DNA from: Tetraselmis striata
Taxonomy: Eukaryota; Chlorophyta; Chlorodendrophyceae; Chlorodendrales; Chlorodendraceae
Assembly: GCA_006384855.1 (NCBI GenBank)
Contig: VCJN01000650.1
Coordinates: 142,471-206,470, forward strand
Direction of reading: 5' to 3'
DNA length: 64,000 bases
The notes below the pieces were generated by a model that saw only the letters and a list, made by a program, of their open reading frames with translations, was not told the DNA's origin and ran no database searches. The position numbers were made by a program, and so were the translations under genes. Below, one piece after another: positions 1 through 64,000 of this stretch. Positions within the stretch are counted from its first letter, which is position 1. Each line of letters opens with the position of its first letter.

Positions 1-121
1 ACTCTTACTGCGTCGTTGCCTCTTATCCATTGACTTGAACCGCAACCATCCGGCCGCCCTCGCTGTAAAGCGCGGCGCACAGTGCTCGGGCTGGCCGTCT
101 TTGTCGTATGCATGCGCGCCC

Positions 122-472
122 TCAGTCGGCAAGCAATAGTGGTGGCCCCCCTACGGCCTCCTTTCGCTCGGCCATTTGCCTCGCCCCCGAAGCAGCCTTG
201 TTGTTATTACTCGCCCTACCTTGCCGCGCACGGCTACCAAAGTCTTCTCCCGTCGCAGCGCGCCGAGCCCACCGGCGGACGAAGTTCTTGCTGCGGCCCG
301 TCGCCCTCTTTGTTTCGGCAACGTTTCCGCCATGCTTCCTCAATCTGATTGACGTAGCCTCTATGTCCCGCATCAGCACGCTTGTTGCCATGATCGTGCG
401 AGTTGCGTCGACAATTATAGACGAGCGTGTCGGCTGAGTTTTTGCTGAGGAATAGGGAGGAAGAGAGAGCAA
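122..472 (-). pseudogene. Tc1/mariner- or IS630-type transposase N-terminal fragment
   Basis: The minus-strand reading frame holds a helix-turn-helix-like stretch: a basic segment with HGGNVAETKRATGRSKNFV followed by RRWARRA. In Tc1/mariner and IS630-type transposases the DNA-binding head has the pattern GN..ET.R..G....FV.RW, usually followed by a DR.RSGRP linker, and a weak echo of that linker (SRARQGRAS) is present. No catalytic DDE/D core is visible in the 120 bases before the window edge, so this is a fragment or a 5' exon. There is no sign of terminal repeats. It could also be a host HTH protein. The family call rests on pattern memory only. Confidence 0.35.
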
Positions 473-1291
473 AGTTCCGGCTTGTGGCGCTGTGGGAGCC
501 TTATGCTCTAGGAAGCCCGATGGGCGTACATAAGCATCGGAACTTCCGAAGGTGTTGGCAGAAAATGAGGCGTGTTAAGTGACATGCATACCTTCATGGA
601 TAAGTATACATTACGTCATGTACTTGGGCCCACGAATGCAGTGATAGTATGATTGTGTTTATCACGGAATTCCAGGATTTCGGGCCCACCCCTGATAGTG
701 TACGATAGAAATGCTGACATTACGCGCAATTCTTTGGGGCACCATCTATCGGCTCCATAAACCGCGTTGGAATTTATTTATAAATCACTTTGCGACCATT
801 TGGGGGCGATCACGCAAGAGGTACACATACCACGTACATCATTGTAGCACGATGATGTTTTTTTCCCCCCATTGTAGCACGATGTATTTTATGCAAATGG
901 CGCGCCCCCAAAGCTAAAAGTTTGCCAAAATGTGTAACACCCCCATCCCATTACATACATGCGTCAACCTTAATGAACGGGGTTTTTATAGCTCGACTTC
1001 AAATCGATGCTCCACGCGATGCAACGTGCCGTTCGGTACCGGGTATATATAACAGAACAAAGCGCCATTATTACATTCGGCTTGACCACTTCAGCGGCGC
1101 TCTCCGTATGCGCGCACGCCCGTGCGGAGGTGCGATTATCGCAGTGGGCGGATTTCCTCGTAGTGCGGCGGGCCCACCGCGCGCGAACCACGGTGCGCGG
1201 ACTTAGCGCAGATTTGCGATGGGTGCGGGTACGGGTGCGACTGAGTACCGCCCACAGTGTACAGCCGCACTGCGACCTTATGTACTGCGTG
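473..1291. other. intergenic stretch without recognised gene
   Basis: About 800 bases with only short overlapping ORFs of poor composition on both strands. There is a local near-duplication of a 13-base word (attgtagcacgat) at about 840-882. I see no splice-consistent exons, RNA gene or transposon ends. Confidence 0.5.
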
Positions 1292-1364
1292 TGTAGGGAT
1301 ACTGCGCCAAACGCACCAGGCACTGGGTACCCACATGGGGATTTGTGTGGTACATATCCTTACA
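1292..1364. repeat. 73-bp mini-element, copy A
   Basis: This 73-bp unit starts with TGTAGGGATA and ends with TATCCTTACA, so its ends are near-perfect 10-bp inverted repeats. A second copy of the same length lies at 1569-1641, in the same orientation. The two differ at only a few bases. Defined length, inverted termini and more than one copy suggest a very small non-autonomous DNA element (MITE). Confidence 0.55.
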
Positions 1365-1365
1365 C

Positions 1366-1366
<1 letters not shown>

Positions 1367-1397
<31 letters not shown>
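1367..1397. repeat. poly-C run, 31 nt
   Basis: An uninterrupted run of 31 C, starting three bases after the end of mini-element copy A. It is the longest of eleven C or G runs of at least 18 nt in the window. Confidence 0.95.
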
Positions 1398-1568
1398 TTC
1401 CCCATAGGATAGAGGACCTCCTCCGGCAACGTTTCGGCTTGGATTCGGTGGCGATCCGCATTGGCCGGGTCGTCCAACGTAGTGCGGGATATAATATAAT
1501 AAAATATCATAATATATGTTTTTCCGCGGGATCGAACCCGGATCCAATGCGCGCATAGAAGCACCATC

Positions 1569-1641
1569 TGTAAGGATACTGCGCAAAACGCACCAGGCAC
1601 TGGGTATCCACATGGGGATTTGTGTAGTACATATCCTTACA
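1569..1641. repeat. 73-bp mini-element, copy B
   Basis: Second copy of the 73-bp unit, here with perfect 10-bp inverted ends (TGTAAGGATA and TATCCTTACA). It lies 204 bp after copy A. Flanking target duplications are not obvious. Confidence 0.6.
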
Positions 1642-2331
1642 GCGCGCTTATTTTGCGATTTTGCGCATACTATTGCTGACCGGCAGTTTCCGTTGTTTTC
1701 GGCGCGCACTAGCGGGCGGGTATCGCTGATTTTTGAAGCGCATACGATAAGCGCGACCGTGGGTTGGCGACGCAAGATAGCCGCAACATCACTCCGCATG
1801 TTCTCAGAGTAGGGCACAGAAATACCCTGGATAACCTAGTACACACCGCATACATGCGATGTAGCACATTTACATACAGCAAGGTGTAGCATTTCACCAA
1901 TGCTAGATGTAAATGCGCATATGTCCACCATACGCCATCGCATTCATTTTGCGACTACTCGGGCCGGCTAGCTCGAGGGAAGATGATTGAGGTTATATGC
2001 CCAGAAGGCAGCAATCGGTTTGGCAACATGAGGCGTGCAGCATGCGCAAGGATTAAGACCCACCCGATCATTAATTTTGACGCATGTAGTAAAGAGATAC
2101 GATACTGCTGTACCAGTACCTGTAGTACATATACGCGCCGGATCGTCGCGTCCGCGCGCGATGAAGCGCCAATAACATGGTACACCAGAAAATATATATA
2201 TTATATCTGAAATTCCGTCGTCGCTGGCCTTTAATTAGTCTTTCATAATGCTTCGGCAATTTGCTTGTTGACTCTAACCGAGCGTCGCCTACCCAGGGCT
2301 TTCCGTCACTGGATCGCTGCCTAAACGGCCC

Positions 2332-2387
2332 TCGTAGAGACGCTGCAAGGGTTTCACTGGTGCCAGTCCTGTCCCGGGGACGAAAAA
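2332..2387 (+). mobile_element. retroposon 3'-tail copy with A-run
   Basis: A 48-bp block (2332-2379) is repeated without mismatch, inverted, at 35,989-36,036. Here it is followed by a short A run. The other copy also carries an A-rich tail in the same relative place and is framed by a 12-bp target duplication. The pair is therefore best read as 3' ends of one SINE- or LINE-like family. The 5' limit of this copy is unclear. Confidence 0.55.
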
Positions 2388-2443
2388 ATGTATCATTCAT
2401 AATAATAATGAGCTTGATGATTTTCTGCTTAATTCTTAAGCCT

Positions 2444-2655
2444 TGATTGATTTATCGTTATATGCTTATTAGACGGACCTCATAGCCAAGAAGGATAATC
2501 GTACGCTTATTGGACGCCGGTCTAGATCTAGATATATATATATCTAGATCTTGTCAAACTTGTTAGCTTACGCCCGGGACCGGCATCTCACAAGACGATT
2601 GTCCTTCTTAGCTATGAGGCCTGTCTAATATATGTATATAACGATAAATCAATCA
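2444..2655. mobile_element. MITE with about 60-bp terminal inverted repeats
   Basis: The two ends mirror each other. The left arm begins TGATTGATTTATCGTTATA and the right arm ends TATAACGATAAATCAATCA. The inverted match goes on with a few mismatches for about 60 bp on each side, through the CTCATAGC..AAGAAGGA segment. The centre has a smaller AT-rich palindrome at about 2521-2550. At 212 bp with no coding capacity this fits a fold-back MITE. No clear target duplication was seen; a G run abuts the right end. Confidence 0.65.
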
Positions 2656-2656
2656 C

Positions 2657-2675
2657 GGGGGGGGGGGGGGGGGGG
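2657..2675. repeat. poly-G run, 19 nt
   Basis: A pure G run that starts one base after the right end of the MITE. Confidence 0.95.
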
Positions 2676-2770
2676 CGCAAGTGCTCAGAGCTCTGCGGCA
2701 CTCAAGGGTATTCCAGCGCCACATTTGCGTGCGTGTGTGCGTGTGCGAGAGAGTTTAAACTAACAATAGA

Positions 2771-3231
2771 TGTAGATATAGATATAGGTATACGTATAGA
2801 TATAGGTACACGTATAGATATAGATATAGATATAGATATAGATATAGATATAGATATAGATATAGATATAGATATAGATATAGATATAGATATAGATATA
2901 GATATAGATATAGATATAGATATAGATATAGATATAGATATAGATATAGATATAGATATAGATATAGATATAGATATAGATATAGATATAGATATAGATA
3001 TAGATATAGATATAGATATAGATATAGATATAGATATAGATATAGATATAGATATAGAATAGATATAGATATAGATATAGATATAGATATAGATATAGAT
3101 ATAGATATAGATATAGATATAGATATAGATATAGATATAGATATAGATATAGATATAGATATAGATATAGATATAGATATAGATATAGATATAGATATAG
3201 ATATAGATATAGATATAGATATAGATATAGA
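2771..3231. repeat. hexanucleotide microsatellite (TAGATA)n
   Basis: About 460 bp of a six-base repeat, pure from about 2811 onward apart from one interruption near 3057-3062 and degenerate at the left edge. Six divides by three, so it yields long spurious open frames of alternating I/D, I/S or Y/I/L residues on both strands. These are not genes. Confidence 0.97.
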
Positions 3232-3239
3232 TGGTATGA

Positions 3240-5352
3240 TCACTATCCACCATACACTTAGGGCACAGAAATTAGGTCCTTAAAGACCTGGACCAAGCCC
3301 TACGTGTCGATGACGATGGTTTATGGCCCAAATCATAAACATTATACGACTGTGATCGTTGCACGCGCAGGCGGAGGAGGGTTCTCGCGGCCTCCTTGCC
3401 GCAGGCCAAAGCTTTTCTACAGCAGTGCGTGGCCGCATGCTCGTAGCGCGCCATGGTGAGCCAGTGGGGCGGCAATGGCGTGCACCTTAATGCGTCGATG
3501 CTGGTGGAAATAATGTTGTGAAAGGGGGGATCCGGCATGGCGGCCGTGGGCGTCGCTCAAGGGGGTTATGCGCCAAGTATGAGTAGTATGTGTACAAGTA
3601 CATACAACACACTGTCCCGCCACCGTGTATCAGGTTTTGAGATCCCCTTGGCGCAAAGTTTCACGCCAACGTGTTGACCACACGTCGACATTGGCGTCAT
3701 ATTTCGACATATTACTTCAAAAATCGAGAAGTGCCTAAATAGCCTCGGACGACCGTGTTGCGTCTGTGGAATCGGTAGCCCGGCTTGCGTAGTTTTTTAT
3801 TGGTATTTATATGGAAATTTTCTGACGTTTTCTCGCAACGCACTGAGCGATACCACGAGTTTAAGACCTGCACCACAGGCGGCAATGCAGTGGCGATGGT
3901 ATCACGACACATCGTGCACGGTCGCACGCCACTATGGCCCCACCCCAAGCAATAATACCCTAGCCTCTTTGCAAACATGTTATCTCGCCCGCCTATGGCC
4001 ATCCCACCATGCAATGGTCTATGCATGCGCGGCGGGACGCGCGAGCCACCAACCCCCGTGGTTGTGGGGGTACTTGAAACACTCAGTGTGGCGCAAGTGC
4101 CACTCGTGTAGGGCACGTGTTAGGGCCAATGGGGCTGCTCACACCCTATGGTGGTAACGGCTGAGCCTAAATATGCAATATTCCAGGATTTCAGGTCATA
4201 AACTCTAGATTAAGCTGCCCTACTACTACTCGTAAGCTCGGATTCGGCGAGAAAGAGGCCTGAGAGTTATGTGGAGGGGTGTATGTTCGGTTGTCGAACA
4301 CCACATGATATCCTCAAAGCATGTGCCCCTTCCCGTCAGAACATAGCGACTAGCTCTTCTTCCGCACTCGTCCTTCGTTCTGGCGAGCTACCTAAACTGG
4401 TACTAATGCGAACTAACCCTTCACACCTGTACCGACTAGGAAGGAGTAGCAGCTGCAACGCCGTCGTCAGAGTTGTCGAAACACGCAGTACAGTGCCTAC
4501 CGGTATAAACGGACGTCGCGAGCTTCCACAGCAGTGTGCGCGTCTGGAGGTGTGGAGGTGCGATTCGAACGCGTGTCTATAGCCCAGCTGGAAAATATTC
4601 TCTGGCGCCGTGGGGTGGCATCAGCCCGAATCGGCCAAGCAGGGTGCAGCACGCAGCTCCCGAAGTCCAAGTAAGACGAAGTCGGAGCTTTCAGGCTTGC
4701 AGTTCCCCAAGCCCAAGCTTATCCATAATCGGTATTGCCGAAGAACTACCGGTGCTGCGAAATGGCGGGTCGCGCAGGCCGCGAGGTAAGGATATTTCGT
4801 CCAGGGACTGCCTGAGCATGCCGCGGGTAACAACACAAGGTCTCCTTGCCAACACGCCCCGTACATGGTAGATGCGAACTCGAACTGACCCGCATTGCCC
4901 GTCGCCACTCCTGCACGCAGGAAGGGCGCCGGCCATTATATTGGGACAGCAAGATACACGGTGAGGCTCGTCATGGTCACTTTGAACCCAATTCTAGTCT
5001 CTGCTCTGGGTATCTTCGTAAATACTGGCAGGCAGGTTGAGGGCAGAAGCGCCAAGCTAAATAAATGGCCTGAGCTGTGGGCAACCCAATGACATGGACC
5101 AACTGCTTTGGTATACAGGAAAGGCATACATGGGGCAAGGTGGCCAGGACGGCCAGGCTGCACAAGGCCGGCGGCGCCGAACAATCGAGGCGGTGCCTGG
5201 AGTGCGGCAAGAGCTGGGCAGGCGCGACTTGGGCGGGAAAGCGAGGCAGGGCAAGGTCTTCAACAAGGGGGAGGTGGTAGGAACCTCACCGCGTCACAGC
5301 TCGGCAGACACAGATGGCTGTATATTTCTATTGATGTGTTATTTCAAAGTTT
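3240..5352. other. no securely recognised gene; possible 5' exons of the EML gene near the right end
   Basis: From 3240 to about 4550 I see only short, poorly composed ORFs. Between about 4790 and 5280 there are several good splice-like sites, for example a donor-like GTAAGG after 4790 and an acceptor-like CAG before 4921. Small upstream exons of the EML-family gene may lie here. I cannot assign them from protein similarity. Confidence 0.4.
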
Positions 5353-8300
5353 GGCAATGCCAGAGAGTACCCTGGGCGAAGTCACTGTCCGCATAATAGT
5401 ACGGGTCCTGGTGCAGGATGCGCTGGAAGCTCGTATGCGGAAGCAGCTCTCTGCCAGGCGCGAGCTGCACAAGGTGGAGCGAGTAGTGCTATTGGCCGCG
5501 TTCGCCAAGGTGGATGCCTGTTTGCGCGCAATGCTGATGCTGCTAATGTGGCAGGTGGTCACATGTCATGGCTAGAGCTCATGCCCCCCCCCCCCCCCCC
5601 CCCCCCCCGGGCGCGCGCCCTTCATTCCAGGTGCTGCGTGTGCCAAGGATTGCAGTCCAGCAGAAACTATCCACCGAGCAGTTCGTGAAAGTCTGGCACA
5701 CATTAGGTATCGAGGTTTCCGCCAGCCAAGCAGCAGCCGTCTTTGCGAAGTATGGGCAAGACAAGGGCGGCCTGATGCCCGTCATGGTGGTTCCCCAGCC
5801 ACCAATTGAATCCCTACTTTGTCTTTTGGCTGTAGCCCTGCTGATGGCTGATGTCATACCACCCTCGCACTTGCAGGCCCCCCCCCCCCCCCCCCCAACG
5901 AGTCTCTAACTAATGTGTTTGGCACTCTACACAGGTCTTTGTGGAAGGGCTGCTTGTTGGGGCAGCTCGGTACCTGGTGAAAGCGGGGGATAATGTCCAG
6001 CGCCGGAACCCATACAAGGCCAGTCTCCCAACATGCAGCCTTCTTGTGTCAGCGAGGGTATCAGGGACTGTTCGCATCGTGACATCACAGAGTGCGAGTG
6101 CCTGACCAATATGCAGTGTGCCGAGCGCTGACCTGACTTCCTGTTGGTGGCTTCTGCAACTATGTACGCAGGCTGGGGAGCCTGCTACATACGTGGGGGA
6201 GATCCTTTACCCGCAGTGCCGGAAAGGCGTCTTCCCCCCCAGTGATTGGGACCCATCCATTGCTGATCGGAGTGCCATGTTGCCCGACATCGAGCTTGAG
6301 CTGGACTTCGTCTATGGGTACAGCGGGTGCGCGCTCATGGGGGCTACGGTTTTTGCAATATAGGGACAGAGAAGCTTCTACGTGCACACAGACACACAGA
6401 TCCCCCCCCCCCCCCCCCCCCCCCAACACGTCCCGTCCCGCCCCTGCCGACACATTCCCACAGGCTCCACTCGTGCAAGTAGGCTGTGACATCAAATATG
6501 CACTGGCAAAAGTGGGCAGCACATGCATGGTGGGCGCTGATCTCCGTACCGCATGCTTCTTCGGGAGCAGGCTACAAAATACTGCACCAAATTTGTTCTA
6601 CTTGAGCCCTGATGAGGTCATATACTACACCGCCGGAGTGGGAGTCAAGTATAACAAGACGTCAAATACACAGTGCTTTTTCAGGCATCATGATGACGAT
6701 GTCAACTGCTTGGCATATTCTCCGAGAAGACAGCTAGCGGCAACTGGCCAGGTGACTCTCTGCCATTTTTTACTACATTCTCTGTAGCAGGGCGTCACTG
6801 CTTTGAGGAGCCGCCGCCCTGAAAGTCCATGACCGCTCCCCTCCCCGTCACATCCCACCATCAGGTTGGGCCAGTGGGGCGCAGTGTACCAAAGGTATGC
6901 GTATGGGATCCCTTCATTCGCAGACCCGACGGTTCAGTTGACAGCGAGGCCAGGCGGCAAGAGATGTCGCAGCACTATGTGCTTGAGTTCCCAAAGGCAG
7001 ACCGCGGGATTGTTGCTGTCGCTTTCTCACCGGATGGCAACAAGATAGCCACGGTGGCAATGGACAACTCCCACACCATGTACATTTGGGATATCTCGAA
7101 AGGAACCAAGAAGAAACAGCGGCAGCTGGAGGATAGAGGGGACGCTCTTGCGTGGTGTAAGACAATGCAGGGCGCCCCGCCAGCGGTGCGCTCACACTGC
7201 TGTATGGTGTCATGGCCGCCAGAAATGAGAATACCTGTGTGACCAGCAGTATGTCGGGTTTGATGCGGCTTGAGCTCTGCTGACGGAGGTGTGATCCCGT
7301 CCGTACATATGCAGACCTTCGACGTCGTCTGGAGCCCCTTTGACCCGGATACACTGCTGACTTACGGCCTGAAGTACATCAAGGTGAGTGGGGGGGTGCG
7401 TGCTCAGTGGCTTTGAATGGCTAAATGCGGATCCAGGCTTGTTCAACTGGTGGCTGGGATAAATAACGCAGTCTCACTGGTGTACACTGCAGTTCTACAA
7501 ACTGACACGCGAGTCTGGAAAGGTTGAAATCAAAGCAGCGGCGGGGCGATTCGGTAACCCAAACAAGGTCGCCGCCAAACAACCAAATCAGAATGCCAAG
7601 AAGACCGTGCACACCATAACAGCTGCATGCTTCCTGTCTGCCACGACTGTTGTCACTGGCAACCGCGACGGCGAAATCTGTACCTGGAAGAAGCTAAAGG
7701 ACAGCACCTGGGCACTAATGGAAACAGCGGCAGCTCACCAGAAAGGTGAGTGACAGTGCCGTCGCTGATCCGGTCGTCTAGAATCCATAGATACCAAGTG
7801 GCAGTAACTTGTAAACTGTGCGTGCTGCAGGCTCCAAGGAGCGATGTGTTGACGGTTCGCGGGACTACAGCGGTGTCCGTGTTCTTCGGCTCAGAGACGA
7901 CGGCACGGTCTTGTTGAGTGGCGGTGCAGATGGGCTGGTAATGATGTGGGGCGTTGACAAAGGTGCCGACACGTGGCCGCACTGCTTTCCACAGCAGCAG
8001 GCGCTTGAGTGATGCAGTCATCTCACAGTGCACTGTCACGTATGTGTGCTCGGCAGGGGGGCTATCTGCCCTGATCCGAGTGATGCCGGTGGTGCTGCCG
8101 TCCCAGCTGCAAGATGGGGAAGAACCCCCCAAAATCGTATCGCTTGATTGCGTGCCCGGTAGCGATGTGTTCATGGTCGGCACCAAGGGCTGCGACATAT
8201 TCGAGGCAAGGCATACACACTCGCGTGCTCCCATGGCTGCGGTCACGCCTGCCGTTCTGCCGTCACCATCGCACCGCCGCATGTTATTTTAGACCAGAAC

Positions 8301-10356
8301 ATTCTAAAAACCTGCGAAGACACGCCCCACAGTGCACCAACCTTTTTTGTTGACGCCTGTGCCAATTGCAGCTAATACCATCGCTGCATGCAGGTTGATA
8401 ACGACCCGGAGATGCTAATTGAAGGGCACTCTGCTGATGTGTATGGCTTGTCCATGAGCCCCTCGCATCCGCACATATTTGCCACGGCTGCAGAGAGCTC
8501 CAAGGTACGCTCAGTGCTGCAGTGGCAGCAATTTTGCACTGGCCAATCATAGACTATTCTACACCCGTCGTGACCCTCACTGATTCTCCATGTACTCTAC
8601 CCAATGCGCTCTTCAGGTTGGCATTTGGGACATCAGCCGTCGAAGGAATATTAGGCTTATTGAGACGGCGCGTATCGCTCGCTCCGTTGCGTGGAGTCCT
8701 AATGGTGGGCATCTTGCAATCGGCTGCAAGGATGGGGGGCTCCAGGTAGAAAAACATGCGAAATGCAGGATACACGCCAAGCGGCATCTCACAACTTGCG
8801 GCACTTCCACGTAGTCATACGTATGTTATGCATTTGTTAGTCTGCTCCCTTACCTGAATGTCATGACCTGGTCCAGGTGCTGGAGTTCTACCCTGCTATG
8901 CGGCAGGTGTTCTGGGGGCATGATACCCACTCATCCATCGACGAGTTGAAGTATTCACCATGTGGCCAATTCTTGGCAGTGGCATCACACGATCAGTGCA
9001 TTTACGTATACAACGTATCCAAGGGCTACTCAAAGGTAAGCCTGAAAGCGCGAGTCATATCAAACTAGGCGTTTTCCCCTTACACCCACCAGGCAGCTAC
9101 TAATGCGAGCCGTGTGTTATTCACTGGAAAGGTTGGGAGATGTGTTGGGCATTCCTCATCGGTGATTCATCTGGACTGGAGTGCGGACAGTGCGGTCATC
9201 CAATCAAGTGACACTGCCAAAGAGCTCCTCTACTTCAGCTCCCGCACATGCAAGCAGGTGCGGTGGACAGTCTGTTGCCGTGCCAGGCAGTCGAAGCATC
9301 GACGTGTCTCTTACCCTGGCGTTGTGCATTGTCACGCTCACACTGATCTGATTTCAATTTGTATCCGATTTCGATACTCCAGGTGAAGGAGAATCAGCGT
9401 GACACTGTCTGGGCTAGCTGGAGCACTGTGCAAGGATTCAGCGTGATGGGAATCTGGAAAAACACGAGCGACACGACAGACATAAACGCTTGCCATCGCT
9501 CGCCCTGCGGAAAGTATCTGGTCGCCGCCGATGACAGTGGCGTGGTATGTCTGTGTTTGTGTTAACTTTGCTCTGCTTCTGGCATATTTGTTCCCTGCTG
9601 CTGTGCGCATTGATGGCATTCGTACTGCGCGCCGGTTCTTGATAGCGGCGAAGTTCCGCAGAATGACGAAATAACGTGCATGCGATTGTACTGTCAGATC
9701 CGGCTGTACAACTATCCGTGCGTCATTGAAAAGGCTCCCAGTCGAGACTACTTCGGGCATTCCTCACACGTCATGAATGTGCGGTGAGTATTTGGTGCTG
9801 GGATTTCAGTTCGGATGCATGCATGCAATGGCAATATTTGGCGCGTTTTTGGAACCTGCTACCCATGCTGCACAGGTTTTCGCCAGATGGAAAGTACGTC
9901 ACGAGCGTCGGAGGGCATGATCGGGCAGTCTTCCAATGGCGGGTATATAAGCCCCAGGTGCAGGCACCTGCCCCATTAGTGGCGCCATGGGTGCACCTGG
10001 GCGGCAACCAGTGGGGACCAGAAGCAAGGCACCAAGTCGCAGGGAAGGATCCACCCCAACAACGGCCGGCACAGGCTGCACCCGCTGTGCAGGAGGGGCA
10101 GCAGTACTGGAACGACCGCCGCCAGTTGGATGCGCCAGCTGCCAGAGGCTCCCGCCATGCTGCACAGCAAGGGGATGTTGGTCATCAAGATGGGGGGCAG
10201 AACCCACGCATCTATGTCGAAAGGGCTGATGCCGCAGATGACCGGCACTCGAGGGCTACGCCACAACACGGGCGGGAGCGGCAAGACTCGCATGCTCGGC
10301 GTCCACCAGCAGACAGTCACCGCCATCATAGCATATCCCAAATTCAATTTGGATAG
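5353..10356 (+). CDS. EML: EML-family WD40 protein (echinoderm microtubule-associated protein-like)
   Basis: EML proteins bind and stabilise microtubules through a HELP motif joined to tandem WD40 propellers. Exons consistent with splice sites and phase are 5631-5786, 5935-6057, 6172-6326, 6571-6751, 6865-about 7190, 7315-7383, 7493-7745, 7831-7962, 8057-8205, 8394-8504, 8617-8745, 8877-9035, 9093-9257, 9383-9544, 9698-9783 and 9876-10356. In order they give an EF-hand-like N-terminus (VFAKYGQDKGGLMPVM), a HELP core (LELDFVYGYSG, then NLFYLSPDEVIYYTAGVGV) and WD repeats (KVCVWDP, FSPDGNKIATVA, TFDVVWSPFDPDTLL, GHSSSVIHLDWSADS, MGIWKNTSDTTDINA, GGHDRAVFQWRV). The intron after 8205 has a GC donor. 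The true start is unknown: an exon at about 5353-5550 and others upstream are possible. The last 130 residues match nothing I know, so the stop is less certain than the core. Confidence 0.85.
5584..5608. repeat. poly-C run, 25 nt, at intron 3' end
   Basis: A pure C run 22 bp before the acceptor AG at 5629-5630 of the EML gene, where a polypyrimidine tract is expected. Confidence 0.9.
5878..5896. repeat. poly-C run, 19 nt, in intron
   Basis: A pure C run in the EML intron between 5786 and 5935, about 37 bp before the acceptor AG. A branch-point-like CTAAC follows it. Confidence 0.9.
6402..6424. repeat. poly-C run, 23 nt, in intron
   Basis: A pure C run in the EML intron that splits the HELP motif (donor at 6327, acceptor before 6571). 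Confidence 0.9.
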
Positions 10357-12664
10357 GGTCTGCTGTTATGTCTCCGCACTCCTAAGTGCACCTGCAAGGG
10401 AGGAGGCATCACTGCGGGCCATGCTGATCGGAAGGGACAATTGCCGGTGTGAACATTCTAAGTGATCATACCGTCTAGTCTGGGCCATTATTGCGTTGTT
10501 ATCCTATATTATATGTTTCCCTTTAGGCGGCTAGACTTCGTGGCGAGGTGCAAAGCTGTTCTTGTGGGCGGCTTGATCTTGTAGCTAGCGAGGTAGTGGA
10601 AAGCTGCGTCTTTGCCAGCCGGATTATGTGGCGAAGCGTATCTGTACTGGCGAGCTGTACGCAAAGGGGGCCGCATCACACCGGTTCTTAGGGTCGAAGG
10701 ATAGAAGACGCTAGGCTAACGCGGAACGCTAAATACTCGCACTTGAACGTGCCACGTAGATCGAGGCATCACAGCAGCGTCACTTCCTGGCTTGACGAGT
10801 ATTCCAGAATACTCGTCACAAACCGTAACGGATACTTTTTGGGGGAGAATTCGATAGGAAAAAAACCCCCCCAAAAATAACGTTACGCGTAACGCATGTA
10901 TGACCCCGCGGTGCCGCTTTGCGTCGCACGATGCGCAAGATCCACAACCACCGCCGCCATGATCGGGCAGCATGACCCCACCCGCAGTTAAAAGTAAAAG
11001 TAAAGCTCGCTCCGGGACATTGGCCGAAGCTGCCCTAGCACCCCTCCCGTAGTACCCCCGCTGCGCGCCCCGGTTTCGAAGGGTCGTAGCCTGCGTCGAT
11101 GCGGCGGTGAACTGAGAGGACATGCAGCGAGGATCAACGTCAAGGGAACTGGAGGCGCGGGCCCCCTTCTCGGCCGACCGCCGGTGGTGCCGCTAAGCGC
11201 GAGCGGAACTACCACCCCCTGTGCCACGAGAGGAAAAAGTGACTACCATGTATTAGCGGGTAACGGGTAGCGGCGGCGGGGGTGGGTCAGGTGGCATTGG
11301 GCAATGGCCAATCGGGGCGGATACGGCTCGCAATGCCGCTGTTGACCGGGGCGCGGCAGCATGGAAACACCGGCCCGTGTGACGCGTGCCGGTGAGTCGC
11401 ACGAGCGTCTTGTATCCTCTTAGGTATATCGGTGATCGATTTAGCGGTGAGCGTAAAATTCTCAGCCAATCATATCGCAGTTTTCGCTGCGTTACGCGTT
11501 ACGCTCGCGTCTTCTATCTTTCGACCCTTACGTACCACCTCACGTACCGGGCTTGCAGTACTTACCGCTTAGTGTGGGCAAGGCGCGTACTATATGACTC
11601 CATGAAGGCGATACGCGGGTACCGTCCTTGTGATATCGTGCCGCATGTCAGCCCGTTGGGACCATTATAATGCTTGCTCGTGATGATCACGTGATGACCA
11701 TCATGAGATCAAGAGCAAAGACGCGAGGCGACGCGGCGCGTGACACGCGGCAGCATAGTACTCCGGGGTTGGGTGCAATTTTACCGAGTGAAATTAGTCC
11801 TAATACGCTACTGTCACAGCGTACAACGTTTCAGCGTACGCATGCGCGCGTACCGGGACTTGCTTACTTGGCATACCGGCGAATACTCGTCGCCTGACAT
11901 ACGGGTATCACTACTTTTAGTACCGGGAGTACTGCGTTGTATGTGTATGCCTGATGTCCAAGCAAGCAGTCACCCATGGCGCAACGACCAACTGTCTGTC
12001 GCTCAGCTCTCACACTTAGAACCACCGACAGACCTAGGGCCCGTACCAACGGCTAACTGCCGCCAACCACGGCGCCCGTGCATACCAATAGCGCGTGGGA
12101 AGGCCTAGGGGCTTAGTCGGCTCGCGCGCCCGCTGGATGCTTTAGCATCCTCTCGGCGCGCTGCCCGCCCACTCTTTGGCTTTCCAAACGTCTCATCCCC
12201 ACCCATCTTGTAACCACGCTACTACACCACAAACACCTCGGCTCTGTGCACATCACACCTGCACGTGCCTCGTCTATTGCAGCTGTTCTTCAGGGGCATT
12301 ACAGCCTGCAGTCGAGCTGCGAGTGATATCGCGCAGCAAGCAACGGTGGTGAGTCGATCGCGGTTACGCCTGTGTTGTTTGCGTCATGACGCCGGTCTTG
12401 CTTTACCTCCTGTGAACCCGTCGTACCGACTGCCTGGACTTGTCGACCGACCGACCGACCGATTAGCGTACCGAACGTGCCTGATCAGCACTGGCTTGCT
12501 TGTTGCCATATGCGAGCAGTCGGTATTGCGCGTCGTCGGTGGGTCGTGTCGTGATACCGTACGCGTACGCATATGCGCGCGTGGGGGCACTCGTAGTCCA
12601 TTCGCGAGAGGCATGTCGTGCGGCACAGGGTGAGGAGTGCTTGACGTATTTCGCGTCGATCGAC
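10357..12664. other. intergenic stretch without recognised gene
   Basis: About 2.3 kb with only short ORFs. It holds local palindromic words (for example GTTACGCGTAAC near 10,881, and a hairpin GGATGCTTTAGCATCC near 12,134). It also holds a 21-bp word at 12,170-12,190 whose reverse complement recurs at 12,883-12,903, in the leader of the following retrotransposon. Nothing else was recognised. Confidence 0.5.

Positions 12665-12693
<29 letters not shown>
12665..12693. repeat. (CA)n microsatellite
   Basis: A pure CA dinucleotide run of about 29 bp. Confidence 0.95.
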
Positions 12694-12695
<2 letters not shown>

Positions 12696-12780
12696 CTGTC
12701 ACGCCGAGTAACCAAGCAACTCGCACGCGTGCGTAGTGCCGGCCAATAGGGCCGACGGCACTGTGAGACGTACTTCTACT

Positions 12781-12902
12781 GGAGTCATAGGAACCGAGGC
12801 CAAGAGTCAGCAAGTCTTAGACAGAGACTTAGAGGCCAGGACACGTACATAAGACCACATGCCTAAGAGTCTGTTAGGCGATCGTTTGGAAAGCCAAAGA
12901 GT
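12781..12902. repeat. 122-bp direct repeat, first copy
   Basis: These 122 bases recur without any mismatch that I can see at 13,352-13,473, in the same orientation, 571 bp downstream. They lie just before the gag region of the Ty3/gypsy element and probably belong to its leader or to an LTR. No matching copy exists at the 3' side of the element. Confidence 0.85.
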
Positions 12903-13351
12903 GGCTGTTCCTAAGTGGTCTTAGTCCTGAACGCCCACATCCTAATACCCCCACTTAGACGCTGACCTCGAGGTTGTTCAGAGGACGCCCTCACCTCTTG
13001 CAGTGAGCCACGTCTTCACAAGTGGAGGGAGCAAGTCATCACAGTGCAACGTTCATCGGCGCCGATCTTCCGCGCTATTGTTGGCAAGGCACTGTGCAAG
13101 GCGCGCGTAGGAGGGATCGCCTACACCTACAACGCGTGCAACGAGCTGAGAGGAGCCGCGTGTGGTTATTATCTCAGCCTGGAGCGCGTTCGTCGGCAAC
13201 CGCTTCATCAACCTGTTCAGTCCAGACTTCTGCGCGCCAATTGGGGGGGGAGCAGTCACTGAGCAAGGCGCATGTCAGAGGGAGAGAGCCCGCGCCAACT
13301 CAACCGACGCTTCACGAGGAGTACCGGAGCACATGTGGCAGCACCCTTATT

Positions 13352-13473
13352 GGAGTCATAGGAACCGAGGCCAAGAGTCAGCAAGTCTTAGACAGAGACT
13401 TAGAGGCCAGGACACGTACATAAGACCACATGCCTAAGAGTCTGTTAGGCGATCGTTTGGAAAGCCAAAGAGT
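13352..13473. repeat. 122-bp direct repeat, second copy
   Basis: Second identical copy of the block at 12,781-12,902. The sequence that follows leads directly into the gag-side region of the retrotransposon. Confidence 0.85.
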
Positions 13474-13969
13474 CTTGCGTCAAGCGCTCCGTGACGCCAT
13501 GGCGCAGCGGGGGGAGACCCCAGCGCCGTAGGATCTGGAACACCATCAAGACGACGGCCACCTGGCAGTCAGCACTACGTGCCCAATCATATAATGGGTG
13601 ACCTGAGTGCAGCGGAGGAGCGCATCTACGAGGAGCGAGAAGACGCGCGGACAATCGCCGGTGGTTTACGCAAGGAGACAACACCACGCCATGAGCGCTT
13701 CGACGGCGCTACCTCAATATGGACGGAGTGGTTCAGTTCATACAACGCCAACGTGTTGGTGCCATACGCGCTTGCCAAGGCGCCACCAAGATCAGCCCCG
13801 AGGGCTGACGGAGCTGGTTCATAGGAGGGCGAGAGCACCGGACCGGAGTGGGTTTTCAGCCCGGCGGACTCCCTTCAGCTTCTTCAAGAGTACTCGAGAT
13901 CAACGCCGTCACCATGCCCATCATCGATCAATGGCAGAAGGACACTCTACGCTATCAACAACAAACTCT

Positions 13970-14860
13970 CCGCTTCGACCCTGCATCCGGACTCTATTAC
14001 GGATGAGAGTGCCATCGCGCGAGGATGCGGACGCCTTTCACGAGTTCCGTTATCGACGCTACGTGGAGCTCTTTGAGACCAAGTTCAACGAGGCGCCGAA
14101 GATGCGCACTAGGTACGACGCCTACACCCGTGAGGGCTTCCGCGAGACCCCTGCTAGCTTGGCGATGACTCTTCGCGAGCTCAAGACGCATCTACCGGAC
14201 CTCACGTGGGACAAGGTCAACCAGAAAGCGTTCGACGTCATGATCTCTGTGTGGCGCTCTATTCCGGCGCTCAAGCAGTCCCTCGACGCTGGCTTCCACA
14301 AGCTCAAGGACATCGCTGTTCTACCTCAGTCTCATGAGGACCGCTTGGCCGAGATAGCTGCGGAGGTCGAGCGCTATGAGGACATCGTGAGGAAGGATGA
14401 GATTCGAATGGCGGAGGCCTTGACGGCTGCCCAACACTTCGCGGAACTGACTGGAGCATCGGCGCCGGCAGCTAGTGGATGACGGCAGCACGGCACCTGC
14501 AATCAAGAACCGGTCATCACATGGACCATGGTCAACGGACGTCGTGTGCGAGCGCAGCTTGTCGTCGTGAAGGACACCCACCAGATCCGCCCGTTGTGCG
14601 AGGCTTGCACAAAGGCGCGTGGACGTGGCATCTTTCACGGAGCCAACTACCGAGAGTGTGCCAACAAGTTCGGCTCAACCATGTAAGTCAACGATGCCGC
14701 TGGTGGCCGTGGCGGCCGTGGAGGCGGCCGAGGCGCAGGCCGCGGTGTCCGTGGAGGTCATGGCGGTGGACGCGGCGATGGAGGCATACCCGGAGGCGGA
14801 CGAGGACCGTGCTGGAACGCTGGGTGCGACGGCGCTCACAACTTCACTGAGTGCGACAAG
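13970..14860 (+). other. gag region of the Ty3/gypsy element
   Basis: Predicted helical, charged protein typical of a gag capsid region (DADAFHEFRYRRYVELFE and following), then a Gly/Arg-rich stretch. At 14,810-14,854 lies a zinc-knuckle-like motif with spacing C-x4-C-x3-H-x4-C, a small variant of the usual retroviral CCHC spacing C-x2-C-x4-H-x4-C. Treated as a fossil part of the element. Confidence 0.6.
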
Positions 14861-16029
14861 CCAATCACTGACCCTACGCTCATCGCACGACTGAAGCGCA
14901 ACCAGCGGGAGCGAGAGCGTCGCCTTGCCTATGGACAACAACGCGGATGGACTATGGACGTGGAGACCGGACTGTCCAAGCTCGAGATGGACTTGGCGAG
15001 GAAAGCCGGACACATGCTCAATGGGCAACACGACGCCCATGCTGACGAAGCAGCGACATCATCAACAATGGCAGACCTGGAGGCCATGTTCTCTCGCATC
15101 CTCGAGAAGTCTCAAGCTGCCCATGGTGCTACGGGTGCCATGCGCTTGGCCGTGGAGGTGCCGGACCCCTTTCTGGATTGCGTTGACACCGACGATCACG
15201 GCACTTTGCTACATGGAGCGTCGTGTGTGGAGCTGCCCGTGCGTGAGCTGTGTGAAGTCTTCTTTGGAGCTCCAGGTCGTGCGCAACCTGTGGGGGCTGA
15301 CCGGACGCCGGAGTCGACTGTACCAAGACCGCGTGGACGCCCGGCAGTGCTGCCTCCAGGATCAACGCGGAACCCTGAACTTCGCATGCGCCAACCCACA
15401 TGGGACGCCCAACGCGAGCAACTCACCAAGCAGCGGCCCCAAGGCTTTGAGCCGGCAGTCGAGCAGGAGGCTCCTGCGTCCTACGAGGGCCGCCGTGGAA
15501 GAGGAGCGATCACCTCGGACATGTTGGACATCCGCAATCAGCCGCTCCTGCAGCATCTGTGCACCGCGCTACAACACGCCAAGTTCCCTGATCTACCCGT
15601 TGCTGTGGTATCGGACATGACACCCGAGCATGCTGCAAGGTGGTTGGAGGCACGCGACACTGCACTGCGTGGAGGACTTGACACTCGTGACCACATGGCC
15701 GTGGCATGGGAGACGGTGCTTCAGCAAGCCGCCCGACGCTTCGAGGCGACAGCGCGGCTCACCTGGGTTGACTACACGCACCTCGACTTGACGCGCGTCT
15801 TTCCCGCAGCCGTGCAGAGCGTCTACGGTCTGTCTCTCCCACGCGCCAGTGTCCCGCCACTGTCCTCGCCATCAGCGGAGCCCCAAGCCAACATTCATCC
15901 AGTGGACGTGGTGCAACATGGCGTCAAGCCTCTGGAGTCTCGGCGCCAGCTGTCAGCGACATCTTCGGAACTTCAGCAGTTGCGAGAGGTGCAACGCAGC
16001 GCATACCCTGACTACCCGGAGTATGACCG

Positions 16030-16400
16030 CCACACTGCTTTCTACGTGGACTGCAAGTTGACCGTCATCGTCATTGGCGGCGTGCGCATCCTGATGGCCT
16101 TGTTAGACACCGGCTGCGACTACAACGGTGTGCACCGGCGAGTGGTGGCTCGCATGAAGCCGGGCGAGGCGGACGCCACGCTGCAGTCCATGTCCATGCA
16201 AGGCATTGGCGGCAAGATGGAGATGCAGCGCCTTGTGGGGCGCATCTCCTACGTGATCAACCCGGACACTAATTGGGAGCGCAAGTTTGAGTGGCCATCG
16301 TTCGCCATTCTTGAAGGCGGTCATCTTTTAGATGTCATCTTGTGCACATCCGTCATGGCGCACCTTGGCATGGTCATCGATGTGGGGGGGCATACTGCCT
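16030..16400 (+). other. aspartic protease domain of the Ty3/gypsy element
   Basis: The hydrophobic-hydrophobic-DTG signature (MALLDTGCDYNGV) near 16,095-16,133 and a later hydrophobic LLDVILC segment fit a retropepsin fold. It lies between gag and the methyltransferase region. Confidence 0.65.
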
Positions 16401-16553
16401 CATACCGCCCAGATCCCCACGATCTCAGCCGCCACGTCGCTGTGCCGCTGAAGCATCACAACATGCCCAAGCTCCAAGTCCGGCGCAGGCTGCCGCACGC
16501 AACGCTGACCGTGTTGGCATCGGACGGCCCATCTCCCGGACTGCCGTCAGGAG

Positions 16554-16555
<2 letters not shown>

Positions 16556-16584
<29 letters not shown>

Positions 16585-16585
16585 G
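16556..16585. repeat. poly-G run, 30 nt
   Basis: A pure G run inside the retrotransposon, between its protease region and the acidic linker. Confidence 0.95.
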
Positions 16586-17219
16586 CGAGGCCCGATGCCG
16601 CAGCCAACCTGACCTCTTCATTCTCCTTCAATATCCGGATCGAGCTGCAAGCGGACAACGTGGGCGCCGACGCTGCAGTGCAGCCGGAGCAGCAGGACGA
16701 CGACGATGAGCTACCGGAGCTTGTAGCCGACTCAGATGACGAGGAGGACTTTGTGCCCTGTTGGGTAGAGGAAGTGCCCGACCATGTTGCCAACGTCATT
16801 GCGTCATGCTTCACCCTGCGCGCCAGTCCCATGGATGCCGACTCTGACAGCAATGAGGAGCTGCCGGGCCTGGTGGAGGACTCCAACGATGATGACGATG
16901 TCTATGTGGAGCTCACCATCATGACACAGACGGAGCCGGAGGTCGAGGCAGCGCTTGATAGCGAATCACTGGCCGCGGGCGCATGTTACGCCCTTCGCAC
17001 GGAGGACCCCAACACTGACAAGCTGCAGGAGCCGGACTGCCCAGCAGACGATGAGGAGCTGGAGGACGGCACTGCAATGTCATTGAGGGAACACGAGGAC
17101 GAGATACCGGACTGGAGGGAGCTCCGGAGGCAGCGTCAAGCTGCCGGACGGCTGCACTTGAGCGGCCTTACACTGGAGTGTTTGGCGCTCGTGCGCGCTG
17201 TGCCGCATTCGACGCCGGA

Positions 17220-18370
17220 GCTGGCCTACATCATCGACCTCGACCGGACCGGAGGCAAGAAGGGGCGTGCCAAGCAAGGGCTCTTGTTCGCTGGCATGCT
17301 GTCGGCGTTGTTCACCAACCTCGTCGACGGGTACCACTATGAGCTGATACAGATCGTGGATCGTATGCTCCGGAGCGCGGCTCATCGGCAGCGCGTGCTG
17401 CAACAGCTCGAGTGGATGCACCAGCGGTGGCCCGTGCAACTTCCTCGCAATGCGTTCGAGAAGTGCTTCTCTCTTAGCGACGAGTTGGAGCATGACGTGG
17501 AGCAAATCACAGCACCAGCCACCCTAAGGCACCTGCCGGAGCTGGACGAGCTACGCGTTGAGCCTCCTTGTCAGGACGTGTCATCGATGGGCACTCAGCA
17601 TGGACTACGTGGTGCGCGTACTGGAGTGATAGTCCCGTTGGCAGAGGCGATGAGCGAGCTCAACTGCATGCTGGCCAAGGCACGAGGCGTCAAGGAGTAC
17701 TGGGCTGCTCCCGCGCAGTATGGATACGTTATCGAGAACGTGATACCGGCCGCGGCGAGCCGACGCAGCCTTGAGGTGCAGGAGTTCATCGACTTCATGG
17801 CCCGTGTCTTCGGCGAGCCCAACGCGCATCATGCCCACAAATGTGGAGACGCCTCTCTTCGCTCTGCTTTGTGGTGGACCAACACCTTCACTCAGCACTA
17901 CTACAAAGCTGTGCAACACGAGTTTGAGCGGCCGCCGCGCGAGACCTACGCACAGATTGTGGAGCGTTGCAGCGGTGGGCTGCTTCGCGCTCAACTGGCA
18001 ACGCCCACACGCTCAGGCAGGCACAGTGCTGGGGGGGCTCAACGTTGCCGGTCGGCGCATGATTTATGCGCCCAAGTCAGTCAGCACGCCCAACACGCGG
18101 ACGCAGCGCCTCCGACCTGGGGGGGGGCGCCCGGCTCAGGAATGGTGGAGGTTGTTGGCATCGACCCGCCGCAATACCGTCCGTCATCAGCCGTCATGCG
18201 CGAGGCGTGCCCTCTCGACAGAGACTATGCTGGCTTCTACACCCGGCAGGAGCTAGGCTTCACTGAGGAGGAGATGGTGATTGCCATCGGAAATGTTTGT
18301 GCGCCGACATCGGTGTCGGTCATGAACCGGTGTGCTGTCGCCTATGCGCACGAGCGCAGACATCAACATA
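17220..18370 (+). other. cytosine-C5 DNA methyltransferase domain inside the retrotransposon
   Basis: This region has the ordered hallmarks of C5 methyltransferases and reads most like the DNMT3/DRM type. Motif I-like: GLLFAGMLSALFTNLVDGY (about 17,280). Motif IV with the catalytic cysteine: PPCQDVSSMG, whose codons start at 17,563. Then GLRGARTGVIVPLAEAM, which aligns with the GL..GTGRL helix region of DNMT3. Motif VI: YVIENV, with ENV codons at 17,734-17,742. Motif VIII-like: GDASLRSALWWTN (about 17,850). A late FYTRQELGFTEEEM followed by IGNVCAPTSVSVM (about 18,235-18,330) resembles motifs IX-X (MGFP and GN..SVPV). Members of this family transfer methyl groups from S-adenosylmethionine to cytosine in DNA. 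The segment sits where no Ty3/gypsy domain is expected, between protease and reverse transcriptase. Confidence 0.75.
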
Positions 18371-19199
18371 TGCTGCAAGCTGTTTGTGCAACGACGATTG
18401 AGGAGGACGCCCCTACCGGCACAGCAGTTGAAGATCATTCGGTCAACACGCAAGAGCTGCGCGCCGCACAGCACGAGCTCCGCCGCTCAACTGCTGCCGC
18501 CGTGGAGGCAGAGATGGAGCATGCCATCAACATGGCTACACTCAAGCAAGGCCCTAGGGTGAAACCTCCTGACAACCCACGCAAAGCAGCGCGAGTGACC
18601 AAGGCAGGGCGCCGTTAAGAGGAGGAGCAGCGCCAAGCGACTCGAGCGACGGAGCGGGAGGTCGCCAAGGCTCGGCGCCGAGTGTTGGCAGCTGACCACA
18701 CGGCCCGAGGTGTTGCCAGCGATCATAAGGCTGCCAAACCAAGACCCCGTCGAGGTAGAGCTGCTACCGGACGCAAAAAAATCAGCGCGGCGTTGACACT
18801 TCTGATGTGGCTAGCCCTTTTGGGCCCCGCGGGCTTCGTCGCCGCTGGCGTCGGTTCGCGTGCTGGCTGATGGCGGATATCTTTGGTGGAGCGCAAGAGA
18901 ATCCTGCATGGGCCACATCACATGTGGACGGTGTTGACGACAAAGCTGCAGCGGATGGATGGAGAGAGAAAGCCATGCAGCTCTCGTGAAGTGCTATGCC
19001 GCATACGCCAACGAGAAGCATCTCGGTAAGGAATCACCAACAGTGAAGGTAACGAGCAAGCTCATCAACCCCAAGGACTCCAAGCAGCCTCACCACTGGG
19101 CGATATCGGAAGACTGGAAGGACAAGGAGGGCTTCGCAACACTGATGGACTCAGATCCGGAGTGATACGCGTGGGGTCTGGACGACTTGCGTGCCGTTG

Positions 19200-20530
19200 A
19201 CGCCGAGCCCTATGACTTCCAGCTGGTCGACTACAACCCAGTCTTCAAGCGCCAGAATCACCTTGCCCATCGAGAGCAAGAGTGGGCTAACGATTGGGTC
19301 AAGAAGTTGGAGAAGGCAGGCATCGTGGGCGAGATCGAGAGCCATTATGCTGCACCAGTCATCGTGGCGCCGAAGAAGGACGAGCATGACGCATGGACCG
19401 ATCTTCGCTATGCGGTGGACTATCGTGGGCTCAACGAGCGTACCATCCGCGATCAATACCCGTGTCCGACTGCGGACGAGCTCATGACGCGCATGGAAGG
19501 AGCTTCACGATTCACCGCGACTGATTGCACGAAGGCATTTCATCAGCGCCGAGTGTCGCACAAGCCGTCCGGACCCGATGGATTGTCATCGCAGCAACGC
19601 CTCGCGTTCCATGCAGGCAATCGGCTGCTAACCTTCAAACGCATGCCCTTCGGACACAAGAACTGTGTGGCAGCATGGCAACGCGTTGTGGATCAAGCGC
19701 TCGCTGGTTTGGACTTCGCATTCGCTTCGCGGACGATGTACTGATTTTCAGTCATGACGATGAGCACGAGCACATGCGGCGTGTGCGCATTGTGTTTGAT
19801 CGACTCAAGGCCCGGGGAGTACATGTCTCTCCACCCAAGACACGTCTCGGACTGTCACGAGTGACCTTTCTTGGTCATATTGTCAGCGGAGCAGGCGTGG
19901 AGCCTATGGCTGACAAGGTGGATCCCATCAACTCTCTTCCGGCGCCGAAGAATGTCAGTGATGTGCGCCATTTCCTCGGGATGGCCACCTACTACTGCCG
20001 TTTCTTGGAGAGCTTCTCGCTCGTGAAGGCACCCTTGACAGCTTTGACCAAGAAGCATGCGCCGTGGAATCGGGGCGCAGCCGAGCAACAATCCTTCGAC
20101 GCCATCAAGACCATGATGGTTTCGGCGCCGGTGCTGCGCCATCCTGATTGGCGTCGCCCGTTTGTGCTGCACACCGATTGGTCTCGAGCTGGAGTAGGGG
20201 CGTGCCTTTCGCAGGTGGACGACAATGGCGTGGAGTATGCCGTGTCTATTGCGTCGCGCATGAACACCCCCGTGGAGGCAGACCTGTCTAGCTACGAGGG
20301 AGAGGTCGGCGCGGTCGTGTGGGCTGTTCAACGCTTCCGCTACTACCTGTACGGCAACCACTTCCAGCTCATCACTGACTGCAAGGCCATGGAGTGGCTG
20401 CGGACGACAGCAAGGCTGCGAGGCAAGCTTGCTAGGTGGAGCCTCATCCTTGCGGAGTACGACTTCAGTATCAAGCACCGTCCGGGCAAGGACAACATCG
20501 TGCCGGACTTGCTCAGTCGGCGTCCAATGC
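19200..20530 (+). other. reverse transcriptase and RNase H of the Ty3/gypsy element
   Basis: Reverse transcriptase landmarks: APVIVAPKKD, RYAVDYRGLNERTI, FKRMPFGHKN, the catalytic FADDVLIFS and FLGHIVSGAGVEP. RNase H landmarks: FVLHTDWSRAGVGACLSQ, SSYEGEVGAVVWAV, FQLITDCKAMEWL and KHRPGKDNIVPDLLSR. The order and motifs are typical Ty3/gypsy. Confidence 0.85.
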
Positions 20531-20929
20531 CAGCGGAGCCAGTAAAGGCCACCTCAGACGCCGCCGGCACCACCACTGCAATCGCCACTCAGAGGAGGTC
20601 GCTAGCCGCGATGGCAGATGCGTCTGCTATGTTTGGTGGCTGCACACCCAACAAGTGCCTTGGAAGGACGCCCGCGCTACCCTCAGCACACGCAGCGTTT
20701 GCAACACAGTGTATCGCAATGTCCTTCACAGCAGGTGTCTACGCTAGCCAGGAGCTTCATTGGCCTACCCGGGACGTGTGGAGCAGCCCCGTGGCTATCT
20801 CTTACCTGCGAGGTGAGACCACGCCAGCCGACGTGTCAGTGGAGGTGTGGCAGCAGCTTGTGCGCCGCTGCGCCAAGTACAGCTGTCACAACGACAAGGT
20901 GAGGCTGCACACTGGAGACACTGCCCGTG

Positions 20930-22010
20930 AGGTGCCCAGGCCTGAAGAGCGACCACACGCGATTCACCGAGTACACGCCAGCATTGGCCACCTTGGCCGC
21001 GACCGCACGTACCAAGTGTTGGCCCGCCACTTTGTATGGCCGGGCATGCACAAAGACGTCGGCGCCATGGTCAAGCAGTGCCGCGCATGCGATCGCGTCA
21101 AAGCGTCGTTCAACCAGAAGCACGATCGTCTCAAGCCCATGCCACTGTTTGGGCTCTTCTATCGCTTCAGCGTGGACTCAGCCGGACAGCTGCCGACTAG
21201 CAACGAGGGCCACAAGTACGTGATCGTCATCGTGGAGCACTTCAGCAAGTGGATCGAGCTGGTGCCTGTCCGCGACCTCGAGGCGTCTACGACTGCCAAG
21301 GCGTTCCATGAGCGCGTGTTGGCCCGTTATGGGGCACCCGCGGAGGTCGTCACAGACAATGGCACTGAATATCAAGGCGCGTTCCGCAAGCAGTTGGAGC
21401 GCCATGGCATTCAGCCCGTGGATATTCCGCCAGGGCATCCCCAAGACAATGGCATGGCGGAGCGCATCGTTCAAGTCTTGAAGGTGGCACTTCGGAAAGT
21501 TGTGCCAACTCTCGGCACTGCCTCTTGGCACTCGTGGATGCCAGTGATCGAGCTTGGCTATCGCGTCAGCAAGCAAGCAACAACCGGCTACAGCCCGTAC
21601 TTTCTTATGTTTGGCCGTGATCATGTGGCGCCGGACCATGTTCGCGCGCCGTTGGAGGAGCCGATCGACATGGACAACGACATCATCAACCTAATCACAC
21701 AGCGGTCTGATATGCTGAGGGCTGCCATGCCTAAGGCATTCGAGAGGGCGCTGCAAGCTCAACAGCGCGATGTGGTGCGCTACCGCAAGGTTCGGCGCGG
21801 CGATGTGCAACCTCGGCGCCACCGCTTCGAGATCGGCAACTACGTCTACGTGGCGCAGCCCCCGCTGAACACCCTTGACGTCCGTACCGCCCGCACCATC
21901 CTGTGTGTTGTGGAGATCTTGGAGTCCGGATGGCTGCGTTTGTCCGGATCCGACGGCAACGAGATTCAAGTGCACATGGACAACTGCGCGCCGTGCCACT
22001 TGTCCAACTT
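20930..22010 (+). other. integrase of the Ty3/gypsy element
   Basis: A zinc-binding HHCC head (HRVHASIGHLGRDRTY ... CRACDRVK) precedes the core with FSVDSAGQLPTS, EVVTDNGTEYQGAF and a DNGMAERI helix. A GPY/F-like C-terminal module (VVEILESGWLRLSG) follows. Known role: insertion of element cDNA. Confidence 0.85.
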
Positions 22011-22039
22011 TGTGCCAGCGCGGTATGGCCGCGGCATGC

Positions 22040-22195
22040 CAGCATGCAAAGGTTGCGGCAGCGACAGCATTGCAGCCCCACGACTCATCTGCGACAAGTG
22101 CCAAGCCATGGTGCATGTGGCGTGCGCCATGTGGCAAGGCAGAGTTACATTCTGGCGAGGAGTGGCTATGCCCCGACTGCGCGCCGCCACTACGC
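22040..22195 (+). other. PHD-like zinc finger at the integrase C-terminus
   Basis: Cys/His spacing C-x2-C, then ICDKC, then VHVACAMW, matches the first half of a PHD finger (C-x2-C, C-x2-C, H-x2-C), with the conserved aromatic residue after the last Cys. In chromoviruses a chromodomain occupies this position. PHD fingers read histone H3 tails, so a role in targeting is a reasonable inference. Confidence 0.6.
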
Positions 22196-22324
22196 CGCTG
22201 ACGCTGCAGCATGATATGCTGCCTCCAGACAAGCCATCTTCGACGACAATCATCAGCCAACATCATCTTTTCTTCATGTCGTCGGCCGCGCACTTCCGTC
22301 TTGGACTCAACACCTGTGGAGGTG

Positions 22325-22336
22325 AGTGGGGGGGAG
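22325..22336 (+). promoter_or_regulatory. polypurine-tract-like stretch at the element's 3' side
   Basis: A G-rich run with few pyrimidines directly after the last coding similarity of the Ty3/gypsy element. This is the expected place for a polypurine tract just before a 3' LTR. No LTR could be matched after it. Confidence 0.35.
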
Positions 22337-22345
22337 TATGCAGTG

Positions 22346-23118
22346 CGGCGCCGACAGTTTACCATCACCATCCCATTTCTCTTTTTCCTGCGACAGTAGG
22401 TGGATTTGTTACTGCCCTTTTTGTAATTCACACCGGTACCATGTCCTAGCTAAGCTCGCTATCTGCGGCATGTCCCTCGTCATCAGGGCTGCTTTGACAA
22501 ATGCGCACTAGAAACAGAACTACAAACAGCAACTACGAAAGGTTGCCAGCAAAAGAGAGACATAAGCCTGAAACCTCGTCATCCTCCTGCTGCTAAAGAT
22601 TACTTGCTAGAGCTCCATCGTCGTCGCGTGGCATCTGTGGGGCAGCTACCGTCGTACAGGTTGGGGGATACGGGTAGCCTCTTCCCGTAAGCGTGGCCAC
22701 GGTGTGTTGAGCTTGCCATCGTGTTCTTTTCTGCATAGACTCGCATAGACTGACAAGTCGCTACATTTCATTACTCACGGAACATTAGGTGACGGCGTGT
22801 GTGTGCTGATGGCCGCACGTGGGGTTACCGGAGATACTAGAGGCCATAGCGCGAGGAGACTAGCAGCGTTATGGCGACGGACGCTATTGGTTTAACAATC
22901 TCGCGAGGTCAGCACCCCTGAACAGCCCACACGAGGGCAGCATGCGCAGATGACTGTGAATGCAACGGCATGCGGTTCCCGATCACGCTCTGCTTATCAT
23001 GCACAGAAGCAGAGCCATGGCCTTGGATCGCCTGGTGGTCGTTGATGAACGGGCGGCTGTGGGCGTACTGGCAGCTGAGGGATATGGGTTTTATGCCTAT
23101 ACGCACATCCTCATCTGC
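22346..23118. other. intergenic stretch without recognised gene
   Basis: About 770 bases between the retrotransposon and the TG microsatellite. Only short ORFs were seen. It may include remains of a 3' LTR that I could not match. Confidence 0.5.
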
Positions 23119-23120
23119 GT

Positions 23121-23121
<1 letters not shown>

Positions 23122-23207
<86 letters not shown>

Positions 23208-23209
23208 GT

Positions 23210-23240
<31 letters not shown>

Positions 23241-23250
23241 GGGGGGGGGG
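23122..23250. repeat. (TG)n microsatellite followed by 27-nt poly-G
   Basis: About 100 bp of TG repeat with one C interruption near 23,203 runs directly into 27 G (23,224-23,250). Long ORFs here on both strands are artefacts of the repeat. Confidence 0.97.
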
Positions 23251-23633
23251 TTTGAGGTATCCTGGTGGTAAATTGTGCGTGTTGGACAATGTGTGGTGCG
23301 CAGTGGAATGCAACCATACATCCCTGCCTGCAGTGCGAAATATATGCTGCAGTGGCCCAGTGAAGCTGAGGAGGCATCGCTATGCTGCAGCGAGACTTGC
23401 GAGCGAGGCTGTATCGGAGTCGCGGAAAGAAAGCACCAGTGAGCGCCAGGTCCATTAAGGGAAGATATTTGGCAATTCTTCACAACAGCTGGCAGCAATG
23501 GATAGCAAGGTAGTGCGCTTTTTGTGCGGCTAATCCTGACTGCATATTTTAGATGCCTATCATTTGTGTGGTTAGCTGTGCCATGTGCCCATGGTCTACA
23601 TCCAGCTCACCCACATGCATGGACTTGCTTCAC

Positions 23634-26600
23634 AGGAGGTGCCAATCATGGGTGCGATCCCAAGCGTCATTGAGCACCATGTCAGTGTGGTGCTACAGAA
23701 TCATGTGTCGATCCATGTGAACCGCCCAGAGGATGGTGTGCACACCCGACCTGCGTTCTTCGGCTCTGATCTTCTACACACTGCAGTTGCTCTAAAAACT
23801 CATCAACATGTGCCATGGCCCTAGAAAATGGACTGACGTGGGCGTGATTGCTTTCTGTGGCACCGTTATTTGGTGAGACGCAGACTGTGTAGGCGTTGCA
23901 CCCATATATATGGATTCCATTCTGCAATCTACCGGCAAGCACAGTCCCATGCCCCCCCCTGCGGGCAGGAAGCAGACTCATTTGAGCGATGACTTATACC
24001 AGAAGCTCATTAGCTCTTGCCTTGCATGCTGGGAATCAGACTGCGTCACAAGCCTTCCGGGCCGCATTGCCCTTTGCGATTGGGTGTCGCGGGCCCTCAA
24101 GGCAAGCGCAGAATGTCATGCATCCGGCGTCACTTGTCTTGCTGTGAATATGTGTCTAGGTGCATCAATCTAGCACACTGTCTGCTCTGCAGGTTTCAGC
24201 CCCTCTTCACCATGCCGCTATGTCAAAGGCTCTTGAGAGCAATGCGCATATAGTGAATCATTTGCACCAGAGGCTCAGGCTGCTGAATGATGATCTCAAT
24301 TGCTTTTCATCGGACTTCCGTAGCGCTGAAGGATCTTCATCTTACCGATTCCAAGAGGTGAATATTACGGAATGCTTCACACCGAACCGCCTCTCAACCG
24401 CGCCCATGCCGCCTGACCGCTTCATGCCTGAGGACAGCGCAGATAACATGAAATACGCCTCTTTATTTCTTGCAGATAACAGACATCGAGGCGCTTCTCA
24501 AGAACAAGCTTAAACACCCAGAAACTAACGGCCTCCTAGAGGTGGCGGTGTTGAACACCAACAACATCAATCATAAGGTCTTTGCGGCCCTCACTCATTG
24601 TCCGAATACCACGCCTTGGCTGCGGCGCAATGTTATCAGTCCCTTTTGCTGAATCATTCCAATATAGGACACGTTGTCTTACGTCGAGCTATCTCTGAGA
24701 GGAGGAGGGAAGCGGAGGACACGAATGACATCGCTTGCACCTCGTGACAGGTGTGTAAGGTCTCGCCAATAACATCACAAGCATCCCCTGTCGCCATGTG
24801 GGGAATCATTCCTTAAGTTATGGCTTTTGCTTTCCCAGTGAGGATGGCCCTGTGGTGTGGGCGGAGAAGGTCAAGTCTTACAGGGTCACACAGAGAGACG
24901 GGGCTCTCAACCTGAAGGTGCGCCTTCAGAAACCTCAAAGTAAACTTACGTTGCAGCTGTTGCATATTCCTGTTGCAGCTGTGCCCATGGCATGCCCATG
25001 GTTCGTGGCCATGTCAGCCACAACGATTATGGCAGGTGAGGAGTGCTCGCAGCCCAGGAGCTCTTTCCCATGCCGCTGCCAAAAACGACGTTGGCAATTC
25101 AAAGTCGATTATGGTAAGGCGCCTTGCGGTCCCTGTTGCTGAAGCTGCTTAATGACGCGACATGCTGGATGTCAGGCTAGCTGGATCACATGAGACACTC
25201 CCACTGCGTTTGGACCTCATCAGAGCGCTGTGCGTATTGGAGCTGCCCGCGTAGCCAGTAAATCTGTGTGGAAAGGATCCGTTTCACTTGTCAACCTCAA
25301 GAGAGCTATTTTGGCCACACCTCTAGCAGTGAATATGCGCAAGGCAAGCCAATCAGCTGTGCGTTACGGTTGCCACCTGCGATACCTAGCGCCATTGATC
25401 GCCTTTTTGCTGCCTGCACTGCAAATTAGAACAAAGTTGCGGTCGGGAACACTGGTTTTTGGTTTTTGGTTTTTGGAGCGGTTTTTGGAACACTCACAAT
25501 TGCACGTCTACTGCTGCGGTCATGCTGATGCAGTCAGCAGATTCACCGGCGGCCATGCATGCTGGCCAGCTCAAGGTTATTGTGAGGTATGAGATAGCCA
25601 GCACACGGGCCATAGTGTACACAGCGCCGGAGTTCTGATACTCTCTGTAACGTGCAGGTATGTGGAGGAACACAATTCATCCACGGCTCATTTGAAAACG
25701 ACAGGTATGGCGCATACCCGGTGACTGGGGCGCTACTAATAGTGGATGGCCATCCTGTGTTATCAAACAAGCCACAGATTACTGGCCATGAAGTGTTTTG
25801 TTGTTGTTGTTTTTGTTGGGGTGTGTGTGTTTGGTTGGGGGGGGGCGGGGGGGGACTAAACTTAACGTAAGAGACGGGATTTGCTTGTTTGGGATTTGGT
25901 ATGTACTGAGCTCGCAACACCATTTCAACACAGGTACATGCACAGTCCCTGACGAGCCGCCAGGCAAGCCCAAAACAAGCGGACTCATGGATCCACCCCA
26001 CTCCAGCAAGGTGTGAGTTTTCTTTTCCTGAAGTTTGAGCCCCCCACATGGTTTTTCTCACCTGCAGATTAGACATACAGCAGCCCCCTGGCCATCACAG
26101 CGGGAAAGCACATTCAGAACACAGGTCGCGGCTTCCAGTGCTCCAATTATGCCGCCTCTGTTGTAGATGTCATGCACTGGTATTGACACTCACTGCAACA
26201 TGCCGTATGTGCAGCCTCCAGGTATCACAGGTGACGAATTTGATGCTGTGCTGGAGTGCATGTGGCGTGCCTGGGCAGATAGTGTCGAATTCTATGGAAT
26301 CCACGATTCAGAGGTGCTTGCCTCCCTGTCTGCATGCAGTTTTTGCCGTAGTGTCAACATGCCAATGAGCCGCTAGTGCCTGACATTTATTAGCATTTTG
26401 CGCTCAAGGTTGCAGATGAGCTTCACGAACAGATGGCATCAAGAGGGGACACCTTCCAACTGGAGCGTGCCGATAGAGATATTGCATCAGGGACCGCACC
26501 AGGGGAGGAGGAATCCTCACGGCTCACATATGCAACGGGTCAGGAGGAGGCATTCCCAAATACAACACGCCCACACTGCAGGACTTGGCTCTGCCTCTGG

Positions 26601-29600
26601 CATTCACTAAATCACCGTCATGCTGGCTGCAGGGGCAGCGATATCTCCTGGCATACCCGGCCATGTCGCAGAGCTGGTCACTGATGTCCAGCTTCGCGGG
26701 TTTTCCCCCGACCATTCGTGGTGGGTAGTAGTGCAGCGATTTTGTACAATGTACCGAGTCCGCCGGAGGCGATGCGAGATCGGTGTCCTCAGTCTATTGA
26801 TTGACCAGTGGCATCTGTCGGTACGTCAATTGGTATCTCTGCCTGACATGTTGCTCATTATTTGTGCCTTCGGCAACTGAAAGCATGTGCCATGTGGGAC
26901 TTGCATGCAGTTTGGTTACCTCCGTGCCCTGCGCGGGGTTTTTCAACCGCTAATTGGTTCAGCAAGGAGACAGGAGCTGTCAGTACGGGAAGAGGATTTG
27001 CTACGGACATGCAACTTGCGCATTTCCAACCTCATTGAGTTTACTCTGAGAAATGGAACACAGGACCTACTGAGTTTCAGCTTTGATGAGGTAGACAATG
27101 GGCTAGCACAGGGTGTGATTGTCATGTCAACTTTACTGCTGTCAACATGAATGTGCCGTTCAGCTATTGCCTACTGCCAATTTCACAGGCTGCGGCGGCC
27201 TTCCGGGAGCTGCAGCGGTTGTTGCTGCTGTCATGTGCAGGCGATGAGTGCGCATGGTCAGATGAGATTGATCAGATCACCTTTCAGCTGCTGGCAACTG
27301 GGGCTGTGGCTCGCCTGAGGGAAGGGCTTCCTGAAGATCCCACGGTGTCAACCCACTCAGCATCTTGATCATGTTGTCCTTGAGACTTACTACTGAGACT
27401 CATTGTCATAACGACGGGCACGCCTCTTGACTGTGTTCATGCACCCTCAGGACACCAACTTTGCTGGGGTACTCTCTCGGAACCTAGTCATAGCCAACAG
27501 TGAGCTGCAGGTCGACACCATACTTCGGCATGCATACCTGGGAGAACCCGATTTCTGCCAGTTCAATGCATACATGAGGTATACAGAACTACTGCGCGAG
27601 GTGCACATGCTGCTCAAGATGTCCAGTGACAGCACTCCAGAATCGCCGCTGGAGTACTCTGCTGCCATCCAAGTAGGGATTCCTATCCTAGACTGGTTTT
27701 GAGTGTGTGGACATATTCGTGCGCGGCAGCATCTGGCTAACAGTGTATTGCTGGTTGGGCATTTAGCTGGTGGAGGACAAGCTGCACGAGCACCATGAAG
27801 TTCTTCGAAATGAGAAGCTCTTGGATGAGCAGCGCCAGCTTTTAGATCCTTTGGGCGCCATGCCGCCTCTCGGGATCTTCAATATTGTGGAGGCCTTCAC
27901 AGAAACTATTGAGAAATGGATTGACGAGTCAAAGTCTCTGGTACTTTCCTGCATTGAAATACAGTGTCGCAACTGGTTGGCAGGCAACAGTGTGGGTGTT
28001 TCTAACCCTGCACCTGGGGGTCCCTTATTCTCCCCCAATCATGTTGAAATTATTGATGGCAGGCACTTCGTATGGTACTTAATGCTGTGCATCTAGATCC
28101 GGGTGATGAAGAGCATGCACCAACGCCTAGCCTGCTTCAAGTGTTCAGGATCACGCAAGAGGTGTGTCTGCTGCATGCGCTTGTGCTTGTTCACAATAGC
28201 CCTTGCTTTGGGATCCTCATGATACCGACTGGTATGGCATGATTTGTCTGATTGTAGACGCTGAGAAAAATAAGCTGCCGGACAACGGTACGGGCAAAGT
28301 CTCTGTCACGCAAGCTCAGGTTTGGAGATAAAATGGTTGACATGTTTCAAACGGTCATCCAGGTGAGGCACTTTGCGTGCAACACGAGTACGAGCATTCC
28401 ACACGGCGAGGGGGCTGTGGTGGTCAGTGCTCATATGAGTCCTCTGAATGCAACTACACATACATGCATGCTTGGCAGATGTACGCTGGGAAAGTGGCAG
28501 AGCACTTTCTGCAGCAGCTAGATGTATGCGCAGATACAAGGTATGGAATCACAGAGAGTTTCATTGTTCAGCGTGGCAATCAATCATGTCATATCAAGCC
28601 CTATGTCGGCGTATCATGCATATCTCTCACCTATCTGCGCTTATGCGCAGGCCTGCGGAAGTCTCTACCAACAGTCTGCCTGAAGTGAGTCGGCCAAATG
28701 ACAGACTTTGATGCACAATTTGATTTGGCTTGATCACTCACAAACTTACCGCCACCTGTCCATCGCATGTTTTCACCCAGCAGGTATCTGGAAAGGTGTT
28801 GAACAGAGGCATGGTGCACAACCTGAACGATCTATGGATTATTCTCTGCAATCAGACTGTCATCGAGCACGAGATTCAAGAGTGCTGCCTGAAGGTACCC
28901 GGGCAAGACATAATGTTTCATACATTCTACTGCTTGGATCATGTAACCATCATTGTCATCAGTCTGTGAGAAGTTATTAGAGCGAAGTGTGCTCTGAACA
29001 CTCAGGGCGCGGAGTACCAGTCTATCCAGCTGGATACAACGGATTTCGATCTACACAAGAGTCAGGTTTGTTTTGTGGGCTGGTCAACCAATGTGTGCTG
29101 CCGGCCTCATGCTGCCGCCATAAGCAACTGCCGACATGTGATCCCGTGCAGGCCTCTGCGGTTGCGGATGATGACGTCAGTGTGGTTAGTGAGTCTCTGG
29201 AGTCAGTGACGTCTGATGGGAATGGCGGCGAAAGAGAATACCAGTGGCGAAAGACTAATGAAGAGAAACTGCAGGATGTGCAGCAGTCTATCTGCAGCAT
29301 GCTGCTTGATATGGTTAGCGGCGTGGCAGACACGTACAGTGTCATTGTTGCAAGTGTGATGCGTGGGCTAACAACTCAGGTACTTTTTTTGCCACCAATA
29401 ATGCCTGTCTTGTAAGATATATGCACTGCATCTTCCTGACACGCCTCTGCTGCTGCCCCAGAGCCAGGGGCCAGAGAGCATGCTTGTTCATCGGCTTCAA
29501 GACATGCTGGGCCAGGAGCTGGGATTGCTGAGCTCTTATCTGAATCAACACGCCTTCACACTGCTACTGGAGAGTACCTGGTAAAGAGACCATGCCTGCA

Positions 29601-31932
29601 CCTACTGTCCCCCATGCACCAGCTAAGAAGCCGGACCGAGGACTGACCGGCTACCCGCGATGGGACATGTAGGTATAGCATGTTGCGCATTCTGGAGGCG
29701 GGTGTCTTGCGCACTACGGCTGAGTGGGTGCTGAACACCGACTCCGACAGACAAGCGCTTCTTTCGGTGTGTGTGCGTGTTTGGAGGTTATTGCTCCTAT
29801 TTTGCCATATCAAGACAGTGCTTACATGCGATGTCACTCAGCAAGTGGTGCGGTGAACGCAGGTCATCGACTCCTTGAGCCATCTCTGGCACGGTGATGG
29901 GATGGGACTCCCTCTGGATCTGATTGATCACACAAGTCAACGCCTGAGGACTCTGATTCAGCTGCATGCAAGCTCTGTGGACGACCTCCGGGACTGTTAC
30001 CGGCACCTTACGGTAGCTTATGGAATGCGCCTGGCATTCTCTGATGGCTGGGCGGGCTATGCCAGGCATGCGACCAAGCAATCATCCCCGGCCCTGAGGC
30101 TTGCCTGGCAAATGTTGCTCAGGTTAAGGAGGCTGTGCCGAAGGTCGACCAGGTTGACCTCATGTCTCTCCAAGGAGGGGCTCTTTCCGTGGTGGTCACC
30201 CCTCCGAAACGTCTTGCATATGAAACCATCGTTGCCTTCAACAGCCATATGCAGCTTTCCACTACACGGGAGGTATGTCACTTGGCTGCCTGCATGCTGT
30301 TAACCGCATCCATACTGGCTCCATGCTCTGAACATTTTCTTGGTCTCCTGCGCTTCCCTCAAAGATTGGTCTGCTGGAGTTGACGCGACTCATCAGGCAG
30401 CGCCCAGGGGATCGCATGGCGGAGAAACTGGGAGAGGAAGTAGCTAGCTACGCAGTGGAGAATATCCAGGCATGAACATTGCATCGCCCAGCGAGACTGC
30501 TGGTGCTAGTCTGTTGACAACCAATGCATGTAATGTCTCATGCCGAAGTGCGTAACCGCAGGATATGCTGGCACTGGACAACGCTGGGCACCTGGTGGCA
30601 ACCAAGACAGCGCGCTTGAAGGAGTACGGCAGAGAAGGGATGCTTTTCCTGTTAACCAACTTCATCGTGAGAGCCAGGCGATTCAGCACCCTCGGGATTC
30701 TGCTAAGTGGACAATGCGACCAGTCGCCTTGCAACGCAGTTCCACGCGCCTGCGCTCTTCTAACACAAACACGTCTGCACAGGTCTTCACAGATGTCTTC
30801 AACATGTCGTCACCTACTTGGAGCGTGCAGGCAAGGGCGATCCTGCCGTTGCTCTTGCCTGTCTGTGTGTGCATGGGGCGGACCTTCACCTCTCCTTCAG
30901 CCTCCTCCACAGCGAAACATGGCAACTGGCCAATTTGTACAGCCATGGGTGGCACATGCTGTTGATGCGTGTGTTCTTTTCTCTACATAGATGAGCGGCA
31001 AGCCAAGACATCTGGTGGGTGATGTGACGGAATTGCTTCCGTGCCAGCATGTTGTTGACGTGAAGGAGTACCTGGACGCCCCTTCAGCCGCACCACATGT
31101 CAAGGTGAGGCGCTGTAGCGAGGAATGTGCCAGTCATGTAGACATATGGGCATGTCGTCACTGCTGACGATTGGGGCAAGTGGCGCACTCAGCTCGTGAC
31201 CCAAAATGCGGTGGTGGTAATCGCAGTTGACGATGCTAGACAACTCAGCTCGCACGCTGGAATTTGCCTCCCGCGCTGCGGCCCACGAAGTGTTCACAGA
31301 GTGCAGGAAGCTGGCAGGCCTCCTCGTGCTTGCGCAGCCCATTTTGGCCCGCCGGCAATCTCAATTGCCACCCTCGGTGCGCCCTCCTCCCTGTGCCCTT
31401 TCCTCGGGGCATGTCCTCAAAGGAATGGTTGTTTAGCCACACACCCAAAACGGCACACCCACGCACGCACATAGCATCATGGAACAAATCCGCCACTCCG
31501 ACAATGGTGGGTTTGAGTAGATCGGACCAGCTGCGAAATCCAAAACAGCTGCATGCGCCAAGTACTGATTCTGGCTAGCGCTGTGTCCCTTTTTGGCCAT
31601 GCTCACAGGTGGCCGCTATGTTTGACTCGTACACTCTTGTGACTTGGACAGCATGCTCCTTGAAGCAACTTTGGATGACAACCAAGGGGGAGCTGTTTGT
31701 CTTCACAGACCGGATCCTGTTTGCCACGGGGGGCGACGACTTGGCACTGCTGGCAGCAGAGATTGTCAGTGCGTCGTTTTCAGATGGCACTGGCTGGGCG
31801 GGTGTCGCCAACGGCATCGGCGTGCAGGTGTCTACAAAGTCGCACCAAAAGTACTTTTTCTCTGGCATGGATTTCTGTAGGGCGGCAGATATAGCGGCTG
31901 CGATCAGCAAGGTGGCACAAAAATCAAGGTAA
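23634..31932 (+). CDS. C2-MUN-GRAM protein, UNC13/Munc13-like
   Basis: UNC13-family MUN proteins prime vesicles for SNARE fusion at membranes. More than 20 short exons are visible. Exons 24,476-24,577, 24,668-24,750 and 24,839-24,917 splice in phase into one C2 domain (LLEVAVLNTNN, DTLSYVELSLRGGGKRRT, VVWAEKVKSYRV, ALNLK). Helical exons follow from about 26.2 kb. The MUN/MHD2-like part is in exons 29,462-29,580, 29,673-29,766 and 29,863-30,012 (LLSSYLNQHAFTLLLESTW, then LWHGDGMGLPLDLIDH, LRTLIQLHASSVDDLRDCY). The last exon, 31,609-31,932, is GRAM-like (LWMTTKGELFVFTDRILFA, GIGVQVSTKSHQKYFF). At least two introns use GC donors (24,102 and 30,470). The stop TAA at 31,930 overlaps a donor-like GTAAGG, so one more exon cannot be excluded, but the WDR44-like gene ends 70 bp on. 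The first exon is uncertain. Confidence 0.65.
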
Positions 31933-32002
31933 GGTCTTTTACATATAGGTTCTCGCTGGCTATGAGTACGGAACAAGCCCGCGAGGCCGCAGCATGGGCG
32001 TG

Positions 32003-35000
32003 TCATAGAGGCTTAGGATGGCCCACATTTTCAAAGAAATATATACCCCCTGTGCGCCCAGCTGCGACAATAACCTGGCCCATCATGCTGGCTGTACCTG
32101 CACCAGCATTGCCTTCCAGACTCTCTGGCTGCATTGTGCTGGATTGGACTGCACACGAGCTTGATGGCGCTGCCTCAGCTGCTGCTGCATCAGGCTCATG
32201 CGGGCTGGTACCGGGCCCGCTCACCCGGAGCGATCCTGGTGCAAACATTGCGACTGTCGTGATATCCGCATGCCCCTGGAAAACTTCGTACGCCGAGTTC
32301 TTGTTCTGGACACGGTTATCAGCACAGTGGAATACCGCATCAGCCGCTGAATGGAGGATGTGGCTGGGAGTCTTGCATCAACTGATGGAGACGGGGACAG
32401 GCAGCACTTGCCTTTCTCAAGGAGCTGTATGATGGGCTTGCGGTAGCTGGGGCAAGGGGGTTGACTGTGCGCCACACAAACACCTGGCCATGGTCCGAGC
32501 CGCACACCACGTGCCTCCCATCCGGTGAGAAGCTGGCCCGAATCTGGGCGTTGCGGTTGACGAGCCCCTTATACTTGCAGCACTGCTGGTACTCCGTGGT
32601 GTTATATAGTCTCAGTCTTGAGTCATTGCTCGTGATCAGCACCTGCACCCCGGAGAACGTGTCATATGACGCGGCATCGGCACTTGCTACCGGCGTTCGG
32701 TTTGGATGTTGCGGACCTTTGTCTTATCGGAGGGCATGTACTCAATGCCGCATATTTTTTTGCTTCGCCCCTTGGCAGTGCAGACGTCCAGCTGGGCTTC
32801 GTACACCAGGCCCATGTTCTGGACACTGTAGAAGCGGCACCTTCCAGCCATGGTGCCTGCAGCAACCTGCGCACCGGGCCGCTGCGCGATCAGCCTGAGG
32901 CCACTGCAGCACAGCGCCTGCATGTATGCCGGTTGCTAGGGATTTGGTTGGCACCTTGTCCCCGCCAGGTGAAAAAGACGCCGCCGTGATCATTTCCTGG
33001 CAGTCAGCAAACCCCATGACACGTGTCTGCGGGATGTTCCACAGGCGGACCTGCAGCCCGAGGGCCGGCGTGTGCACCAGTTCAGCAGCACTACCCACAG
33101 CCAGGGTATATATTTGAGTCGGGCGACTACAGTATAGCACCCTCAGAACACGAGTAGCACGTGGCTCGGCACCTTCCCGTCGATGGCACCACTCATGAAA
33201 ACTTTGTCGTCTGATGGGTGGAACTGCACACAGGTCACAAAGTCCGTGTGTTTGAAGATGCGAAGGCACTCTCTGTCAACACTGATGTGCCTACGGCGAC
33301 GGGTAGGAGGCGTGTGCATTCACTGCCGATACTCAGTCTGGAAACGGCGTATGCAATGCAAGCGCCCAAAGCAGCTGTTGTAGGTAGAACAGTGTGAATG
33401 AAAGGGTAGTAGGGGGGCCGAGGGGAGTGGGGAGGTCACCACAGCCGAACAGTTCTGTCCATGGAGGAAGACAACACAAAGCCGGACGGGCTCCAGGCAA
33501 TGTCCAGAATGTCGGCCTCGTGCCCTGGGAATCTCCGATAGGCCCGTGGACGGACTGCAACCCGGGCAGATGAATGCCTGTCCGTGCGAGAAGACTTGGC
33601 TCCTGGTACAACTTCCCACACCGACACAGTCTGACCAGCCAGGGCAATTCGGCCAGTCAGCCATGAACAAGGCCACTGCGTTTACAACGGCAACGCCACT
33701 GTCTGCGACGCACCTTGTCCTGACCGCCGCTAGCCAAGTAGAGACCATCCGGGCTAAATTTCATGGCCCAGATCAGCCCATCGTGTGCCTCAACTTTCTG
33801 CAAAATTCGCAGTTCCGAAAGTTCCTTCATCTGCTTCTTGTGCACCTGCACAAGCCACGCAGCCATGGAGCCTTAGACATGCTATAGCCATGGGGCCAGA
33901 CAGGCGCAAGGGAATGGCTATGGCGGAGCTGCAGTACTCAGCCAGGTACGTCTATTGGGCCCAACCTGCACTTTCACGCCCTGTCCAGGAACCATGCCAT
34001 CGCCATCAGCTGTGCTGCCAGGGGGCTGGCTGTGATATCCTTGGGTATTGTTGCTGTCCTTCCACTGCTGAACAGGAAACGGGTGGGGGATGAATTCATG
34101 TCTAATCCCGCGCCCCCCCCCCCCCCCCCCCCCCCCACCACAACAACCACCTAACATACACACAATCTTGCGCACGCGCACAGGGCCAGGTCATGGCATC
34201 CAGAGCCTGCAGTGCGCCTGCCTCACCTGCATCCCAGCCATGCCCGCTTGCAACCCTGTCGCAACCTTTGCAGCCATGCGCCGGACATGTTTCCCCTTCA
34301 GCTTCAAGCGCCTGCAGCAGACGGGCAGGAACTGGCTGTGATCCCTGTCCTGCACGCAGGAGCAGGGCCGGCGAAGCGCGGCAAGATGACAATGCGGCAG
34401 CACCTGTGCTTCCCTTTCTTTGCAGAGGGTACATGTACGCTTGGGACCAGCACATCTCGGAGATCCAGCAAGGAGAGCATCAAGCCGCTGTCCTTGTCAT
34501 GAACTCTCAAGTCCTGACAGCCAGCAAGAATGCGCACACCCGCAATTGGAGGCTGCAATACTGTACCCCCCAAACAGAACACGACGGCCTGAATGAAGTA
34601 GCCAGGATAGCATGGCACATGTCGTGATGAAATACGCAGCCGCTCACATAATTTCCCGAGCCATAGCATCAGTTCGCTACCTTTTGTATGCTGTCCATGA
34701 CCGATGCCCTAGACACTCCAGCAAAGAGATCCACCACCTCTCCTGTGTCGAGGTCCCGCACTTTGTGAGCTTCAAACTAGGCGGCACAACACAGCGGGCG
34801 TAACAGATGAGGGAATGAGACCAAGGCCTTTCATGGCATCTGGGGACACTGTCCCAGGGGTGCATGCTAGCTGCATGTGGCTGCACCCATACTGTGTGTA
34901 TTTACAGGTAGCACCTGTGCCAGCACACGCGCCATAAGCAGCTCCTCCAACTCCTGCAAGCTGATGATGCTGCCTGTTTTCGAGTCTTTAACACGCTTCT

Positions 35001-35619
35001 CCTGCCAGACTGCATCCACCGAGGCATCTGCCTCAACGTATCCATCCACGACCCACTCCGCTCCGCTGACCAAGTCATTGATATAGTACAACTGTGCACC
35101 GGCAAGACGTGTTACTGAGCAGATGTATTGGTGATCGGCACCTTGGTTAGCATGTCATCGAGGTGAATGCAGTGCAGAGGACACTTCCAGAGGCGGCAGC
35201 ACCTTGCAGAGCTGCACATCGGCCCCAATGTCCAAGTCCCTGAATGTGTGAGGATCCAGCTCTAGCTCTTGCCGGTCTTGTAGAGGGGTGGTGTCCACAT
35301 CGGCTTCCTTCCCTTGACTATGCACCCCGCCGCCACCTGTTCTCTTTACGTATCCCCGGTTTTGCGGAGTCCTCTGGTGATCACCTGGGGTTGTCGTTGC
35401 ACCGACACCACCGCTTCCGGTTCTTGGCGATGTGCTAAGCAGGCCGCCTGGAGAGAACACTTGACCCGAGACGTTCTTGCAGTCCTCATCTGAGGCGCTC
35501 GAGTCGTCGCCGTGCTCATCCGCGGAGGCGTACTCCTCCGTGTCAAGGCTGCTGCTGCTGCTGCTTTCAGCTCCCGGTCCCGAAGCAGACATTTCCCTGC
35601 TTGGGACTGCTACGAGCAA
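32003..35619 (-). CDS. WDR44: WDR44-like WD40 protein
   Basis: WDR44 (rabphilin-11) binds Rab11 and acts in endosome recycling and trafficking in animals; related WD40 proteins occur in plants and algae. The first exon (from 35,619, or a second ATG at 35,592) is acidic and Ser-rich ([19 protein letters not shown]). Later exons give [18 protein letters not shown], then WD repeats closely following the WDR44 pattern: [40 protein letters not shown] with [82 protein letters not shown] and [20 protein letters not shown]. The C-terminus ([19 protein letters not shown]) also resembles the end of WDR44. Introns have GT-AG borders on the minus strand. An additional exon near 34.25-34.33 kb is likely but not certain. 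Confidence 0.82.
34113..34136. repeat. poly-C run, 24 nt
   Basis: A pure C run inside an intron of the WDR44-like gene. On the transcribed strand it is poly-G, so it cannot serve as a polypyrimidine tract there. Confidence 0.92.
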
Positions 35620-35965
35620 CTGTCAGCTGCTAGGCGCGACGGCTCATACGACGTGCCGCTGTGGTGCTACTGTGGTGCCGCTGATGCGTCTGCGGGAAAT
35701 TGTGTGCCCCCTACCGCGGCGTTGCCGCAAACCGTTCCGGTTTGCGTTCAGAAGCGTTCGCTTCCTGTAGAACTAGCAAGAGGTTGTCTGTGCCGCCTGC
35801 CTGGAGGCCTGTCCAATGCACAGGACGCAGTGCACAGTTCACAGTGCCATCAGGGATTTGGCTGTAACAGTGACCTTCCGTAGATGGGTTGGTTGCACGG
35901 GGTAATCCTTACAGGTAGCAACCTTCTGTCCACCGTCAACTGGTCGCTACCACGCTCCGGTCAGC

Positions 35966-36055
35966 AGCCCGCGTAGTTTTTTTCCCGCCCCCGGGACAGG
36001 ACTGGCACCAGTGAAACCCTTGCAGCGTCTCTACGACGACTCTAGCCCGCGTAGT
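35966..36055 (-). mobile_element. 66-bp retroposon tail with 12-bp target duplication
   Basis: The insert 35,978-36,043 is flanked on both sides by AGCCCGCGTAGT (35,966-35,977 and 36,044-36,055). Read on the minus strand it ends in a short A run. Bases 35,989-36,036 are the exact inverse of 2332-2379. A-tail plus long target duplication is the mark of target-primed reverse transcription, so this is a strongly 5'-truncated LINE or a very short SINE. Confidence 0.7.
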
Positions 36056-36537
36056 CATAAAAAGGGCGCAGTCACAGCATATCCTCGTATACTACGCGCG
36101 GACATTTTAATATAGCGTACTCGCGGGACAACGAGTACGAATACGGCCTCCCCTGCGGCGTTACGGCAGAACCTACTCACGCCTCGACCCATGACCAACC
36201 ACCCTGACCGTGCGTCCCCGTGTGGTCGCGACTGGTGACCCGACTGGAGGAGTGCGCTCTCAACCCTAAAACCTGGGTGCGAGCAGTCGTGCGGAGGTGG
36301 CGTCAGCCGTCTGAACGGCGAGCGGCTGGCGGCTGCAGGTGTGATCCGCGTCCTTTATTTGCCGACTCACCCACCCAACTGCACCTGCTGGTAAAGCACA
36401 CGGCTCCATCTAGACCTCCAAAGCGGTGGCCGTTTTTTTCGAAACACCTTCCTTAGTACCAAACCTGGCTAGCTACGTGGGGGTTTGGGGATTTTTGTCG
36501 TGTCGACAGAGAAATAGGCGTTCGCCTGACCACCCCT

Positions 36538-37257
36538 TTGGTTGCTGTTTTGTTACAGTTGGCTATGGCGGCAGCAGCCGCCCCCGCGCTGCAGCAAGAG
36601 GGCCCATGTCTATTTTGCCTTTCCGAGCAGTTTAACGACGAGTACGGATCGCAGCCCACCTGCTGGGTCAACCACTCGTGCAGCAACTGCCTAGCTAGAC
36701 CCTCTGGTAGCGTCAGTGGACCTCGTGGAGCAAGACGAATGGGAGACACTCTTCCATGCCGCATGCTTCGAGGAGATGGGTCGCGACTTCAAGATTTCCA
36801 ACGCGGCGAAGAGCGTCAAGCTTCGCGGCTTCCCCCCCCCAGGCTGCTGACCACCTGGATGGCTCACGTACATAGCGACGCAAGCAAGGGCAGTGACCCA
36901 TGGGACAGGGAGCTGCGCGTGGTCAGATACTGCGAGCGTGGCAGTTGCGAGAAGCCGGGGGTGGGCTGCAAGGTGCGCGGATGGAACTTCCACACTTATC
37001 GCGCGATGGAGCTGTTGGGCGGGTTTCATCACATCCGCCAGACGGGCAAGGACAAGGGTTATGGGAACATCAGGCGGAGAAGAAACAACAGTACGTCACT
37101 GTGGGGAGGCAGATGTAGGGAGGGCGTCCCCTGCACTGCCCATAGTGCTTCTGCTGCTCCGTTTGGCGCTTGTTGGTGCTCCAGCCATCGACTGATGGCT
37201 GCGCGCTTGATGGACCGATCTTGGCATCACATTCTACAGTGTAACAATAATGCATAA
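36538..37257 (+). CDS. unrecognised ORF with Cys-rich N-terminus
   Basis: The start is not firm; the reading frame opens upstream of MVAVLLQLAMAAAAAPAL. A Cys/His cluster follows (CLFCLSEQ, then CWVNHSCSNCL) that could bind zinc. A second well-composed segment (DLVEQDEWETLFHAACFEEM, KISNAAKSVKLRGFP) lies in another frame, which implies an intron or decay. The later part (VVRYCERGSCEKPGVGCKV, WNFHTYRAMELLGGF) is again well composed. I do not recognise the family. It converges on the minus-strand ORF ending near 37.3 kb, and both may belong to one mobile element. Confidence 0.35.
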   Translation: MVAVLLQLAMAAAAAPALQQEGPCLFCLSEQFNDEYGSQPTCWVNHSCSNCLARPSGSVSGPRGARRMGDTLPCRMLRGDGSRLQDFQRGEERQASRLPPPRLLTTWMAHVHSDASKGSDPWDRELRVVRYCERGSCEKPGVGCKVRGWNFHTYRAMELLGGFHHIRQTGKDKGYGNIRRRRNNSTSLWGGRCREGVPCTAHSASAAPFGACWCSSHRLMAARLMDRSWHHILQCNNNA

Positions 37258-37321
37258 GTATATGACCATCACATAATGAGTCCCACATGCAGCACACATC
37301 AGATGGAAGAACACATTACCT

Positions 37322-39061
37322 GCTGCAGGGCAATCATATGTGTAGTCCAGCACCTTGTGCGCAAGCTCCACCATCCGCTCGATGAACCGCTGTGGCAGCC
37401 CACCATGTGCCGCCCATGCTGCCTTGGATCTGTGCAAAGTGCCCTTGGGTGCCATGCAGTAGATGCATGGAGACAAGGATGAGCATCCACATAGTCCCAG
37501 CCATCCGTTGAGCAACTTCAAGTTGCCGCCCATGCACACCTCCACTCCATGCTTCTTGCCGTCTACCATCAGCCCCTCAGCAAGCAGGGTGTCAATCTGT
37601 TGAGGCAAGATAGGGAGGCTCTTTATGACGTCCTCGTAGCAATCATCACGCAGGAAGAATGCGCATGGCAGATTGTTCTCCACGGAGTTTACCAGCAGCC
37701 CCTCCTTCCCCTTCACTCCCACCACTGATTCATCATCATACACAATCTGTGGCAATGATAGCATGCACATTATCACTCACATATGTCTATGTAACAACAT
37801 GCAGCAACACATGTATATAATGTAACACCGACATGGCATGCATACCTTCGCAACAACCACTGTTCCATTTGCCCTTGTAGATGTGAAAATTCCTGATGCA
37901 TCAGCAATCACTTGGATGCGCAGTATGTCCCCTGGTTTGATGACCTTTGCCTTCAACAAGGTGCTGCAGCACCAATTTCAATTGAAGGGTGGAGTTTATC
38001 AGGTCGTCTGATGAGGTCTCCAACCCCACCAAGTTCAGCTCATCCTTCTGCTGGCCCAAGATGATGTCAAGAGATGGAAACTTGCACATGAGAGACCCAA
38101 CAGGCAACACATGCCTAAAAAGTTTCTCCAAGTCCGGGTCCGAAACGTGTGACGCAAGATTGATAAGCCGCTGGTACCCATTTTGCGACAGCCGCAAGTC
38201 TGTATAGATTTGCAACCCATTGTGCAACCACAGCGCTCGCACAGGCATCAAGGCTCGTTCCTCTGCTTCTTTGAAAACATTCTTGAATAGTTTTGAGCGC
38301 AAGATGGCTGAGACTAGCTCAGGGTATCTCGCCAATAGTGCGCGCAAGATGAAGCGGGGTGTGTGCGCAGCCCTCACTCTCGCTGGCTGCCCCACTAGGT
38401 CCTCTTCCTTCTCAATCTGCTCCCACTCCTGAGGCGGCGGCGGCTGTCTCTGCTTCTTCGCTGTGCCAGCATCATCGCAGTCGTCCGCTGCTTGGCTGTC
38501 GCTGTCACTGTCACTGTCTACGACCGTCTTTGTGTACATCTCCTTCCAACTGCCGTCGTCACCAACGATCTCTGTGAGCCAGTTGTCTAGCATGTCGACC
38601 TTGCGGCCGATGTGCTTCCGGATCCTCGCGTAGTTGCGCGCCTCCCTCAGTTTATAGACCAGCCCGCTCGGCCGTTCCCTCACCGACCGGTATGCCGCCG
38701 CCTCCTCACCACCAGAGTCACTCTTAGAGCTGACTTCATCGCCACTAGCATCGTCGGCATGCTCGGGACAGTTGTATAGCTGCCGCACTTTGGCGCGGAG
38801 GCGTGATATCGCCTTATCCTTTTTCCGGCGCAGGATCGCATCCTCCTCGCGCTGTTTAGCCTCCTTTGCGAGCGGCGACCGCAACTCCTTCTCGACGGCC
38901 TTCTGTTTGTCCACCACCGCCCGCCAATACTGCTCTGCCTCCTCCGCACCCACTGCTCGCTTGACCAAGTGTTTGAGTTGAGACCTCAAGTTTCCCAACT
39001 CCGTGCTGGCGCGGATCATGCGACGCGCATTCTCTGCGGCTCGCGGGCTGCGGGTCGGCAC
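37322..39061 (-). CDS. unknown protein, possibly a DDE-type transposase
   Basis: Exon 1 (39,061 to about 37,847) encodes a basic coiled-coil-like N-terminus (about residues 1-100), an acidic Ser-rich patch (SDSDSDSQAADDCDD) and helical regions. It ends with ILRIQVIADASGIFTSTR. The donor GTATGC at about 37,846 and the acceptor before 37,746 join it to exon 2 (IVYDDESVVGVKGKEG ... HGVEVCMGGNLKLLNGWLG, then CGCSSLSPCIYC). The pattern of an early Asp in a strand, a later G-G-(D/N)-L-K strand and a C..C cluster recalls DDE transposases of several eukaryotic DNA transposons, but here N replaces the usual D. Near 37,935 the frame changes without a usable intron, so the copy is probably decayed. No terminal inverted repeats were found. 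Confidence 0.4.
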
Positions 39062-39819
39062 TGTTGTTGCTGCCGCCCTGCCGCCCGCATTGGTAGTCGC
39101 ATTCTCCGCTGCCTACCGGCGCTCGCGCCGTTCTGCAGCTCGCTACTTCTTAGTCTTGACGGCCATAGCGCTGCTGTTGGGAGGCGTGTAGGATTGAGAG
39201 CCGTACGTAGTATCGGTGTCTGAACCACCTGGCGCATGCACGGCATGCGCCGGTCCAGCGACCGACCACCGCCGCCCTGGCCCAGCGCGTACTGCCGCCG
39301 CCCAGCCGCGCCGCTGGTCAACCCGCCGACCACGTACGGCCCCCAGGGTCCCGTACACACTGTACGGGCTAGATATGATAGTATCAGGCATGTGCAAGGT
39401 ACCTACGGGCATGCAAAGGGGGTGTTACAGTGGTACACCTGCACGCGTACGGTAAAATGTCCCAATTTTAGGCCAAAAACTGCGCTGTGGTAAGAAATCC
39501 ACCTACCACAAATAAAAGTAGTACCAGAAAATCAATACAGCAAGCCGCCTAAAAGCAGCCCGCATGCATCCCGCATGAGGCGGGATGGATGAGTGATGCG
39601 CACACGGTTCAGAGTCCGGGCCACGCGTGCACGCGTGTGTGTGGGTGATACTCGGCCGTGCTGTACAGCTTCAGCAACGGGATGGCAGACGAATCTGCGC
39701 CCTCTGATGAGGCAGCGAGCGCGCTCTTGAGCGGCCACCAAGCTCAGTAGGACCCTCAGGAAATCTCTTGCGAGCAAGGCCTCCCGGTGAGCCCGGGTGG
39801 TGCACCAAGTGCCCCGCGA

Positions 39820-42160
39820 TCAGAGGGCACCCCGATCCGCAGCCAAGGATGCGATACCGCGCACTGTGCGGCGCACTCCCTTGCTCACCTCACCCACTGT
39901 GCCGAAGACCATGCCCGTGTACTCCGACATATCTAGGATGCCTCGAAGAGGACCATTCCGTCCGGGCTCCGTGTTGCGCCACGCCGCATCCCGCGCTGTC
40001 AACCCCCGGTGTATGTCGCCCAACAGGGAGCGCTCAAACCGATCCACAGCCGTGGCCCGGGGCACATCAGTGTACTTGACCATGTAGCGCATAGTCTTGA
40101 CCTCCAGCAGCGTGGACTTCAAGCTCCGGGGATCGTAGCTCCCCGTCACGACGTTTAACGCCGGAAGGGAGAGCTCTGCGTCCGGCACTAGGTCCTTGAG
40201 TTCATCCCTGGGTACGGTGTTGACGAGAGGCACTGCCTGCTTGAACAAGTCATCCACCTCCCGCCGTACATCGATACCTAGGTCGTGAACACAGTGATCG
40301 CGGAAGGCATCTGCGATAGCGTCGTGTTGTACACGCCATTGAGCGTCTTCAGGCGCTGGGAGGTTCATGAGCGCGTCGCCGTATAGGTCAACAGTGACGG
40401 GGTTGTACTCCGTCGAGGGCAAAATGATCTGGCTCCCAACCACCGGGGCCAAGCACGGGCTAGGCAGAAAGAAGTACCCGGCAGCGACCTCCCGCAGCTC
40501 ATGGGGAGTCACGACCGTCCGCGCAGTGGGGATGGCCACTGTCCACATGCCCGACGCCGCGCGGAGCTGGTTGAACAAGATCCCGTTCCCTACATGTGAC
40601 AGGGAGAGCGCACATCTCATTTCGAAGCCGAGAGTTGTTGGCATGGTCTAGAAATGCCGTCAGCTCCTTTTGCAAGCCCGACGCAGCCTCCACTTCCCGC
40701 TCTATCACGCGCGCATCTGCGTCGCCGAGATGGCCAGCAGTAGCCGCTTCGAGGCGGCCCCACGCCTCGCGCATCTCCGCGGCGTAGCTGTCCGACCCAT
40801 GAGCATCGTTGAGGAAGTGGTCATACCGGCGGGCGGAAGAAGTTGCGTTGAAGTTGCCTCGGCCAAGTACGGACCCGAGCTGTGGGTCAAAGAAACCAGG
40901 GGTGGGGGTGTTGGTGCCGGAATTCCTAGTCAAGAACCTTGGGAGGATGGCCTTCATGCAGCCGATAAAGGCGGCATCACGAACGGTAGCCATGCGGCGG
41001 ATGCCAGCTCCCTTCAACCGAGTGGGGGAAGTGAGGCCTACTGCGCGCCCTGGCTAATGCATCCTCGCTCAAGGTAGCCACCTCCGCTGCCATGGGGTCG
41101 GGGTCGTGCAAAAGCTCCGCCAGGAAATCGGCGACCACCGGATTGGTGTCTGTGCCGTACGTGGAGGGATCAAAAGAGACCCCTAGCACCCGCTCGACCG
41201 CCGCGAGGACGGTGGCATCCACCGCCTCCGCAAAGGCCCCCACCTCGGACGGAAGACAATTGCGGAGCCAATACCCCGCCTTGCGTTGCATGCAATGCTT
41301 GAGCAGGGCCCATGCGCGGTGATGCAGGGCGTGGGTGTACCGACGGTTGGGCTTGGCAGATAGGAGCTTGCTCAGTCTAGCGTCCCCCTCCTCTCGTAGC
41401 TCCTCCGCCTTGCCGCGCATGTGCGTACGCATGCACATACTATGGCGATCCGAGCGGCATGTTTAGGACCGCGATGCCGTGATGGCCATCGAGCTCGGGC
41501 CACTCGATGTCGGCCGGAGCCTCACGCCGCGCGGCCTCCATGTATGCGCTTTACGCCTGCATCTTGTCGAAGCCTCGCCTCCAGCCCCACGGACGCCTTG
41601 ATGGACGTGCGGAAGGCGTGAAGAGCCGGCCAAACGTGCTCCGGGAGGCCCACCAGAAACCCATCGTCGGCGTTGAAGCGCGCCGCCCCGTCAGTGACCT
41701 CCAACGTGCTGTCACGCTGTTGCACCTCGGGGTGAATTGCGACGCAAAAAGAAGTCTGGCCAAAGGTGCGCCCTGTTGCACGCCGTCCTCCGACCGCAAA
41801 GGGGCGGAGTGGTCGTCCGCGACCAGATACGAATCCGTGGAGAAAGAGGCTAGGAGCGCAAGGATGACAGGATGTAGTGGAAAGCAATCGATGTGGCGTT
41901 GGATGATGGTGCGGCGCCATGCCTCGTTGTAAGCATTGCGAAGGTCTGTGTGAACGATGACGGCACATGGGCCAAGCTTCTCGGCGATGAGCCGGACGCC
42001 GTGGATGAGCATAGAGTCGCCCGCGGGAATGCCAACGCCGAGTTGAGATGGAGCAAGCACCGACACGTATGCCTCCTTCATGTTGCCCGCCTCTGCCCGC
42101 TCCGCTGCGCGCCGCTCCGCCTCCCCGACTGCCACAGGCCGCACGTCCGGGGCCCTCCCC
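39820..42160 (-). mobile_element. decayed non-LTR-like reverse transcriptase element
   Basis: Read on the minus strand, the segment from 42,160 to about 41,600 has reverse transcriptase landmarks: DVRPVAVGEAERRA (compare RPIAVGE.LRR), SQLGVGIPAGDSMLIHGVR, IVHTDLRNAYNEAWR and DGVQQGAPLARLLFA. This class of RT is common in algal genomes. Further segments continue to 39,820 in different frames, so several frameshifts are present. The last one has HDAIADAFRDHCVHDLGI, then PDAELSLPAL and LLEVKTM. The D..ExK arrangement is compatible with a PD-(D/E)XK nuclease, as in site-specific non-LTR elements; this is inference. No poly-A tail or target duplication was identified. Confidence 0.6.
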
Positions 42161-42164
42161 TCGC

Positions 42165-42317
42165 CTAGCTTCTTGACAGGTGCCAATGTTTCCGTTGCTC
42201 GCTGCTGGTCAAGAGGTAGACCTCTCCGGCCTGCGGGTCTTCGGCTTCCCGGCCTACGTGCACCTCGACCGTACGCTTCGCCGAAAGGCGGACGTGGCGG
42301 CATGGAAGGGTATATAC
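42165..42317 (+). mobile_element. Copia-type element fragment
   Basis: The plus-strand translation DLSGLRVFGFPAYVHLDR followed by KADVAAWKGIY matches the end of Ty1/Copia integrases (L.VFG..AYVH....KLD..A..GI.VGY). Similarity stops exactly where the hAT-like terminal repeat begins at 42,318, as if the hAT element had inserted into it. Only a scrap of the fossil remains. Confidence 0.55.
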
Positions 42318-42678
42318 CAGGGTTGGGCTGCAATATCTATTGCACTGCATCCTGCAGAAACTGCAGCATGCAGTTAAGCTACTGCACTGCAGCCTGCAGT
42401 ACTTCCCGAAAAGGGGCTGCAACGCAGTTCCGAAAACTGCCCTGAATCTCACTGGATAATGTTCGGATGGTGCCCGCCAATGATAATAAGCCGTATGGCG
42501 ACGGTTCTGGAGGTCGGAGCGCTGCGGATGTCACCGTACTGCTCGCCCGTACCATAACATGTCGCCGCATCGGGGCATACACTAGTAGACCACACACACC
42601 AGCCAAACCTATCCTCACTTCACGCTCACCCAGGCACCACAACCTGTCATCCTCCTCTCGTCACTCTTCGTCAATTAT

Positions 42679-42819
42679 ATGGAGGGAGACCAGTCTGCCG
42701 CGGAGCATGGCGGAGCGGCGATGGCGGATGAGGCGATGGCGGAGGACAGCACCGCCGCCGCCGCGGCCAGCACTGCAACGGAGCTGTGCTCCTGATGTAA
42801 GCCAAAACATATGTGGTAC

Positions 42820-42850
<31 letters not shown>

Positions 42851-43363
42851 ACACACAACACACCTGCGGACTGTACCCCCCCCCTTTTACCCCCCCCCCT
42901 TTACTGCTGGCTGATGTTAGCTGACTGCCGCCTGCTCCCTACCCGCAGACCTTCAAAGTCAAAAAGATCACCACAAGGCTGTGTCCAAAGTCAGTGTCAG
43001 AAAGACACTGTACCCCGATGTGTGTGCCCGCTTTGGCAAGGCAGCGCTAACGTTCATCACCCCGGTGAAAACCAGGTTCACCAGCGTATGCCCCTTCTCC
43101 CTTTTCCCTCATCTTTTAATTAGCTAGGATTGCTTTATGTGTGCCGGCTCACAGATTGAGTGCGAGCGCGTGTTCTCTCTTGCTGGTCTTATCACCATGC
43201 ACTTAAGAAATAGAATGAACCTGGATAACATGGGCGCCTTCGTTCATAGAAACCTGGACTTGGATGCCAAGGTCAGGGACCTACTGGCGTCGTACCACGG
43301 GGAGGCTGCTTTCAGCGCCGTGGCGGCGGATCTACTCAAGCTGTTAGGGTTACCACCATAACC
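42679..43363 (+). pseudogene. hAT transposase remnant with C-terminal dimerisation domain
   Basis: An exon at 43,154-43,363 gives IECERVFSLAGLIT, LRNRMNLDNMGAFVHRNLD: the hAT C-terminal dimerisation signature (ERVFS.AG..., R..M). Upstream, at about 42,960-43,085, DVCARFGKAALTFITPVKTRF fits the KTRF region of hAT proteins. The intron between them has a GTATGC donor and a CACAG acceptor and splices in phase. A short Ala/Glu-rich ORF from ATG 42,679 could be an N-terminus but stops early. Most of the DDE core is missing, so this is an internally deleted copy. The final residues (LGLPP) and the stop come from the LTR that starts at 43,342. Confidence 0.65.
42819..42836. repeat. poly-C run, 18 nt, with (CA)n
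   Basis: A C run followed by a short CA repeat to about 42,859, within the hAT remnant. It generates spurious ORFs on the minus strand. Confidence 0.9.
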
Positions 43364-43717
43364 CTACCTGCATACCTATACCTGCATTCATGTGTACACC
43401 CATACCCATACTGTCCACTCACTTATATACTAGCACGCCTATAAACATACTGCTCATCCGCCCATACATGTAGACTGCGCACATGCATGCTATACGTGAT
43501 CACGCCCACGTGATCATGCCCTCGTCAGCCATTACGCCCCGATGACTCCCTGATGACTCCAAGCCTAGATTGCGTACCCAAGCCTGATGCCTGCGCATGC
43601 GACCGACTGCTGAGCCGATAGATGTATAAAGCCATGTACACCCCGGTGCACTGTAACAATCTCCTTTGCTGCAACCTTTTCCTTGCCTATGCTAAAGTCC
43701 CTCGCCTAAAGCTTACA
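43342..43717 (+). repeat. LTR of the outer element, left copy
   Basis: This 376-bp block starts TGTTAGGG and ends GCTTACA (TG...CA). A second copy lies at 59,609-59,981, same strand. I count about 11 substitutions and two small indels between them (about 3%). It begins with a hairpin (TAGGGTTA, six-base loop, TAACCCTA) and contains a TATAAA box near 43,624 and the tandem word GATGACTCCCT. It interrupts the hAT remnant. Confidence 0.75.
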
Positions 43718-43775
43718 TTGATTTCGTTCGAGCTCTGGTTGAAGATCCTCGCCGTGCTTCCACCGCGTATGATCG

Positions 43776-43796
43776 CCCCCCCCCCCCCCCCCCCCC
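43776..43796. repeat. poly-C run, 21 nt
   Basis: A pure C run soon after the left LTR of the outer element. A (GCC)n-like stretch follows at about 43,825. Confidence 0.92.
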
Positions 43797-43968
43797 TGCC
43801 ATCGTGAACGACTAGCGTATCACTGCCGCCGCCGCCGCCGCCGATAACCATCGACGTACTGACCGACACCGCCCGGTGGCCCGTGTAATCCGGGCCGAGC
43901 TGGCCACGCCCACGACCCGCGCCCTAGCCACGGACATCACCCACGCATTACCATTTAACGTCACTTCG

Positions 43969-43992
43969 CCCCCCCCCCCCCCCCCCCCCCCC
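43969..43992. repeat. poly-C run, 24 nt
   Basis: A pure C run in the internal region of the outer LTR element. Confidence 0.92.
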
Positions 43993-45579
43993 GGGGCGCA
44001 CGCTCCCCCACGCCACCACGCATCCCACCGCCTCTAACACTCCGCAAATGACCGAATATAACGGCATATGCGATGGATGTCGCCGAACGGGCAACTCCGT
44101 CAAGAAATGCTCGTCGACGAGCAAGGCACCACAGTGGCACCAGACATTGGCTGCCAGAAGGCAGCTAAGGGAATTACCTAGCTGAACTCGCACCGCCTTG
44201 CCGGTTAACGACGGTCTGGGGCCAGCCTAGATTTGATTTCGAATTGAAAACCAATCGACAATCTGTCTTACTGGCCGTATTGTTCCCCATTCCCGAGACT
44301 ATGCATGTTGCCCTGCCCCAATGAGCGAGTTAACTCCTGAGAGTGCGGCCGAGCCCCTCGGGCCGGTGCCTGCGCATGACGGGGCTCCTTGTCAAGCCCG
44401 TTGCCTGTCGAGTCGGCGCACTCGTTGCCTTCGCGCGAGCTGCGTCGGGTCCCCCTAGCATCTGCCCGCTTTGCCATCCCAGCTGACAGAGCTGCTGCCA
44501 CTTGTTATCCGCAATAGCGAAACATGCTGCTATCCCAAAATGTTGCGGACTTTACCGCCCCACCCCGCCCCGGCACTGGCAAAACCCAAACCTGCCTGGC
44601 CATCTGCCTGCCCGCCCGCCGCCGCCACGGCTTCAGTCATCGTAATAACCCCACGTGCATGCCTATAGTAATTAATTAATAACGACTGGCCCCTGACCTG
44701 ACGAGTACAGGTACTGGTAACGACTACAGTTCGCTGATCGTTAAATGTTTTTCTTTTGCGTTACCACGGTCTATCCGAGTTTTTGTACATGCGATAGTCA
44801 GTCTACTTCATCGTCAGTATCAGTCATACTGTGTTTATTCACCTGCCACATAAAGCATGCTGTTCATGAGTCATACTAACGACCAAATCACTGGTAATAT
44901 ATCCTATTATCTACTCTGCTATTATCTAATCATAATAATATGCGTAGGACGATTACAGCACGCTATACCACACCCATGCCATAATTTTCTTCCCCCGCTA
45001 CAGATTTAGGGTTTGCGACTAAACCGCTACCAATAGAGGTAACGACTATTAACTGTAACGAGTATAGCGCCGCCTCGCGAATTCAGTCTTAATTAAAACT
45101 CGGGAAGTCCTAGCGCCCATCTGGCTCAAACCGCCTCATCCCCTATTACCATGTCGACGCATGTTTGGACCACATACATCGCCACATCTGCCACTAACAA
45201 CCTGCCTATGCCACCGACCAACTGGGTCGTCGATGCCTACCCGGGTACCGTGCGGATAGCACTGTCGATACGCAGGCGACCACCGCGCACTGCCGCAGCC
45301 TGCGGTCTGCACACCGCGCACAGCCGCAGCATGCGGTCTGCACGCGTCAGGGCTCTTGAGCTTAAGCCTGAAGGTAAGACATATATGCCCGATTTAATAT
45401 CGCCATCAGCCCCGCTTTGAAAACCAAAAAACGCTTTAGTAACCTCTACAGGTACGTCCAATAATTGTATTTACTACTACCAGGTAATGCTAAAACACAA
45501 ATTGCCCGGCCGTCCACACTGGTTTATAAAATGCTGTTAGACTCCGGCGATGCGATACACTGTTTGAACATGCCGCCTG

Positions 45580-45611
45580 GGCCTGGAAGATTTTATCCGT
45601 TGTCTTTGGTG
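45580..45611 (+). repeat. 32-bp inverted repeat, left member
   Basis: Exact inverse of 47,512-47,543. Weaker similarity continues beyond it: both members are followed by a G run and a GGAAAT..TTCC word, in mirrored order. This suggests two opposed copies of one dispersed repeat about 130 bp long. Confidence 0.7.
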
Positions 45612-47511
45612 GCGATTTTGCTCGGAAAAAAGGGGGGGGAGGGAAATCTTCCTTTTCCGAAAAAAAAAACTTATAGTCTAATAGTACTTTGAACAGTACT
45701 CGTCGATGCCCCCGATGTCGTAGGCGACAGCGCCGGCGCAGCTGACTCGAAACCGGCACAGTACAGTAGCGGCGGATGGGGAGACAAACCGCCGCAATGC
45801 ATCCTCTAAGCTCTGTTTATGGGGTTTCAAGAACTAGTCAACTGTCCTAGTGCGACCCGTACAATATGTTTCGGGTTTCAAACGGGTTTTACCGGTACCT
45901 TTCGGGCTGCCTTATCGCCCGCGAGCCTTGCGCCGGGCCTGGCCAGGGAGCTACTTAGGACAGCCACCATCATCTCATCTGCCCATTCATTGCCTTCCAT
46001 ATATCCGAATCCCTCCACCCTATCCCACCACCACCAGCACCCGCCGCCCACACCAGGCAGCACCACTATGTACCTCCTGGCGTCACTGGCGGCGTGCGTC
46101 AGCATTTCCTTTGACGGCATGACCGCGGTGCGGAACGTTTGGACAAAGCTAGGCGCTCAGGAGTGGATGATGGGGCGACAAGAACTCTACGGACCAGCTG
46201 GATGAGGCAATCGAGGCCCACACCCCCGACTACCACCCCCTACTTGCTGACACCGATATCAAGATGGTGTGCATGGCCGGCACCCGGCACGACCGTGGGC
46301 TTTCGCGAGACTGCACAGCGTTCCTGCTAGAGGCAGTCACAGACACCCTGGTGTTTCTTGCTTTGAGACGAGAGCGGTTACGATAAAGGTCGATTTCCAG
46401 CGCCCCGCTACCCGATTACGATTAAGGTCTCGGCAAGCACCGCACAACCCGTTCCCGACGATGATGATGGCTAGCGCCGCGCCGAGCCATGAGAGTCATC
46501 ACCGTCTCCCTACTCGCAATGAAAGTGCCTAGCGGCGCCCCGCTGTCTGCCAAAAACCAGCAATACAACTCCCTGATAGACTAACAAGACTTAGAGGGCG
46601 TCGGTTGGTCGACGGACATGGCTAAACCGGTCGGCTTCGAGTTCGTCTTCGCCCTCCATCGCGCCGTGTTCCCTCTCAACTCTCGTTCCAAGACTTGCGT
46701 TGTATCTGGGGTATGAGAGCATCTATGCAAAGGGCCAGCCCCGCCGGACAAACGTTTCGCGCAGTTCTTTGGGAAGAAGAAACTCGGACATAAGGCAGAC
46801 CGACCGAACGTTCCGAAGCTCGTTGGAGTACCTCAATACCACGCTGTCCGCAACGGTAATTGGGTCCAGAAGGGCAAGTGGCCGAGCATCATCGCGTTGC
46901 TAAAGCCCTGGAGCTCTCGCTATTTCGGTATGAGGAGCGGCTCGGCAAGCAGCGCGACTATGACCTTAAGTCAAAACTGATGGAGGAGCCGGTACGGTGA
47001 GCCAAGACGGCGTCGCATGTGGAGACCATCGAGGCGCTGAAAGCGCTGGCCATCAAGATTTCCCAACCGGCATGCGCTCGCTTAGCCAACGGCTGCTGGA
47101 CACCCCCGTCTATGCTGTCTCATACAGTCGGGCGGGTCTGGGGTTGACAATGTAATCAACATTGTCATTTATTACATTCATCTATGTGCCATAATATTCA
47201 TCTATATGCCGTGGTCTTCTATGCATCCTCCTGCATCTATATTAACGGCCTATTTGCTGCCCCAGCCTTGTCTACAGTACTGCACAAAGTACTGTCACAG
47301 TCCCCCCTTTTTTTCACCTGAAGGTGGGGGTGCCCAATACCTATAGAAGTTCATCTATAACATGTTTTTAGTTGCCCTGGCTGTTCCTGCATGTTTACAA
47401 GGCACAAACACGATGTTTCCTTGGTATTTGTTTCATGGCAGTACTTTAGCAGTACTGCAGAGGAAGGAAGTATTTCCAAAGGGGGGGCCCCCCAAAAAGG
47501 GGGGGGGGGGG

Positions 47512-47543
47512 CACCAAAGACAACGGATAAAATCTTCCAGGCC
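47512..47543 (-). repeat. 32-bp inverted repeat, right member
   Basis: Exact inverse of 45,580-45,611, next to a 12-nt G run (47,500-47,511). Confidence 0.7.
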
Positions 47544-47654
47544 CTGCCCGCATATATCTAATCATCCTGGTACCGGTAGTCGCTACCTGTACCGCGCCGC
47601 GCTGGGAAATTACGCCGTACATCCCTACGTTATTATTACCATACGGATGGCCGC

Positions 47655-47869
47655 TGTGAGGGGATGCGCTTATGGTGGCGAGAGTCTGTGCTACTCCGAG
47701 GTTGTGAGGGTGAGAGTAGTATGATTACAGTTCCGGCAGGGCGCCGTGCTGATATATCAGCAGGCGCCGATCGGCCGACGCGCCTACACGCCTACGCGCC
47801 TGGCGCTACGCGCCTTAAAGTGTGCTACTGTTGATTAGGGTTAGTGATGTTATAGGATATATCCTCACA
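47655..47869 (-). repeat. LTR of the inner Ty3/gypsy element (3' LTR of the minus-strand element)
   Basis: 215 bp, TGTGAGGG...CCTCACA. The copy at 56,318-56,532 differs at four positions (about 2%). The target duplication GCCGC lies at 47,650-47,654 and 56,533-56,537. Confidence 0.93.
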
Positions 47870-47989
47870 TTCCACCCCGCTCTGATGAATCTGAGCCAGC
47901 AGATTCACGGTGGAAACCTTTGCGGGTGGCTCGCCTTAGCAGCAAGGTATGCTGGTGAGGTTGAGATATGTTTGTATCGTTCTGACAGC

Positions 47990-48160
47990 ATATAGTGCTG
48001 CATCAGCGGTGAATACCGCATCGTTTCATAGGGCCTCCAGTCATCTCCAGTTGCTGGAAAATTATGGAACCTTACTTTGAACAGCAAGGCTTTGCCCTTT
48101 GCATACAGTCTGTGGTATAGTGCCAATTTACAGTCAGTGATGTCCGCAATGATTGGGTCA
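47990..48160 (-). other. chromodomain-like C-terminus of the inner integrase
   Basis: The minus-strand translation has IADITDCKLALYHRLYAKGK, LLFKVRFHNFP and DDWRPYETM. The spacing and the W-x-PYE ending match chromodomains fused to chromovirus integrases, which bind methylated histone tails and direct insertion. Confidence 0.55.
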
Positions 48161-48325
48161 TCAGTTCTGCGCATCTGCCTGCCAATCAAGGCATCAGGAA
48201 TGTCTGTTTGCGCAGATACAGTATCCCAGAGTCTCAGCTTTGAGACATGAAACACTGGGTGGCACTCAAGCTCAGGTGGTAATAGTATTTTGTAGGCCTG
48301 AGGGTTCACCTGTTCGATGACCTCA

Positions 48326-49168
48326 TTATGGTTCTACATATCGTTGTTTGAGCTTAGGACACTTCTGTCCTCTTATGATCATATCGTCAGTTTTTATCAT
48401 TATTTTGTCACCGATCTGAAAAGTCATCGGTTGTTTATTGTTTTTGTTATGGTAATGCCTTTGGTATTCTTTGGCAATTATGATATTTTCATGCACCAAA
48501 TTGTGTATATCTTGGATTTTTGACAGAATGTCTATTGTAGTTTCTCTCACTCCAGTTTTGGGATTTACAATATCGATTGGCAACCGAGGATGGAAGCCAT
48601 ATATTGTCTGGAATGGAGTAAATTTTGTGGTTGAGGATTCTGTGTTATTGTAATTGAACTCAGCAAGGGAAAGGTAATTGACCCAATCCTGCTGGTTATT
48701 GTAGCAGAATGCTCGCAGCAACTGCTCAATTATCTTATTCAATATTTCAGTCTGACCAACAGTCTGCGGATGGTAAGCAGTACTGAGGTTTAAAGTTGTG
48801 CCAAGCTGTTTGAACAGTTCTTGGAAGTATGATGATGTATATTTGACATCTCTGTCTCCTATCATACAGGTACTGAGACCATGGAGTTTGTATATATTTT
48901 TGTTGTACAGTTGTGCCAGTTCAGGAGCCGAGATGGCTTTCTGGCATGGTATAAAGTGTGCATGCTTTGTGAACAAATCCACAAAAGTGGCAATACAGTC
49001 ATAACCATCCACTGATGGTAAATTTGTGATAAAGTCAAGACTGAAATATTCCCATGGTACAGTTGGTGTTGGCAGTGGCTGTAAAGCCGCTGCTGGGGCC
49101 TGCGTATGCTGTTTTGTCAGCTTGCAGACTTTACAGTTTCGAATATATGATTTTATGTTTTGGTGCAT
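48326..49168 (-). other. integrase of the inner Ty3/gypsy element
   Basis: The zinc-binding end CKVCKLTKQHTQ precedes the core with WEYFSLDFITNLP, MIGDRDVKYTSSYF and a TEILNKIIEQLLR helix, followed by the usual FNYNNTESSTTKFTPF and YGFHPRLP. All are typical of Ty3/gypsy integrases. Confidence 0.85.
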
Positions 49169-49294
49169 GTGCGGCCAGCAAAAAATTCTTTTGATCAGGT
49201 TCTCAGTCCTGAGTATACCGTTATGGCCAGCCGTCTGAATATCGTGATGTTCTTTGATGATGCTCTTTTGGAGTTCATCATCATCATCATGGCT

Positions 49295-49420
49295 CAGATC
49301 AGTATGGTAATTATGGTGTTCTTTGCTGATATGGTTCAGATCAGTATGGTAATTATGGTGTTCTTTGATGATATGGTTCAGATCAGTATGGTAACTATGG
49401 TGTTCTTTGATGATGCTTTT
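49295..49420. repeat. three tandem copies of a 42-bp unit
   Basis: The word CAGATCAGTATGGTAA recurs at 49,295, 49,337 and 49,379, giving a 42-bp period within the pol region of the inner element. The third unit has a few changes. Confidence 0.85.
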
Positions 49421-49429
49421 TTTGAGTTA

Positions 49430-49960
49430 ATCATCAGCAGGAATATATAGTATCATATACAGTTCAGTATGGTAATCATATCGTACTCCAGGAGATAGTT
49501 TCTCCTTGTTCAGTTTTGGATCCTGCATATATTTTAGTTTGATATGGTTGAGTAATTGTTTGTCCAACTGCACTGAGACAGTGGCAAGATTGAGCCATTC
49601 AGTGATGTGCTCCAGATCCTTCTCAAAGGTCTGCATATAGTATGCATCTAACGATGCCTTCAGATCTGTTAGATCTGGTAATATGTTGAGTGCATCTGCC
49701 ATATTTTGAGATCCCTTTTTATGTACAATATTAATATTGTTCATATATGGTGATATAATTTGGGACCAGCCAGCATGTTCTCTGCTGAGCTTTTCCTGGG
49801 TTGGCAGATGTCGGAGGGTTGTATGGTCAGTGACTACGGTAAAATGTTTGCATCCCTCCAGGTAGTGTCGCCAATGTTGTAAGGCAATCACTACACCCAG
49901 AAATTCAGTATCGTAAGTGGAGTAGCGCAGTTGCGCCCCCCTCAGGACCTTTGCCGGGTA
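49430..49960 (-). other. RNase H region of the inner Ty3/gypsy element
   Basis: The minus-strand translation shows LRYSTYDTEFLGVVIALQHW, KHFTVVTDHTTLRHLPTQ and NIVHKKGSQNMADAL, the usual RNase H end of a Ty3/gypsy polymerase. Confidence 0.75.
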
Positions 49961-50007
49961 AGCGACAGGACGCAGTTGTCCGGCATTAGGGTCTCTGCAT
50001 AATCACT

Positions 50008-50396
50008 GTTCAATATGGTCAATATGGTTCAGGTACAAATGATAATATGTTTGCGAAGTCTCGCAAGTACCTGTTCAATATGGTCAATATGGTCAATATA
50101 GTTCAGGTATAAATGATAATATATTTGCGAAGTCTCGCAAGTACCTGTTCAATATGGTTAATATGTTGCTTCAATATGGTTCAATACGATTAATATGGTT
50201 CAATATGGTTCACATGATTCAATATGGTTCAACATAATTCATATGGTTCAGTATGGTTCATGTGGTTCAATATGGTTCAATATGATTCAATATGGTTCAA
50301 TATGATTCAATATGATTCAATGTGGTTCAATATGATTCAATATGATTCAATATAGTTCAATATGATTCAATATGGTTCAATATGATTCAATATAGG
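50008..50396. repeat. AT-rich minisatellite, TTCAATATGG-like
   Basis: Dozens of degenerate copies of a roughly 10-12-bp unit built on TTCAATATGGTT and TTCAATATGATT. The left part also holds a roughly 73-bp duplication (AAATGATAATAT..TTGCGAAGTCTCGCAAGTACC). It lies inside the inner retrotransposon. Confidence 0.9.
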
Positions 50397-52973
50397 GTCG
50401 GATCCAGTTTTTCTCCAAATATTGTGTCAAGCTGCTTTTTCAGCTCAGTCAGCTCCGCCGGAGACATTTTATAAATGTGTCCTTTTGGCGGGTTAGCATC
50501 AGGTATGGTTGGAATACTGTGATCAAATCTGCCCCTGCTCAGTGGCAGGTCAGTTAAGGTATTTTTATCGTGACCATATTGTTTTATGATTCGCATTATT
50601 TTTTCGTCATATTGTTGGCCAAAATCAGTCTGTATTTGCAGATCATTCGAATTTGTCCGCGATGTCTGCGTCTCAATATAGTCCTCTTTCAGAGTGGCTA
50701 TGAAAAATGATGCTGCCTCTGCATTTTGATTTGTTCAGCAGAGATATGTAGCAGCTTAGCCATCTGATTTGCTGACAAGATGCTCACCACTGCTGGTCTG
50801 GGCTCGATTTCACAGCCAAACAGCGTGGCATCTGTCTATCTCTCGTGTATGGTGGCATCATCCCAACGGATGTCTGGATTATTTTTTTCTCAGCCATGGA
50901 ATGCCAAGTATGACATCCCAGTTATTGTTGCTGGGGAGGCAAACAAAATTAGCCTCCGTAGTGTAACCTGCCTCAAATTGAAGCATTACAGTAACATAAT
51001 GTCGAGAGATCTTATATGTTATTCCATCTGCCAGTTGTATTTTGATCGCTTGATCCAGCAGTTTCACTGGCAGATTATATTTTTGTACAATATCCCATGA
51101 GATAATTCTCTTTGGGCAGCACTGTCGATCAATATGTCAACCTGATTGGACAGGATATCATTGTTTATTGTAATTTTGGATTTGGCCTTCAACAGATCTG
51201 TCTCAACAGTCTGAGAAGTAAAGTTTGCGGTTGGAATTTGATATGGTGGTTTCACATTGTGCGCTTTTGTCGCGCAGTCTGTCTTCGACAGTATAGTCAG
51301 CAAGGCATACATCAACTGCGAATGGAGTCGGACCCATTGGTATCCGCTCTTTATGGTTGCTCGGGTATGGAATATCATACAAATAAGCATCCTGAGGGTA
51401 CTGGTGTATTTTTCTGTATGTTTTCAGCATATGTTTGATATTGTTATTGTTTTTCCATTTTGGAATCGCAATTACTGCGGAAATATTGTAAGGATTCAGC
51501 ATGCGCTTCCTTTCGAAGCAGGCGATAAAATCAGAGATTTGCTCAAAAGGTGGATTCAGCCACCCATGATGGTTAGTAATGTCAGCATCAAAAAAAAAAG
51601 TTAGTCGGAGAACAATAATTGTCAAGCACTTTTGTGGTTTCAGCTGTTGCCGCCCCATCAAGGGTGAACGGCCCCCATATCATGTTCAATTCTTCCCAAG
51701 CATTCTGATTGAATGATGGGTAAGTATCGTGTTGGGGAGCTGATACTGTTGCGTCGTTATCATGATGCGCAGGGATCATCGCCCTGGCCATATTGTCATT
51801 ATAGTCAGATATGATTTCATTGATTTGTGTTTGCATGTGACGGCACTCAACAGTGTCCGTTTGCACAGCATTCTCCACCGTTGTTGGTGGCTTTTGCTGA
51901 TATAGTAATTTTTCAACTGGTTCAGTTTGCGGCGCTTTTGATGAGGTACCTTTCTAACCGATAATATGGTGTTTATTGTGTTTGCGCCTTCTGCGCTTGT
52001 GAGTCTCCAGTATATGATGCACAACAGGGGGTTCCTGAGTGTCATCGACCCTACGTTTCGAACGCAGTGGTCCCACACCCTCCACAATATTTACTGTTGG
52101 TATTGTTGTCATGGTTATATCATAGTGGTGTCGTGAGACACAGTAGCCTTGAGCCAATATTTTCAGTTATTGTTCTTATAGTAATGTTATATTCTTATCG
52201 TTATGTTACAGATGGCTCAAAGCAAAATATGATGGGAGGATGTGTTCGTCGGCCGACTTTTATGAACTCTGATTGTTGGCGATCCTGCCGTAAACGGCAG
52301 GGGCAGGCCCACGCCCAGGATCACTCCAGAGCGTCCCCTGGCACAGATCAACTTGAGCGGCCACATCCAAATCACCGCAAATCAAAGCTGTTGCCAGAAC
52401 AATACATTACTACGTTCAGCTTATGTAGTGTATGGCAACATTTAATCATAAGGTAAGGAGACTGATATTGACATAGTGGATCAAAAGGTATTTATAAAGT
52501 CAATTCATTCAGTTTACTATGTCAATATTTGTTTTATACTGTAGTTTGTTTGCAGTTTGCTGGGCTGATGCCTCAGCTTGTATGCTCCTCTTTGGAGCGC
52601 TGCGGACGAAAGTGGTCTCCACTATTATAGTGGGTATGCGTTCATATGGTAGCCTATATTTATTCTCCACCTCGACCGCCCCGGCCGCGACCAACAGTTT
52701 TGCCGCGGCCTCCTCCTTCAGAGCGGCCGCCACGGCCGCTATTGCGGCCTCCACTACCATCACAGCCACCTCCACCATCATGCTTCGGGAGCATGTCTGA
52801 TGTTACTGATATTTTCAGCAGTTGCACTGAGGGCCCGGGCTTCAAGCCTAGGTGCCTGCTCAGGTTATCGTAAGCCTTACGGCATGCGTATGGTTAGTCC
52901 TTATTAGCTAGGATATGTTTGCTTCCACGCTGATTGACGCTGGATCATTTCAGCACCCAGCGAAAAATTGTTG

Positions 52974-54251
52974 TTAGCGTGTTACAGTATTTGTATAATA
53001 AGATTTGCCTGCCTGTGTATTTTGCCTGTGTATTTTGAGATCACGATAATATTTTTTACTTTGAACATAACATATTATAGTTTCTGCCAACTGATGAGAA
53101 TCGGTAAAGGCAGCTCCACGGATTCCTCGCTTGTTTGCGAACATGGTTTCCAGTGTATTATAGTATTGTGATTGTTTGTTGATAGCGTCAAGCACATATC
53201 TTTCTGACATATAGTCATAGACATGTTCTGTTACTGTAGGGCCCACTCTGTCCAAAAACTGCATGACCTCAGTCAGGTACAGAGGGCTATGGTGATTGGC
53301 ATGCAACTTCTCCTGCCATGCCAGCGGGGTCAGTTTAAGTTGCAGCGTTGGCTGGCTAGCAGCTACAGTTGCATATAGTTGTTGCGGTGCAGGCCGTTCA
53401 CTCACCGGTGGCGAGGTTTCACGCCTTGGCGACTTCCGCCTGGTCTGTTCTGCTGGAGGATATGATGGGCGCTTGTCTGCCCTATGGTCCGATTGGCCAG
53501 CATATGGTTCATGCTGCCGGTGTGGGTCATAACCTGCAGGTTCTGCACCCATATCATAGGCACTTGGATTGTGCCGTTGCTGCGCTGCTTTGGTCATTAT
53601 GGTTCTGATGGCAGAGTATATTGGCAGACCCAACGGTTGGTCTGCAAACTGTCTGTTGGGATAAGGTATGTTTGGGAAGGTGTTAGCACAGTCTTTGAAG
53701 TGCTCACGTACTTTCTTATTGTATCTCTGCCGCCACGCCTCAAGCGCAGGGGCCATATGGTTAACATACTCAAGGACCCATTCCGGTTTGGATCCAGTCT
53801 TGTGCGCCATCCGGAATATCTTGCAATATGTTAGCATAGGAATCTGATGAACATAAGCTGCTGGAAACAGTATGAGGGCTGAGCTGGCTGGCTTTGGTGT
53901 AGCCCGTGTAAGCACAGTGTCAATATATTGTATTTGCAGCAAGAGTCGCTGCTGCGGGTCCTCTGCTCCAGCAGGCCTGTGCGTGATATGGTTATGTTCT
54001 ATGATATTGTTAGACCATCTGCCGACAAAGTCAGCCAGATTGTCCATCAGGCCGGCATTCCAGCCTTGGTTATAGTGTATGTTCATTGCCATATCTTGAT
54101 ATTGTACCAGGTCTGCATCCATGAAGGGAAGAATCAGACCGCATGCTTGGCGCATGTTACTTATAGTATTCCTTGACTCACTGGATTGAAAACCCAGTAT
54201 CATATTTTGGATATAGTCACCATCTTCGCGCAGTATATCGTAATAGGTCAT
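52974..54251 (-). other. gag of the inner Ty3/gypsy element
   Basis: An open stretch of 425 residues. It has a helical N-terminal half resembling a capsid region and a Pro/Arg-rich middle (SYPPAEQTRRKSPRRETSPP). A Gly/Arg-rich segment (RGRGG repeats, about 52,660-52,845) lies just downstream and may bind nucleic acid. Treated as a fossil part of the element. Confidence 0.6.
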
Positions 54252-54541
54252 GAATATCTTTTATGATTAGCATCAGAGTCATAGCTCTCATGGATTTGCT
54301 CTGAGATATGTTGGAAAGATGTTCATATGTTCAGGCGAGGCTGTGCCTCACTTAGAATTGGATTATTATGGTGATCATGGAGAGGTTGTGATGTTATCTC
54401 TTCCTCTCCTTTTGGCAACATGTGTTCGCCAGAGTGACCCTCAGTTTGGCCTAGATTATCATGTATATTGTATCATTCGTATTGTGAGGTGGCATATCAT
54501 TTACAATGTCAACAACATTTTCCAGTTATAGTTTGTCCTCA

Positions 54542-54832
54542 CATTCATTGAGGAGATATCGTTGTCGATCCCATTGGGCAACTGATTATCGTTTCGTCCT
54601 GCAAGTTATGGTTTGTCCTCATTCATTGAGGAGATATCGTTGTCGACCCCATTGGGCGACTGATTATCGTTTCGTCCTGCAAGTTATGGTTTGTCCTCAT
54701 TCATTGAGGAGATATCGTTGTCGACCCCATTGGGCGACTGATTATCGTTTCGTCCTGCAAGTTATGGTTTGTCCTCATTCATTGAGGAGATATCGTTGTC
54801 GACCCCATTGGGCGACTGATTATCGTTTCGTC
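54542..54832. repeat. four tandem copies of a 78-bp unit
   Basis: Copies start at 54,542, 54,620, 54,698 and 54,776, each CATTCATTGAGGAGATATCG..., nearly identical, the last one cut short. They lie in the leader of the inner element, just upstream of its gag. Confidence 0.93.
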
Positions 54833-55144
54833 CGCAGCTGCCATTGAGGCGGCGATATTGTTCGAAATATAGTCATTACAGTCAGGATTCAACCTGCTGG
54901 ATATGGTTTGATTTCAGGCCTCTTCGGGCTCAATATGGTTTGGATATCGTCACAGGCCTCTTCGGGCTCAATATGGTTTGAATATCGTAAGCGACGCAAC
55001 AGTGATGTATGGTTCCGACAATGATATGCTGACGTTCGATGGTTGTTATGTTATTCATATTTTTTGGCAAAGAAGATAAGGTAAGGTTGGAGTGGAAGTG
55101 GCTTACCTAATAGGCTGCTTACCTCAATTCGATTCATACAAAAA

Positions 55145-56290
55145 AAGAATAATGACGCTCCGAGTTCTACAGGCAGCGTCGCGCGTCCCGGTAATGTCCA
55201 AACTCCGGGCGAGAAAGTAGCGCCGAGGTGGCGCAGAATATAGTATGCTTCCGCCTTATGAAAGGGCGGAGTTATGATTCGTTCGATTCCATAGTCGAGA
55301 ATGTTCGACTGTATAGTACTGCCTTTTGGCAGGGTGGCTTCTGGAAAAGCCTCTTATAGTTTTTCGGCGGGGTAATTGCCGACACCCGCAGTTGCCCCAC
55401 GACAAGCGCGAGTATCATGGGTGTAGCGCTCCAAGTGAGAAGGTAGCGCAGAGGGATATTGTATGCATTCGCCTCAAGACAAGGCGGAGTTACGATAAGC
55501 TCGACTCAGTGGTCGAGAAGGTTCTGGTGTATAGTGCTGCCTTTTGGCATGTTATAGTATTTTTTTTCCACGACGCTCCGAATTTCTCAGGTAGCGTCGC
55601 AGCCCGGTAATCCCCAAGCTCCGGGTGAAAAAGTAGCGCCGAGGTGGCGCAGAATATAGTATGCTTCCGCCTTATGAAAGAGCGGAGTTATGTTTCACTC
55701 GACTCGGTGGCCGAGAAGGTTTGAGAATATGGTGCCGCCTCTTGGCATGGTGTTTTTTTTTTTTTTGAAACGGCATACGGCAGGAAAACTGCCGACTATG
55801 GTTTGCGGCGGGGTAATCGCCGGCGCCCGCGGTGGCTACCGCACAGGCGCATATGGTATGCTTCCGCCTTCTGAGAGGGCGGAGTTATGTTATTATGGTA
55901 TTACGGTGTTTCCGACTCAGTAGTCGAGAGGGTTCGAATATATGGTGCTGCCGTTTTTTCGGCAGAGTATTTTACGAGACGGCGGTGCTGCAGGTAGCGT
56001 AGCGCCCCGGTAATCTCGTCCATGCTCCGGGCGAGAAAATAAAGTTGATGGTAGCGCCAAGTTCGTGTGGCGGGTATATGATAAGCTTCCGCTGATAGAA
56101 AGAGCGGAGTTATGGTTGTGGATTCAGTCGTCGAGAAGTTTCGACTGTCCAATACTGCCTCTTGGCAGGATCGTTCTGAATCGATGGCTTTCGGAAAAGC
56201 CCGTTACAGTCTTCCGGCGGGGTAATTGCCTGCGCCCGCCGTGGCTACGCTACAGGCGCGTATGGTATAGTTGATGAAAGCTCGCGAGGG
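55145..56290. repeat. about 400-bp degenerate tandem repeats in the leader
   Basis: Blocks beginning near 55,150, 55,572 and 55,978 share GACGCTCCGA/CAGGTAGCG, CCCGGTAAT, GCTCCGGG.GA.AAA, AGTAGCGCC and a CTTCCGCCTTATGAAAG.GCGGAGTTATG hairpin. Local hairpin words built on CTTCCGCCTT / GGGCGGAG recur at about 55,245, 55,470, 55,665, 55,860 and 56,090. These are structured repeats in the untranslated leader of the inner element. Confidence 0.75.
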
Positions 56291-56317
56291 AGCGATCGAG
56301 TAGGTAGAAGCACCAAA

Positions 56318-56532
56318 TGTGAGGGGATGCGCTTATGGTGGCGAGAGTCTGTGCTACTCCGAGGTTGTGAGGGTGAGAGTAGTATGATTACAGTTCCGGC
56401 GGGGCGCCGTGCTGATATATCAGCAGGCGCCGATCGGCCGACGCGCCTACACGCCTACGCGCCTGGCGCTACGCGCCTTAAAGAGTGCTACTGTTGATTA
56501 GGGCTAGTGAGGTTATAGGATATATCCTCACA
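56318..56532 (-). repeat. LTR of the inner Ty3/gypsy element (5' LTR of the minus-strand element)
   Basis: 215 bp, paired with 47,655-47,869. Followed directly by the target duplication GCCGC (56,533-56,537). Confidence 0.93.
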
Positions 56533-57009
56533 GCCGCCGTAGCCGTATCAACTATGCCTGTAGCGTCTGAGTCCGGCACATTTCAGTTGCGCATTACTAG
56601 ATACTGCTGAGCATGGGGTTAAATTCGTCTATATATACTGTTTAACCAACTTTAAGAACAATTTCAACGGTGTTCTCGCGTGTCATTTCTCATAATTACC
56701 ACCTAGCCAACAGATGAACTACCGGCACCCAAATTACTACGCTCCCCGGCGGCCACACTTATATCACTTATATCCGGCCGAACCCCGCTCTATTTATAGC
56801 GAGGTGCTATGCAGGCTAACACCACGACTTTAAAGGGATCCCAATGATATATTCTCTTACACCGTGATTCGCGTGTACCACGCAATGACCGCACTGCCGC
56901 CAGTCAATTAAATCACGATTTTTTCGTTGTTACCACCGACTGGTATGCTAATGATGTACTAAAACGAATTCGGACCTTCATACTTAAACATAAAAACAAG
57001 CATGCCAGC

Positions 57010-57830
57010 CATTGAATCCCCTTCAAGCAGTGCCGCCCCGGCTTCAACTTCAAAATACCATTGCTCTACGATGCCCACCTACCACCCGGCAAAACATATT
57101 GCCACTCACTTCCCGAATCAGAAAAACACACAACGCAATTAAGCGACCGTTTCGACACATAATTCAATGGGTAATCGCTTCCGCCTTATGCTGCACTTAT
57201 CCTATTTGACCGAGCATGCAATGGTAGCATGCGCATTTGCATTGACTACCGACAGATTGCACATATACATACATACATACATACATACACACACATATAT
57301 ACATATACATATATATACATACATAAATATAACCGCCGAATAATACTCCAGTACCTCACGCCACCATGCTCGTAGTGGATATGCTGTCCGGCTGTATTGT
57401 ATACATTCCGCCCTCGACAGAGTTTTGGTCTAACACCAACTTGCAATCAAACATATACGATGCCCGCACAATATCGTTCAAAACTCGGTTCGGTGGGCTC
57501 GAATTCCAGACCATGGCATTTGGACTGTCCAATAATCCATCGGCAATTTAACGCTTGGTGCTGGGTAACGTTGTTTTGCATTCGCATAACACCGCGTTTA
57601 TTCCTGTTTAGTTTGACAACGTTTTGGTATTGTGTATCTCGCTCAATGAACACTTCATACACCTCAAAACCACGCTTGTTTTGCTTGCCAAACGTCGCAT
57701 ACTGCTGCAACTGCCTTAACGAACACGAATATTTGGGCCATTACATAGCCAACGGGACACACGCCTTTCCAAACATTATTGCCATTCGCAATTGGCCCCC
57801 GCAACACAATTAACGATTGCAATTCGGCGG
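57010..57830 (+). other. degraded reverse transcriptase region of the outer LTR element
   Basis: Ty3/gypsy-like words are scattered here: MRICIDYRQIA near 57,225, then FKTRFGGLEFQTMAFGLSNN (about 57,478-57,537), and EYLGHYIANGTHAFP with AIRNWPP at about 57,730-57,805. It is a heavily decayed fossil. An AT-rich (CATA)n microsatellite lies within it at about 57,256-57,335. Confidence 0.6.
57256..57335. repeat. (CATA)n-type microsatellite
   Basis: An imperfect run of CATA, CACA and TATA units of about 80 bp. Confidence 0.85.
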
Positions 57831-59590
57831 TTCATATCGTAAGGATGGAATGAATATACATATTTTCGCATGACCACACCCCTTCCATAATATTTGTGGC
57901 AATACACAAAAGTTTCTGGAAACCGCACGGACATGTAGCTTACCTTTTGCGCACTAACAAAAAATATAATAAAACCTATGCCCAGTAAGAACTTTTTCGC
58001 ATGAATACGCTTTGACAATATGACGCTTTTTCATACAAAATAGCTCTTAGATCACGCTCAGACCACACTATATATGCATGCCACTCTCCGTCACCTGCCC
58101 GCCCAAGCCGCCGTCACTCACTACCATACATGGCAAACCACTGACCCCCGCCCGCACCCGCCGCACCCGGACATATTATATTGCAATGAAAGCTCTTAGA
58201 ATGAGACCGATGCCCGGTCTTGTCGTCCGGATTTACGCCAAGAATTAACAAACAACGACATTCAACTGCTTGACACATATCTACGGACTCGTTGCCCGAT
58301 TTTCTCACGTATTTATCATGCACTACTTCCACCTTCAAGTTAATCTAGAATTAACAATCGACCATGTCGCCACAACTATACCACCGAAGCAAACTACGAC
58401 TATGGTAACCGTATTCACAATCACGTAATATAATTCCAGCAACGGGTTATGCTTATAAGTATGCCTGCCCGCCTCGGACAAATTCTGTCTTGATTTGGTC
58501 ATTCCAAAAGTACTGTACCCACGCTGCCGGCCACCTTGCTTGATGCCGCACGCACTACTATTTGGAAAACATATGATGACCCATTATGCGCAATAGGATT
58601 TGCCCACAGACTTGCCCATCGTACCAACCTGCGAAAATTTTCTTATCAACCCGGCTCCGTGTCTCCCGTACACCCACACATCTGCCCCTACGTAATTATT
58701 CCCATGAACTTTGCTTATCACTGGCATGCCGCCCTCTGCGAAATATCTTTGCCGCTACACCCACACGTGTACACGCATTTACAGTACGAGCCCGCTTCAT
58801 CCCTTGTCGTATCCACGTAGACGCTCCTCGGCTTGCCCGTTTTACTTATTTACAATATTTTCCGCCCTTACAACCTTTATCGCATAATAATGAAAGACCG
58901 CAATCCCCGCTTCACCTCAGTTATGACAAAACATTTACCGCTCATACTCGACATGTGATAACGCCTGGCAATATACCTTATCCCTCGTCGGTTTTATATT
59001 ATGCCACGATGCCTACCAATCCGCAACTACATGCACTCCGCTTGACGCCCGCTACGGCGCCAACCCGCTCACACCCGCTAACTTGTTACACCAACACGTT
59101 GACTCTGCGGATTGCATTGACATCGCCAAAATACCATATGCAGAAATACATGACTGAAAGTTAGAACTCGCCAATACCTGTGTATCAAGCATACGTAGCA
59201 TATGCCAAACTCGCCCTAATAAAGTCTGGATGTCAACGTCACACATATTGCTTCGCACACAGCTTGTCAAACCCCGCCTGCCAATTCCTGCCAACTCAGC
59301 TTGCCTTTTGCTATGGCAACGACACACATATTCTTTGCAGTCAGCTTGCCACAGTCCGCCTGCCAACTCCTGCCAACTCCGCTTGCCCTTTGCTATGCAC
59401 TGCCATCCCGTATTCCACAATTCCTGGGCGACATATGCTAACCTGACAAGTCGTAATGATATGCTCCATGAATATGCCCGACACAATCTACTTGTCCCTG
59501 TCGCGATGCTTGCGCACACTGATCATCGTGCCCTGTCCGCCGAATACCCCACCCGCTTCCCCTGCGTATCATTCCCATGGGTCTGCTTTC
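57831..59590. other. AT-rich remainder of the outer LTR element; no gene recognised
   Basis: Only short frames. It should cover the 3' pol region of the outer element, but I could not recognise integrase motifs with confidence. Confidence 0.4.
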
Positions 59591-59608
59591 TTGGGGGCCG
59601 GGATGGAA

Positions 59609-59981
59609 TGTTAGGGTTACCACCATAACCCTACCTGCATACCTACACCCGCATTCATGTGTACACCCATACCCATACTGTCCACTCACTTATATACTAG
59701 CACGCCTATATACATACTGCTCATCCGCCCATACATGTAGACTGCGCACATGCTACACGTGATCACGCCCACGTGATCATGCCCTCGCCAGCCATTACGC
59801 CCCGATGACTCCCTGATGACTCCAAGCCTAGATTGCATACCCAAGCCTGATGCCTGCGCATGCGACCGGCTGCTGAGCCGATAGTTGTATAAAGCCATGT
59901 ACACCCCGGTGCATCGTAACAATCTCCTTTGCTGCAAACCTTTTCCTTGCCTATGTTAAAGTCCCTCGCCTAAAGCTTACA
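59609..59981 (+). repeat. LTR of the outer element, right copy
   Basis: 373 bp, partner of 43,342-43,717. Preceded by a polypurine-like stretch and followed after four bases by the TRIM-like element. Confidence 0.75.
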
Positions 59982-59985
59982 TTAG

Positions 59986-60394
59986 TGAAATCAATTCAAA
60001 AGATCCGATCATGTCAAATACACGCGGGCAACCGCATATATAGCCATACAGCCGGTACACGGGCAGCCGAGTACTGGTATACCGCGCTATAGTAGTATCG
60101 ATATCGGGCAGCCGAGTATCGGTACGAGTATAGCTAACATTCCATCCTGTCCCATCCATGGACGACTGATTCGATTCTCCGGGTGATAAGGAGTTTCAAA
60201 CCAGTGACCTCTTGGATCGCAGCCAAGGCTCCGATACAAGTGAAAGCAATTCAAAAGATCCGATCATGTCAAATATACGCGGGCAACCGCATATATAGCC
60301 ATACAGCCGGTACACGGGCAGCCGAGTACTGGTATACCGCGCTATACTAGTATCGATCCCGGGCAGCCGAGTATCGGTACGAGTATAGCTAACA
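59986..60394 (-). mobile_element. TRIM-like miniature LTR element
   Basis: Two 154-bp direct repeats (59,986-60,139 and 60,241-60,394; five differences, about 3%) flank only 101 bp. On the minus strand each repeat starts TGTTAGC and ends TTTCA (TG...CA). The internal piece begins with CTTGTATCGGAGCC, close to the plant-type initiator-tRNA primer site TGGTATCAGAGC, and ends with the purine-rich GGGACAGGATGGAA. LTR, primer site, no coding region, polypurine tract and LTR again is the TRIM plan. The 5-bp flanks (ATTAG and CAAGC) do not match. Confidence 0.7.
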
Positions 60395-61663
60395 CAAGCC
60401 ATGCAGATAGAGAGAATTGGCGGGCCAGCCAAGTCCTTGATGGCAACGGCGAGGGGGAGGCCAGCCGCATTCAATGGGAAGCAGTGGAGTCTATGCTGAA
60501 GCAGTACGGAGCCGAGCCAGCGGATGACGAGGCGGGGGGGTTAGAGGGGTTTTATGCCATCATGCTTTTTTACGCGTGTTTCACTATGCATGCGTTGGGA
60601 CATCATTGTTGGACACACACAAATGTACATATAGTAGGCTTTTCCCCTCTATAGGCAATTTAATGATATATTACATCTTCCACCACGATTGCTGCAATGC
60701 TGCCCCTCTGCATCCGCCATGGCTGCCCCTTTGCCCTTCACTGTCCCGCCCTTCCCTATAATCAGCAGTTTCAGTGCTACTGCAGCCTGCACTGCAGCCT
60801 GCCTGCAGCATGCATTACTGCAGCCTGCAATACTGGAAAGTAGACTGCAGCCCAACCCTGGTGCATGACGGCAATTCCCGATGGATAGAACTGCATGGCA
60901 ACCTTGACGCACTGAGTGCTCAGTGCATGGAGCACTGCACACATGGAGATCAAGGAGGGCTTCCGCAACGGCAGCAACCAACAGCCCCAGCACCTGCTCA
61001 AGTCCGGCAAGGTGATGCGCTCTCCATGATTGGCCAAGTCACGACGCGCAGCACCTTGATCGCGCACCACCGTGACACGCATTGACCAGCCCATCGTGCA
61101 CAGCCCCACCTGCCCAAGGCAAAGGCGTGTGCCGTGAAGGCAGAGATGGCAGAGAAAGCGGCGACGAAGCGAAGGAAGATGTGAATGCATTAATTACATC
61201 TAGTGAGCGTGTCCCTTCCCCTTCTCGCCCTTACTGGATTTGCCATAGACAACCATGCATGTCACATGAGCGGCAGGTGCTCGGCTCACCGCTGTCCTCA
61301 ACCCCCCTCACCGATGTTGAACGCCTCGCCTCCCGCCTCCATCGTTGCTTCGCGCCCCGCCCTCCTCTGCATGAAGTCTTTCTTTTCATATGGCCCGCAC
61401 TTTACCGCATCCCAGCTGTCAATGCTGTCGCAGCTTTCAGAACTGCGCCGATGTGCGGGGCGCTGAATAGTCGCCTTCGCTGGTGTTGTCCGAGATACCC
61501 GCTCACTGCTCTCGCTCCATGCGCTCCTGCCACTCCGTAGCGCGCAGCTTCCGAGCGCGCTAACCCAGCTCACGCGCACGCTCTGAGCGCACAGTTCGGA
61601 GCGCCTACTGTTCCAGCTTGTCTGCCTCGCTCTTGCCCGGCCGGAATACATAGCCACCCGTGT
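60395..61663. other. right part of the hAT element, then sequence with no recognised gene
   Basis: 60,395-60,860 ends with CTGCAG-rich subterminal repeats and the hAT-like terminal repeat. 60,861-61,663 holds only short ORFs on both strands that I do not recognise. Confidence 0.45.
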
Positions 61664-62639
61664 CTATGGGAAGCGGTGGCGGGATTGGTGCGCTGAATCC
61701 CAGCCCATCACATCGCGCAGAGCATCGCTATCGTCAATCGGGTGCATAAAATGCGCCTCGCACAGCGCATACAGCTCGCGCATTGCGTATACTTTGGGAT
61801 CATCGAAGGCAGTGAAGAAGGGCCATGCCTTTGGATCACTTGGGCCCACTGAGTAGCCAGTTGGCAGCTCCATGTGGTGGCCGTGGCCGTTCATGCGGTT
61901 GCACATCACCTCGGTCACCGCCGAGACCAACGCCTCCTCGCCTACCACTGGTAGGCCGTCTACTGTGGTGGACTTGCCACACTTCCGGCAGAATTCGGAG
62001 GCGGCGGGCCGGTTGCCGAAACGGCCAGAACGCACCGAGCGCAGTTCTCGCGTCGCGCCATATCGTTGGGGCGCTGCGTCGGCGCGAAGGGTTTTCAGCC
62101 TCCAACCCGCTGTAGCATCAACGGACGATGCGAGAGAACAACGGAGGAACTCAAAATCCGCCACGGCAATGACCTCAGCTTCCCCTCCCTCTAGCGATAC
62201 CGGGTGCGTGTCGGGTGGGATCGGTGCGTTCTGGCCACGCGGCCACGCGAAACCCGGCTTCCTCTAGTGACAAATCGCAGCTGCACACGTACGCCGCGTC
62301 GAAGCCCAGATCTGTCTAGTCTTGCGCCTCCGCTAGGGAAGTGAATACGTACACCCCTTGCGCAGCCTGGTTGGCGGTGCTGCTGGCCTCGCGAAGGCGG
62401 GCGGTGGTCAAGGGGCCGTTCAGCTTGACCCCGTCATAAACATTCGATGAGCGGTCGGCGCTGACGGTCGTGAGGTAGTAGCGCAGGGGCGGGCCGCGCG
62501 GGGCAGGCGGGGGCTCGGGCGACCCACTTTGCAGCATGAAGCCTTTCCACGAGGCGTCATCCGGGCCGGCAGCGTTATGGAAGGTGCTGGCGGAGGCCAT
62601 GGTGGCAGTGGGGGGCGAGCATGGCGATTTGCTGTTCAT
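61664..62639 (-). CDS. unrecognised ORF pair
   Basis: Two well-composed minus-strand ORFs lie in tandem. The first (62,639-62,316) has GPDDASWKGFMLQSG, LRYYLTTVSADRSSNVYDG and GVYVFTSLAEAQD. The second (62,164-61,664) has VADFEFLRCSLASSVDATAG, FCRKCGKST and CEAHFMHPIDDSDALRDVMG. Between them LGFDAAYVCSCDLSLEEAG is also well composed, so they may be parts of one gene with an intron or of one decayed element. I know no family. The C-x2-C word might bind metal. Confidence 0.35.
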
Positions 62640-62735
62640 GCGAGGCGGTCATTATGCGATGCGAGTGCGCGGCTGTCCGCGCTTGGTTCAGGGGTGAGCG
62701 GCGGTGACCGTCAGGCGACCCCTAACTTCATGCGA

Positions 62736-62990
62736 GTGCAGGGATGTGCAACGATGTATGTGCAGGGATGTGCAGGGATGTGCAACGGATGTCCAGCGGA
62801 TGTGCAGGGATGTGCAGCGATGTGCACAGCGATGTATGTGCAACGGATGTGCAGGGATGTGCAACGATGTATGTGCAAGGATGTGCAAGGATGTGCAACG
62901 GATGTCCAGCGGATGTGCAGGGATGTGCAGCGATGTGCACAACGATGTGCAACGGATGTGCAGGGATGTGCATGGATGTGCAGGGAGTAC
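62736..62990. repeat. GATGTGCAGG-type minisatellite
   Basis: About 250 bp of 10- and 11-bp units such as GGATGTGCAG, GATGTGCAAC and GATGTATGTGCA, including a longer duplication of about 125 bp. It opens long Cys-rich frames on both strands that I take as repeat artefacts. Confidence 0.92.
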
Positions 62991-63466
62991 GTGCAGCCGG
63001 TACTCGCGCCGCGTCAGCTTCTGGCCGACTAGCGCCGAGCGCCCTCGCGCGCCCGTGTAGCGGGTACTCGCGGGGCGAAAAGTGCGCAAGGGACTCATAT
63101 CACGTACCGTTACCGTACGGGTACTGCCATGTATGGCAGTCATGGCTCGGCGCGGGTACTCGCGACCACTGCCGGATAGGCGGAGATAAGCTGACTGTAA
63201 GCGGATATAGGCGAGGGTTAGGCGCGGGTGATACGGAATACAGTATTCGTACAGTAAAATTGAGTACGGATACAGTACAAGTACCGTGTTAAGCGCGGTT
63301 AGGCGAACCCCGTTTCGACGAGTGCGGAATCAAGTGCGGTTAGGCGAGTACCTGAGCTCATTATCCCTAGCCGTGTGGAATAATAAGGATCCAATGGGCC
63401 CTCAGACCCAGCTCCTGCTTTAGGACTATCTCTAGACGACTATTCGGCCTAAGTCCTAAGGGGGCT

Positions 63467-63907
63467 GTGACACCCGTCACCCTCGGCCACAGCGGCACCA
63501 TGCACAAACTCACACTAGAAACCATCCATAGCCTCACGGTCCTCCGCCCAGCAAGAAGCAAACCCCGGACAAACCCCCTCCTCGCGCTGCTGCAATCCGC
63601 CTATGTAGGAAACTCCAACGACACTCAATCGGATGCCTACATACTCTCCTCCGCATATCCTGACAGTAGTCCCTCAAACCTGCCATGTCCAACCCCGCCA
63701 GTACCTCCCACATACCCCGCACGCACACCCGCCACCGTTAACATACACGCTTTCCGCATACCACCGAACACGACACCCCGCCACGGCAGGGGGGGACAAT
63801 ACCAAGCGGCATGGAAGGAGGAGGGGCGCCGGCGACAAGGAGAAAGGCCGGAAGCTGCATCCGCAATCCCTAGGGTTCCCACAGCGGTTGGATATAGCAG
63901 GTCCTAA
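63467..63907 (+). CDS. unrecognised ORF, 146 residues
   Basis: An open frame with a plausible start (MTPVTLGHSGTMHKLTLETI), a Pro-rich middle and a basic end (KEEGRRRQGERPEA). No domain or family recognised, and no intron signals were assessed with confidence. It could be a chance ORF in GC-rich DNA or part of an unknown element. Confidence 0.2.
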   Translation: MTPVTLGHSGTMHKLTLETIHSLTVLRPARSKPRTNPLLALLQSAYVGNSNDTQSDAYILSSAYPDSSPSNLPCPTPPVPPTYPARTPATVNIHAFRIPPNTTPRHGRGGQYQAAWKEEGRRRQGERPEAASAIPRVPTAVGYSRS

Positions 63908-63956
63908 AAGCAACTCGGCTTGGGCAGTGGAGAGCAGCAAGTCAGCACGTTGTAAA

Positions 63957-63989
63957 TCAATTTCAATTTCAATTTCAATTTCACATCTT
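63957..63989. repeat. (CAATTT)n short tandem repeat
   Basis: About five copies of a six-base AT-rich unit. Confidence 0.9.
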
Positions 63990-64000
63990 TGGAAAATGCA

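Follow-up and report, generated by a model that had tools for sequence, protein, structure and literature searches.

A predicted C5-cytosine methyltransferase domain in the Pol region of a multicopy Ty3/Gypsy retrotransposon family of the green alga Tetraselmis striata

In the genome of the chlorophyte Tetraselmis striata (Chlorodendrophyceae), a C5-cytosine DNA methyltransferase (DNMT) domain is, as judged from sequence, a normal and selected part of Pol in a multicopy Ty3/Gypsy family, here called Gypsy-1, which has split direct repeats and the Pol order protease–DNMT–reverse transcriptase (RT)–RNase H–integrase–PHD finger. Homologous predicted DNMTs are likewise carried by other retrotransposon classes of the same genome. 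The explanation that we favor as a whole, at a probability of roughly 0.55, is that of a DNMT domain of Gag-Pol that is kept by selection and would methylate the element's own cDNA. One copy lies in a 64,000-nt stretch of contig VCJN01000650.1 (positions 142,471 to 206,470 of the forward strand), which as a whole is referred to here as the window; the features of this copy are collected in Table 1.

Table 1. Features of the Gypsy-1 copy in the window
Feature	Window position	Strand	Basis
Whole Ty3/Gypsy element	11812 (TGTCAC) to 22395 (GCGACA)	+	Window positions
5' repeat A1, starts TGTCAC	11812..12885	+	Match 11810-12885 to repeat A of complete copy C427, 94.6%
Gag-like and protease-like coding, with frame changes and stops	13263..16564	+	tblastn with C2330 open frame, residues 1-1063
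Additional 126-nt copy of the A end	13348..13473	+	Direct repeat of 12777-12902, 99%
30-base G run, site of frame change	16556..16585	+	tblastn with C2330 open frame
C5-cytosine methyltransferase (DNMT) domain	17155..18420	+	Genome matches, hhalign to Copia DNMTs, sub-cut-off PF00145
Motif I-like LLFAGMLSAL, degenerate	17281..17310	+	Window reading frame; C2330 counterpart aligned
Motif IV PPCQDVSSMG, catalytic Cys codon 17569-17571	17563..17592	+	Window reading frame
Motif VI YVIENV	17725..17742	+	Window reading frame
Motif VIII-like SLRSALWWTN (R-x4-W-T-N)	17854..17883	+	Window reading frame
Recognition region, out of frame in window copy	~18010..18141	+	Comparison with C2330 copy
Motif X-like GNVCAPTSVSV	18289..18321	+	Window reading frame
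Reverse transcriptase, two frames	19370..19884	+	PF00078 (RVT_1) in both frames; frame change near 19720
RNase H	20146..20460	+	PF17917 1.4e-28
Integrase, H2C2 zinc domain and DDE core (rve)	20941..21441	+	PF17921 2.8e-16, PF00665 6e-14
C-terminal PHD-like finger, frame-broken in window copy	22045..22198	+	PF00628 E 0.69; frame change ~22115
Repeat B1, element end (...CTGCGACA); no A2-B2 after	22336..22395	+	End searches, comparison with complete copies

Pfam scans of the window and of the open reading frame (ORF) of the copy on contig C2330 find the Ty3/Gypsy Pol order protease–RT–RNase H–integrase with a DDE rve core. The protease of the window copy is known only by its DTG motif and a PF13650 match of E 0.17 at 16073-16234. 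As to membership of the DIRS group, the Pfam scans found no tyrosine recombinase (PF00589), and an rve integrase and target duplication are present instead. In the C2330 copy the PHD-like finger gives a PF00628 match of E 5.3e-4 and 20.4 bits, below the cut-off of 24. The earlier note on this DNA had named five DNMT motifs between protease and RT; motifs I, IV, VI, VIII, and X do lie there in a single open frame and in canonical order (17281-18321), following the DTG region and preceding RVT_1, RNase H, and integrase.

On its own sequence the window copy is decayed and its DNMT domain broken: the coding region has repeated frame changes, stops, and the G run, and within the DNMT the DNA-recognition part is out of frame with the C2330 copy. 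The description of this element as a fossil is borne out for the window copy. Its additional 126-nt A end is missing at the same place in the C2330 copy (alignment with L039). The window copy consists of A1–coding–B1 only and is without a direct target duplication; the flanking bases at 11808-11811 and 22396-22399 read CTAC and GTAG, which are reverse complements of each other.

Three complete copies (C427, C1872, and C1905) have the order A1–coding–B1–A2–B2, with an A repeat of ∼1,060 bp and a B repeat of ∼60 bp. Split direct repeats with TG..CA ends thus take the place of plain LTRs in all three, the termini being TGTC...GACA and the 4-bp target duplications CAAC, ACTC, and CTAT. A1 and A2 are 99.5-99.8% identical in each of them; these are therefore young insertions. 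An absence of LTR-type repeats had first been suggested by the finding of only a 126-nt repeat in window positions 9000-27000 and of none between the C2330 ends, and was overturned by end searches and the three complete copies. At the 5' end of the C2330 copy (L039 176-2299) the A repeat is tandemly doubled (1,063 bp, 99.9%), with none found at the 3' end, which we read as an odd product of integration or recombination.

The genome searched comprises 224 Mb in 2,903 contigs; protein searches with the domain lead to gene models of the Tetstr1/TSEL series, with identities of up to 98-99% across the matched part. The DNMT segment has at least 114 matches in this genome (99 of 359 candidates scored); grouped by position, the matches listed occupy 81 places, of which 73 reach at least 66% identity. 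RT matches number at least 93 (91 of 1,650 candidates scored); the element count was built on the 66 with an identity of at least 76%, and the other 27, at 43% identity, belong to a second family, Gypsy-2, outside the Gypsy-1 count. These 66 matches make up 62 elements, and among the matches listed a DNMT stands upstream of the RT in 55 of the 62 (defined as within 4 kb and on the same strand), at a distance of 708-1294 nt (median 754). Of the seven elements for which the matches listed show no DNMT, one lies 680 nt from where its contig begins (C1998) and another has a DNMT farther upstream, at 8.4 kb (C2272); because only part of the DNMT candidates was scored, true absence is not to be read from these matches for the remaining elements. 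Stop-free DNMT matches spanning residues 1-422 number 25 among the matches listed, nine of them in open frames of 2,854-2,970 aa and one (C1912) in an open frame of 1,112 aa. The window copy taken alone, with its sub-threshold match to the Pfam family PF00145, would suit an account in which a piece of a host DNMT gene landed by chance in one retrotransposon copy, but this is refuted by the presence of the domain at the same place in 55 of 62 elements and by the at least 114 genome matches, and we give it practically no weight. The main claim of the earlier note, a C5 methyltransferase built into a Ty3/Gypsy element, is upheld by the same 55 of 62 RT-bearing relatives among the matches listed, together with profile links to relatives that pass PF00145; the copies with the same domain order that it proposed to look for in this genome are there, and the outcome named as speaking against it, that other copies of the family lack the segment, was not encountered.

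The family membership of the domain is best seen through its relatives. With the PF00145 gathering cut-off at 22 bits, the window copy alone reaches E 0.039 and 13.8 bits, so that the match on which the earlier note had staked its claim fails for this copy, as it does for the other two Gypsy-1 ORFs scanned (C2330, 13.1 bits; L041, 16.7 bits), but it is obtained for Copia relatives (L026, 47.1 bits; P0022, 42.5; L056, 37.3; metagenome Copia P0026, 24.2) and for the DNMTs of a LINE (36.4 bits) and of Gypsy-2 (25.6 bits). Since the single copy falls short, its identity as a DNMT follows from these relatives. By hhalign, with E-values here and in BLASTP being those of single comparisons, the Gypsy-1 profile aligns to the Copia DNMTs at E 1.3e-23 over 285 columns (reversed control 0.27) and to the LINE DNMT at E 5.7e-20 over 282 columns (reversed control 0.28); the window copy alone does so at E 2e-12 over 263 columns (0.41) and at E 6.1e-9 (0.62), respectively. 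BLASTP of the window copy against L026 gives 56.2 bits, the best of 60 shuffles giving 25.4. A chance motif match is ruled out by the reversed and shuffled controls. The Gypsy-1 profile also aligns to four database PF00145 proteins (E 1.7e-7, 131 columns). With L014, a canonical DNMT that stands alone in this genome, the profile gives no link (E 0.069, probability <1%). A phmmer search of the window copy against PDB gave no match up to E 10. An AlphaFold model from 13 sequences is weak, with a mean pLDDT of 50.2 and a pTM of 0.47, blocks of pLDDT 65-89 in residues 41-130, and values below 50 in residues 246-422. We hold it to be almost certain that the segment has the DNMT fold and belongs to the family.

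Homologous DNMTs in further retrotransposons go beyond what the earlier note had claimed. Gypsy-2, with at least 27 RT matches at the 43% level, 11 of them in a 1,771-aa open frame, has DNMT motif I (EPCGGGY...HSDIDPAARKAA) at the end of ORF1 and motifs IV, VI, VIII, and X in ORF2. The +1 frame change that falls inside the domain has an identical junction in all six copies read (L049 2400-3300, minus strand; L060-L064), which count as one origin because they are near-identical there; the motif IV string GWPCPGMS is present in five of the six and missing from the C1431 stretch. A programmed Gag-Pol shift within the Gypsy-2 DNMT is likely, we infer; the alternative, that the DNMT has been lost across the whole subfamily, retains some probability. 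Among Copia elements, query L026 has at least 128 matches (125 of 493 candidates scored), with open frames of 2,299, 2,147, and 2,164 aa at 98-100, 47-48, and 36% identity to it, the DNMT lying 3' of a zinc knuckle and ahead of the protease and integrase regions; L056 is an additional Copia type with a DNMT. The LINE, found at four genomic places (one in two pieces), is represented on C2687 (L058 1-3999, L057 3-4895) by one frame of 3,505 aa that combines endonuclease and RT with a PCIF1_WW match, the DNMT, and RNase H. Through the PCIF1_WW match (4.7e-15), this one non-LTR retrotransposon has two methyltransferase-type domains. PCIF1, an adenine-N6 methyltransferase, has the motif NPPF, and the C2687 LINE reads NPEY where that motif would be placed. 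Two proteins from ENA contigs, which we take to be metagenomic, are of the Copia type (P0026) and of the Gypsy-1 type (P0028, 42% to L041 over 85%). Relatives in viral or prokaryote contigs were not confirmed by searches with A2 and P0026 against viral contigs and with A2 against genome contigs.

In a tree of 19 rows, built without DNMT1, DNMT3, DNMT5, or KnitGypsy references, the 10 retrotransposon DNMTs are set apart from 8 database PF00145 proteins and L014 by a 100/100 branch. Its database rows were taken from P0031-P0038, P0040, and P0041, and it left out P0033, P0036, and P0039 as well as the window copy and L042-L046, which are decayed or partial. As for branching inside the retrotransposon group, neither a single Copia clade (p-AU 0.435) nor a single Gypsy clade (0.321) is rejected. 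A bolder scenario, which we offer tentatively and would not bet on, is that a single DNMT lineage adapted to retrotransposons moved as a module between unrelated element classes, to be found now in two Gypsy families, several Copia families, and a LINE, that the green algal lineage in which this took place may lack a host DNMT3, so that the main de novo methyltransferases of the genome would belong to its parasites, and that the Gypsy-2 enzyme would be completed only by Gag-Pol frameshifting, which if true ties methylation to Pol synthesis.

Conservation of the motifs and the pattern of substitution bear on whether the domain works as an enzyme. In alignment A6, made up of seven DNMTs including the C2330 copy and leaving out the window copy, the motif IV Cys, motif VI ENV, and motif VIII R, W, and N are invariant in all seven; in profiles of relatives, motif VIII comes to stand opposite HRARYFWGN of DNMT3A. 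The GxG pattern of motif I is not followed in the C2330 lineage (LFLFAGMLSVL) or in P0028 (LYLCAGVLTSL), and exceptions among relatives are PCP in motif IV of Gypsy-2, GNV in motif VI of gene model P0025, and CH in place of CQ in motif IV of gene model P0002. By NG86, dN/dS between the window and C2330 copies is 0.22 without residues 286-329, the shifted stretch, and 0.45 with them; outside that stretch 29 of 51 changes are synonymous (p 4.6e-7). The decayed Gypsy-1 copies L002 and L003 give 0.53 and 0.55 (synonymous excess p 0.004 and 0.006), and the Gypsy-1 subfamilies of L039 and L041 give 0.26 with dS saturated at 1.95. For the Copia DNMT (L026 versus L038) the value is 0.22, with synonymous excess at p 7e-8; the flanking gag-linker and protease-integrase parts of the same pair have 0.62 and 0.51, with no significant synonymous excess in either (p 0.08 and 0.06). 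It is conceivable that the Gypsy-1 DNMT no longer catalyzes methyl transfer and persists in Pol for a structural role or for binding nucleic acid, as the off-pattern motif I, the sub-cut-off PF00145 scores of the three scanned ORFs, and the altered P0002 motif would have it; we rate this as unlikely, given that the catalytic Cys and ENV persist in 7/7 A6 DNMTs, three of them of the Gypsy-1 type, and that the cleaner comparisons yield dN/dS values as low as that of the more canonical Copia DNMT. On balance we lean toward catalytic activity in relatives with open frames.

The substrate is probably DNA rather than RNA. A profile of Copia and Gypsy-2 DNMTs matches DNMT2 (6e-11), DNMT3A (7e-10), and M.HhaI (3e-9) in PDB, the best E of a Gypsy-1-only profile being just 0.43, and in all three PDB profile searches with other families included, DNMT2 or tRNA(C38) methyltransferase structures outscore DNMT3A. 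That ranking would fit a cytosine methyltransferase acting on RNA, used in the manner of DNMT2, whose target for marking or binding is the genomic RNA of the element and not its DNA; the lack of CpG depletion in the element would fit it too, and RNA methylation has been proposed for SymbioLINE-Dnmt by its 2018 authors (PMC5890265). The DNMT3A match is longer, however: with profile A3 it spans positions 90-263, the best DNMT2 stretch stopping at 161, and in a profile of relatives it is collinear from motif I to motif X and reaches the RxxxxWxN block, with W-x-N opposite FWGN. Moreover, two tested SymbioDIRS relatives methylate DNA (PMC5890265), and an RNA substrate seems to us improbable. We read the domain as DNMT3-like in its predicted nature; neither of the companion domains PWWP and ADD was found as a Pfam family in the C2330 ORF (E up to 10 and up to 1).

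CpG depletion, a prediction of self-methylation, was sought as a trace of methylation and not found: CpG o/e is 0.99 in the window element versus 0.85 in the rest of the window, and 0.80-1.02 in ten further loci with flanks (L026, L041-L049). C-to-T differences between the window and C2330 copies, for which polarity is unknown and codon position confounds, occur at 40/1,286 CG (3.1%), 31/900 CHG (3.4%), and 35/2,132 CHH sites (1.6%), a mild rise at CG and CHG (p 0.005 and 0.003); two other copies show no excess at CpG (L002) or a slight one (L003). Confounded as it is by codon position and polarity, the pattern would agree with a degree of CG/CHG methylation in old copies.

In the explanation that we favor, the DNMT would be made as part of Gag-Pol and packaged together with RT and integrase, and would methylate cytosines in the double-stranded cDNA of its own element, either ahead of integration or during it. 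The methylated new copy would then resemble resident DNA or land in tolerant chromatin, with the PHD finger possibly recognizing a histone mark. The window copy itself would no longer act in this way. Methylation of element or host DNA, as the earlier note had it, is a putative role; the specific step of cDNA self-methylation is possible, at somewhat less than even odds. The DNMT might instead benefit its element by holding it in check, methylating the element's copies so that they are silenced and the host is harmed less, or it might methylate rival DNA such as that of viruses. Both ideas are already in print (PMC5890265 and, in its accessible text, PMC6338049), and the genome has stand-alone DNMT loci of virus-derived appearance, but the near-identical copies suggest recent amplification, and we regard this pair of roles as quite improbable. 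Cytosine methylation is the classic weapon against retrotransposons; in elements that bring their own methyltransferase, the usual roles are reversed. With a third host lineage, one DNMT group in several classes, and recent-looking copies, what a retrotransposon gains from DNA methylation becomes testable in a unicellular alga.

Retrotransposons bearing DNMTs are established for Symbiodinium (LINE, DIRS) and Klebsormidium (Gypsy) (PMC5890265). KnitGypsy-Dnmt3 of Klebsormidium nitens (de Mendoza et al. 2018, PMC5890265), compared by description and not by sequence, is likewise of Gypsy type and multicopy, its DNMT lying within the Pol frame and evolving under purifying selection (here dN/dS 0.22-0.26 in the cleaner comparisons), and has a DIRS-like repeat arrangement (here the split repeats); its host is a charophyte, whereas the present one is a chlorophyte, and 4-bp target duplications, a C-terminal PHD-like finger, and homologous DNMTs in Copia and LINE elements distinguish the present family. 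Three protein database searches of word-based sensitivity, with some matches nameless, retrieved no protein labelled Klebsormidium. The Symbiodinium elements SymbioDIRS-Dnmt3 and SymbioLINE-Dnmt (PMC5890265) resemble those reported here in that more than one element class per genome has DNMTs, that catalytic residues are conserved, and, on our DNMT3-like reading, that the DIRS enzyme is of DNMT3 type; they differ in that the LINE DNMT belongs to an orphan lineage and that of DIRS is a Dnmt3, whereas here one group extends across Gypsy, Copia, and LINE, and in that SymbioLINE-Dnmt lies in ORF1, whereas the LINE DNMT here lies between RT and RNase H of one ORF. In yeast, isolated SymbioDIRS DNMT domains produce de novo CG methylation, and KnitGypsy-Dnmt3 produced no methylation, a result judged inconclusive by its authors (PMC5890265).

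The accessible part of a more recent paper (Mol Biol Evol 2025, PMC12344493) places DNMT3 members inside LTR Copia elements and DIRS elements, with streptophytes and dinoflagellates as the cited cases; its main text has no mention of Tetraselmis, and a LINE with a DNMT of the present group was not found in that part. According to the accessible text of PMC9998398, DNMT5a and DNMT6 occur in Tetraselmis species and DNMT3 was not found in MMETSP green algae; ChloroDNMTs occur in chlorophytes and charophytes (PMC12344493, accessible part). These host-type enzymes have the C5 methyltransferase fold in common with the present group, and the same portions of the two papers give no retrotransposon context for them. 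In passing, the accessible text of PMC6338049 names green algae as one of the groups with Ty3/Gypsy and DIRS elements that encode DAM and DCM. In the open-access literature as accessible, supplements aside, we found no detailed report of DNMT retrotransposons in Tetraselmis or another chlorophyte, and none of one DNMT group common to Gypsy, Copia, and LINE elements. Within the literature searched, the kind of element is therefore already known; apparently new are the host, the particulars of repeats and domains, and the range of element classes involved.

Other observations concern the genome and the window more generally. Repeated loci (L009-L014, L016-L020) encode a stand-alone DNMT of ∼325 aa with virus-like-looking neighbor genes, and L024 (G000:C2009) encodes a DNMT of 630 aa that looks phage-like or bacterial and may be contamination of the assembly. 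Window positions 48000-58000 have a GC content of 40-47%, versus mostly 51-62% elsewhere in the window, and this low-GC block contains a further H2C2/rve integrase frame (48329-49426, minus strand). An array of 78 copies of the hexamer ATAGAT occupies window positions 2766-3232.
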